Shown here piece after piece: positions 1-34,223 of a DNA stretch of 34,223 nt; position 1 is the first letter of the stretch, and each line of letters opens with the position of its first letter. This stretch comes from Phycisphaeraceae bacterium. GTDB lineage: Bacteria > Planctomycetota > Phycisphaerae > Phycisphaerales > UBA1924. The position numbers and the translations under genes were made by a program. The stretch lies in contig BQJQ01000009.1 in the NCBI GenBank assembly GCA_021604785.1, forward strand, positions 1 to 34,223. The letters run 5' to 3'. A model generated the notes under the pieces. The model was not told the origin of the DNA. It searched no databases and saw only the letters and a list, made by a program, of their open reading frames with translations.

Positions 1-2
1 CC

Positions 3-62
3 GGTGGGGCGGTTGGTGGCGGGCAGAAGCCCGAGCCGCCTAAGGGCCCCGCAGGGGGGTGA
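3..62 (+). CDS. possible 3' end of an upstream gene (partial)
   Basis: An open frame enters from the left edge and stops at TGA 60-62. Its 19 visible residues end in a Gly/Pro/Lys-rich tail (QKPEPPKGPAGG). Such low-complexity tails are common at the C-terminus of secretion or cell-envelope proteins, and the next gene is a pseudopilin, but too little is visible to assign a family. It could equally be a chance open frame, since all frames are rather open at this GC content. Confidence 0.25.
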   Translation, partial: GGAVGGGQKPEPPKGPAGG

Positions 63-192
63 GGCGGCCCCGATCGCGGGGCGGTTGGATCATCCGGGCC
101 CGACTTGACGTATAAACCCGTGTGCGGGGGCTCGGCGATCGATGCGGGGCCCCGGCGCGGGGACGAACTGGCGCCTGACCGAGAGACACACC

Positions 193-1086
193 ATGCACGC
201 ACCGAGCCCGCGACGCACCCGGACCCGCCGACGCTCTACCCGCTGGACGCCCGGCGGGGGGTTCACACTCATCGAGTTGCTCGTAGTGCTCGCGATCATG
301 GCGACGCTGATCGCTGTGACGCTGGCCGTCGGATCGTCGGTCGTCCGCGGCGGCAAGGGCGCGCGCACGCGGGATGCGATCCGCGTGCTCGAGCAGGTGC
401 TCGGGGATTACTCGACGGGGATCGATGGCATGCCCGAGCCTGTGCTGCGGCTGCCGGCGGACGTCGCGGAGTATGAGCGGGACGAGCGGAACCTTGTCGA
501 TATCCGGCACATCCCGATCGCGGACGCGCGGTGGGAGGCGCGGGGCGGCGTGATGCTGAACTCGGGCGGGCTGTTCGTGGCGCAGGCGCGTCAGGCGGGG
601 TACGGGAGCGGGATCGAAGGACTCGACGCGAAGCTGATCGCGCAGTACTCGCCCGAGCCGAACCCGGCGACGGTGAGCGAGGCCGAGGCGCACCCGTCGC
701 TGGCGACGGTGATGGACGGGTGGAACCGACCCATCCGGTACGTACACCCGGTGTGGGATGGACAGATCGTCAGCGGCATGCGGGCTGCAGGCGACGCGGG
801 GAGCTACGTCGAAGTCTCGAACAACGACGAGGGGTATCTCTACGACGGGACGAACAGGCGGCAGAAGTGGATCGGCGATGCGGACAAGGTGTTGATCCGG
901 CGGAACCGGATCCTCGAGAGCGAGTTTGAGATGGTGGCCGAGGAGGACCGGGACTCGGACGGCGGGGTGTGCGTGAACGCCGAGAGGCCGTACTTTTACT
1001 CCGCGGGCGCGGACGGGGACCCGGCGACCATCGAGGACAACATCTACACGCAGGACCCGCGTTTCGCGGAGGTCGAGCAGCCCTGA
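193..1086 (+). CDS. type II secretion/pseudopilin-like protein
   Basis: Protein of 297 aa with a class III (type IV prepilin) signal. A basic leader of about 23 residues ends in GGG, and prepilin peptidase should cut before the Phe of FTLIELLVVLAI. Glu at mature position 5 is present, and a hydrophobic helix runs to about residue 45. The rest is a soluble domain without a signature I recognise; it contains WNRPIRY and ends in an acidic stretch. Pseudopilins build the periplasmic piston of type II secretion systems, and planctomycetes carry many stand-alone copies with diverse C-terminal domains, so its partner machine cannot be named. I chose ATG 193 because the leader then has the usual length; the in-frame ATG 142 would add 17 residues. 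No strong ribosome binding site is visible. The class is confident, the exact role is not. Confidence 0.85.
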   Translation: MHAPSPRRTRTRRRSTRWTPGGGFTLIELLVVLAIMATLIAVTLAVGSSVVRGGKGARTRDAIRVLEQVLGDYSTGIDGMPEPVLRLPADVAEYERDERNLVDIRHIPIADARWEARGGVMLNSGGLFVAQARQAGYGSGIEGLDAKLIAQYSPEPNPATVSEAEAHPSLATVMDGWNRPIRYVHPVWDGQIVSGMRAAGDAGSYVEVSNNDEGYLYDGTNRRQKWIGDADKVLIRRNRILESEFEMVAEEDRDSDGGVCVNAERPYFYSAGADGDPATIEDNIYTQDPRFAEVEQP

Positions 1087-1174
1087 GGCTCGGCGGAGCG
1101 TCCGAGATCCAGCCCCGCCGGGGCGATCTTCGGGGCGGCGGGCAGGAAACCTGCCGGTGATATGGGGATGGGTG

Positions 1175-1201
1175 TTGATCCGGGCGGGCGTGGGCTATGA
1201 T
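1175..1201 (+). promoter_or_regulatory. probable promoter of tRNA-Pro
   Basis: A -10-like TATGAT (1196-1201) lies 12 nt before the tRNA, preceded by TTGATC (1175-1180). The 15-nt spacer is shorter than the usual 17, so the -35 assignment is weaker than the -10. A start near 1208 would give a very short tRNA leader. A small hairpin (GGCAGG-AAA-CCTGCC, 1141-1155) lies just upstream, after the pseudopilin gene, with no T-tract. Confidence 0.45.
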
Positions 1202-1212
1202 CGTCGCACATC

Positions 1213-1286
1213 CGGGGTGTAGCGCAGCTTGGTAGCGCGTCTCGTTCGGGACGAGAAGGTCGGAGGTTCAAATCCTCTCACCCCGA
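1213..1286 (+). tRNA. tRNA-Pro (anticodon CGG)
   Basis: A full cloverleaf can be drawn. The acceptor CGGGGTG pairs with CACCCCG (1279-1285) and is followed by discriminator A. The D-arm is GCGC-AGCTTGGTA-GCGC. The anticodon stem TCTCG/CGAGA encloses loop TTCGGGA, giving anticodon CGG, which reads the proline codon CCG. The T-arm is GGAGG-TTCAAAT-CCTCT, with one non-Watson-Crick pair. The 3' CCA is not encoded (TGA follows), so it must be added by the CCA-adding enzyme. The acceptor beginning with CGGGG and the discriminator A fit bacterial proline tRNA identity. Confidence 0.95.
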
Positions 1287-1298
1287 TTGACGATTACG

Positions 1299-1330
1299 GA
1301 TGGCCTCGGCGATTGCCTGGGCCATCGTTT
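1299..1330 (+). terminator. possible terminator after tRNA-Pro
   Basis: GATGGCC (1299-1305) pairs with GGCCATC (1320-1326). Inside, GGC (1308-1310) pairs with GCC (1315-1317) around a GATT loop, giving a long hairpin with one symmetric internal loop. It starts 12 nt after the tRNA and is followed by GTTTATG. The T-run is short, so this may be only a weak terminator or a processing structure. Confidence 0.4.
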
Positions 1331-1414
1331 ATGACGGGGTTCGAACGTGTCTCGCCGATCTAAGGCGGGAGCCGCGAGATCGAAACTCCGGGGTCGGTTC
1401 AACTCACAGCGCGA

Positions 1415-1909
1415 TCAGAGTTGCCAGAGGCCGTGGTCGATTCCGCCGAGGATGTAGATCGAGAATGTGCCCTGGCCGGGGATCTCCATTGGCGGTATCG
1501 CCAGCTCGGCGCCGGCCTTCTCGGCAGCCTTGATGGCAGCCTCGATGTCATCCACCAGGACATACGGCCGCACGACCGGCGTTTCCGAATCTCGCATTGG
1601 TGCGCGCACGCCGATGCGTCCTCCACCGTTGAGATTGGCTGTGCGGGCGTTGCCGAACTCGGCGATTGGGGCGCTGAAGACGACGCCGTGTGTCTCGGCC
1701 AAGACCTCGCACGTTTCCTTCACCGCGGGCGTGACAATCTCGAGGTAATGCACTCTCATGGCCCTCGCATCTGGCTGTTTCTCAGCGCGACTCTCTGGCT
1801 GTGCGTCCGCATGCCCTCGACCAGTTGAGTCTTGATCGCTTGCTGCAACGCCGAGAAGCAGCACTGGTGCGAGGCAAAGAACGCTCAGACGTAACGGTGA
1901 TAACTTCAT
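1415..1909 (-). CDS. VOC (glyoxalase-fold) protein with signal peptide
   Basis: Protein of 164 aa. The first about 22 residues (MKLSPLRLSVLCLAPVLLLG) look like a Sec signal or membrane anchor, followed by a polar linker and one glyoxalase/bleomycin-resistance-type domain from about residue 53. That domain opens VHYLEIVTP and ends PGQGTFSIYILGGIDHGLWQL, the usual beta-alpha-beta-beta-beta layout. The substrate is unknown; VOC proteins range from metal-dependent lyases and dioxygenases to simple binding proteins. The start at ATG 1909 overlaps the stop of the preceding VOC gene as ATGA, which argues for translational coupling and against the longer in-frame start. With arsR and the first VOC gene it forms a three-gene unit. 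A periplasmic or surface location is inferred only from the signal. Confidence 0.8.
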   Translation of the reverse strand: MKLSPLRLSVLCLAPVLLLGVAASDQDSTGRGHADAQPESRAEKQPDARAMRVHYLEIVTPAVKETCEVLAETHGVVFSAPIAEFGNARTANLNGGGRIGVRAPMRDSETPVVRPYVLVDDIEAAIKAAEKAGAELAIPPMEIPGQGTFSIYILGGIDHGLWQL

Positions 1910-2301
1910 GATTCCATGCTCCCTTGCGTGATCTGGATGAGGTTTCCGCATGTATCGTCGAAGACGGCTGCGGTGATGGTGCCGTAATCGATGGATGGCT
2001 GGGTGAATCGAACGCCCAGTGATTTAAGTCGCTGGTGTTCGGCGGCGATGTCTCGCACGGCGAACGACGTGAACGGGATGCCGTCCTTGACGAGTGCGGA
2101 CTTGAACGGTTTGACCGCGGGGTGCTCGTCGGGCTCGAGGCAGAGCTCGGTGCCATCGGGATCCTCGGGGGACACAACCGTGATCCAGCGGTGCTCCCCC
2201 ATGGGGATGTCGTGCTTCTTCTGAAAGCCCAGCGTCTCGGTGTAGAAGCGGAGCGCCTTCTCTTGATCGTCGACGGGCACGCTCGACTGGGTGATTCTCA
2301 T
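1906..2301 (-). CDS. VOC (glyoxalase-fold) protein, cytoplasmic
   Basis: Protein of 131 aa and a single VOC domain. It opens with the typical strand and helix (SVPVDDQEKALRFYTETLGF), has HRWITVVSPEDPDGTELCLE in the middle, and ends with DDTCGNLIQITQ, the strand that often carries a metal ligand. Homologues are usually annotated as glyoxalase or extradiol-dioxygenase superfamily and often sit beside ArsR regulators. I chose ATG 2301 because AAAGGAG lies 9 nt upstream on the minus strand; an earlier start at 2334 would bury that site. Its stop overlaps the start of the secreted VOC gene by 4 nt. Substrate unknown; no catalytic claim is made. Confidence 0.88.
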   Translation of the reverse strand: MRITQSSVPVDDQEKALRFYTETLGFQKKHDIPMGEHRWITVVSPEDPDGTELCLEPDEHPAVKPFKSALVKDGIPFTSFAVRDIAAEHQRLKSLGVRFTQPSIDYGTITAAVFDDTCGNLIQITQGSMES

Positions 2302-2350
2302 GAGTCCTTGCTCCTTTGTTCGTTGGGAAGCCATCGTTCGCTGATGGCTC

Positions 2351-2587
2351 TTAATGGTTCTCGTTGAACCAATGAAACTTGTACCGGCCTTCGCGCCGCG
2401 CCATCACCAAGCTGGCAGACTGCAAAACCTCCAAGCGCTGCGAGATCGCCTGACGAGAAGAGCCGATGCCGTGTTTCATGGTCAATCTGCGGCAGAGTTC
2501 AAACAGCGACTGCCCATCTCGCTCGATCAGGTCATCCAAAAACGCCCGCCTGGTTGGGTCGGCGATGGCTCGGTACAGATCATCCAT
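2351..2587 (-). CDS. ArsR-family winged-helix regulator
   Basis: Small protein of 78 aa. The opening MDDLYRAIADPTRRAFLDDL matches the first helix of ArsR/SmtB repressors, and SSRQAISQRLEVLQSASLV is the recognition helix-turn-helix, followed by the wing (ARREGRYKFHWF). No CxC metal site of the ArsR or SmtB kind is visible, so it more likely belongs to the large group of ArsR proteins that pair with VOC or START-domain genes and do not sense arsenic. It is first in an operon with two VOC genes (50-nt gap to the next). ATG 2587 lacks a clear Shine-Dalgarno, in line with the very short leader expected from the predicted promoter. It probably represses its own operon. Confidence 0.87.
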   Translation of the reverse strand: MDDLYRAIADPTRRAFLDDLIERDGQSLFELCRRLTMKHGIGSSRQAISQRLEVLQSASLVMARREGRYKFHWFNENH

Positions 2588-2601
2588 GGGCAACTCGACG
2601 G

Positions 2602-2631
2602 AGCATACGCAAGTGCTTGCTTGCGTGTCCG
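2602..2631 (-). promoter_or_regulatory. predicted promoter of the arsR-VOC-VOC operon with operator in the spacer
   Basis: On the minus strand, CGGACA (2626-2631) and TATGCT (2602-2607) are spaced by 18 nt. An inverted repeat with 7-nt arms, ACGCAAG (2607-2613) and CTTGCGT (2620-2626), fills the spacer exactly and touches both hexamers. A dimeric regulator bound here would block RNA polymerase. The expected start of transcription (about 2595) is only about 8 nt from the arsR start codon. The hexamers each match 4 of 6 consensus bases. Confidence 0.5.
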
Positions 2632-2827
2632 CCCGCGAGAGCTATGGGGGGCGTTGGGGCTGCCTTCACGCTCAGCGTCAATCCGCTTGTACTTTTGCCA
2701 TTGAGTCTTCCGGTCCCTTGCAATTCGCGCAATGTTGCGGAGCCGGTGGCCCGCTTCTTCGCGGACGATTCGTCAGCGTGAATCCCGGCCCGTGACGACG
2801 CGGTCGAGATCGTCGACGCCAAGGGCG

Positions 2828-3388
2828 GTGCTCGTTTCAGAGCCGGTCTTGCTACGCGCGCTTTGCTCCGAGGGCTTGCTTTCGGTGGACGCCGCGGAAG
2901 ATCCCGAGCATCCCGGGGTCTTGTGGCTGACGTTCAAGAGCCACGAGATCGGGTTGAGCTATGTGTCGGCTCAGGAGATCAGGGCGCCATCCCCGAAGCC
3001 CGATAGCGACGGGCGTCGGCTGAAGATCTCGGAAGTGCAGATCAGTAAGCCGACCAAGACGCAGTTTCTCGACATGTTCGTCCATGAGGACATCGTTGCC
3101 AATCCCGCGCCCGAGCTCGAGGTGGTTTCGGAATCGATGAGGTGGCACCGTGATCCCGAGAGCTCGAGGCTCTCGGAGCGGCTGCCCGCAACGGAGCAGG
3201 CGAGCGTCGTAAGGCACGGGTTCAGTGCGGCGGACTCTCCCGATGTCCCGCGATCCGCGGACGTGCTTGAGCACGCGTTCACAAAGATGTCGTGGACAGA
3301 GCCGGAGCGGTTTCAACTCGTACGATGCCGGGTTGGGTATCCGATGATGGGCGCACTCATTCGGCTGAGTGTTCCCGTCTCGGGCTGA
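2828..3388 (+). CDS. hypothetical protein
   Basis: About 186 aa if it starts at GTG 2828; the frame stays open upstream to 2732, and GTG 2792 is another choice. Codon use from about 2860 onward is clearly coding (G or C in most third positions), and the protein reads as a soluble globular domain. Phrases include HPGVLWLTFKSHEIGLSYVS, KISEVQISKPTKTQFLDMF and a C-terminal PERFQLVRCRVGYPMMGALI. There is no signal peptide, membrane segment or motif I recognise. The antisense frame over the same stretch is also long but His/Arg/Pro-rich and unlike a protein. No ribosome binding site fixes the start. Function unknown. Confidence 0.5.
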   Translation: MLVSEPVLLRALCSEGLLSVDAAEDPEHPGVLWLTFKSHEIGLSYVSAQEIRAPSPKPDSDGRRLKISEVQISKPTKTQFLDMFVHEDIVANPAPELEVVSESMRWHRDPESSRLSERLPATEQASVVRHGFSAADSPDVPRSADVLEHAFTKMSWTEPERFQLVRCRVGYPMMGALIRLSVPVSG

Positions 3389-3565
3389 GAGCGGGCATGC
3401 TCGCGGGGGAGCCCGCAAAGATGTGTGTCGCTTGGGGCAGTTACTCGATCACAAGATGATGGCGAGCCGGCGCGTCGAGGTGAGAGGGTTGTTGACGCTT
3501 GGCGAGCCGGGGTCCCATTGTTGGGCCGGCTGGTCGCCCCGCTTGCAGGTCACGTACGCTTGTGT

Positions 3566-4945
3566 ATGGAAGAACAACCGGGCGGTGTGGTCGATGAAGT
3601 CTGTGATCCGCGGGAGCTGTTGGAGCTCATGAGGGCGGGTGATCAGGGCGCGGTCCTGGCGGTGTTGGATCGGATGGGCACCGCGGACGAGGTGCTGGCG
3701 TTTTCGCGCCTGCCCGAGGACGCCCGGGGCGAGTTGCTCCTGCTCATGGGCCCCGAACGGGCGGCGGATCTGATCCAGGCGCTGCCCGAGCCGCTGGCGT
3801 CGGACGCGTTCGAGGCGCTCGAGCCGGCCGACGCGGCGCGGATTCTCGAGCGGATGCCTAGCAACGAGCAGGCGGATGTCATCGGCGAGCTGGATGACGA
3901 TGACGCCGGGGCGATCATCGGGCACCTGAGCGAAGAGGACGCGCACGAGATGCGGCGCCTCGTGGCGTACCCCGACGACGTCGCGGGTGGGCTGATGGTG
4001 ACGGAGTACCTGTCATACGCCGTGAACGCGCGTGTGGCCGAGGTCATCGAGGACCTGGGCACGAACGCGGAGGAGTACGCGCACTACGACATCCAATATG
4101 CCTACGTGACCGATGAGCACGGCGGCTTGGTCGGCGTGCTCCGCATGCGGGACCTTCTGCTGGCGCCGAGGAACAAGCCACTCCGCGACGTGATGATCCC
4201 CAGCCCGGTGTCGGTGGGGGACCACGACCCGCTCGAGCGGCTGGTCCGGTTTTTCGACGAGAACCGGTTCTTTGGCGTGCCCGTGCTCGATGACACGGGC
4301 GCGTTGTGCGGCGTGGTCCACCGTGTGGCCGTCGAAACGGCGGTCGCCGAGCACGGAGACCGGATGTACCTGAGTGCGCAGGGCATCGTCGGCGGCGAGG
4401 AGCTGCGGTCGATGCCGCTGCTGCTGCGCGCCCGGCGCCGGCTGTCGTGGCTCAGCGTGAACATCGTGCTCAACATGGTCGCTGCGAGCGTGATCGCGAT
4501 GCACCAGGACACGCTTGAGGCGGTCATCGCGTTGGCCGTCTTCCTGCCCATCATCTCGGACATGAGCGGGTGCTCGGGGAATCAGGCGGTCGCGGTGAGC
4601 ATGCGCGAGCTGACACTGGGCGTGGTGCGCCCGACCGAGATCGCTCGGACGGTTCTCGCGGAAGTCTCGGTGGGGCTGATCAACGGGCTGGTGCTGGGGC
4701 TCCTGCTCGGTGTCGTCGCGTTGGTGTGGAAGGGGAACCCGTACCTCGGCATGGTCGTGGGGGGGGCGTTGATGCTCAACACGGTCGTCGCGGTGGTAAT
4801 CGGGGGGGCCGTGCCGCTGGTGCTCAAGCGGGCGAAGGTGGACCCGGCGATCGCGGCGGGGCCGATCCTCACGACCGTCACCGACATGTGCGGGTTCTTC
4901 ATCGTCCTGACGTTCGCGTCGTCGATGCTCTCTCGGCTCACTTGA
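3566..4945 (+). CDS. mgtE: MgtE-family magnesium transporter
   Basis: Protein of 459 aa, the normal MgtE length. Residues 15-130 form the acidic helical N domain (repeated LxxLP/DA motifs, ERMPSNEQADVIGELDDDD). Residues about 131-260 are two CBS domains (DVAGGLMVTEYLS, then DVMIPSPVSVGDHDPL). Residues about 290-459 hold five membrane helices. The last helices carry GPILTTVTDMCGFF, whose Asp440 matches the pore Asp that binds Mg2+ in MgtE. The N and CBS domains normally sense cytoplasmic Mg2+ and close the pore. The segment before TM3 reads SDMSGCSGNQAVAV, unlike the more common GMGGNAGTQS version. ATG 3566 places the N domain correctly; a longer frame to 3425 adds 47 residues of non-domain sequence. 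No Mg2+ riboswitch is evident upstream. Confidence 0.93.
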   Translation: MEEQPGGVVDEVCDPRELLELMRAGDQGAVLAVLDRMGTADEVLAFSRLPEDARGELLLLMGPERAADLIQALPEPLASDAFEALEPADAARILERMPSNEQADVIGELDDDDAGAIIGHLSEEDAHEMRRLVAYPDDVAGGLMVTEYLSYAVNARVAEVIEDLGTNAEEYAHYDIQYAYVTDEHGGLVGVLRMRDLLLAPRNKPLRDVMIPSPVSVGDHDPLERLVRFFDENRFFGVPVLDDTGALCGVVHRVAVETAVAEHGDRMYLSAQGIVGGEELRSMPLLLRARRRLSWLSVNIVLNMVAASVIAMHQDTLEAVIALAVFLPIISDMSGCSGNQAVAVSMRELTLGVVRPTEIARTVLAEVSVGLINGLVLGLLLGVVALVWKGNPYLGMVVGGALMLNTVVAVVIGGAVPLVLKRAKVDPAIAAGPILTTVTDMCGFFIVLTFASSMLSRLT

Positions 4946-4957
4946 GCGCGGCGGCGG

Positions 4958-5953
4958 TCAGCGTTCCGACGCTTCGGTGGGCAGGCCCACGGTGAACGCC
5001 CGCGGCTCGAACGCGTCGAGCGTGAACTGTTCCTGCTGGCCCGGCCAGTGCAGCGTCATGGTGCGCGCGGCGGGGCGGTATTCCGCGACGTACAGCGTCC
5101 CCGACGCGTGGGCGTAGTTGTGCTGCCAGAGCGGGGGACGGAGGAAGGCGCCCAACGCGTCGGCTGCGGACGCGGGCCCGGCGGTGAGCGATTCGAGCTC
5201 GGCGAGACGCTCGACGCTCTGCGTGTGCTGGCAGTACGCGGGCCAGTCCACCGTGGATTGGTGGTTGCTCGAAGCCCGGCGGGTGACGAACCGCGTCGGC
5301 ACGTCCGGACCGGTGTAGGCGGTGACGAACGCCCCGGACGCGTCGGCGATCACGAACGTGTAAGGCATGTAGACCGGGACGCGGGCGAGCGCATCCTTCG
5401 CATCATCCACGGTGGCGCAGGTCTCGAGGATGTACCGGGTGACGAGGGGTGCTGCGAACCCGGGGCCCAGGGCGTCGCGCCCGCCGAAGGCGAGGGCGAT
5501 GGCGAGCCCGTGATCGTTGATGCCGTCGAGGGCGCCCCAGAGGCAGTCGGCCATCGCGAGCGTCGGGCGACCGAGCCAGGCGCTGCGGAGGACGAGGTCG
5601 TCGAGCAGCGCCGGGTGGTGGTCGTAGCTGCGAAGGAGGACGGGGCCGTCGTCATCGAGGACGATCTGCGAGCACCCGCGCACGACGCGCGGCGGATTGT
5701 AGAGGGAGAGGAACGTCGCGATGGCATCCCCGCCGCCGAACGCCTCGAGCAGCCGTTCGTAGACCGGGAACAGCTCGGGCATGTGGGCGCGGATCTGCGC
5801 GGCGCCGCCGATCTCCGGCGGAGGGCTCGCGCGGCGCATCCACCGCCGGTACGCGGGCCAATACTCGGCAAAAACGCTCGCGAGCGCGGCGCCGGCAGGG
5901 TCGTCGTTGATGGCCCGGAACGCGATGGCCGTCGGGATGGCGCGCCCTGTCAT
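4958..5953 (-). CDS. C45-type Ntn-hydrolase / acyl-CoA:6-APA acyltransferase-like
   Basis: Protein of 331 aa. Its core resembles the C45 (isopenicillin N acyltransferase-like) and choloylglycine hydrolase branch of Ntn-hydrolases. Cys94 in VVRGCSQIVL is the likely nucleophile, followed by a strand and LLRSYDHHP at the usual NxD position. Then come ALDGINDHGLAIALAFGG, the family's GmNexGL-like loop, and ASSNHQS further on. In this family the Cys may need to be freed by self-cleavage of the preceding residues, here about 93. Members cut or transfer linear amide bonds. It is the last gene of the six-gene operon and its ATG overlaps the stop of the ATP-grasp gene (ATGA), so the two products are probably made in similar amounts. 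The substrate is inferred to be an amide made by its neighbours. Only 12 nt separate its stop from the convergent mgtE. Confidence 0.78.
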   Translation of the reverse strand: MTGRAIPTAIAFRAINDDPAGAALASVFAEYWPAYRRWMRRASPPPEIGGAAQIRAHMPELFPVYERLLEAFGGGDAIATFLSLYNPPRVVRGCSQIVLDDDGPVLLRSYDHHPALLDDLVLRSAWLGRPTLAMADCLWGALDGINDHGLAIALAFGGRDALGPGFAAPLVTRYILETCATVDDAKDALARVPVYMPYTFVIADASGAFVTAYTGPDVPTRFVTRRASSNHQSTVDWPAYCQHTQSVERLAELESLTAGPASAADALGAFLRPPLWQHNYAHASGTLYVAEYRPAARTMTLHWPGQQEQFTLDAFEPRAFTVGLPTEASER

Positions 5954-7503
5954 AGCAGCTTGAACCCGCCGGGCTCGACGCCGGCGTCGATGCTCTGCGC
6001 GGGGGCGACGGGGGTGCCGGCGTAGTGCGATTGGATGCCGTGCGTCCAAGCCTTGGCGCGCTCGGTGAGGTCGAAGTTGTCGGTCATGAACCGCCCGGGG
6101 CTGACGAGGATGCCCAGGTCCGCGCCGTTGTAGAGGTAGTCGCCCTCGCCGGAGATGCGGAGGAAGAAGGCGCGGTTTTCGTGCTGCACGGTGCGCCGGT
6201 GCGTCTGCATGCGGACATGGCGGATCTGCCCCGACCCGTCGATCTCCCAGAGCCCCGAGGGCGGGGCGGCGGTAATGTGCTTCACGTCGTCGCCCGTGTA
6301 CTTCATGACCAGCTGCGACCAAGAGTCGATATTCTCCGGGTCCGACCAGCGTGTGTTGAGATCATCGACGTCGTAGTCGGACTTGATGCCCATCCATTCG
6401 AGCAGGTGGAACAGGAACAGCGGCGCGTCCGCGTGGGCGAACGACGAGAGGTTGGTCATCGAGCTGGCGCCGGTGATCCGCGGGTTGCACTCGCCCAGGT
6501 AGACTTTGCCCGCGTCGAGATCGGTGAGGAAATCGAGCTCGAAGTACCCGCGGTACCCCTGCGCTGCGAGCCCGTCGCCAAATTTCATGGCGGCGTCGCG
6601 GGCCTTCTTGCGGGTCTTGGCGTCGAACGCGCCCGCGAAGACCTCGTTGCCGCACCACCCGCCGCGGTACGGGGTGAGTTCTTTGAACCCGACGAGCTCG
6701 GTCATGAGCGGCCCGACGATGGTGCCGTTGGATGTCACGCACGCTTCGAGCGCCGCGCCGCGGCAGCGGATCCGCTTCATCACCTTGACCTCGGGCGCCT
6801 CGGTGATGTCCGCGGCATGCTTCTCGAAGTCGGCCTCATTGGAGACGAAGAAGGTTGTGTGCCCCGAGTCGCCGTAGGCGGTCTGAATGACCAGGTCGTC
6901 GCCCAGTTTGGCGGTCGCCTTGCGCAAGGCCTTGTACGAATCGATCTTCGCGAGCACGTTGGGCACGGACTTCACGCCCGCCCGGTCCGCGATGCGGGTC
7001 GTCTCGACCTTGTCGTCGATCGCGTTGCGGAGTGCGGCGGTCGGGAAGCAGACCTCGAGCCCGAGCTCCTTGCAGAGTGCCTCGGTCTTCTCATCGAACA
7101 TCAGGAAGACGGCTTTGCCCCCCTTGCCGCGTTGCTTGATGAACTCGGCGACCGCCGGGTGCGAGAGAAGGTAGTTGTTGATGTCCTCGATCGAGGTCCA
7201 CGGCTCGTGCTCGATCTCGGGGGGCACAAAGACGTTGGGGTGCTGCCCGTCGAAGCAGTCGATCGCGTTGATGTAGGTGAACCCGCGGACCCACTCGTCC
7301 ATGCCCAGCAGGTTGAACGGGGTGGCGCTGATGAAGTAGACCGGCTCGGTGTTGCGGTAGAAGAAGCGGCGGATGTCCGAGATGCCGCGGAGGCGCCGCT
7401 GGTCGCCGTCGGCGGCGTGGTCGGACGCGAGCGGGCGAGCCCCGGACGCGAGCGACTTGCCCTTCTTGGGGGCGGACTTGGTTGGCGGTCTTCCTGAGCC
7501 CAT
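5950..7503 (-). CDS. ATP-grasp domain protein (probable carboxylate-amine ligase)
   Basis: Protein of 517 aa. After a basic, disordered start (about 40 aa) comes a pre-ATP-grasp domain (EPVYFISATPFNLLGMDEW). The ATP-grasp fold follows: DDKVETTRIADRAGVKSVPN, strand DDLVIQTAYGDSGHTTFFV with the flexible loop, and metal ligands in GYRGYFELDF (about Glu322) and YLGECNPRITG (about Glu338, Asn340). Such proteins are often annotated as biotin carboxylase, but no biotin carrier or carboxyltransferase is nearby. Most stand-alone ATP-grasp enzymes join a carboxylate to an amine through an acyl phosphate. It lies 3 nt after the decarboxylase and overlaps the C45 hydrolase. I infer it ligates the amine made by the operon; the partner acid is unknown. 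A C-terminal region of about 150 aa beyond the core has no motif I can name. Confidence 0.85.
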   Translation of the reverse strand: MGSGRPPTKSAPKKGKSLASGARPLASDHAADGDQRRLRGISDIRRFFYRNTEPVYFISATPFNLLGMDEWVRGFTYINAIDCFDGQHPNVFVPPEIEHEPWTSIEDINNYLLSHPAVAEFIKQRGKGGKAVFLMFDEKTEALCKELGLEVCFPTAALRNAIDDKVETTRIADRAGVKSVPNVLAKIDSYKALRKATAKLGDDLVIQTAYGDSGHTTFFVSNEADFEKHAADITEAPEVKVMKRIRCRGAALEACVTSNGTIVGPLMTELVGFKELTPYRGGWCGNEVFAGAFDAKTRKKARDAAMKFGDGLAAQGYRGYFELDFLTDLDAGKVYLGECNPRITGASSMTNLSSFAHADAPLFLFHLLEWMGIKSDYDVDDLNTRWSDPENIDSWSQLVMKYTGDDVKHITAAPPSGLWEIDGSGQIRHVRMQTHRRTVQHENRAFFLRISGEGDYLYNGADLGILVSPGRFMTDNFDLTERAKAWTHGIQSHYAGTPVAPAQSIDAGVEPGGFKLL

Positions 7504-7506
7504 GGG

Positions 7507-10236
7507 TCACACCCTTTCGGTGTTGGTGGTCGTGAGTTCGCCCGACGAAGCCCGCTCGAGCGCGGCCTCGGTGAAGACGCGGAGACCCTTGACTGGGTCG
7601 TACCCGTGGATCTCCTTGACGTCCAGGGCGAGGAGGTAGGCGATGATCTCCGGGCTGAGCACCTGCCCGGGGACAAGGATCGGGAACCCGGGCGGGTATG
7701 GCGTGACGAAAGCGGCCGAGACGTACTCGTGCCCGTCCTCGATCGTCGCGAGGGTCGCGCGGTCGAGCCCGATGAGATCGATGTTGTTTTCGTCGTAGGC
7801 GAGGAAGTACGCACGCCGGAGGTCGCCCTCGGGCGTGGGGGCGCTGTCGGGCTTGAAGGCGCTGTGGAAGCGGCTGAAGTTGGGCAGCGGCGGGCCCTCG
7901 ATCAGCGAGTCCACCCGGGCCGAGTGGCGGGCGAGCCCCGAGTCGCTCTCGACCGAGAGCCGGTCGGCGATGTCAAGCGAGATCTCGACGAGGACATCGA
8001 CGAGGTAGGCGATGTCTCCGCGGGTGGTGCCGATGTTGGGCATGAACAACGCGGTGTTGCGGGAGGTTTTGTTGATCTGGATGTCGTACTTGTCCATGAG
8101 CAGGTGGCGGAAGGTGTCGCCGTCCATGCCCGTGGCGCCGATGTAGAGCGTCACGCGCGTGGGGTCGAGCGTGAACTCGTCCATGCGGTAGGCGCGGTCG
8201 AGCTGGCCCCACCCGTGCTCGTTGTCGTAGTAGAAGTCCAGGCCCGACGGGCGGTGGTCGTTTGGGATCATGTCCGCCGGGCGGAGGACAGAGAAGAACC
8301 GGGCGATGTCCGGGTGCTCGCTGACGCGCTGTCGGAGGGTCATCGCGAGCCCGATGGTCTGCTCGACCATCTCGAACCCCTCGAGCTCGACCTGGCGGCG
8401 CCCGACGTCGAGCGACGCGACGATCTGGTAGTTGGGCGAGGTGGACGTGTGCGTCATGAACGCTTCGTGGAACGAGTCCGATGCCTTCTGCTCGAAGTCC
8501 TCGTCGTAGACGTGGATCATGGAGCCCTGCCGCAGCGACGTGAGCGTTTTGTGCGTCGATTGCGTCGCGTAGACGCGGATGCGGACGCGTTCGGGGTCCA
8601 CCATTGCGTCGGCGTCGCTCGCCTGGGCGTACGTCGCTTTGTATTCCGGCGAGCGGAACCGCGTGCGGAGTCGGCTCGCGGCGTCCATCGCGGTCCGACG
8701 GCGCAGCGTCGGGCTGAACCGGGCGTAGGCGTACCACGCCTCGTCCCACAAGAAAATCATGTCGGGCTTGATCGCGAGCACACGCTCCATGACGCGATCG
8801 GGGTCGTAGGTCAGCCCGTCGAAAGTGCAGTTGGTGAGGATGAGCATCCGCACCTGGTCGAGCTTGCCCGCGGCCTTGAGGTCGAGCAACTGTCGCTCGA
8901 TCTCCTCGAGCGGCACGGCGCCGTACATCGAGTACTGCGGCAGCGCGTACGAATCCAGATAGACCGGCATCGCACCCGCGAGGGCCAGGGCGTAGTGGTG
9001 CGACTTGTGGCAGTCGCGGTCCACCAGCACGATGTCGCCTGGCTGGATCATCGCCTGGGCGACGATCTTGTTGGCCGTGGAGGTGCCGTTGGTGACGAAG
9101 TAGGAGTGCCGTGCCCCGAAGGCTCTGGCCGCGCTGTCCTGCGCCTTCTTGATCGGGCCGCGGGGCTGGAGGAGCGAGTCGAGCCCGCCGCTGGTCGCCG
9201 ACGTCTCGGCCATGAAGATGTTGGGCCCGTAGAAGTCGAGCAGGTCCTTGGCCCAGTGCCCGCTGCTCATCGACTTGCCGCGGGCGATGGGCAGGGCGTG
9301 GAAGACGCCCGTGGGCTTGGCGCTGTACTTGCGCAGCGCGTCGAAGAAGGGCGCCTCGAACCGCGAGCGGACACCCTTGAGGATGCTCAGGTGCTGCTCC
9401 ATGTGCTGCTCGAGCCGGTAGAAAACGCGTCGGAAGTTCGTGCCGTGGTTGCCGGCGACGCGGTCGAGCGGCGCGTCGGTGACGAGGAACAGGTCGATCT
9501 CCGGGCGCAGCCGCTTGATCTGCTTGGCGAGCTCGACGCTGCGGTCGAGCCCGAAGCACGTCGGCATCGCGTCGGTTGTCAGGACGTCGAGGTACCGGCT
9601 CAGGGCCGGGTCCTGGTGCTCCGTGCGGAACGCGTAGTTGTACCGTAGGAAGACGGTTTGGATCGTCCAGTTGAACTGCACCGCGATCAACGCGTCTTCG
9701 AGCGAGGGGACGGTGAGGAGCTCGTAGACGAATTCGTCGGTGTCCCGCCGGCAGGCGCGGAGCCCGTCGCGGAGTTCTTCGTGGTCGTACCCGTCGATGC
9801 CGTCCACGACGAGGACCTCGAAGTACGGCTTGCCGGTCTTCGTATGCTTGCCCGGCGCGTCCTTGCGTGCGTCGGCGAGCTGGTCCGCGTGGGTCGCCGC
9901 TTCGAGGCTCGCGTTGCGCTGGCGGTATGCGTCGCCCACGAGGAGGCGGGCGAGCTCGCGCGCTTCGTTGGCAAGGTCGGCGTAGGCCCCGTGCTCAAGC
10001 AGCGCTGTCAGCTTCGCCATGCGGCCAAGCCCGGGGAACGCCCAGAACGACTCGAACGTGCGCAGCCTCGCGAGACTCTCGGCGACCAGCGCCCGGGGCT
10101 CGGTCAGGTCCCGCTTCTCGCGGCTGAACTCCTTGAGCCAGGCGCACCGCGACTGGAAATCGTTCCATGTGTCGAGGCGCAGCTGCGGCGCGCTGTACGG
10201 TCCCGGCGGCGGTGTATGGGAGCTGGCTTTCGTCAT
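7507..10236 (-). CDS. PLP-dependent Lys/Orn/Arg decarboxylase (fold I, AdiA/LdcI type)
   Basis: Protein of 909 aa, clearly longer than the about 710-760 aa of bacterial inducible decarboxylases. Residues 140-300 look like the receiver-like wing domain (EVLVVDGIDGYDHEELRDGL). The PLP domain runs from about 310 to 700: SATSGGLDSLLQP, YFVTNGTSTANKI, DRDCHKSHHYAL, FLWDEAWYAYARFSP (the counterpart of DSAWVPYxxFSP in lysine and ornithine decarboxylases), and ATQSTHKTL, whose Lys (about 563) binds PLP. A C-terminal domain follows. The first about 140 residues are an extra helical region. The enzyme should remove CO2 from arginine, lysine or ornithine to give agmatine, cadaverine or putrescine; which one cannot be read from sequence. 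ATG 10236 overlaps the nitrilase stop as TGATG; GTG 10239 is also possible. Confidence 0.92.
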   Translation of the reverse strand: MTKASSHTPPPGPYSAPQLRLDTWNDFQSRCAWLKEFSREKRDLTEPRALVAESLARLRTFESFWAFPGLGRMAKLTALLEHGAYADLANEARELARLLVGDAYRQRNASLEAATHADQLADARKDAPGKHTKTGKPYFEVLVVDGIDGYDHEELRDGLRACRRDTDEFVYELLTVPSLEDALIAVQFNWTIQTVFLRYNYAFRTEHQDPALSRYLDVLTTDAMPTCFGLDRSVELAKQIKRLRPEIDLFLVTDAPLDRVAGNHGTNFRRVFYRLEQHMEQHLSILKGVRSRFEAPFFDALRKYSAKPTGVFHALPIARGKSMSSGHWAKDLLDFYGPNIFMAETSATSGGLDSLLQPRGPIKKAQDSAARAFGARHSYFVTNGTSTANKIVAQAMIQPGDIVLVDRDCHKSHHYALALAGAMPVYLDSYALPQYSMYGAVPLEEIERQLLDLKAAGKLDQVRMLILTNCTFDGLTYDPDRVMERVLAIKPDMIFLWDEAWYAYARFSPTLRRRTAMDAASRLRTRFRSPEYKATYAQASDADAMVDPERVRIRVYATQSTHKTLTSLRQGSMIHVYDEDFEQKASDSFHEAFMTHTSTSPNYQIVASLDVGRRQVELEGFEMVEQTIGLAMTLRQRVSEHPDIARFFSVLRPADMIPNDHRPSGLDFYYDNEHGWGQLDRAYRMDEFTLDPTRVTLYIGATGMDGDTFRHLLMDKYDIQINKTSRNTALFMPNIGTTRGDIAYLVDVLVEISLDIADRLSVESDSGLARHSARVDSLIEGPPLPNFSRFHSAFKPDSAPTPEGDLRRAYFLAYDENNIDLIGLDRATLATIEDGHEYVSAAFVTPYPPGFPILVPGQVLSPEIIAYLLALDVKEIHGYDPVKGLRVFTEAALERASSGELTTTNTERV

Positions 10237-11204
10237 CACGCGTTCCCCGCCGCCGGGGGAGGCGCGCCCAGGCCGTGACCGGTCACGGGTGCGGGCACGG
10301 CGGGTGATTCGACCGGGTCAGCGTCTGATGGGCCGGCGATGCCCGCGCGGGAGCCGCGGGCCATTTTTTCAAGCGGCCCGAGCGAGTCGAGGTACGCCGC
10401 GACGCCCGATACGCGGTCGTAGACGGGGAAGTCCACGACGCGGTCACGGAAGCTTTTGAGCGGCTGACCGAGCCCCTTGAGCCCGACCTCGCGCGAGCGA
10501 CGGACCCGGTCAAGGTCGAGCTCGATCGGGAGCATCTCCTCGTTGCTGCCGGCCTGGTAGAGCACATCGCCCGTGGGGGAGACGAGCAGGGACCGCCCGT
10601 TGCCGCCGTCGCCGATGCCGTTGATGTCGATGACGTAACACTGGTTCATCGCGGCGGTGGCGCGGACGATCGAGAGCTCGACGTCGCGGTCGATGCTGCC
10701 GGTCAGGGTGGGATGGAGGATCACCTCGGCGCCCATCGCGGCGAGGGTGCGGGAGGTCTCGGGCATCCACATGTCGTAGCAGATGCTCACGCCGAACCGC
10801 CCGACGTCGGGGACGTCGAAGACGCAGAACTCGGTGCCCGACTCGACACCCGTCTCGTATGGCATGAACGGGAACATTTTGCGGAAGCGAGCGATCACCT
10901 CGCCGGCGGGGTTGATGACCGGGGCGGTGTTGTAGATCCCGCCCGAGGTCTGTTCGTAGAGGGAGCCTGGGATGAGCCAGATGGAGTGCTTGGCCGCGAG
11001 CCGGCGGTAGGTCTCTTCGACCTCGCTTGGCAAGGGGACGGCGTTGCCGGTCCACCCGCCGAATGTTGCGAGTTCGCTCACCAGCACCATCTGCACCCAG
11101 GGGTACAGGTGCATGAGCATCTCGATGCGGTCGCAGATATGGGGGAGATTGGATTGGCGTCCGGAGATGTTGAGCTGGAGGCCGGCGACGGCGAACGGAT
11201 GCAT
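10236..11204 (-). CDS. carbon-nitrogen hydrolase (nitrilase superfamily)
   Basis: Protein of 322 aa with the Glu-Lys-Cys triad of the nitrilase superfamily: Glu44 in LVSELATFGG, Lys109 in ARFRKMFPF, and Cys142 in VSICYDMWMPE. It opens with VAGLQLN, the usual first strand. Members hydrolyse amides, carbamoyl groups or nitriles; those in polyamine routes include N-carbamoylputrescine amidase (AguB) and 5-aminovaleramidase (DavA). The preceding residues in VSICYD are typical of aliphatic amidases, but they do not fix the substrate. A Pro/Ala-rich tail of about 35 residues is probably disordered. ATG 11204 has AAGGG 7 nt upstream and lies 4 nt after the aminotransferase stop. Its place between aminotransferase and decarboxylase suggests it works on an amine-derived amide. 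Confidence 0.9.
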   Translation of the reverse strand: MHPFAVAGLQLNISGRQSNLPHICDRIEMLMHLYPWVQMVLVSELATFGGWTGNAVPLPSEVEETYRRLAAKHSIWLIPGSLYEQTSGGIYNTAPVINPAGEVIARFRKMFPFMPYETGVESGTEFCVFDVPDVGRFGVSICYDMWMPETSRTLAAMGAEVILHPTLTGSIDRDVELSIVRATAAMNQCYVIDINGIGDGGNGRSLLVSPTGDVLYQAGSNEEMLPIELDLDRVRRSREVGLKGLGQPLKSFRDRVVDFPVYDRVSGVAAYLDSLGPLEKMARGSRAGIAGPSDADPVESPAVPAPVTGHGLGAPPPAAGNA

Positions 11205-11208
11205 GGGG

Positions 11209-12531
11209 TTACCCTTCAGAGCCGGCGCGGGCCGGCTGCTTGGTGTGCGCAGAGATCGCGTTGTCGAGGATATCAAGCCCGCGTTCGAGGTCCGCGTCGG
11301 AGATGACGAGCGGGGCGAGGACGCGGATGACGTTGCCATCCACGCCGGCGGGGATGACGATCAGCCCGTTGTCGCGGCAGGTCGCGACGATGCTCTTAGT
11401 CAGCGCTGCGTCCGGGGTCGCGGGGTCGCCGTTGCGTGAGAACTCGATCGCCATCATGGCGCCGAGCCCGCGGACGTCGGTGACCTCGGGCACGCGGGAG
11501 GCGATCGCCTCGAACCGCTCGCGGATGCGGGTGCCCGAGTGCTCGCCGCGGGCGTTGAGGCCGAGGGATTCCATTTGACGGATGGTGGCGAGCGCGCCGG
11601 CGCAGGCGACGGGGTTGCCGCCGTAGGTTCCGCCGAGGGTGCCCGGGGTGACGCGGTCCATGACCTCGGCCTTGCCGAGGACGGCGGAGATGGGCAGCCC
11701 GCCGCCCAGAGACTTGGCCCACGTCGAGAGGTCGGGCGTGACGCCGTAGTGCTCGTACGCCGCCCAGCGCCCGGTGCGCCCGAAGCCGGTCTGGACCTCG
11801 TCAAAGATGAGCATGATGCCGTGCTCGTCGCAGATCTCGCGGAGCCCGCGGACGTACTCGGGCGGCGCGACGTTGAACCCGCCCTCGCCCTGGACGAGCT
11901 CGATGATGATCGCCGCGACGTTACCCGGCGCGACCGTGTCGTGCAGTGCTGCACGCAGGCGCGTCAGCTCACGCTGCGAGACGTCGTGCTCGCTGCCGCC
12001 GCGGTGCTGGCGAACGAGCGGGTATGGCAGGCGGTAGACCTCGGGCGCGAAGGGCCCGCACCCGATCTTGTAGCTCACCTTTGAAGTCAGCGATGTCGCG
12101 AGCAACGTCCGTCCGTGGAACGCGCCGGTGAAGCAGATCACCCCGGCCCGCCCGGTCGCTTGGCGCGCGATCTTGATCGCGTTCTCGACGGCCTCGGCCC
12201 CGGTGTTGACCAGCAGCGCCTTGGTGCTCGGGCCGTGCGGGAGCAGCTCGACGAGCTTCTCGCATAGCGCGACGTAGGGCTCATACGTCGCGACATGGAT
12301 GCTCGCGTGCAGCAGCTCGCCCGCCTGCTCGCGGATTGCGCGAACTACCTGCTCATCGCAGTGCCCGACGTTCATGACGCCGATGCCGCCGGCGAAGTCG
12401 ATGAACGCGCGCCCGACGAGGTCGGTGACCGTCGCCCCGTGCGCGCTGGCGACCGTGAGGTCGGACATGCGGCCAACCCCCTGGCACACGACCCGCTCGC
12501 GCCGCCGGATAAGCTCGTCGCTGCTGGACAT
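11209..12531 (-). CDS. gabT: class III aminotransferase (GABA/putrescine/5-aminovalerate type)
   Basis: Protein of 440 aa with the whole class III pattern: FAGGIGVMNVGHCD near the start, LLVNTGAEAVENAIKIAR, CFTGAFHGRT, IIIELVQGEGG, LIFDEVQTGFGRTG with the PLP-binding Asp (about 244), and LSTWAKSLGGGLPISAV with the Schiff-base Lys (about 273), then TPGTLGGTYGGNPVACA. This is the GabT/DavT/PuuE group of omega-amino acid or diamine aminotransferases, which pass the amino group to 2-oxoglutarate. The next enzyme encoded is a semialdehyde dehydrogenase, so an omega-amino acid such as GABA or 5-aminovalerate is the likely substrate. I chose ATG 12531, which has AGGAG 7-8 nt upstream; GTG 12561, 1 nt from the preceding stop, would add 10 residues. 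The symbol reflects the family, not a proven substrate. Confidence 0.92.
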   Translation of the reverse strand: MSSSDELIRRRERVVCQGVGRMSDLTVASAHGATVTDLVGRAFIDFAGGIGVMNVGHCDEQVVRAIREQAGELLHASIHVATYEPYVALCEKLVELLPHGPSTKALLVNTGAEAVENAIKIARQATGRAGVICFTGAFHGRTLLATSLTSKVSYKIGCGPFAPEVYRLPYPLVRQHRGGSEHDVSQRELTRLRAALHDTVAPGNVAAIIIELVQGEGGFNVAPPEYVRGLREICDEHGIMLIFDEVQTGFGRTGRWAAYEHYGVTPDLSTWAKSLGGGLPISAVLGKAEVMDRVTPGTLGGTYGGNPVACAGALATIRQMESLGLNARGEHSGTRIRERFEAIASRVPEVTDVRGLGAMMAIEFSRNGDPATPDAALTKSIVATCRDNGLIVIPAGVDGNVIRVLAPLVISDADLERGLDILDNAISAHTKQPARAGSEG

Positions 12532-12562
12532 CCCTCGCTCCTGAATGGGTTCTGCTGTCACG

Positions 12563-13996
12563 TCAGAGCTGCCACGAGACGTATTTGATCTCGGTGTACT
12601 CGTCCATCGCGTACTTCCCGCCCTCGCGTCCGAAGCCGGAATGCTTGACGCCGCCGAATGGGGCCTGGGCGGTCGAGGGCCCGCCGTCGTTGGCGCCGAC
12701 GATGCCGTACTCGAGCGCCTCGGCGACGCGCATCAGGCGCGAGGCGTCGCGGGTAAAGTAGTACGCGGCCAACCCGTACTCGGACGCGTTGGCCAGCTCG
12801 ATCGCCTCGCGCTCTGCGGTGAACCGGGCGACCGGGGCGACCGGGCCGAAGGTCTCTTCGCTCGCAAGCTTCATATCAGGCGTCATGCCCTCAACAAGAG
12901 TGGGGGCGTAGAAGCGGTTCGCCAGGCCCTTGGGGTGCACGCGATCGCCGCCCACGGGCACCGTGGCGCCGTGCGAGCGGGCGTCCTCGACGTGCGACTC
13001 GACCTTCTCGACCGCGGCGTCGTTGATGAGCGGGCCGATGTCCACGCCTTCGTGCGCGCCGTCGCCGACGGTGAGCTTCGAGACCGCCTCGGTGAACCCC
13101 GCCACGAACTCGTCGTAGACGCCATCCTGCACGTAGAACCGATTGGCGCAGATGCACGTTTGCCCGGCGTTGCGGAACTTGCACGCGACGGCAGCCGCGA
13201 CCGCCTTGCCCACGTCCGCGTCGTCGAAGACCAGGAACGGCGCGTGCCCGCCCAGCTCGAGCGACAGGCGGAGCAGGTGCTCGGACGCCTTGGACATGAG
13301 CAGCTGCCCAACCCTGGTCGAGCCGGTGAACGAGAGCTTGCGGACCCGGTCGTCGTCGAACAGGGCGTCGCCGATGGTCGCCGCGTCGCCCGTGACGATG
13401 TTGACCACCCCGTCGGGGATGCCCGCTTCGCAGGCGAGCTCGCCGATCGCCAGCGCCGAGAGGGGGGTCAGCTCGGCGGGCTTGATGACAACAGTGCACC
13501 CCGCGGCCAGGGCGGGCCCGAGCTTGCGGGTGATCATCGCCGCGGGGAAGTTCCAGGGCGTAATGATTCCCGTGACGCCCACGGGCTGGCGGAGGACGAG
13601 GATCCGTTTGTCGGGCGCCGACGCGGGGATGATGTCCCCCGTCAGACGTTTGCCCTCCTCGGCGGCCCAGCTCAGGAACGACGCGGCGTACGCGATCTCG
13701 CCGCGGGCCTCCGCGAGCGGCTTGCCCTGCTCAGCCGTCATCAGGGCCGCCAGCCGGTCCGTGTCCCGCCGCATGAGCCCGGCGAGGGCGGACAGCAGCC
13801 CGCCCCGCTCGCCGGCGGTCTTGGCGGCCCACGACTCGCGCGCCCGCCAGGCCGCGTCGATCGCCGACCGGGTCTCCGCCGCGCCAACGGAGGCGACCTC
13901 GGCGATGACCTCATCCCGCGCCGGATTGGTCACGCGGAGGGTCGCTCCGTCCGAGGCTCCGACCCAGGCACCGTCGATCAGGTTGTGTGTTTGCAC
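12563..13996 (-). CDS. gabD: NAD(P)-dependent semialdehyde dehydrogenase (succinate/glutarate semialdehyde type)
   Basis: Protein of 477 aa, full aldehyde dehydrogenase length. Visible signatures are ITPWNFPAAMITRKLGPAL (Asn about 149 of the oxyanion hole), CTVVIKPAELTP, LSFTGSTRVGQ, LSLELGGHAPFLVF (Glu about 247) and FRNAGQTCICANRFYVQ (catalytic Cys about 281), plus SEETFGPVAPVARF and the closing APFGGVKHSGFGREGGKYAMDEYTE. These match the GabD/DavD group that oxidises succinate or glutarate semialdehyde. It is the first gene of the six-gene operon. I chose GTG 13996 because the family starts at about QTHNLIDGAWV and GAAGG lies just upstream; the TTG at 14026 has no site. The spacing is short (about 4 nt). 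The call as class is secure; the chain length of the substrate is not. Confidence 0.93.
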   Translation of the reverse strand: MQTHNLIDGAWVGASDGATLRVTNPARDEVIAEVASVGAAETRSAIDAAWRARESWAAKTAGERGGLLSALAGLMRRDTDRLAALMTAEQGKPLAEARGEIAYAASFLSWAAEEGKRLTGDIIPASAPDKRILVLRQPVGVTGIITPWNFPAAMITRKLGPALAAGCTVVIKPAELTPLSALAIGELACEAGIPDGVVNIVTGDAATIGDALFDDDRVRKLSFTGSTRVGQLLMSKASEHLLRLSLELGGHAPFLVFDDADVGKAVAAAVACKFRNAGQTCICANRFYVQDGVYDEFVAGFTEAVSKLTVGDGAHEGVDIGPLINDAAVEKVESHVEDARSHGATVPVGGDRVHPKGLANRFYAPTLVEGMTPDMKLASEETFGPVAPVARFTAEREAIELANASEYGLAAYYFTRDASRLMRVAEALEYGIVGANDGGPSTAQAPFGGVKHSGFGREGGKYAMDEYTEIKYVSWQL

Positions 13997-14061
13997 GTGT
14001 CCTTCTTTAGCGGTACCCGACGCCAATCCACACCGTGATCACCTACCGCCAAGGCTCCAAG

Positions 14062-14090
14062 AGCATAGGCAGAATTCCCGACGTCGTGAA
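14062..14090 (-). promoter_or_regulatory. predicted promoter of the six-gene amine operon
   Basis: On the minus strand, TTCACG (14085-14090) and TATGCT (14062-14067) are separated by 17 nt, each matching 4 of 6 consensus bases. Transcription would start near 14055 and give a leader of about 60 nt before GTG 13996. The rest of 13997-14216 holds no gene I can support. The same TATGCT hexamer serves as the predicted -10 of the arsR operon. Confidence 0.4.
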
Positions 14091-14216
14091 CGCTTCGTGT
14101 TCGCCGGTTCGCCGATCAGGCGTTCTTCCGGGCGCCGTCGGTGAGCGGAAAGGTCCTGGTGTGTCAGGCTCCGAACCAGTCCCTTGCCGGCTTGATGGCC
14201 CGGCGAAGAACCGCGA

Positions 14217-14618
14217 TCAGCCCACCGCAGCCGCGCCCGCGGATGCGACCGCGTGGTCGTTCTCGACGGTGCTGCCCGAGACCCCGATCGCTCCGATGAC
14301 ATTCCCGCTGGCGTCCTTGATCGGGACGCCGCCCGGGAACGTGATCAGCCCGCCGTTGGAGTGCTCGATCCCGTAGAGCGACCCGCCGGGCTGGCTGAGC
14401 CCGCCGATCACGCCCGTGTCCATGTCAAACCCGCGCGCGGTCCGGGCCTTCTTGATCGAGATATCGATCGACCCCAGCCACGCGCTGTCTTCGCGCGCAA
14501 ACGCGACGAGGTTCATACCCGCGTCTACAACGGCGATGTTCATTTTGGTTTCAGCTTTGCCCGAGTGCGCGACCGCCGCCGCGATCGCCTTCTGTGCCTG
14601 TGCAAGCGTGATGCTCAT
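14217..14618 (-). CDS. GlcG/HbpS-family protein
   Basis: Protein of 133 aa matching the GlcG/HbpS (DUF336) fold along its whole length: [18 protein letters not shown], then [36 protein letters not shown], the glycine-rich [20 protein letters not shown] and [19 protein letters not shown]. Family members bind haem or cobalamin-related ligands or sit in glycolate and propanediol operons; many have no known role. There is no signal peptide, so it should be cytoplasmic. GGAG lies 9 nt before the ATG. It follows the NTF2-like gene by 140 nt and precedes the amine operon with its own predicted promoter, so a link to that operon is uncertain. Confidence 0.9.
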
Positions 14619-14758
14619 GGTCTCTGCTCCGGTCCGGGTTCATGCCGCGGCGTGCTTCGGCCGCTCCGGGAGCGTAGCAGGGAGACCCGATGGTGCCACT
14701 CGGTGGTTCCGGAGAACAGATGGCGAAAGCGCCGCGGCCTGGGTGCGGGGGCACCCCG

Positions 14759-15163
14759 TCACACCGCGCCGGTCACGCGCGCGACGTGCAGCGTATCGGC
14801 GTGCTGCTGGAACTGAACCGCCTTGCCCCCTGCGAGGCGCCAGACGTGCGCAACCTGCGTGTTCTGCGGCGTGCCGGTCGCCTTGTACACCCCCGTGTAG
14901 CGACCGAGCGCGATGACTGTTTCGCCCGCATCCACGATCTCGCCCATCTCGACGGCGAACCCGTCCCACTCCCCGATGCAGCGTGCGAAGACGCCATTCA
15001 GAACGGCCTCGGGACCGACGTAGGGGTTCCCATCCGCGTAGGGGAAGTTTTCGGCTTCGTTCCAGACGATGTCGGGGCTCATACGCCCCAGCACGCCGGG
15101 GACATCGCCAGCGGCGAAGGCGTCGTAGATGGCGCGGATCACGTCAACATTGCGCTCGGGCAT
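14759..15163 (-). CDS. NTF2-like / SnoaL-like protein
   Basis: Protein of 134 aa with the cone-shaped NTF2-like fold. The opening helix is NVDVIRAIYDAFAAGDVPGVL, followed by SPDIVWNEAENFPYADGNPY, GPEAVLNGVFARC and a beta-rich end (VIALGRYTGVYKATG, QVAHVWRLAGGKAVQFQQHAD). Relatives are annotated as SnoaL-like polyketide cyclases, ketosteroid isomerase-like proteins or EthD-type partners; substrates are rarely known. ATG 15163 has AAAGGA 9 nt upstream. The frame stays open far upstream without any protein-like sequence. It sits between a flavoprotein gene and a glcG-like gene on the same strand, with gaps of 146 and 140 nt, so co-transcription is possible but not shown. Confidence 0.88.
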   Translation of the reverse strand: MPERNVDVIRAIYDAFAAGDVPGVLGRMSPDIVWNEAENFPYADGNPYVGPEAVLNGVFARCIGEWDGFAVEMGEIVDAGETVIALGRYTGVYKATGTPQNTQVAHVWRLAGGKAVQFQQHADTLHVARVTGAV

Positions 15164-15309
15164 CGAAGGATTCCTTTCTGGCTCATCACAAACTGGATGA
15201 CTGATTGGTCGATCATGGCAAGCGGGTTGGTGTTCAAGCATTGCGGATGGCGAACTGCACGCCGTCGGGGGAACACCGGGAAACGATTGTACTTCTGCTT
15301 GTCCTCGAA

Positions 15310-16599
15310 CTAGTTCGGGGGCGAACTTGACCGATCGGCGGTGACCGCCGCGGCAAGGGCGTTGCCCGCGATCGCCCCGGTGGCCCAGGCCCACTGAAAA
15401 TTGAACCCGCCGATGCGTCCGTCCACGTCGAGGATCTCGCCGACGAGCGAGAGCCCCGGGCATCTACGGCTTGCCATGGTGCGCGGGTCGATCTCGCCGA
15501 GCGGGACGCCCCCGGCGGTGGCTTCGGCGTGCGTGAACCCGCGGTCGTGAGCGATGTCCACGGGCATCTCGACGAGGGCGTGCGCGAGGGCTCGCCGGGT
15601 ATCTTTGGTGAGTTGTGTGCCGGGCACCGCGGGGTCGACGGCATGCGCGCCGCACAGGGCGCGGACGAGGCGCTCGGGCAACCGTTCGCGCAGCCACGAG
15701 AGCACGGTGCGAGCGCCGAGGGCCGCCAGCGATGTGTCCGTGCTCTCGAACGTCTCGCCTGGTAACCACGAGATGCGCAGCGAGGCGCCCCTGTCAGTCC
15801 CTTGCGCGTCAGTGAGCCAGCGGGAGGCGTCCATGACGGCGGGGCCGCTGAGCCCGAAGTGGGTGCAGAGCATGTCGTTCTCGAATCGGGCGAGGCGTTG
15901 GCCGGTGCTCGAGCAGACGTCCACGCGCACCCGCGCGCTGATGCCCGAGAGATCCGCCAGCCAGCGCGAGCCGGGGCCAGTGACGAGAGGGACCAGCGCC
16001 GGGAAGAGGCGGTCGGTGAGGGTGTGCCCGAGGGCTCGCGCCAGGGCGTAGCCCCCGCCGTCTGAGCCACTCTTGGGGAGGGCCATGCCGCCGGTCGCGA
16101 GCACGACGTGATCGGCTTGGATCGTTTCGTCTGATCCCTCGCGATGGACGGTGAACCCGCCGTCGGGCGCGCGGGCGACGCGTTCCACCCGCCACGGGTG
16201 CTCAAGCGTGACACCCACGCGGCTGACCTCGCCGAGCAGGGCACTGAGAACGGTCCGGGCACTGTCGGTAACGGGGAAGAGTTTGCCGGTGTCTTCACGC
16301 TTGAGTTCCACGCCGAGCTCGCTGAAGAACGCCACCGTCTGGGGGACGTCGAATCGGCGCAGGACCTTGCGGATGGTGTTCCGCGAGCCCCCGGCGTACT
16401 GGCGCTCGTCGACCTCGTGGTGCGTGACGTTGCACCGCCCGCCGCCGGCGACGAGGATCTTGACGCCGACCTTGTTGGCGCCATCGACCAGCAGGGTGCG
16501 CGCGCCGGTGCCGGCGAGCCCTCGGCCGGCCCAGACCGCTGTCATCAGGCCCGCGGCCCCGGCGCCGATGATCGCGATGTCCGCCCGGTGGGATGCCAC
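15310..16599 (-). CDS. HI0933/YhiN-family FAD-dependent oxidoreductase
   Basis: Protein of 429 aa. The N-terminus ADIAIIGAGAAGLMTAVWAG is the FAD-binding GxGxxG fold, and GVKILVAGGGRCNVTH is the hallmark GGGRCN motif of the HI0933 family. VVLATGGMALPKSGSDGGGY and GLSLVGEILDVDGRIGGFNFQWAWATG close the flavin site. The middle holds the family's substrate domain. The physiological substrate is not known for most members. I chose GTG 16599 because the Rossmann strand follows directly; the frame upstream reads into the divergent P450 gene and is Arg/Pro-rich noise. The start lies 98 nt from the P450 start on the other strand, so the two share a promoter region. The stop falls beside a 12-nt palindrome (CGAACTAGTTCG). 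Confidence 0.9.
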   Translation of the reverse strand: MASHRADIAIIGAGAAGLMTAVWAGRGLAGTGARTLLVDGANKVGVKILVAGGGRCNVTHHEVDERQYAGGSRNTIRKVLRRFDVPQTVAFFSELGVELKREDTGKLFPVTDSARTVLSALLGEVSRVGVTLEHPWRVERVARAPDGGFTVHREGSDETIQADHVVLATGGMALPKSGSDGGGYALARALGHTLTDRLFPALVPLVTGPGSRWLADLSGISARVRVDVCSSTGQRLARFENDMLCTHFGLSGPAVMDASRWLTDAQGTDRGASLRISWLPGETFESTDTSLAALGARTVLSWLRERLPERLVRALCGAHAVDPAVPGTQLTKDTRRALAHALVEMPVDIAHDRGFTHAEATAGGVPLGEIDPRTMASRRCPGLSLVGEILDVDGRIGGFNFQWAWATGAIAGNALAAAVTADRSSSPPN

Positions 16600-16696
16600 A
16601 AGTGAGCGTAGCGTTGTTGGTTGATTGTCCGCCGTGGATCGCGTTGAAACGGCGCGGGCCTTGGGGCCCAACAATGCGAGCGGAGGGGGTGCACGC

Positions 16697-18307
16697 ATGC
16701 CGGGACCAACGGAGCAGCAAAGCGAGACGGGGACCGGCGGGGGGGGATGGTTCGCACGCCTGCGTGGGCAGCTTCGTGGGCGGAGCCCGTTCGAGGGGGA
16801 CATCCGCCCGAGCCGGGTCTCGGTTCTTGGGCGGGGACCGTTGCCGTTCCCGCACCCGTGGAACTACACGCGTCCGCTGGAGATCCTCGACCGGTTCTTT
16901 CGTGGGGCGGACGAGCTCGAGGGGTCGTCCCGGCACAACAGGTATCTGGATGTCCCCGGGTTTGCGCCTGTGCTGGTGACGCGCGACCCCGGGCTGATCC
17001 GAGCGATCTCGGCGGCGTCGAGCGACAAGCCCGGGTCGTTCGAGCGCGACACCATGCCCTCGGGCGGGATCGCGCGCGCGACCGGAAAGAACACGCTGCT
17101 GTACGCGAACGGGCCGGCGTGGAAGGCGCAGAAGAAGCTCGCGAACCCCGCGTTTGCGCGCACGACCCTGTTCCAGCCCGAGCGGTTCGGGGCGTTCGAG
17201 GAGACGTTCCGAAAGACCGCCGCCGAGCGGCTGGCGCTGGTCCGCGAGCGTGTTGAGCGTGGTGGTGAGGGTGTCACGGTGCGGCTCGAGCCGGAGATCA
17301 AGGCGGTGATGCTCGAGCTGCTCGTGGCGAACTTCTTTGGGGCGGAGGTCGAGTACACCGAGATCCGGGATCGGTACGTGCCCGCGTTGGATCGGGTGAT
17401 CGACCACATTGTGCGCGACACGGTGCTGAACAAGCTGGGGGTGCCGCTGGGGTGGGTGCCGGCGTTGACGCCCGGGATTGCGCGCACGAAACGGGCGCGC
17501 GCGGACTTTGAGGCGCTGACGGACCTCGTGATCGAGGCGCGGCACCGCGGGGCGGGGCAGTGGGGGCAGTTCCGGTCCGAGGCGCCCGACGAGGCGCTGC
17601 GGAGCAACATCCGGGTCTTTCTCGCCGGGGCGCTTGAGGCGACGACGTCGTACGCGAGTTGGGCGATCGCGCACCTCGCGCGGCACCCTGAGGCGCAAGA
17701 ACGTGTCTATGCGGAGATCCGTGGCATCAGGGACTACACGCCGGAAGCGCTCGCCGGGGCGCCGCAGCTGGGGTACGTGCTCGACGAGACGCTGCGGCTG
17801 ACGCCGTCGCTGTACTTCCATCCGCGTCGGGCGTCGGTTGATACGTGGGTCGAGCGCCCGGACGGCGCGCGTTTGATGATCCCCGCGGGAACGCACATCC
17901 TGCTGGACATCTGGCACGCGAACCGCCATGAGGATCACTGGGGGGTGGAGCCGACGGGCTACCCGGCCGAGGCGTTTGCTCCCGAGCGTTGGGAGGGGTT
18001 CGCGGCCCGGGGTGAGGGGCCGAACGAGCGGCTGCACTTCGGGTTTGGGCACGGGCCGCGGTTTTGCCCGGGGAAAAACCTCGGGCAGCTCGAGGTGGCG
18101 CTGGTCGTGGGCGCGTGCGTGAAGATGTTTCGGTTTACGGCGCCCGAAGCGCCGAACCCGGCACGCGCGGGTGTCTCGACGAAGCCGCTTGATGGCGTGG
18201 TCGCGGAGCTCCGCGTGCGCGATCCGCATGAGCCCGACGAGGCGATCGCGCCGCAGCCCACGGCGCCCGCGGGCGGGTGCCCCTTTGGGCACGGGCGGAG
18301 CGGCTGA
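16697..18307 (+). CDS. cytochrome P450
   Basis: Protein of 536 aa. The haem-binding loop is FGFGHGPRFCPGKNLG with Cys457 as the axial thiolate. The K-helix ExxR is DETLR (Glu364, Arg367), and the PERW motif is APERW (428-432). The I-helix reads LAGALEATTSYASW; the acidic residue usually placed directly before Thr is Ala here, with Glu one position earlier. It is longer than most soluble bacterial P450s (about 400 aa), with an N-terminal basic region that could be a membrane-associated segment but has no clear helix. The last residues are GGCPFGHGRSG, containing a Cys-Pro dipeptide like a haem-regulatory motif. GGAGGGGG precedes ATG 16697 at good spacing. No ferredoxin or reductase is adjacent. 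Substrate unknown. Confidence 0.93.
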   Translation: MPGPTEQQSETGTGGGGWFARLRGQLRGRSPFEGDIRPSRVSVLGRGPLPFPHPWNYTRPLEILDRFFRGADELEGSSRHNRYLDVPGFAPVLVTRDPGLIRAISAASSDKPGSFERDTMPSGGIARATGKNTLLYANGPAWKAQKKLANPAFARTTLFQPERFGAFEETFRKTAAERLALVRERVERGGEGVTVRLEPEIKAVMLELLVANFFGAEVEYTEIRDRYVPALDRVIDHIVRDTVLNKLGVPLGWVPALTPGIARTKRARADFEALTDLVIEARHRGAGQWGQFRSEAPDEALRSNIRVFLAGALEATTSYASWAIAHLARHPEAQERVYAEIRGIRDYTPEALAGAPQLGYVLDETLRLTPSLYFHPRRASVDTWVERPDGARLMIPAGTHILLDIWHANRHEDHWGVEPTGYPAEAFAPERWEGFAARGEGPNERLHFGFGHGPRFCPGKNLGQLEVALVVGACVKMFRFTAPEAPNPARAGVSTKPLDGVVAELRVRDPHEPDEAIAPQPTAPAGGCPFGHGRSG

Positions 18308-18313
18308 GCGGGG

Positions 18314-20137
18314 TCAGGTCGCCCGCTCGGTCGCGACGTGGTAGTGGGGGTCTTCGGAGATATTGACCTCGACGAGATCGCCGGCCTTGTCGAGCAGACG
18401 CTGACAGTCCTCGCTCAGGTGGCGCAGGTGCAGTTGTTTGCCCAGCTTCTGGTACCGGTCAGCGAGCGCGTTGATCGCCTCGAGCCCGGACTGGTCGTAG
18501 ACGCGGGAGAAGTAGAAGTCGATGACCACGTCGTCCGGGTCGTCTTGCGGCACGAAGAGATCGCGGAAGCGGGTGACGCTGCCGAAGAAGAGGACGCCGT
18601 GGAGCTGGTAGATCTTGCTGCCCTGCTCGTCGATTTTTGCGTCGGCGATGAGGTGCTTGCTCTTGTTCCATGCGAAGACGAGGGCGGAGAGGGCGACGCC
18701 GATGATGACGGCGGTCGCCAGGTCGTGCATCACGACGGTGTACGCCGCAACGGCGAGCATGATGAGGACCTCGGCGATCGGGATGCGGCGCCAGGTCTGG
18801 AGGGTCGTCCACTCGAAGGTGCCGATGACGACCATGAACATGACGCCCACGAGGGCGGCCATCGGGATCGCCTCAATCCAGGGCGCGAGGAACAGGATGA
18901 ACATGAGCAGTGCGACCGCGGCGGTGATGCCCGAGAGGCGACCGCGTCCGCCGGCCTTCACGTTGATGAGCGACTGGCCGATCATGGCGCACCCGCCCAT
19001 GCCGCCGAAGATGCCGCAGGTGACGTTGGCGATGCCCTGGCCCAGGCACTCCTTGTTGCTGCGCCCGCGGGTCTCGGTGAGCTCGTCGATGAGGGTGAGC
19101 GTCATGAGCGACTCGATGAGTCCGACGCCGGCGAGGATGAGCGAGTAGGGGAGGATGATCCAGAGCGTGGCGAGTGTGGCGGGGGGGAGGGTGAAGTCCC
19201 ACCACGCGGGGCGGGGGAGCCCGCCGGAGATGCCAACCTCGTCGATATTCACAGAGGCAATGGCCGCGGCTGTTTCCTCGGGGGTGAGCGGGGCGATCGG
19301 GGCGTGGTGGTCGGCGACGGCCGTGATGCCGGCGGGCAGGGCTGCCTCTGCGGTGTCGAGCAGCGCGGTGTCTTTGGCCTGCTGGGCGTCGCGGACGGCG
19401 GCGGCTCGGGTGCTGTCCACGAGCATGTCGCCCACGGTCAGAAGCGGGCGCGGTGCGGGCTCGGCGCCGTCGGCTGTGGGCTTGGCGGACGAGGCGTTGA
19501 TGGCCATGCCGATGAGGGCGACGGTGACGATTGCTGCGAGCGACGCGGGGACGATGCGGGTGAGGCGCGGGAGGAAGGCGATGATCGCCATCGTCGCGGC
19601 GACGAGCCCGAGCATGATCCAGAGGCGCGAGCCAGAGAGGTAGGCCATCGCGCCGTCGCCGCCGAGGGTCTTGAAACTTCCGAACTGGGCCATGAGGATG
19701 ACGACCGCCAGCCCGTTGACGAACCCGAGCATGACCGGGTGGGGGACGATGCGGATGAACCTGCCGAGCTTGAAGAGCCCGACGGTGATCTGGATGAGCC
19801 CGCAGAGGACGACGGCGGGGAAGAGGTAGCCGATGCCGTGCATCGAGACGAGGGAGACGACGACGACGCCCATCGCGCCGGTGGCGCCTGAGATCATGCC
19901 CGGGCGCCCGCCGAGGACGGCGGTGACGAGGCAGATGATGAAGGCGGCGTAGAGCCCGACGAGCGGGGGGACGCCCGCGAGGAAGGCGAAAGCGACGGCT
20001 TCGGGCACGAGCGCGAGGGCGACGGTCAGGCCCGAGAGGATGTCCGCCTTGGGCGAACCGCTGAGCCCGGAGCGCAGGTCAAAGACCGGGTGCCCGAACT
20101 TCAGGAATTTGGGCAGGCGGATGGTGATCTCGGACAT
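18314..20137 (-). CDS. SulP-family anion transporter with STAS domain
   Basis: Protein of 607 aa. Residues 25-480 form the SulP membrane core ([69 protein letters not shown]), with [22 protein letters not shown] in the second half. Residues about 505-595 are a STAS domain ([15 protein letters not shown], then [18 protein letters not shown], with the DxS site where STAS domains can be phosphorylated). SulP proteins carry bicarbonate, sulfate or carboxylates, often with Na+ or H+. The substrate here is open; bicarbonate is common for this subgroup but unproven. Residues about 216-303 are a long polar insert. ATG 20137 begins at the family's usual point; a much longer open frame upstream is antisense to the TPR gene. 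It is convergent with the P450 gene with a 6-nt gap. Confidence 0.92.
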
Positions 20138-20233
20138 GCGATTTCCCGGGGGCGCCAAGCCCTCGCGGGCGGTGGATCGAGGGCGAGGGTAGCACCCCCG
20201 CGGTGGGGCGAGGCCGGCTTTTTGCGTCTGCGG

Positions 20234-20249
20234 CAGGGGGCGGCCCCTG
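20234..20249. repeat. inverted repeat in the divergent sulP/TPR intergenic region
   Basis: CAGGGG (20234-20239) and CCCCTG (20244-20249) form a perfect 6-bp inverted repeat around GCGG, between the divergent SulP and TPR-lipoprotein genes. It may be an operator or a chance GC-rich palindrome. No convincing promoter hexamers were found in the 192-nt gap. Confidence 0.3.
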
Positions 20250-20329
20250 TCCGGTAGCATGCAGCGGGGTGGTGCATTCGATGGCACCCGGGCGAGGGCG
20301 ATTCCGCTCGTGCAGATGAAGGAGGCACC

Positions 20330-22036
20330 ATGAACATCAAGAAGACTGTCGTGTGGGCGTTGATCGCGGGGGCCGGGCTGGGTTTGTCGGGGTGCGCCCT
20401 TCAGGACTCGCCGGGCGCCGAGATGGAAGGCCTCGCTGCCGTGAGCTACACGCCCGGCGAGACGGGGTCTCGGCTTGTGGACGGGCTGAGCACGTACGAT
20501 TGGACGATCACGACAGACTCGGCTGAGGCGCAGGCCTGGTTTAACCAAGGCGTGGCGTTGCTCTACGGGTTCAACCACGGCGAGGCGATCCGCTCGTTCC
20601 AGGAGGCGGCCGCGCGCGATCCCGACGCCGCGATGGCGTGGTGGGGCATCGCGTACGCCAACGGCATGCACATCAACATCCCGGAGATGACCGAGCCGCA
20701 ATGGCGTGGGTCGTACGCGGCGGCGCACCGGGCGATCGCGGAGCTCGACAACGAGACGGACCTCGAGCGGGCGTTGGTCAAAGCGATTGTGGCACGCACG
20801 GCGTGGCCTGTGCCCAGCGAACAGCGTCCCTATGACGAGGCGTTTTTCGAGGCGATGGAGCCCGTGTATCGCGCGCATGGCGACAACCCTGACGTTGCCG
20901 CGATCTTCACCGAGTCGATGCTCAACCTGCAGCCGTGGGACTACTGGACGCCCGAACTCGAGCCCAAGGGGCGCACGGTGCGGTTCATCGAGGTGATCGA
21001 GCGCGGGCTTGAGGTGGACCCGACCCACCCGCAGCTCATGCACCTGTACATCCATGCGGTCGAGGCAGGGCCGAACCCGGCCGATGGGGTGCCCGCGGCG
21101 GAGGTGCTGGCGAACCGTGTGCCCGGCGCGGGGCATCTGGTCCATATGCCCTCGCACATCTACGCGCGGGTCGGGCGATACCACGACGCCGTGGCGATCA
21201 ACCAGCGAGCGATTGAAGCGGACCGGGCGTTCTTCGACATCGGCACCGAGCCGGGCGCGTACTACATCTACCACGCGCACAACGAGCACTTTCTCACGTT
21301 CGCGGCGATGATGGAGGGGCAGTACGACACCGCGATGGAGTCGGCCCGCCGGCTCGAGCGATCGATCCCCGAGCCAATGCTCGATCAGTTCGCGTTCCTG
21401 ATCGAGGGCATCATGCCCTCGTCGCGGCACGTGCAGATCCGGTTCGGCAAGTGGGAGGACATCCTCCGCGAGCCGGCCCCGCCCGCCAAGCGGCCCGTTC
21501 TGACCGCGGTGCATCACTACTCACGCGGCATCGCCTTTTCGGCGCTCGGGCGCACCGCGGAAGCCCGCGCGGAGATCGAACTGTTCGAGTCGGCGGTCGA
21601 GCACGTGCCCGAGGACTGGTGGGTCTTCTCGAACAAGATCCACGACGTGCTCCCGATCGCGCGGCGGATGCTCGAGGGCGAGTTGGCGTACCGCGAGGGG
21701 CGGCTGGGCGACGCGTGGGCGGCGCTGGGCGAGGCGATCGAGTACGAGGATCGGCTGGTGTACGACGAGCCGCCGGCCTGGATGATCCCGGTCCGTCATT
21801 CGATGGGGGCGTTGCTGCTCGAGGCGGGCGAGCCCGAGCGGGCCGAGGCGCTGTACCGCGAGGATCAGGTCGATCACCCGGGCAACGGGTGGTCGCTGCT
21901 GGGCCTTCAGCAGGCCCTCGCGGCGCAGGGGCGCGATGCCGAAGCAGGTCGGATCGCGCCGATGCTCGACACCGCGTGGGCGCGGGTCGAGACGCGACCG
22001 ACCAGTTCGTGCCTGTGCGCGCCTGGCAGCGGGTGA
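20330..22036 (+). CDS. TPR-repeat lipoprotein
   Basis: Protein of 568 aa. A lipoprotein signal ends at LGLSGC, with Cys22 as the lipid site and Ala at +2, so it may reach the outer membrane. From about residue 60 it matches a recognisable TPR family: [40 protein letters not shown] and [20 protein letters not shown], then [20 protein letters not shown]. Further TPR-like helices follow up to about residue 545. TPR arrays bind other proteins; the partner is unknown. AAGGAGG lies directly before the ATG. The end ([11 protein letters not shown]) has two Cys, which is plausible but unusual; I see no better ending in another frame. It is a single-gene unit, divergent from sulP. Confidence 0.88.
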
Positions 22037-22146
22037 GTCGGGCGACCTAACGGCGCACGCCGGGTGTCGATCCCATGATGCTCGCGGTGGATCATGCGGT
22101 GCTCGGGGCTCGGCGTACGCGTTGGGGCATACGAAGCCCGGGCATG

Positions 22147-22175
22147 AAAAAGACGGCCACGTGATGTGGCCGTCT
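22147..22175 (-). terminator. intrinsic terminator of the PEP-CTERM-like gene
   Basis: AGACGGCCAC (22151-22160) and GTGGCCGTCT (22166-22175) form a perfect 10-bp stem with a 5-nt loop. Read on the minus strand the hairpin is followed by TTTTTC, giving a classic rho-independent terminator 42 nt after the stop codon at 22217. It lacks a T-run on the plus strand, so it should serve only the minus-strand gene. Confidence 0.9.
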
Positions 22176-22216
22176 CGAGAGTGTTGGGTGGATTGAGAGG
22201 TGGAACGCCTTCGCGA

Positions 22217-22873
22217 TTAGCGGCGGCGACGCATCGCCACGAGACCGCCGAGCCCGAGCACCGCGGCCGAGGCCGGCGTGGGCACAAGGGCCAGCGACGC
22301 GTCATCGACGTACATGCCGTTGGCGACGTTGTCGACGGCACCGGCGGAAACCTGGAAGCGGAGAATAAACGAGTCCGCGCCGGCGGCGACATCGAGGCCG
22401 TTCATGGTGAACTGCTGGTAGCTGGTGTTGATGCCCAGGCCGACGAGCGAGGTCAGCATCTCGCCCTTCACGCCGCCGCCATCGCTGCCGTCCTGGTCGA
22501 GCCAGAGGATTTGGACGAACATGTCTGTGCCGGTGAAGTCGGTCGAGTCAACCTTGGCGAAGAACGACAGGTCGTACGACTCCGTGTCGAGTACGACGTT
22601 CGCCCCTTGGTTCTGCTCGATGAAGTAGGCGCCGCCCGCGGCGGGGTTGGCGATGTGGTCGAACCACATGTAGGCGCTGGCGTTGCCCGAGTTGGGCATC
22701 GTCGTGCTGCGCTCCGTCGAGCCGGACGGTCCGCCGATGATTTCAGCCCAGTCCGCCGCGTCTGCGCCGGCGCCGGCCTCGAAACCACCGTTCTGGAGAA
22801 TGTTTGCGGACGCCGTCGAGGCGATCCCGAACGCGGTCAAGGCAGCCAATGCGGTCACGTTGCTCGTCTTCAT
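22217..22873 (-). CDS. secreted protein with PEP-CTERM-like sorting tail
   Basis: Protein of 218 aa. Signal peptide MKTSNVTALAALTAFGIAST ending ASA is followed by NILQNGGFEAG, the start of a carbohydrate-binding-like jelly-roll domain common in exported planctomycete proteins (LQNGGFE...W, YMWFDHIANP, YDLSFFAKVDSTDFTG, then YVDDASLALVP). The C-terminus is VPTPASAAVLGLGGLVAMRRRR: a PTP in place of PEP, a short hydrophobic stretch and four Arg. That is the layout of PEP-CTERM sorting signals, in which an exosortase-like enzyme cuts near the motif. GGAGGGAG precedes the ATG and the gene ends with a strong terminator, so it is monocistronic. Ligand unknown. Confidence 0.87.
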   Translation of the reverse strand: MKTSNVTALAALTAFGIASTASANILQNGGFEAGAGADAADWAEIIGGPSGSTERSTTMPNSGNASAYMWFDHIANPAAGGAYFIEQNQGANVVLDTESYDLSFFAKVDSTDFTGTDMFVQILWLDQDGSDGGGVKGEMLTSLVGLGINTSYQQFTMNGLDVAAGADSFILRFQVSAGAVDNVANGMYVDDASLALVPTPASAAVLGLGGLVAMRRRR

Positions 22874-23188
22874 CTCTGTTCTCCCTCCGGATGCATTCAG
22901 TCCGGTGTTTGGTGCCACCACTTTTGAGGGGTCCCTCGCTCCGGGCGGGAGTCGCTCGGATGCGCCCCTTGAGATGGCGGACAAATTGTAACTGTTCCGG
23001 AGACGTGAATGTGCATTATTCGCCCATGGGCCATAGAAAAGGGGCCAAGGCATCTCCTTTGGTACTGTTCCGGTATTCGGTGTGAGTTAACTGCCGCTGA
23101 GGGGGCTCGGGCGGGGGCTGGCGGGTTTCGGGGTTTTGGAGCCGTGGGGCGCCTAGGCTGTGTGCTCGAACGCCGGTGGCCTCGTCCG

Positions 23189-23216
23189 CCCGGCTGACCC
23201 AGAGTGGGTCGCCGGG
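23189..23216 (+). promoter_or_regulatory. strong hairpin in the leader of the DEAD-box helicase gene
   Basis: CCCGGC (23189-23194) and GACCCA (23196-23201) pair with TGGGTC (23205-23210) and GCCGGG (23211-23216), giving 12 bp with one bulged T and a GAG loop. No T-run follows, so it is not an ordinary terminator. It may be a leader-RNA structure that affects translation or stability of the helicase mRNA. Confidence 0.5.
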
Positions 23217-23241
23217 ACATGTCGAGAATCTGCTGGCAGCG

Positions 23242-23261
23242 CCCGCGGCGTACTCCGCGGG
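23242..23261 (+). promoter_or_regulatory. second hairpin in the helicase leader
   Basis: CCCGCGG (23242-23248) and CCGCGGG (23255-23261) form a perfect 7-bp stem with loop CGTACT, 25 nt after the first hairpin and about 60 nt before the helicase ATG. The arms also contain CCGCGG palindromes, so it could alternatively be a protein-binding site. Confidence 0.45.
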
Positions 23262-23322
23262 ATGCTCACCCAGCCGGCCACCCCCCGTCCCAAACAAATT
23301 GGTTCAGGGTTGCCCTAACTCA

Positions 23323-24798
23323 ATGTCGCGCGGTGATCGCCGCGGGGCATTCGGAGATGTTGTCTTGACGCAGTTCTCTTCACTAGACCTCTCGCAGTCC
23401 CTGCTCGATGTGATCGCCGGCGAGGGGTACGAGACCCCGACACCGATTCAGGCCCAGTCCATTCCTCCTGTGCTTGAGGGGCGCGACCTGCTCGGGTGTG
23501 CGCAGACGGGGACGGGCAAGACCGCCGCGTTCGCGCTGCCGATCCTGCAATTGCTGCTTGAGAGCCGTGCGCCGAGGAAGGGGTATCGGCAGCCGCGTGC
23601 GCTGATCCTCTCGCCGACGCGTGAACTCGCGGGGCAGATCGAGGAGAGCTTCCGGACATACGGGCGTGGCAGCGGGCTCCGTGGGGCGGTCATCTTCGGC
23701 GGGGTCAAGCAGTTCCGCCAGGTGCGCCAGCTCGAGGCGGGCGTGGACATCATCGTCGCGACCCCGGGGCGGCTGCAGGATCTGATGGAGCAGGGGCACG
23801 TGGACCTGCGGGCGATCGAGATCTTCGTGCTCGACGAGGCGGACCGGATGCTCGACATGGGGTTCATCCAGCCGATCCGTGAGATCGCGTCGGAGATCCC
23901 GGCGGAGCGGCAGACGCTGCTGTTCTCGGCGACGATGCCCTCGACGATTCTGAAGCTCGCGAATTCGCTGTTGAACGACCCGGTGCGGATCTCGGTGACG
24001 CCCGACGCGTCAGCGGCGCCGACGATCGACCAGGAACTGTACATGGTGCCCGGCGAGCACAAGCCGGCCCTGCTGGCGAGCTTGCTTGAGGCCCGCGACG
24101 TGAAGCGGGCCGTCGTCTTCACGCGGACCAAGCACGGGGCGGACAAGCTCGCCAAGAAGCTTGAGCGCGAGGGTGTTCGGGCGGGCTCGATCCACGGCAA
24201 CAAGTCGCAGAGCCAGCGTCAGCGGGCGCTCGACGCGTTCCGCGCGGGCAAATCGCGCGTGCTGGTCGCGACCGACGTCGCGGCCCGCGGGCTGGATGTC
24301 GATGGCATCACGCACGTGTTCAACTACAACCTGCCCAACGAGCCCGAGGCATACGTGCACCGGATCGGTCGCACGGGGCGGGCCGGTGCGACGGGGATCG
24401 CGGTGTCGTTCTGCAGCCGGGAGGAGCGGGGGTTCCTCAAGGCGATCGAACGGCTAACGGGCTCGCAGATCGAGACCAAGCCGCTGCCCGAATCACTCGG
24501 CGTGGTTCCGCAAGATCGGGCATTCGCCGGGCGTACCGAGCGGCCTCGCGCGGCGCGGCCGGGTGGTGGCGGCGGGTACGGCGGGCCCAAGCGCAAGCCG
24601 CGTGCGCGCCCCCAGGCGGGCGGCGGCGCCGTGCCGGCGCACGGAGGCCAGGGGAACCAGAAGCGCAAGCGGAAGCCGGCGCCGGGGGCGGCCCGAGGGA
24701 CCGCGGCGCACGGGGGCCCAGGTGCCGGTGTTCGGCGTCCGAAGAAGGCGGGTGGGCGTGCAGGCGGGCCGGCTCCGAGACCTTCTCGAGCGCACTGA
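23323..24798 (+). CDS. rhlE: DEAD-box RNA helicase, RhlE type
   Basis: Protein of 491 aa. All DEAD-box motifs are present in order: Q motif (GYETPTPIQAQSIPPVL), motif I AQTGTGKT, Ia SPTRELAGQ, Ib TPGRLQDL, II VLDEADRMLDMG, III LFSATMP, IV VVFTRTKHGADKLAKKL, V VATDVAARGLDVDGITHV and VI HRIGRTGRAG. The spacing and opening (FSSLDLSQSLLDVI) fit RhlE, which unwinds short RNA duplexes in ribosome assembly and RNA decay. The last about 95 residues are a Gly/Pro/Arg/Lys-rich tail likely to bind RNA. ATG 23323 is used here; TTG 23365, which has GGAG 8 nt upstream and would begin TQFSSLDLS, is an equally good start. The gene stands alone behind a structured leader, so post-transcriptional control is possible. 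Confidence 0.93.
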   Translation: MSRGDRRGAFGDVVLTQFSSLDLSQSLLDVIAGEGYETPTPIQAQSIPPVLEGRDLLGCAQTGTGKTAAFALPILQLLLESRAPRKGYRQPRALILSPTRELAGQIEESFRTYGRGSGLRGAVIFGGVKQFRQVRQLEAGVDIIVATPGRLQDLMEQGHVDLRAIEIFVLDEADRMLDMGFIQPIREIASEIPAERQTLLFSATMPSTILKLANSLLNDPVRISVTPDASAAPTIDQELYMVPGEHKPALLASLLEARDVKRAVVFTRTKHGADKLAKKLEREGVRAGSIHGNKSQSQRQRALDAFRAGKSRVLVATDVAARGLDVDGITHVFNYNLPNEPEAYVHRIGRTGRAGATGIAVSFCSREERGFLKAIERLTGSQIETKPLPESLGVVPQDRAFAGRTERPRAARPGGGGGYGGPKRKPRARPQAGGGAVPAHGGQGNQKRKRKPAPGAARGTAAHGGPGAGVRRPKKAGGRAGGPAPRPSRAH

Positions 24799-24855
24799 AT
24801 TGGCAATCAGGCATGCGTGTCCGAGGCCGGTCCGGGCGTTGTTGCCGGCAAACAA

Positions 24856-24883
24856 TTGCAAATTACTGAAAATAATGAATAAT
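24856..24883 (+). promoter_or_regulatory. AT-rich promoter candidate upstream of the secreted VOC-like gene
   Basis: TTGCAA (24856-24861) and AATAAT (24878-24883) are separated by 16 nt within a stretch (about 24850-24925) far richer in A and T than anything else in the window. Transcription would start near 24890, giving a leader of about 145 nt that contains a small GGGC-TGTA-GCCC hairpin (24989-25000). Confidence 0.45.
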
Positions 24884-25034
24884 GCAAAACTTTACGCAAT
24901 AAGATGTTGCAGAAATGATTCGCCGCTGTTCGTTGAAATCGATGACAGGACACCCCTAGTGATCTCTCGTTGTTGCTGGAGTCCGAGTGGGCTGTAGCCC
25001 CTGGTCGAGCCAGACACAGTGAGCGAGGGGCACT

Positions 25035-25823
25035 ATGAGAAAGTTGATGGGAGCGGTGGTTCTGGCTGGCTGCTTGGCGGCTGGGCTCGGGTTTGGCAGC
25101 GGACAGCCTTCGCGGGTGGAGTTCAAGGAACCGCGGTTCGAGCTCGATCACGCGTTCTTTATGTGCAAGCCGTATGCGCCCGAGATGTCCGCGTTGGAGC
25201 AGGCGGGGTTCCTCCGTCAGCCCCACACGGTTTCGCACTACGACCAAGGCACGATGGGCCGGTATTTCTACTTCGACAACTTCTACATCGAGTTCCTCTG
25301 GATTTCAGACGAGGACTCCGCGTTGGCGAACGTGGATCGGTGCGCGACGGACATGGTCGCCCGCTCGAACTGGCGCGAGGACCCGGGCGTGTCGCCGATC
25401 GGTCTGGGGTTGCGGGACCTCGACCCGGGCGAGGACATGCCGCCGAAGTCGCACCGGTACAAGGCGGACTGGATGCGCCCGGGCGAGGAGGACGTCCTCA
25501 CCGTCTGGACGCTGCCGCAGCGGATGAATGAGCCGTGGGTGTTCACGATGAAGCCTGACTGGACGGTGAAGCCGCGTGAGGATTTGAACGAGGAGCGGGC
25601 GCGGTCGCTCGATCATCCGAATGGCGCGCGCGTGCTGACGGACGCCGAAATCACGGTCGTCGGCGAGCGCCGGGTCTGGAAGGCGCTGCGGGACTTTGCC
25701 GATGACGGTCGGTTCTCTTTCGTCGAGGGCGATGAGCCGCTGGTGTCGCTGACCTTCGACGAGGGCGCACAGGGCGAGACGATTGATTTTCGTCCTGACA
25801 CGTCGCTGGTGATCCACTACTGA
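25035..25823 (+). CDS. secreted VOC-like (glyoxalase-fold) protein
   Basis: Protein of 262 aa. A signal peptide (about MRKLMGAVVLAGCLAAGLGF) contains a Cys, but LAGC sits too early for a confident lipobox. From about residue 36, ELDHAFFMCKPYAPEMSALE and then QAGF match the opening of VOC-like proteins (hxxxhDHaFhxxxxxApexxxLxxxGf). FYFDNFYIEFLWISDEDSAL is the next strand pair with an acidic metal-type ligand, and SNWREDPGVSPIGLGLRD continues the fold. The second half (about 130-262) has no motif I can name. Family members in this group are mostly uncharacterised. GAGGGGC lies before the ATG. It stands alone, convergent with the ion-channel gene (16-nt gap). It is the third VOC-type gene in the window and the second with an export signal. 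Confidence 0.78.
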   Translation: MRKLMGAVVLAGCLAAGLGFGSGQPSRVEFKEPRFELDHAFFMCKPYAPEMSALEQAGFLRQPHTVSHYDQGTMGRYFYFDNFYIEFLWISDEDSALANVDRCATDMVARSNWREDPGVSPIGLGLRDLDPGEDMPPKSHRYKADWMRPGEEDVLTVWTLPQRMNEPWVFTMKPDWTVKPREDLNEERARSLDHPNGARVLTDAEITVVGERRVWKALRDFADDGRFSFVEGDEPLVSLTFDEGAQGETIDFRPDTSLVIHY

Positions 25824-25839
25824 CGGGGTCGCGGTGCGG

Positions 25840-26715
25840 TCACGTCGCGGGGGGCGTGTGCTCCGGGTCGAGGGGCTGGCCGCAGCGTTTGCAGTAGATC
25901 GCGTTCGCGTCGTGGCCCTCGGTCATGCACGAGGGGCAGGCGCGGGTGGTGATGACCCGGCGCCCGGCGTGGTGCGTGATCTCGGCGGTGAGGATGCCCG
26001 TCGGGACGATGATGAGCGAGTACCCGACCAGGACCAGGGCGGCGGTGGTGATCTTGCCGATGGGGGTCTCGGGGGTGACGTCGCCGTAGCCGACGGTGGT
26101 CATGGTGATGACGGCCCAGTACATGGCGTCGGGCATGGACTCGAAGCCCTCGGTGCCGTTGCTGCCTTCGACGACGTGCATGAGGGCGCTCGAGATGAGC
26201 ACGACAATCAGCACGGTGGTCAGGAAGACGGCGATCTTGTGGCGGCTGACGTACAGCGCTTTGCGCAGCTCGCTGGCGCCCGAGAGGTACCGCGCGAGTT
26301 TGAGCACGCGGAAGATCCGGAGCAAACGCAGCGTGCGGACGACGAGCAGGTGCCCGCCGCCGGGGACGATGATCCCGATGAAAGCGGGGAGGATCGAGAG
26401 CAGGTCGATGATGCCGAAGAACGAAGTCGCGTAGCGCCATGGTCGGCGGACAATGATCAGCCGCAGGATGTACTCGATCGTGAAGAGCCCGGTGAACATC
26501 CACTCGAGGGCGATGAAGACGGTGTGGTAAGGCTCTTGCTGCATCGACGGGAGCGTGCCCAAGACGACGACGGCGACCGAGGCGACGATGAGCACGATCA
26601 GCCCGAGATCGAAGGCCTTGCCCGTGGGCGTGTCGGCCTCGAAGATGATTTCGTGCAGGCGGTCACGCCACGCGGCGACCTGCGGAGGTGGGGCGTCGGG
26701 GTTCGGGCCGAGCAT
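25840..26715 (-). CDS. voltage-gated potassium channel subunit with C-terminal zinc ribbon
   Basis: Protein of 291 aa with six membrane helices. S1 is FDLGLIVLIVASVAVVVLG and S2-S3 span about 65-115. S4 carries regularly spaced Arg and Lys (RTLRLLRIFRVLKLARY, 127-143). S5 begins about 160, and the pore loop has the selectivity filter TTVGYGDV (206-213), which is selective for K+; S6 is GYSLIIVPTGILTAEI. After S6, residues 260-278 hold CxxC and CxxC pairs (Cys260, 263, 275, 278), a zinc-ribbon pattern, where Kv-type bacterial channels normally end or carry RCK or cyclic-nucleotide domains. AGGAG precedes ATG 26715. It lies 25 nt after the stop of an oxoamine-synthase-like gene on the same strand, so both are probably co-transcribed. 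Confidence 0.92.
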   Translation of the reverse strand: MLGPNPDAPPPQVAAWRDRLHEIIFEADTPTGKAFDLGLIVLIVASVAVVVLGTLPSMQQEPYHTVFIALEWMFTGLFTIEYILRLIIVRRPWRYATSFFGIIDLLSILPAFIGIIVPGGGHLLVVRTLRLLRIFRVLKLARYLSGASELRKALYVSRHKIAVFLTTVLIVVLISSALMHVVEGSNGTEGFESMPDAMYWAVITMTTVGYGDVTPETPIGKITTAALVLVGYSLIIVPTGILTAEITHHAGRRVITTRACPSCMTEGHDANAIYCKRCGQPLDPEHTPPAT

Positions 26716-26740
26716 CCGGTGCTCCTGCGGGGCGGGTTGG

Positions 26741-27829
26741 TTATCGATCGGCTGGGAGCGCCGCTGCGAGCGCGGCGATCTGGTCGGGCGTGTGGGCGGC
26801 GGTCGCGGTGGCGCGGAAGTAGCGGGGGGCCGGGCCTGAGGGGTATTCGATCAGCGGGACATCGAGCCCGGCGGCGAGGAGGGCGCCCCGCAGGGCGGTC
26901 ATCCGGGCGTCGTCGCGATCCCAAAACGCGAAGATGGGTGTCGATTCGTCCGTGGGGCCGAATCCGGCGTCGTTGATGGCTCGGTCGAGCAGGCGGGCGT
27001 TGGCGCGCATCCGCTCGCGCCGTACGGGCTCGTCGGCGTTGACGGCGAGTGCTTCGCGGGCCGCGGCGATCAGCGGCGGGGGCGTGGGCGTGGTGCAGAC
27101 GTAGGTGCTCTGCGAACGTGTTCGTTCGACCAGTTCTCCGTCGGCGATGACGGCCCCGCCGGCGCATCCGAGTCCCTTGGCCAGCGTCGTGGTCATCACG
27201 ACTCGGCCGGCGGGCGCCAGGCCCGCGTGGTTCAGCGTGCCCTGGCCCGAATCGCCCAGCACCATGAACCCGTGGCAGTCATCGACCAGCAGCGAGCAGT
27301 GCTCAGTGGGCAGGGCGTCGAGCAGGGCCCGGACCGGGGCGCGTGAGCCGTCGGCGGTGAAGACGCCGTCGGTCGCGAGCACGACCGGACCGCTGGCGGA
27401 CCGGGCGACGCGGGCGGCGTCTTCGGGGTCGAGGTGGGCGAACGTCCGCACGGGCAGCCCCGCGGCTTCGGCGGCGAGGAAGAGCGACCGGTGGGCCCTC
27501 TCGTCGAGCACCGCGCTGCGGACACGCATCGCCAGGGCCTGCATCGCGGCGATGTTCGCCGTCAGCCCATCCAACAGGAGCACGGACGCCTGGGCATCGA
27601 GGAACCGGGCGAGGTCGGCTTCGAGCCCCCGGTGCTCGGGGGTGTCGCCCGTAGTGGTGCGGCTGGCCGAGGTGCTCAGGCCGTATCGCGCGGCGGCGGC
27701 GGTGGCGGCTTCGATGACGCGGGGGTGGCGGGAGAGACCCAGGTAGTCGCACCCGCCGAAGACGACCGGGGTGGTGCCCGCCGGGCAGGTGCGGGTCGTG
27801 GTCGGGTCGGTGGCGAGAATTGGGTTCAT
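26741..27829 (-). CDS. alpha-oxoamine synthase-family enzyme (BioF/KBL-like), short form
   Basis: Protein of 362 aa in PLP fold type I. Visible are CDYLGLSRHPRVIEAATAAA (for the usual SNDYLGL), STSASRTTTGDTPEHRGLE, DERAHRSLFLAAEAAG, the DEAHG equivalent VDDCHGFMVLGDSGQG (Asp183, His186), and TTTLAKGLGCAGGAVI with the PLP Lys218. Members condense an amino acid with an acyl-CoA, as in 8-amino-7-oxononanoate synthase or 2-amino-3-ketobutyrate ligase. It lacks about 30-40 residues at the N-terminus found in BioF and Kbl. No other biotin gene is in the window, so bioF is not assigned; a threonine-aldolase-like or lyase role is possible. It precedes a K+ channel gene with a 25-nt gap, a pairing that explains nothing obvious. 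Confidence 0.82.
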   Translation of the reverse strand: MNPILATDPTTTRTCPAGTTPVVFGGCDYLGLSRHPRVIEAATAAAARYGLSTSASRTTTGDTPEHRGLEADLARFLDAQASVLLLDGLTANIAAMQALAMRVRSAVLDERAHRSLFLAAEAAGLPVRTFAHLDPEDAARVARSASGPVVLATDGVFTADGSRAPVRALLDALPTEHCSLLVDDCHGFMVLGDSGQGTLNHAGLAPAGRVVMTTTLAKGLGCAGGAVIADGELVERTRSQSTYVCTTPTPPPLIAAAREALAVNADEPVRRERMRANARLLDRAINDAGFGPTDESTPIFAFWDRDDARMTALRGALLAAGLDVPLIEYPSGPAPRYFRATATAAHTPDQIAALAAALPADR

Positions 27830-27869
27830 CTTCGTGGATTATCGTCAGAACTGGGCGGAGGCGTTCGGT

Positions 27870-27889
27870 TTGGTGGTGCCCCCCACCAA
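27870..27889. repeat. inverted repeat upstream of the oxoamine-synthase-like gene
   Basis: TTGGTGG (27870-27876) and CCACCAA (27883-27889) form a perfect 7-bp inverted repeat with a 6-nt centre, 41 nt upstream of the minus-strand start codon at 27829. The position suits an operator. A second repeat, CCCGGGC and GCCCGGG (27948-27964), lies nearer the divergent binding-protein gene. Confidence 0.4.
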
Positions 27890-27897
27890 GGGCGCGT

Positions 27898-27926
27898 TTG
27901 TAGGCGGGGGCGGGCACCGGTAGGAT
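27898..27926 (+). promoter_or_regulatory. weak promoter candidate for the peptide importer operon
   Basis: TTGTAG (27898-27903) and TAGGAT (27921-27926) are 17 nt apart, with 3 and 4 consensus matches. Transcription would start near 27933, about 70 nt before the binding-protein ATG, and the leader would include the CCCGGGC/GCCCGGG hairpin (27948-27964). The evidence is thin; the spacing is the best part of it. Confidence 0.25.
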
Positions 27927-28003
27927 CCCCCCACGGTGCCGAGGGTACCCGGGCGCCGCCCGGGCGGTCGCGGTCCGCGTCAGAGTCGCATCAGGAGGCT
28001 GCC

Positions 28004-30028
28004 ATGAGCGTTGTTCGAGCATTGGGTCGGGTGTGTGGGTGTGCGGTGCTGGCCGTCGCGGTCGGGACGGCATCGGCGCAGGAGAAGGTCGCCCAGTTGC
28101 CAATTCGGACCGACGGGCCCAAGAGCCTGGACCCGGTCGTGGGCTCGACGGTGTACGACAACATGGCGTGCGCGCAGATCTACGAGACACTGCTGGTGAA
28201 CAAGTACGCCAAGCCGACGGAGAAGGAGCCGCTGCTGCTCGCCGAGATGCCGGTGAGCGAAGACGGCGGCAAGACCTGGAGCCTGAAGCTCAAGCCCGGC
28301 GTGCTCTTCCACGACAACGCGTGCTTCACAAAGACGAAGGGCAAGGGTCGCGAGCTTGTGACGGACGATGTGTTCTACTCGTTCAAGCGTCTCGCGGACG
28401 CGGCGTACGAACTCGAGAGTTGGTGGCTGCTCAAGGACACGGTTGAGGGGTTCGACGAGTTCAAGCGGATCCAGAACTGGCGCGGCTCGATGCCCGAGCG
28501 GGCGTCGTGGCTGAGCAACCAGAGCCCCGAGACGTTCAAGAAGACGCTGTTCGACCGCGAGCTGAAAAACCGGCTCGATACCGCGCTCAAGGACAAGGAC
28601 GAGGATGAGGTCGCGGAGATCACGCGGAAGATCACCGAGCAGTTCAACAAGGACCTGACGCCCGCGGACCTCGACACGCTCGCGGCGGAATTCGCGAACC
28701 AGCCCGCGGCGACCTTTGAAGCGGCGGAGTTCGACTACGCCGCCCCGGTCGCGGGGTACCGCAAGATCAACGACTACGAGTTCGAGATCGAGCTCGTGGC
28801 CCCGGTGACGCGGTTCGAGTGGGTCCTGACGATGTTCCAGACGTCGATCGTGGCGCGTGAAGCAGTCGAGAAGTACGGCGACGATTTCTTCCGCAACCCG
28901 GTCGGCACAGGGCCGTTCATGCTTGAGTCGTGGACGCCCAAGAAGGACCTGCATCTCGTCCGCAACCCGAACTACCACGAGGTGATGTACCCCGAGCGGG
29001 GCGAGTGGGATCGGCCCGATCAGCGGAACCGTCTGCACCGCGCCGCGGGCCAGCAGGTGCCGTTCCTGGACCGGATCGAGTTCACGATGTACGCGCAGGA
29101 CCAGCCGATGTGGCTGCAGTTTGAGGCCGGGCGGATCGGGTACACGCAGGTTCCCGACGAGTACTTCCCGCAGGCGTTCGACAAGCGGACCAAGGAGCTT
29201 CTGCCGTCGGTCGCGGCCCGGGGCATCCGCGGGCACGCGAACAAGCTGCTCGACTTCATCTTCCGTGGGTTCAACATGGACGACGAGCTTGTCGGCGGGT
29301 ACGGGCCCAAGAAGAAGGCGCTGCGCCAAGCCATCAGCCTCGCGGTGGACCTCAACGAGTTCAATGAGACGTTCTACTCCGGGCTCAACGTTGTCTATGA
29401 CGGCCCGATCCCCCCGGGGCTCGACGGGTACCCAGAGGGCGGCACGTCGTCCGCCGCGTACCAGGGTCCGAACCTGGACCTGGCGCGAAGCAAGCTCGCC
29501 GAAGCCGGTTACCCGGACGGCGAGGGGCTGCCCCCGATCAAGTTCTACACCCAGAACGGCGGCAACTCGCCCGAGCAGACCGAGCTGCTCCAACGCCAGC
29601 TCTCCCGCATCGGCGTCGAGCTCGACGTGCAGCTCGTGGACTTCTCCACGCTCATCGACGCGGTGAACAAGAAGAACGCCGCGATGTTCAGCTTCGCGTG
29701 GTCGAGCGACTACCCGGACGGCGAGAACAACCTCGCCCTCTTCTACGGCCCCAACGAGGCCCCTGGGGCGAATCACTACAACTACAAGCGGGACGACTAC
29801 GACGAGATGTACGAGCAGATCCTGACCATGCCCGCCGGCGATGAGCGCACGGCGATCATGGTCGAGATGCGGGACATGATCCTCGAGGACGTGCCCTACG
29901 TCGGGTCCATGGCCCGCGAGCGGCACTACGTGATCAACCCGTGGCTGCTGAACTGCAAGCCGACCGAGCGGTATTACGCGTGGTTCAAGTTCCTGGATGT
30001 GGACGATTCGAAGCGCCCTGAACGTTGA
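28004..30028 (+). CDS. peptide-type ABC transporter substrate-binding protein
   Basis: Protein of 674 aa with a Sec signal peptide (VLAVAVGTASA, cleavage near 25/26), exported and not lipidated. It matches the DppA/OppA family (SBP_bac_5): LPIRTDGPKSLDPVVGSTVY, WSLKLKPGVLFHD, ELVTDDVFYSFKRLAD, NPVGTGPFMLESW, then ALRQAISLAVDLNEF and AEAGYPDGEGLPPIKFYTQN. OppA-type proteins are usually 520-560 aa. The extra length is mainly a charged helical stretch at about 148-250 (many Lys, Glu and Asp) between the usual ADAAYELESWW and GYRKINDYEFEIEL parts. Family members capture peptides or other solutes. AGGAGG is 5 nt before the ATG. It is the first gene of an importer operon, with a 50-nt gap to the permease. 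The ligand is unknown. Confidence 0.93.
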   Translation: MSVVRALGRVCGCAVLAVAVGTASAQEKVAQLPIRTDGPKSLDPVVGSTVYDNMACAQIYETLLVNKYAKPTEKEPLLLAEMPVSEDGGKTWSLKLKPGVLFHDNACFTKTKGKGRELVTDDVFYSFKRLADAAYELESWWLLKDTVEGFDEFKRIQNWRGSMPERASWLSNQSPETFKKTLFDRELKNRLDTALKDKDEDEVAEITRKITEQFNKDLTPADLDTLAAEFANQPAATFEAAEFDYAAPVAGYRKINDYEFEIELVAPVTRFEWVLTMFQTSIVAREAVEKYGDDFFRNPVGTGPFMLESWTPKKDLHLVRNPNYHEVMYPERGEWDRPDQRNRLHRAAGQQVPFLDRIEFTMYAQDQPMWLQFEAGRIGYTQVPDEYFPQAFDKRTKELLPSVAARGIRGHANKLLDFIFRGFNMDDELVGGYGPKKKALRQAISLAVDLNEFNETFYSGLNVVYDGPIPPGLDGYPEGGTSSAAYQGPNLDLARSKLAEAGYPDGEGLPPIKFYTQNGGNSPEQTELLQRQLSRIGVELDVQLVDFSTLIDAVNKKNAAMFSFAWSSDYPDGENNLALFYGPNEAPGANHYNYKRDDYDEMYEQILTMPAGDERTAIMVEMRDMILEDVPYVGSMARERHYVINPWLLNCKPTERYYAWFKFLDVDDSKRPER

Positions 30029-30078
30029 ACGTTCGGCGTGCTACGCTGATGCCCGCGACCCCGGAGGCTTGATCGCGC

Positions 30079-31074
30079 ATGTGGGCCTATCTCGTACGGC
30101 GGCTGCTGTACTACATCCCGCTCTACCTTTGCATCCTGCTGGTGCTGATGCTCCTGCTGCGGATCGACGTGGACTCGGCGGTCGCCGGTCAGCTCGGCAA
30201 GCAGGCGACGCCGGAGCAGATCCAGCTCAAGAAGGACAAGATGGGTCTGAACGACCCGTTCTACAAGCAGTACGCCATGTTTCTGGGCGACGTGTTCACG
30301 CTGAGCTTCGATCAGCGGAGCTGGGAGCAGGAGCTGCCCGTCGGCGAGATGATCCGCAAGGCGTTGCCGCCGACGCTGATGATCACCCTGCCCTCGCTCG
30401 CGTTCACGGCGGTGATCTCGATCGCCGTGGGCCTGGTCTGCTCGTTCAACCGCGGGCGGTTCCTGGACCGCGGCCTCATGATCGCGGCGGTGCTCGGGAT
30501 GAGCGTGAGCTATCTCGTGTACATCATCATCGGGCAGTACTTCGGGGCGTATGTCCTCGGGCAGCAGCACGGGATCACACCATTCGAGATCGAGGGCTAC
30601 GAGGCGGTCTTCCCGCCGATCGAGGGATCGGACGGGGCCTGGTTTGTGCCCGGCAACTGGATCAAGTACTGCGCCCTGCCGGTGATCATCGGCGTGGGCG
30701 TTGCGATGGGGTATGACACGCGGTTCTACCGGGCTGTGATGGTCGAGGAGTGCGCCCGCGACTACATCGTGACGGCGACAGCCAAGGGCGCGACGTCCAA
30801 GAAAATCATGTTCGTGCACATGCTCAAGAACGCCATGATCCCGATCGTGACGCGGATCATGATCTCGCTGCCGTTCTTGATCGCGGGCTCGATCCTCGTT
30901 GAGATGTATTTCAGCATCCCGGGGATGGGGCGGACGATGATCACGGCGATCAACGGCAAGGACTTCCCGGTGGTGCAGGCGACGGTCGCGGTGTTCGCCG
31001 CGTTTGTTATCGTCACGGTGATCCTGACCGACGTGTGCTACGCAATCGTTGACCCGAGGGTGAGGCTGTCGTGA
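30079..31074 (+). CDS. oppB: peptide ABC transporter permease (DppB/OppB family)
   Basis: Protein of 331 aa. It starts MWAYLVRRLLYYIPLYLCIL, the typical first helix of DppB-like permeases. Five further helices follow, including ALPPTLMITLPSLAFTAVIS and PVIIGVGVAMGYDTRFYRAV. The EAA loop that docks onto the ATPase is visible as MVEECARDYIVTATAKGATS and KKIMFVHMLKNAMIP. The end SIPGMGRTMITAINGKDFPV and VDPRVRLS is also standard. About 40 residues between helices 3 and 4 (GITPFEIEGYEAVFPPIEGS) are longer than usual and should lie outside. GGAGG is 11 nt before ATG 30079, a long spacing. The stop overlaps the next permease start as GTGA. Confidence 0.94.
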   Translation: MWAYLVRRLLYYIPLYLCILLVLMLLLRIDVDSAVAGQLGKQATPEQIQLKKDKMGLNDPFYKQYAMFLGDVFTLSFDQRSWEQELPVGEMIRKALPPTLMITLPSLAFTAVISIAVGLVCSFNRGRFLDRGLMIAAVLGMSVSYLVYIIIGQYFGAYVLGQQHGITPFEIEGYEAVFPPIEGSDGAWFVPGNWIKYCALPVIIGVGVAMGYDTRFYRAVMVEECARDYIVTATAKGATSKKIMFVHMLKNAMIPIVTRIMISLPFLIAGSILVEMYFSIPGMGRTMITAINGKDFPVVQATVAVFAAFVIVTVILTDVCYAIVDPRVRLS

Positions 31075-32660
31075 TCAAACGATTGCTCCGCTCGCGAGGG
31101 GCGGCAAAATTCCGGCGCAATAAGCTGGCGATGTTCAGCCTGGCGATTATCGTGGCGTACGTTCTGCTGTCCGTGTACATCGTTGCGACGAACGTGGTGA
31201 ACGATCACGTTGCCAAGGACAAGCTCGAAGGGCGTCCCCTGCTCGGGCTGCTTCTTACGAGCCAGACGCGCGAGATCTTCGGCCCCCGCGAGATGCCCGG
31301 GTTCGGGCTCGAAGGGTCTGCGAGCCAGCGGTACGAGGCGAGCCTGTTCTACCTCGAGATCGCGTCCAACGCGTTCCGCGACATTGACCGCATCGGCGAA
31401 TCGGGCCGCGATCCGAACGATGTGCTGCGTGACTACGAAGTGACGGGCCGTCCCTTCGCGGACTTGCCGATCGAGGACTTGCGAGCCATACGCGAGCGGG
31501 CCCGGGCCCAGGCGGACCGCGTGCTCGAGGTGCGGCGTCAGGCAGGTTCGATTGAGCTCTTGCCGGTGCTGATCGGGAAGCTCAGCGCGAACCGGGACGC
31601 GCTCGAGCAGCTGATCGCGTCGGGCCAGACAGACACGGATGAGGCGTTCAACCGCCAGGAGGACGTGTCGTTTGGGCTTGAAGAGATCGCCGAGCAGATC
31701 GAGACCTTCCAGGCGAACACAGGCGCGGACAACCCGATGTCGGCGATCGACGCGCAGGAATTGCTCGATGTCGCGACGGACATCTTTGACGCCGAGGACA
31801 TCGCGAGCAGCCCGCTCTACGACAAGGCCCTCATCGACCGCGTGACCGCGGCGGCAGCCGAATCACGCGAGACGCTCGACGCCCGGCTCGGCGCGGAGGT
31901 GGACACGCTCCGCCCGATCATCAACGAACTCTTCCCCGAGCCCGAAGGGCTCGCGAGCGCGATGAACTCGTTCCGCCTGAGTCTGGGCACGGACCGGCAG
32001 GGGCGATCGATCCTGATTCGCGCACTCTACTCGGCCAAGATCGCGATTCAGGTCGGTGTTGTCACCGCGCTGATCGCCGTCGGGTTCGGGTCCGTGCTCG
32101 GCGCTGCCGGGGCGTTCTTTGGCGGCTGGGTGGACCATCTCGTCAACTGGTTGTATTCCATGTTCACGTCGATCCCGTACCTCGTGCTGCTCGCCGTGCT
32201 CGCGATGCTCTTCTTGGGGAGCAAGTTCGAGGGGACGCTGATCCCGCTGTACGTTGCTTTCGCGCTGACGTACTGGATTGGCCCGTGCCGCGTGACGCGC
32301 GGCGAGGCGATGAAGATCAAGGAACTCGAGTACGTCCAGGCGGCGACGGCCATCGGATTCGGGCGGTTCTACATCCTGATCCGCCACATCCTGCCCAACA
32401 CTGCGCACCTGATGTTCATCAACTTCTCGCTGCTGCTTATCGCGGCGATCAAGGGTGAGGTCATCCTGACGTTCCTCGGCCTCGGGCTCAAGCAGGGTGC
32501 CAGCTGGGGCATCATGATCCGCGACTCGGCGCAGCAGGTTGTCAACGATAACTTCTGGCAGATCGGCGCCGCAACCTTCTTCATGTTCCTCCTCGTCCTC
32601 GCGTTCAACATCTTCACCGACGCGCTCCAGGACGCGTTCGATCCCAAGCACGTGGCATGA
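31071..32660 (+). CDS. oppC: peptide ABC transporter permease (DppC/OppC family) with large external insert
   Basis: Protein of 529 aa against about 300 for OppC. Residues 10-44 are the usual cytoplasmic start and TM1 (KFRRNKLAMFSLAIIVAYVL). Residues 305-529 are the usual rest: LGTDRQGRSILIRALYSAKI, helices at about 325-400, the EAA loop EAMKIKELEYVQAATAIGFG to HILPN (412-443), and GEVILTFLGLGLKQGASWG. Between them lie about 230 extra residues, mostly charged and helical (for example RERARAQADRVLEVRRQAG and EDVSFGLEEIAEQIETFQ), which topology places outside the membrane. The start is GTG 31071, overlapping the oppB stop by 4 nt; its stop overlaps the oppD ATG (ATGA). The insert is in frame and shows the same codon use as the rest, so it is not a sequencing artefact. 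Confidence 0.93.
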   Translation: MIKRLLRSRGAAKFRRNKLAMFSLAIIVAYVLLSVYIVATNVVNDHVAKDKLEGRPLLGLLLTSQTREIFGPREMPGFGLEGSASQRYEASLFYLEIASNAFRDIDRIGESGRDPNDVLRDYEVTGRPFADLPIEDLRAIRERARAQADRVLEVRRQAGSIELLPVLIGKLSANRDALEQLIASGQTDTDEAFNRQEDVSFGLEEIAEQIETFQANTGADNPMSAIDAQELLDVATDIFDAEDIASSPLYDKALIDRVTAAAAESRETLDARLGAEVDTLRPIINELFPEPEGLASAMNSFRLSLGTDRQGRSILIRALYSAKIAIQVGVVTALIAVGFGSVLGAAGAFFGGWVDHLVNWLYSMFTSIPYLVLLAVLAMLFLGSKFEGTLIPLYVAFALTYWIGPCRVTRGEAMKIKELEYVQAATAIGFGRFYILIRHILPNTAHLMFINFSLLLIAAIKGEVILTFLGLGLKQGASWGIMIRDSAQQVVNDNFWQIGAATFFMFLLVLAFNIFTDALQDAFDPKHVA

Positions 32661-33733
32661 CGGCAACACCCACCCATCACGCGAGCCCCGAGGGCGCGAA
32701 GGCGGCGGCCAACGCTGTGCTCTCCGTGCGCCACCTCACCACCAGCTTCCGCGCCGAGGGCGGCACCGTGACCGCCGTGGATGACGTCTCGTTCGACCTC
32801 GCCCCGGGAGAGACGCTCGGCATCGTCGGCGAGTCCGGGTGCGGCAAGACCGTCACCAGCAAATCGATCATGCGTCTGCTCCCTGAGCACATCACCCGCT
32901 ACGGGCCGCGGTCCGAGGTGCAGTTCGACGGTCAGAACCTGATCCGTGCATCCAAGAACGAGATGCGCAAGGTCCGCGGCAACCGCATCGCGATGATCTT
33001 CCAGGAGCCCATGACGAGCCTGAACCCGGTCTTCCAGATCGGGTGGCAGCTCGACGAGGCGCTGAAGTATCACACCAAGATGAACAAGCGCGAGCGGCGC
33101 GACCGGGCGATCGAGATGCTCCGGCTCGTCGAGATCCCGAACCCCGAGCGCCGCATCACCGAGTACCCGCACCAGCTCTCGGGCGGCATGCGCCAGCGGG
33201 TGATGATCGCGATGGCGCTGTGCTGCGAGCCCGAGATCCTGATCGCCGACGAGCCGACCACGGCGCTGGACGTCACGATCCAAGCGCAGATCCTGGACCT
33301 GATGAACTCGCTCAAAGAGAAGGTGGGCACCGCGATCATGCTCATCACGCACGACCTCGGCGTTGTCGCGACGGTGTGCGACCGCGTGCTGGTCATGTAC
33401 GCCGGGCGTGTGATCGAAGAGGGGCCGGTCGGTAAGATCTTCCACGAGGCGAGGCACCCGTACACGCGGGCCCTGCTCGAGTCGATCCCCAAGCGCGGGC
33501 GCAAGGTTCCCGGAGCGAAGCTGCCGTCGATCCCGGGCATCGTGCCAAGTCTTCGTGAGCTGCCCGTGGGGTGCCGGTTCGAGGCGCGATGCCGCTACTC
33601 GGACGGGACCAAGTGCGTCCGCGACGAGCCCGAGCTCACGCCGACCGTTGACGGGCGACCGGTCCGCTGCCACTACCCGATGGGTACGCCCGCCGAGCGA
33701 AAGCCGCACGAAGTTCACGGGGAGCCCGGGTGA
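32657..33733 (+). CDS. oppD: peptide ABC transporter ATP-binding protein (DppD/OppD family)
   Basis: Protein of 358 aa. Walker A is GESGCGKT (58-65), the Q-loop is MIFQEPMTSLNP, the ABC signature is LSGGMRQR (174-181) and Walker B is ILIADEPTTALD (Asp198, catalytic Glu199), followed by the H-loop LITHDLGV. The C-terminal oligopeptide domain contains VGCRFEARCRYSDGTKC, PELTPTVDGRPVRCHYP, with the Cys residues that bind an iron-sulfur cluster in some Opp and Dpp ATPases. Together with the next gene it makes the heterodimeric ATPase of the importer. A start at 32657 overlaps the oppC stop; the Ala-rich first 20 residues are probably disordered. Confidence 0.95.
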   Translation: MTATPTHHASPEGAKAAANAVLSVRHLTTSFRAEGGTVTAVDDVSFDLAPGETLGIVGESGCGKTVTSKSIMRLLPEHITRYGPRSEVQFDGQNLIRASKNEMRKVRGNRIAMIFQEPMTSLNPVFQIGWQLDEALKYHTKMNKRERRDRAIEMLRLVEIPNPERRITEYPHQLSGGMRQRVMIAMALCCEPEILIADEPTTALDVTIQAQILDLMNSLKEKVGTAIMLITHDLGVVATVCDRVLVMYAGRVIEEGPVGKIFHEARHPYTRALLESIPKRGRKVPGAKLPSIPGIVPSLRELPVGCRFEARCRYSDGTKCVRDEPELTPTVDGRPVRCHYPMGTPAERKPHEVHGEPG

Positions 33734-34223
33734 TGGCGCTCATCGAGGTCAACAACCTGGTCAAGCACTTCCCCGTCCGCGGCGGCATGCTTAACCGCGT
33801 CGTGCGCAAGGTTCACGCCGTCAACGGTGTCTCGTTCGAGATCCAGTCCGGCGAGACACTTGGCATCGTGGGCGAGTCCGGGTGCGGTAAGTCCACGCTG
33901 GGCAAGACGCTCATCCGCTTGCTCGATGCGACGGCGGGGCAGATCGTCTACGAGGGCGACGACCTCACGAGTTTGTCTCACCGCGAGCTGATGCCCTACC
34001 GGCGCCGGATGCAGATCATCTTTCAGGACCCGTACTCGTCGCTTAACCCGCGGCTGACGATCCGGGCGTTGCTCAAAGAAGGCATCAAGTTCCACGGCGT
34101 TCTCGACAACGACCCGAAGTCGATGGACGACTACATCACCGAGCTCATCCGCACCGTCGGGCTCCGCCCGGACGCGGCCGACCGGTTCCCGCATGAGTTC
34201 TCCGGCGGGCAGCGTCAGCGGAT
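33733..34223 (+). CDS. oppF: peptide ABC transporter ATP-binding protein (DppF/OppF family), cut by window end
   Basis: The first 163 codons are visible before the window ends. It opens MALIEVNNLVKHFPVRGG, the typical OppF start, with Walker A GESGCGKST (47-55), Q-loop MQIIFQDPYSSLNPR and the signature FSGGQRQR at the very edge (156-163). Walker B and the C-terminal domain are outside the window. The ATG overlaps the oppD stop by one base (TGATG); GTG 33730 directly before it is an alternative start. It should pair with OppD to power the importer. Truncation is by the window and not by mutation. Confidence 0.93.
   Translation, partial: MALIEVNNLVKHFPVRGGMLNRVVRKVHAVNGVSFEIQSGETLGIVGESGCGKSTLGKTLIRLLDATAGQIVYEGDDLTSLSHRELMPYRRRMQIIFQDPYSSLNPRLTIRALLKEGIKFHGVLDNDPKSMDDYITELIRTVGLRPDAADRFPHEFSGGQRQR

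Follow-up and report, generated by a model that had tools for sequence, protein, structure and literature searches.

A recurrent operon joining an Rv2531c-type decarboxylase, an ATP-grasp enzyme and a C45 Ntn-hydrolase, with a possible role in the catabolism of basic amino acids

The window analysed here, a stretch of 34,223 nucleotides from a Phycisphaeraceae bacterium, carries a string of six genes whose predicted products include a decarboxylase, a ligase-like enzyme and two hydrolases. Is this string a dedicated system, and if so, which compound enters it and which leaves it? The six genes occupy positions 4958-13996, all on the minus strand, and are given below in gene order.

12563..13996, minus strand: aldehyde dehydrogenase, succinate-semialdehyde-dehydrogenase (GabD)-like, accessory; GTG start; PF00171, 568.2 bits
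11209..12531, minus strand: class III aminotransferase, GABA-transaminase-like, accessory; PF00202, 406.2 bits
10236..11204, minus strand: carbon-nitrogen hydrolase (nitrilase superfamily), core; PF00795, 115 bits
7507..10239, minus strand: long Orn/Lys/Arg decarboxylase, Rv2531c type, core, 910 aa; PF01276, 268.8 bits
5950..7503, minus strand: ATP-grasp ligase, family PRK06524, core, 517 aa; NF005096, 741.2 bits
4958..5953, minus strand: C45 autoproteolytic Ntn acyltransferase/hydrolase, core, 331 aa; NF040521, 133.2 bits

Structure and recurrence of the operon

The proteins were re-derived, and the Pfam families agree for all six genes. The dehydrogenase and the aminotransferase are separated by 31 nt, or by 1 nt with a GTG start, as both ATG 12531 and GTG 12561 are possible starts of the aminotransferase. 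The remaining junctions are 4 nt (aminotransferase/nitrilase), a 4-nt overlap (nitrilase/decarboxylase), 3 nt (decarboxylase/ATP-grasp) and again a 4-nt overlap (ATP-grasp/C45). The tight, same-strand spacing described in an earlier note on this DNA is thus borne out. The promoter candidate of that note found no support: a scan of 4700-14700 for the sigma-70 consensus alone gave 0 sites, with 0.8 expected in shuffles.

A scan with the ATP-grasp enzyme returned at least 542 matches at E values up to 1e-3, so carriers are probably more numerous than the roughly 100 loci seen here. Being the best 80 of these 542, the named loci are skewed to relatives of the window protein. A wider draw gave an ATP-grasp match in 9 of 369 genomes from the Thiofilum class (E 1e-100) and in 9 of 337 from the Marivibrio class (E 1e-60). 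Its 17 loci, several on contigs that end early, include 14 with the decarboxylase, 16 with C45 and 10 with the nitrilase; without L149, a copy of L080, these counts become 13/16, 15/16 and 9/16.

The core order is nitrilase-like enzyme, Rv2531c-type decarboxylase, PRK06524 ATP-grasp enzyme and C45 Ntn-hydrolase. By submitter labels it is present in seven phyla, and an eighth shows three of the four core genes. Among 97 distinct loci (leaving out L042, L050, L051 and L052, which are identical to other loci), the gene directly after ATP-grasp is C45 in 89 of 96 testable cases, and the gene directly before it is the decarboxylase in 84 of 96; "directly" here requires the same strand, a C45 start at -60 to 400 nt and a decarboxylase end no more than 500 nt away. 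In the fetched stretch of four Bacteroidota loci (L095, L098, L131 and L134), no C45 gene is present. Of the 97 loci, 20 have the complete six-gene string and most of the rest have the core, which places the operon beyond chance.

Co-occurrence of the ATP-grasp gene with the decarboxylase and C45 is near-perfect across 294 Planctomycetota genomes. ATP-grasp and decarboxylase are found together in 15 genomes, ATP-grasp alone in 0 and decarboxylase alone in 1; for ATP-grasp and C45 the corresponding numbers are 14, 1 and 2. Distances between ATP-grasp proteins also correlate with those between decarboxylases (r 0.797 over 63 loci, against 0.106 for the best of 1000 permutations; L042, L050, L051, L052, L053 and L133 were omitted, as was any locus that lacks one of the four genes at full length). 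Recurrence and co-occurrence rule out chance adjacency. The operon is real and recurrent, and the ATP-grasp, C45 and decarboxylase genes are repeatedly adjacent across phyla outside the window genome, as the earlier note had expected of a dedicated system. An ATP-grasp tree from a quick search, with SH-aLRT support only, has 13 changes of phylum label compared with a minimum of 7. This is suggestive of transfer, with the number affected by binning and by labels taken from submitter titles.

Predicted functions of the core proteins

The decarboxylase scores 268.8 bits against a PF01276 cut-off of 27, and its STHK lysine K564 (the PLP lysine) and the WDEAW motif at 498-502 are invariant in 22 of 22 proteins. 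Residues 19-899 are collinear with residues 24-906 of chain 9n0n, N-terminal extension included (805.5 bits, E 4.9e-241), and 9n0o is matched at the same 805.5 bits. By sequence, it is a decarboxylase of the Rv2531c type, within the Orn/Lys/Arg fold type I family, with predicted activity; the amine-producing decarboxylase proposed earlier is confirmed as to its membership in a basic-amino-acid family. The motif DEAWYAYA is common to this enzyme and the arginine decarboxylase chain 6q6i, and two lysine decarboxylase chains have DSAW instead, which suggests arginine as the substrate.

The ATP-grasp protein passes the curated cut-off of NF005096 (PRK06524) with 741.2 against 684. Its AlphaFold model (pLDDT 88.0) resembles PylC (Z 23.0, 317 residues, rmsd 4.2, 9% identity), biotin carboxylase (Z 23.0, 383 residues, rmsd 4.0) and PurK-type enzymes (Z up to 22.8), so that the predicted fold does not tell an amide ligase such as PylC from a biotin carboxylase. 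The enzyme could accordingly be read as a biotin-independent, PurK-like carboxylase that N-carboxylates a guanidino or amino group; the amidases would then take the carboxylate off again. Besides the tie in fold, this reading has in its favour that biotin carboxylases rank first both by sequence and by Foldseek. Against it stand the residues after the E-x-N-P-R-x motif, aligned by eye. The biotin carboxylase of Escherichia coli has Q-V-E after its E-x-N-x-R motif, for bicarbonate, whereas the operon family has T-G-A (T308 in 35 of 36 proteins, with one C; G309 and A310 in 36 of 36). We consider N-carboxylation very unlikely. The label "biotin carboxylase", which the ATP-grasp enzyme bears in all five annotated plasmid records opened, is likewise weakened by the altered bicarbonate motif and by the lack of a biotin-carrier domain among the six operon genes in the Pfam search, although the fold tie and the top ranks stay.

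The C45 protein passes the NF040521 cut-off (133.2 versus 85), and its nucleophile C94, at the autocleavage site, is invariant in 30 of 30 proteins. At Z 29.4 over 299 residues and rmsd 3.1, its predicted fold matches isopenicillin N acyltransferase. It is thus an Ntn acyltransferase/hydrolase with its catalytic residues kept, and self-cleavage is predicted. The nitrilase-like protein keeps the catalytic residues of its superfamily, the Glu-Lys-Cys triad E44, K109 and C142, which all 23 aligned proteins share. It was rejected as an N-carbamoylputrescine amidase (AguB), its TIGR03381 score of 76.9 lying far under the cut-off of 410.25. The agmatine-deiminase family PF04371 occurs in only 4 of 14 carrier genomes, among them the window genome with two matches.

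From a basic amino acid to GABA

The two accessory enzymes bear on the product. The window aminotransferase falls short of the GABA-transaminase (GABA-T) model TIGR00700 (488.8, cut-off 506.65), which is passed by three of the four linked transaminases scanned (L150, L129 and L044; L095 has 488.1). The window dehydrogenase stays below the succinate-semialdehyde dehydrogenase (SSADH) model TIGR01780 (636.9, cut-off 646.35), and only L150 (690.5) passes it among six linked dehydrogenases scanned. These include GabD-type and Sad-type SSADH-like proteins, the Sad-type under their cut-offs, and one (L118) nearest to a lactaldehyde dehydrogenase model. In the fetched flanks a GABA-T-like gene occurs in only 50 of 81 loci (within 9 kb, either strand) and an SSADH-like gene in only 46 of 81 (anywhere in the flank). 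The mostly GABA-T- and SSADH-like character of the linked enzymes points to GABA as the product handed on. The earlier note had proposed that an amine is conjugated, oxidised and then released. The recurrent system, the decarboxylase family and the omega-amino-acid exit through transaminase and dehydrogenase, seen in the family-model scores, all stand; oxidation on the conjugate probably does not, since the pair looks GABA-T/SSADH-like and would act after release.

Evidence on the substrate comes from loci in two branches of the tree, in Thiothrix, Thiofilum and Shinella, where the nitrilase, ATP-grasp and C45 trio is found with a racemase, a D-amino-acid dehydrogenase, a 2-ketoarginine decarboxylase (754.9 bits in Thiothrix, cut-off 500), an aldehyde dehydrogenase and an agmatinase-family ureohydrolase. 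This complete set, which would lead from arginine through 2-ketoarginine and guanidinobutyrate to GABA, stands in the place of the operon decarboxylase, pointing to arginine as the starting compound. The two decarboxylases are not exclusive per genome, as two of six genomes with the operon enzyme also have a 2-ketoarginine decarboxylase over the cut-off.

The flanking genes, for which 272 proteins were listed, were probed with 16 seeds over 114 loci (113 distinct), a search that can miss unrelated amidases and transporters. The ureohydrolase subfamily of the 2-ketoarginine loci also flanks the decarboxylase-bearing clusters L150, L122 and L172 (48-61% identity); among the 113 distinct loci, only 6 have it as a neighbour. 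With E 1e-20 as the threshold, four of five planctomycetes tested lack any relative, as does Aequorivita, and the relative in the window genome is distant (32%). The ureohydrolase was therefore rejected as a fixed partner; the arginase family is common in carriers (12 of 14 planctomycete carriers), yet the neighbouring subfamily is not close there. An amidase-signature enzyme occurs at some loci that lack the nitrilase (L081, L104, L153 and Rhizobium L035 and L036). The cassette also lies on Rhizobium plasmids, in one of them beside nif genes.

Agmatine, putrescine and cadaverine had been named earlier as candidate amines; the 2-ketoarginine set and the ureohydrolase linkage favour arginine over lysine, not exclusively. 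With lysine or ornithine as substrate, the cassette would be the conjugating equivalent of the DavT-DavD or Puu pathways and would lead to 5-aminovalerate or GABA. In favour of this, 5-aminovalerate is also a substrate of GabT/GabD-like enzymes, a PuuR-like regulator occurs in 8 of 113 distinct loci (the single one scored has 153.2 bits, cut-off 211), and a glutamine-synthetase-family protein adjoins L115, at 185.5 bits on the gamma-glutamylputrescine synthetase model (cut-off 650) and outscored there by two glutamine synthetase models. Arginine-specific neighbours at two tree positions, and the DEAW motif common to the operon enzyme and the arginine decarboxylase chain, make this substrate quite unlikely.

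We therefore give about an even chance to the cassette being a dedicated catabolic route from a basic amino acid, most likely L-arginine, through GABA to succinate. The Rv2531c-type decarboxylase would open it by stripping arginine of its carboxyl group. With ATP, the ATP-grasp enzyme would join a carboxylate to an amine intermediate, giving a soluble amide that the C45 Ntn-hydrolase would cut. The nitrilase-like enzyme, perhaps replaced in some loci by the amidase-signature enzyme, would hydrolyse a further amide bond, and the GABA-T/SSADH-like pair would transaminate and then oxidise the released GABA. The observed basis is gene order, co-occurrence, catalytic residues, predicted folds, GABA-T/SSADH linkage and the 2-ketoarginine loci; from it we infer the substrate, the conjugated acid, the identity of the amide made and cut, and the order of steps. 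Importers that adjoin some loci, and the removal of an N-succinyl group by the bacterial C45 enzyme AzsT, also speak for this route. As arginine already reaches GABA without the trio in the 2-ketoarginine loci, the place of the trio may be upstream of that conversion or beside it. In a fuller form, which we hold tentatively, this is an undescribed basic-amino-acid route of eight phyla (submitter labels), with the Rv2531c-type decarboxylase as entry and the ATP-grasp ligase and C45 forming and cleaving an amide around a deguanidinating or oxidising step.

The nitrilase could have another place if the decarboxylase acted oxidatively, turning arginine into 4-guanidinobutyramide. The nitrilase or amidase would then give 4-guanidinobutyrate and a ureohydrolase GABA, GABA-T and SSADH would finish, and ATP-grasp and C45 would wrap the ureohydrolase step or a side branch. 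The nitrilase gene does lie just before the decarboxylase in the commonest orders, the amidase-signature enzyme at nitrilase-less loci is what a primary-amide hydrolase would allow, and 4-guanidinobutyrate would be a meeting point with the 2-ketoarginine loci. However, those loci keep the nitrilase though no such amide is expected there, other nitrilase-less loci (L075, L086, L094 and L127) showed no relative of the L081 amidase in the seed search, and no evidence was found for oxygen chemistry in this decarboxylase family. The scheme also leaves ATP-grasp and C45 without explanation, and we regard it as unlikely.

It is very unlikely that the cassette makes an amide of an arginine-derived amine for secretion or storage, in which case C45 would be an acyltransferase or a recycling hydrolase. 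An acyltransferase is the closest fold to C45, and E-64 offers a parallel: in the available text, its assembly from epoxysuccinate, an amino acid and agmatine is the work of an ATP-grasp enzyme together with an amide bond synthetase (PMC12568646). On the other hand, the transporters that neighbour part of the loci (of the amino acid permease, TAXI-TRAP or ABC type) look like importers, the neighbouring GABA-T/SSADH-like genes are degradative, and the spread over phyla seems unusually wide for a natural-product cluster.

Comparison with known systems

No published description of the six-gene set was found among the titles and beginnings of abstracts listed. If the arginine-to-GABA route is correct, many bacteria of sea and soil would have an unnamed nitrogen pathway, present also on Rhizobium plasmids, and a short list of substrates would make the PRK06524 and C45 families open to assay. 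Rv2531c-type decarboxylases would gain a functional context as well. Rv2531c itself, to which the operon decarboxylase is a near full-length collinear homologue, is a tuberculosis amino acid decarboxylase with a solved structure (PDB 9N0O) and, in the portion of the report available, an unresolved activity (PMC12910592). AzsT of azaserine biosynthesis is also a bacterial C45 enzyme and removes an N-succinyl group; its substrate, in the account available, is a carrier-bound natural-product intermediate, and the likeness to the operon C45 is by family alone (PMC10445470). The arginine oxidase/dehydrogenase route, through 2-ketoarginine and 4-guanidinobutyrate, likewise takes arginine to GABA and succinate, and a related gene set replaces the decarboxylase at the Thiothrix, Thiofilum and Shinella loci; in the text available it is described without ATP-grasp, C45 or nitrilase-like enzymes (PMC2242806).

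PylC, a lysine/D-ornithine ATP-grasp ligase, shares its fold with the operon enzyme, though at low identity and with biotin carboxylase tied. DavB, the flavin lysine monooxygenase of the DavBATD route, has no counterpart, there being no flavoprotein among the six window-operon families. In the Puu (gamma-glutamylputrescine) pathway of Escherichia coli an acid is joined to an amine with ATP, and the route ends in GABA and succinate. The proposed route has the same ATP-driven joining and the same end, and some loci have the PuuR-like regulator. In contrast, the cassette has ATP-grasp in place of the glutamine-synthetase-like ligase, C45 in place of the class I amidotransferase and a built-in decarboxylase. 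The six window-operon families include neither a PuuA-like glutamine synthetase nor the class I amidotransferase PuuD, and one seed found a glutamine-synthetase-like protein at 1 of 113 distinct loci. The cassette is probably a variant of conjugate-and-release amine catabolism.

A six-gene operon and its recurrence

The source assembly comprises 2.87 Mb in 273 contigs, with an estimated completeness of 88%, and the window is its contig C9. The operon occupies the following stretch:

13996 to 4958, minus strand, six-gene operon with junctions of 31 (or 1), 4, -4, 3 and -4 nt

The close packing of six same-strand genes described in the earlier note is thus confirmed; its single promoter candidate was not, as a sigma-70 scan over the operon region found no promoter. 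In operon order, the products belong to the Pfam families aldehyde dehydrogenase, class III aminotransferase, carbon-nitrogen hydrolase (nitrilase-like), Orn/Lys/Arg decarboxylase, CPSase_L_D2 (ATP-grasp-type) and AAT (C45). By NCBIfam, the ATP-grasp protein is a PRK06524 member and the product of the final gene a C45 proenzyme, both above cut-off; the dehydrogenase scores slightly below the succinate-semialdehyde dehydrogenase (SSADH) cut-off and the transaminase slightly below that of GABA transaminase (GABA-T). Away from the operon, the window holds a cytochrome P450 gene (16625-18307) and, at 27434-32660, a family-5 solute-binding protein and a binding-protein-dependent-type permease.

An ATP-grasp alignment searched against 84,980 species genomes gave at least 542 matches (E up to 1e-3). 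The best 80, together with plasmid records and planctomycete genomes and with duplicates removed, make up 97 distinct loci, and each count uses only the loci whose contig permits the test. In this set, built on the best 80 of at least 542 matches, C45 directly follows the ATP-grasp gene at 89 of 96 loci and the decarboxylase directly precedes it at 84 of 96; a same-strand nitrilase gene is present no more than 4.8 kb upstream at 68 of 85, a GABA-T-like gene within 9 kb at 50 of 81, an aldehyde dehydrogenase relative anywhere in the flank at 46 of 81, and the complete six-gene order is found at 20 of 97. Carriers span eight phyla (labels from submitter titles). The four-gene core (nitrilase, decarboxylase, ATP-grasp and C45) is visible in seven; the Eisenbacteria contig begins within the decarboxylase and shows three of the four genes.

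Among 294 planctomycete genomes, 15 carry the ATP-grasp gene (14 above the family cut-off, and G118 at 610 bits). The decarboxylase occurs in all 15 and one more. The C45 subfamily is represented in 14 of these 15 and in two genomes whose ATP-grasp gene is incomplete (in G016 as fragments within a contig, in G036 located where a contig starts). Fisher p values for co-occurrence, uncorrected for kinship, range from 3e-24 to 5e-20, and the 15 carriers fall in nine families. Pairwise protein distances of ATP-grasp and decarboxylase correlate with r 0.80 over 63 loci, the lowest value for a core pair being 0.30 (C45 and nitrilase). The cassette is rare yet widely spread, with carriers in 9 of 369 genomes in the class of Thiofilum and 9 of 337 in that of Marivibrio. 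Across phyla, the ATP-grasp, C45 and decarboxylase genes are found adjacent well outside the source genome. The recurring core order and the planctomycete co-occurrence bear out the dedicated system proposed earlier, and we regard the operon with high confidence as one conserved cassette.

Some loci depart from this pattern. At G016:C148:25999-27406 an open C45 frame adjoins an ATP-grasp gene matched as two fragments only, apparently a decaying copy. The planctomycete genome G207 has a near full-length decarboxylase relative (46%; C1:211049-213736), for which no ATP-grasp or C45 partner was found at the thresholds used. On a Rhizobium leguminosarum plasmid (L035:5252-12477, NZ_CP016290.1), decarboxylase, ATP-grasp and C45 adjoin nifHDK, and next come an ABC transporter and an amidase; two further plasmids of this species (L036, L037) have the cluster beside a Nif11-leader RiPP cluster. 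In the latter, from strain Ta6, the C45 gene is in pieces (L037:9428-10465) and the ATP-grasp frame is open across the match.

The ATP-grasp protein and the putative amide hydrolases

For the predicted ATP-grasp model (pLDDT 88.0), Foldseek ranks biotin carboxylases closest. A second structural comparison placed PylC and biotin carboxylase level at Z 23.0 (PylC over 317 residues, rmsd 4.2; biotin carboxylase over 383, rmsd 4.0), with PurK-type enzymes reaching Z 22.8, a tie by which the fold does not tell ligase from carboxylase. All five annotated records examined (behind L032 and L034-L037) name the protein 'biotin carboxylase' and list no biotin carrier gene in the stretches covered. The family conserves the stretch E-x-N-P-R-x-T-G-A-S-x-x-T-N; by an alignment made by eye it lacks the Q-V-E that biotin carboxylase carries, a difference that may point to a carboxylate-amine ligase.

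The predicted C45 structure (pLDDT 92.5) folds like isopenicillin N acyltransferase (Z 29.4), and its nucleophile cysteine is kept in every aligned row. A precedent for deprotection by such an enzyme is AzsT, a bacterial C45 enzyme that was shown to take off an N-succinyl group (PMC10445470).

Glu-Lys-Cys is conserved in all 23 aligned nitrilase rows; the nitrilase scores far below the AguB equivalog cut-off, which speaks against an assignment as AguB. No nitrilase is seen at 20 of the 97 loci (built on the best 80 of at least 542 matches), many of them on short contigs. An amidase-signature enzyme lies nearby instead at L081, L104, L153 and the Rhizobium loci L035 and L036; the L081 amidase as query found no relative at nitrilase-less L075, L086, L094 and L127. 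Hydrolysis of a small amide is therefore a plausible role. In four Bacteroidota loci (L095, L113, L126, L134) a small protein lies between nitrilase and decarboxylase (e.g. L126:5137-5565), with 139-143 aa in the three mapped copies (L095, L126, L134). By eye it resembles glyoxalase, but Pfam and NCBIfam gave no match for the L095 copy.

Entry substrate and exit product

The operon decarboxylase is collinear over nearly its entire length with PDB chains 9n0n and 9n0o. A 2026 review assigns 9N0O to the tuberculosis protein Rv2531c and calls the activity of Rv2531c unresolved (PMC12910592). The operon enzyme has DEAW, as does an arginine decarboxylase chain, against DSAW in two lysine decarboxylase chains, in alignments from which ornithine decarboxylases are absent.

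The decarboxylase is missing at the Thiofilum, Thiothrix and Shinella loci. There, nitrilase, ATP-grasp and C45 stand beside an amino acid permease, an agmatinase-family ureohydrolase, a 2-ketoarginine decarboxylase, an aldehyde dehydrogenase, a D-amino-acid dehydrogenase and a racemase, a set which we take to convert arginine via D-arginine, 2-ketoarginine, guanidinobutyraldehyde and guanidinobutyrate to GABA. In the ATP-grasp tree these loci fall at two separate points, both close to decarboxylase-bearing relatives, which suggests two separate swaps of the decarboxylase for this set; the alternative is one 2-ketoarginine gene set passed on between carriers. A genome-wide search of three genomes without the decarboxylase at the fetched locus (one of them Plasticicumulans, whose locus sits at a contig end; the Shinella genome lay outside the search) found no close decarboxylase relative, whereas six of six other genomes have one. 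A 2-ketoarginine decarboxylase scored above cut-off in all three, and also in two of the six, so that the searches fit replacement in part. Ureohydrolases from that locus-linked subfamily also stand next to the decarboxylase-bearing clusters L150, L122 and L172, for a total of 6 of 113 distinct loci. Taken together, the 2-ketoarginine set, the genome searches, the ureohydrolase linkage and DEAW favour arginine as entry substrate.

Thiothrix eikelboomii also encodes a 621-aa fusion (L088:15555-17417) whose N-terminal part resembles ornithine racemase (389.7 bits; cut-off 480) and whose C-terminal part resembles arginase (78.7 bits), and Shinella (L034) has a 51% relative.

On the exit side, three of four linked transaminases scanned exceed a GABA-T cut-off (L150, L129, L044; L095 is below). 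Among six linked dehydrogenases scanned, that of L150 is GabD-type, above cut-off; those of L044, L066, L082 and L095 are closest to the Sad-type SSADH model, below its cut-off, and that of L118 to a lactaldehyde dehydrogenase model. Recruitment of two SSADH-like subfamilies indicates succinate semialdehyde, and hence points to GABA as the probable product handed on, although routes for 5-aminovalerate employ enzymes of a similar kind.

Genomic context and proposed route

At 7 of 113 loci (L168, L170, L173, L106, L102, L097 and L128, in alpha- and gammaproteobacteria) the core has a TAXI-type solute-binding protein with its TRAP permease beside it. Amino acid permeases adjoin some loci, and ABC transporters the Rhizobium and Roseobacter loci, the latter annotated as dipeptide-type. 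Next to 8 of 113 loci stands a PuuR-like regulator; the PuuR model gave 153.2 bits (cut-off 211) for the single protein scored. With importers and GABA-T/SSADH-like genes adjoining, this context reads as catabolism rather than export, and the secreted amide offered earlier as an alternative seems unlikely.

In the route we propose, arginine would first be decarboxylated, an ATP-driven amide would be made with some acid, C45 and nitrilase would hydrolyse the amide, and GABA-T and then SSADH would finish. The 2-ketoarginine loci keep the amide trio of nitrilase, ATP-grasp and C45 although arginine can reach GABA there; the target of the trio may therefore be a parallel amine or a conjugate that precedes arginine, and our confidence in the mechanism as a whole is held at moderate. 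Among the papers listed by full-text literature searches none described this gene set; unlisted papers or subscription journals may do so. In its logic the cassette is similar to the Puu pathway, but its ligase and hydrolase belong to other families.

Follow-up and report, generated by a model that had tools for sequence, protein, structure and literature searches.

The window, that is the whole stretch of DNA analysed here (34,223 nt from a Phycisphaeraceae bacterium), corresponds to contig C9 of a 2.87-Mb draft genome. Within it, six genes run in one direction from position 14026 to 4958, in the order aldehyde dehydrogenase, class III aminotransferase, nitrilase-superfamily amidase, PLP-dependent decarboxylase, ATP-grasp ligase and C45 Ntn-hydrolase (Table 1). 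The first two junctions of this run are gaps of +1 and +4 nt, the third is an overlap, the fourth a gap of +3 nt and the last again an overlap; the ATG at 11204, the likely nitrilase start, lies 4 nt past the aminotransferase stop. A sequence-only reading had placed the last two genes, and the ATGA shared between them at 5953..5950, correctly, but had treated them as a stand-alone two-gene system. The tight junctions show instead that the pair closes a run of six genes at its 3' end, apparently an undescribed operon and probably a catabolic one. The 4-nt overlap by itself is weak evidence and is not universal. As a conserved signature it was rejected, a possible start at that offset being present in only 24 of 100 loci.

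Table 1. Genes and features of the six-gene run (window coordinates)
Feature	Position	Strand	Product length	Basis or remark
C45 Ntn-hydrolase gene	4958..5953	-	331 aa	Pfam AAT, NF040521
ATGA overlap	5950..5953	-		C45 start and ATP-grasp stop
ATP-grasp amide ligase gene	5950..7503	-	517 aa	NF005096, ATP-grasp fold
PLP decarboxylase, Orn/Lys/Arg family	7507..10239	-	910 aa	Rv2531c homologue
Nitrilase-superfamily amidase	10236..11204	-		Likely ATG start at 11204
Class III aminotransferase, GabT/PuuE-like	11209..12561	-		TIGR00700, PDB matches
Aldehyde dehydrogenase, SSADH-like	12563..14026	-		TIGR01780; first base of gene uncertain

The C45 protein is recognized by both Pfam AAT (PF03417; 101.2 bits, cut-off 23.2, E 9e-29) and NCBIfam NF040521 (133.2 bits, cut-off 85). 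A PDB search with the single sequence returned weak, unrelated matches only; the fold search decided the matter. The predicted model (pLDDT 92.7, pTM 0.92) has the Ntn-hydrolase alpha-beta-beta-alpha fold that the sequence-only reading had anticipated, and has the isopenicillin N acyltransferase precursor as its nearest solved structure (2x1c_B; Z 29.2, rmsd 3.0 over 297 residues, pro-region included), with the precursors of NAAA and acid ceramidase as next-best folds. Like isopenicillin N acyltransferase (2x1c, 2x1d, 2x1e), the family has Gly-Cys or Ala-Cys at the expected cleavage site; identity in the structural alignment is 14%. For penicillin V acylases and bile salt hydrolases, the alignment to the model begins at residue 94. 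This residue is a cysteine in all 58 relatives and is preceded by G (45 relatives), A (11) or S (2), in agreement with the suggestion that it is the nucleophile. The two findings that would have refuted the sequence-only reading, another fold or a variable Cys94, were not made. Cys94 is thus the predicted nucleophile, with self-cleavage probably occurring between Gly93 and Cys94. R108 (57/58), D111 (58/58) and N230 (58/58) are putative further active-site residues, matched to those of Ntn-hydrolases by conservation and spacing. Release of the 93-residue fragment, which had also been suggested, is unlikely, because the segment matches the isopenicillin N acyltransferase pro-region in the model, and that enzyme retains its pro-region as a bound alpha subunit. 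No obvious signal peptide was found in the C45 sequence.

The ATP-grasp protein scores 741 bits (cut-off 684) against NCBIfam NF005096, a family named "biotin carboxylase". Its predicted model (pLDDT 79) bears out the ATP-grasp fold and matches PurK, biotin carboxylase and PylC (Z 20 to 22). D324, E338, N340 and R342 are invariant in the family. Fold and E-x-N-x-R motif are shared with PylC and other ATP-grasp carboxylate-amine ligases, although identity to these is as low as 8 to 14%, and the longer motif E-x-N-P-R-x-x-G is most naturally read, we presume, as that of an amide (carboxylate-amine) ligase. The database name is unsupported, because the biotin carboxylase motif NPRIQVEH reads NPRITGAS in the profile alignment, with Gln and the catalytic Glu replaced, and because the QRRNQK stretch of biotin carboxylases is not conserved. 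On these residues (no QVEH and no HQK-type motif), identity as a true biotin carboxylase was rejected.

The decarboxylase has a PF01276 domain (268.8 bits) and the PLP-binding catalytic lysine, Lys564, which is present in all 69 family members. It is a full-length homologue (E 5e-241) of a solved "probable amino acid decarboxylase", Rv2531c of M. tuberculosis (9n0n, 9n0o, 9n0p), the activity of which is unknown (PMC12910592). In lysine decarboxylase, Glu526 has been proposed to bind the distal amine of the substrate (PMC5607190). The operon's enzyme has no acidic residue there. Asn723 occupies the position in 69 of 69 decarboxylases, which makes it unlikely that the operon enzyme simply decarboxylates free ornithine, lysine or arginine. 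Rv2531c also has Asn at this position, but Ile in place of Arg727, a residue found in 68 of the 69 family members. Functions outside polyamine metabolism have been discussed as possible for AAT-fold homologues (PMC8503589).

The nitrilase conserves Glu89, Lys154 and Cys187, numbered as in the longer frame 10236-11339, and its best NCBIfam match, N-carbamoylputrescine amidase, is weak (76 bits, cut-off 410). The aminotransferase remains just under the cut-off of TIGR00700 (488.7 bits, cut-off 506.65) and has PuuE and GabT as PDB matches. The aldehyde dehydrogenase reaches 568 bits against Pfam Aldedh and 636.8 bits (cut-off 646.35) against the succinate-semialdehyde-dehydrogenase-like TIGR01780.

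Of 61 related genomes, nine have ATP-grasp ligase, C45 protein and decarboxylase together, and the others have none of the three. A weak 18.6-bit match in a tenth genome is not a family member. Eight of the nine genomes also have the nitrilase; in the ninth, G026, the contig ends at its expected site (the decarboxylase match starts at base 6). Among 100 usable loci from at least five phyla, the C45 gene lies directly downstream of the ATP-grasp gene in 93, an adjacency far beyond chance, and the decarboxylase gene is found at most 600 nt upstream of the ATP-grasp gene in 88 of 98. In a neighbourhood survey of the 80 best of 252 relatives, taken from genome contigs, the six-gene order was seen again in Planctomycetota, Gemmatimonadota, Myxococcota, Acidobacteria, and Alpha- and Gammaproteobacteria; some loci, L057, L063 and L070 among them, are rearranged, yet retain all six genes. 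The closest relatives of the ATP-grasp protein are from Phycisphaerales MAGs, and the matches on Sinorhizobium meliloti plasmids that are listed by name come from SM11 and RU11/001. SMa0680 and SMa0682 of S. meliloti, which figure in several papers, could not be linked to this family. No phage copy of the family was detected at the limit used. Several loci have glutamate/aspartate-type transporters (SDF symporter and family-3 binding protein) or TAXI-type TRAP transporters as neighbours, Dpp-type importers are found near various loci, and an HTH-cupin regulator adjoins about 11. These transporters and regulators favour catabolism, but not any single substrate.

Some loci retain the nitrilase, ATP-grasp and C45 genes without the decarboxylase. 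These type II loci, as opposed to the type I loci with decarboxylase, are found on Shinella and "Roseateles" plasmids (L093, L094), on a plasmid of Sinorhizobium sp. RAC02 (L115) and in a gammaproteobacterium (L123), the genome of which (G942) has no full-length operon decarboxylase elsewhere. In the decarboxylase's stead, they have genes for an amino acid permease, an agmatinase-family protein, a 2-oxo-acid decarboxylase, an aldehyde dehydrogenase, a D-amino-acid dehydrogenase and a racemase. At L093, the agmatinase-family protein (TIGR01230, 212 bits, cut-off 174), the 5-guanidino-2-oxopentanoate decarboxylase (737 bits, cut-off 500) and the D-amino-acid dehydrogenase (473 bits, cut-off 383) exceed their cut-offs; the ornithine-racemase-like protein, which is fused to an arginase-like stretch, does not (393 bits, cut-off 480). 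In the ATP-grasp tree, the type II loci fall into two groups set apart by type I loci. A single type II clade was rejected (log-likelihood 183 lower, p-AU 4.6e-9), for a group that was named after the first tree had been viewed. The type I locus L122 carries, next to its GabT-like gene, an agmatinase-family gene that shares 69% identity with that of the type II loci. Both sets would do the same net job, conversion of an amino acid to an aldehyde or acid that is shorter by one carbon, and this equivalence points to a common amino acid of the ornithine/arginine kind.

We tentatively suggest, at somewhat less than an even chance, that the pair, together with the nitrilase, is the constant core of an operon for the breakdown of ornithine or arginine to GABA and on to succinate, with the side-chain amine capped for part of the route. 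The substrate may be ornithine, or arginine via ornithine, and lysine may also be used. The ATP-grasp ligase would first cap the amino acid at its side-chain amine with a carboxylic acid, which could be glutamate. The decarboxylase, with Asn and Arg rather than the usual Glu in its distal pocket, would then remove CO2 from the acylated amino acid to give an acylated diamine, the free end of which would be oxidized by aminotransferase and aldehyde dehydrogenase to acyl-GABA. The C45 enzyme, self-cleaved before Cys94, would hydrolyze the acyl group to set GABA free, and GabT- and SSADH-type activities would carry GABA on to succinate. Type II loci would arrive at the same kind of aldehyde by another way, with racemase, D-amino-acid dehydrogenase and 2-oxo-acid decarboxylase in place of the decarboxylation and transamination steps. 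The nitrilase would be a second amidase alongside the C45 enzyme.

This is the simplest reading in which ligase and amidase have opposite roles on one bond. The replacement of Glu526 by Asn fits a capped, uncharged side chain, the presence of GabT- and SSADH-like enzymes speaks for a GABA-type end of the route, and the proposal accounts for the retention of the pair where another set of enzymes has taken over the decarboxylation chemistry. Support also comes from the structural relatives of the two enzymes, since isopenicillin N acyltransferase cleaves a side-chain amide and PylC acylates the side-chain amine of lysine, and from genomics, by the all-or-none co-occurrence in the 61 relatives, the adjacency of the pair, its recurrence across phyla, and the swap of the decarboxylase for an ornithine/arginine-type set in two lineages that kept nitrilase, ATP-grasp and C45 genes. 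The earlier idea that the two enzymes handle the same bond, for example that of an amine-protecting acyl group, is supported in so far as it places both enzymes in one pathway; the protecting group itself is the best-fitting reading only, as we infer rather than observe the acyl group.

The E. coli Puu pathway offers a precedent for the logic. There, an amine is acylated at the expense of ATP, oxidized at its free end and deacylated to GABA, which enters the GabT/SSADH route. The same order of capping, oxidation and uncapping is proposed here, and the likeness extends to the GabT/PuuE-like and aldehyde dehydrogenase genes and to the HTH-cupin regulator near some loci. The enzymes differ: the ligase is of the ATP-grasp type and not glutamine-synthetase-like as PuuA, the deacylase is a C45 Ntn-hydrolase and not of the amidotransferase type as PuuD, and the operon includes a decarboxylase and a nitrilase in addition. 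The window operon contains no PuuA- or PuuD-type gene, but ATP-grasp, C45 and nitrilase genes instead, and none of its six genes encodes a PuuB-type FAD oxidase. By analogy, the system would work as a known kind of pathway run by other enzyme families.

Several observations speak against the capped route. In type I and type II loci alike, the nitrilase is retained as constantly as the pair, yet the route assigns it no step. Aminotransferase and aldehyde dehydrogenase must each act twice, or be helped from elsewhere. Arginine could be degraded to GABA by the type II enzymes with no cap at all, and the glutamate/aspartate-type transporters near some loci equally indicate a route from glutamate.

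Alternatively, the operon could be biosynthetic, with an amide product made from the amine that the decarboxylase releases and the C45 protein as a tailoring acyltransferase. Ligases and decarboxylases are a common biosynthetic pair, and the nearest solved relative of the C45 protein is an acyltransferase of antibiotic biosynthesis. We nevertheless consider this unlikely in view of the catabolic companions (importers, D-amino-acid dehydrogenase, 2-oxo-acid decarboxylase, aldehyde dehydrogenase, GabT) and of the tight packing of the window operon, which leaves it without exporter or carrier protein. In particular, an acyl carrier protein gene as in the butirosin-type pathway (BtrI/J/K/G) is absent from the window operon, as gaps of at most 4 nt between the six genes exclude it. 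The earlier suggestion that the C45 protein moves an acyl chain onto the ligase product likewise found no support in this analysis.

Unlikely as well, and close behind biosynthesis, is a route from glutamate, in which the ATP-grasp enzyme would couple glutamate to an amine as a gamma-glutamyl amide, the decarboxylase would convert this to a GABA amide, and the C45 protein or the nitrilase would free GABA, for GabT and SSADH to produce succinate, and return the amine for reuse. Such a route would require every enzyme once, its amide side chain would suit Asn723 and Arg727, and the SDF, family-3 and TAXI-type transporters would find an explanation. It would, however, spend ATP where glutamate decarboxylase needs a single step, and would give no reason for the ornithine/arginine-type gene sets in both type II lineages. 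A literature search for glutamine decarboxylase found nothing relevant.

There is less still to recommend a carbamoyl route, in which citrulline would be decarboxylated, the nitrilase would decarbamoylate carbamoylputrescine or ureidobutyrate, and the pair would act later or on a side branch, for example to gamma-glutamylate putrescine. The ureido group could be bound by Asn723, and N-carbamoylputrescine amidase is after all the best match of the nitrilase, but a match so far below its cut-off carries little weight, deiminase or carbamoyltransferase genes do not recur in the neighbourhoods of the best 80 of 252 relatives, and the pair would have no necessary role. Similarly doubtful is a variant of the capped route in which the C45 protein is a transacylase that passes the cap from acyl-GABA to the next ornithine; the ATP-grasp ligase would then be needed only to start a cycle that renews itself. 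Run by an enzyme of the isopenicillin-acyltransferase type, such a cycle would mirror, in catabolism, the ArgJ acetyl cycle. It is very improbable that the ATP-grasp protein really is the biotin carboxylase of its database name and has its C45 neighbour by coincidence, since name and score of NF005096 and the presence of biotin carboxylase and PurK among the nearest folds are outweighed by the altered motifs, by the lack of a biotin carrier or carboxyltransferase gene in the window operon, and by the C45 gene next door in 93 of 100 loci.

If the capped route is correct, a misannotated "biotin carboxylase" family and a C45 family gain a place in GABA-forming catabolism in at least five phyla, and the decarboxylase family that includes Rv2531c gains a testable substrate idea, namely side-chain-modified amino acids. 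The repeated swap of the decarboxylase for a non-homologous gene set indicates which reaction step the two have in common and opens the pathway to direct tests.

We found no paper on the pairing of ATP-grasp and C45 genes, which is weak evidence of absence because the search did not extend to most subscription journals, and the paper on the CATCH-N arginine network had no match to the operon genes. Two known systems resemble parts of the scheme. The Pseudomonas route through arginine racemase, D-arginine dehydrogenase and 2-ketoarginine decarboxylase operates without a ligase or C45 enzyme; such a gene set is found in type II loci beside nitrilase, ATP-grasp and C45 genes, whereas type I loci, including the window, use the PLP decarboxylase. 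Ebony and Tan of insects, an ATP-driven amide maker and a C45-family amide cutter, are also a make-and-break pair, although Ebony is NRPS-like and not an ATP-grasp enzyme, and the physiological context is unrelated.

Elsewhere in other genomes, the nitrilase, ATP-grasp and C45 genes also occur without the decarboxylase. A second, diverged copy of the trio lacking it lies in two gammaproteobacterial genomes, and at two further loci (L040 and L041) the ATP-grasp gene stands alone, with none of the other five operon genes within 10 kb. At L093, where a racemase-type gene set replaces the decarboxylase, an arginase-family domain is joined to an ornithine-racemase-like protein, an unusual fusion that is present too in L094, L115 and L123. 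One locus carries two different C45 genes, 640 nt apart.

In Rhizobium leguminosarum, the decarboxylase, ATP-grasp and C45 genes adjoin nifHDKE on a conjugative, symbiotic plasmid (L095). Rhizobial relatives of these copies appear to be partly degraded; in one of them (L096), the decarboxylase gene is split and the C45 gene is shortened, with an IS30 transposase alongside.

In the window, an MgtE magnesium transporter gene lies tail to tail with the C45 gene, and a relative of this transporter occupies the same place at L014, L020 and L021. Other lineages (L092, L095, L117) have Dpp-type importers adjacent to the operon; the importer genes of the window are 13 kb distant from it. The planctomycete genome also has a cytochrome P450 gene.

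Coordinates of the features in the window and at loci of ATP-grasp relatives
Locus	Positions	Feature	Detail
Window	3425-4958	MgtE gene and its junction with C45	gap to C45, 12 nt
Window	16625-18307	Cytochrome P450 gene	PF00067, 1.4e-37
Window	27434-33733	Oligopeptide-type ABC importer genes	family-5 binding protein, two permeases, ATPase
L093	12779-14566	Racemase-like/arginase-family fusion	PF00491, residues 415-564
L102	6849-10301	Diverged nitrilase/C45/ATP-grasp copy	ATP-grasp identity 45-49% (range for L102 and L121)
L121	833-4398	Diverged nitrilase/C45/ATP-grasp copy	ATP-grasp identity 45-49% (range for L102 and L121)
L040	10001-11455	Lone ATP-grasp gene	66% identity to window ATP-grasp
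L041	10001-11443	Lone ATP-grasp gene	66% identity to window ATP-grasp
L122	10568-13125	Two C45 genes	38% and 37% identity to window C45
L095	1-10440	Decarboxylase, ATP-grasp, C45 genes	NZ_CP016290.1
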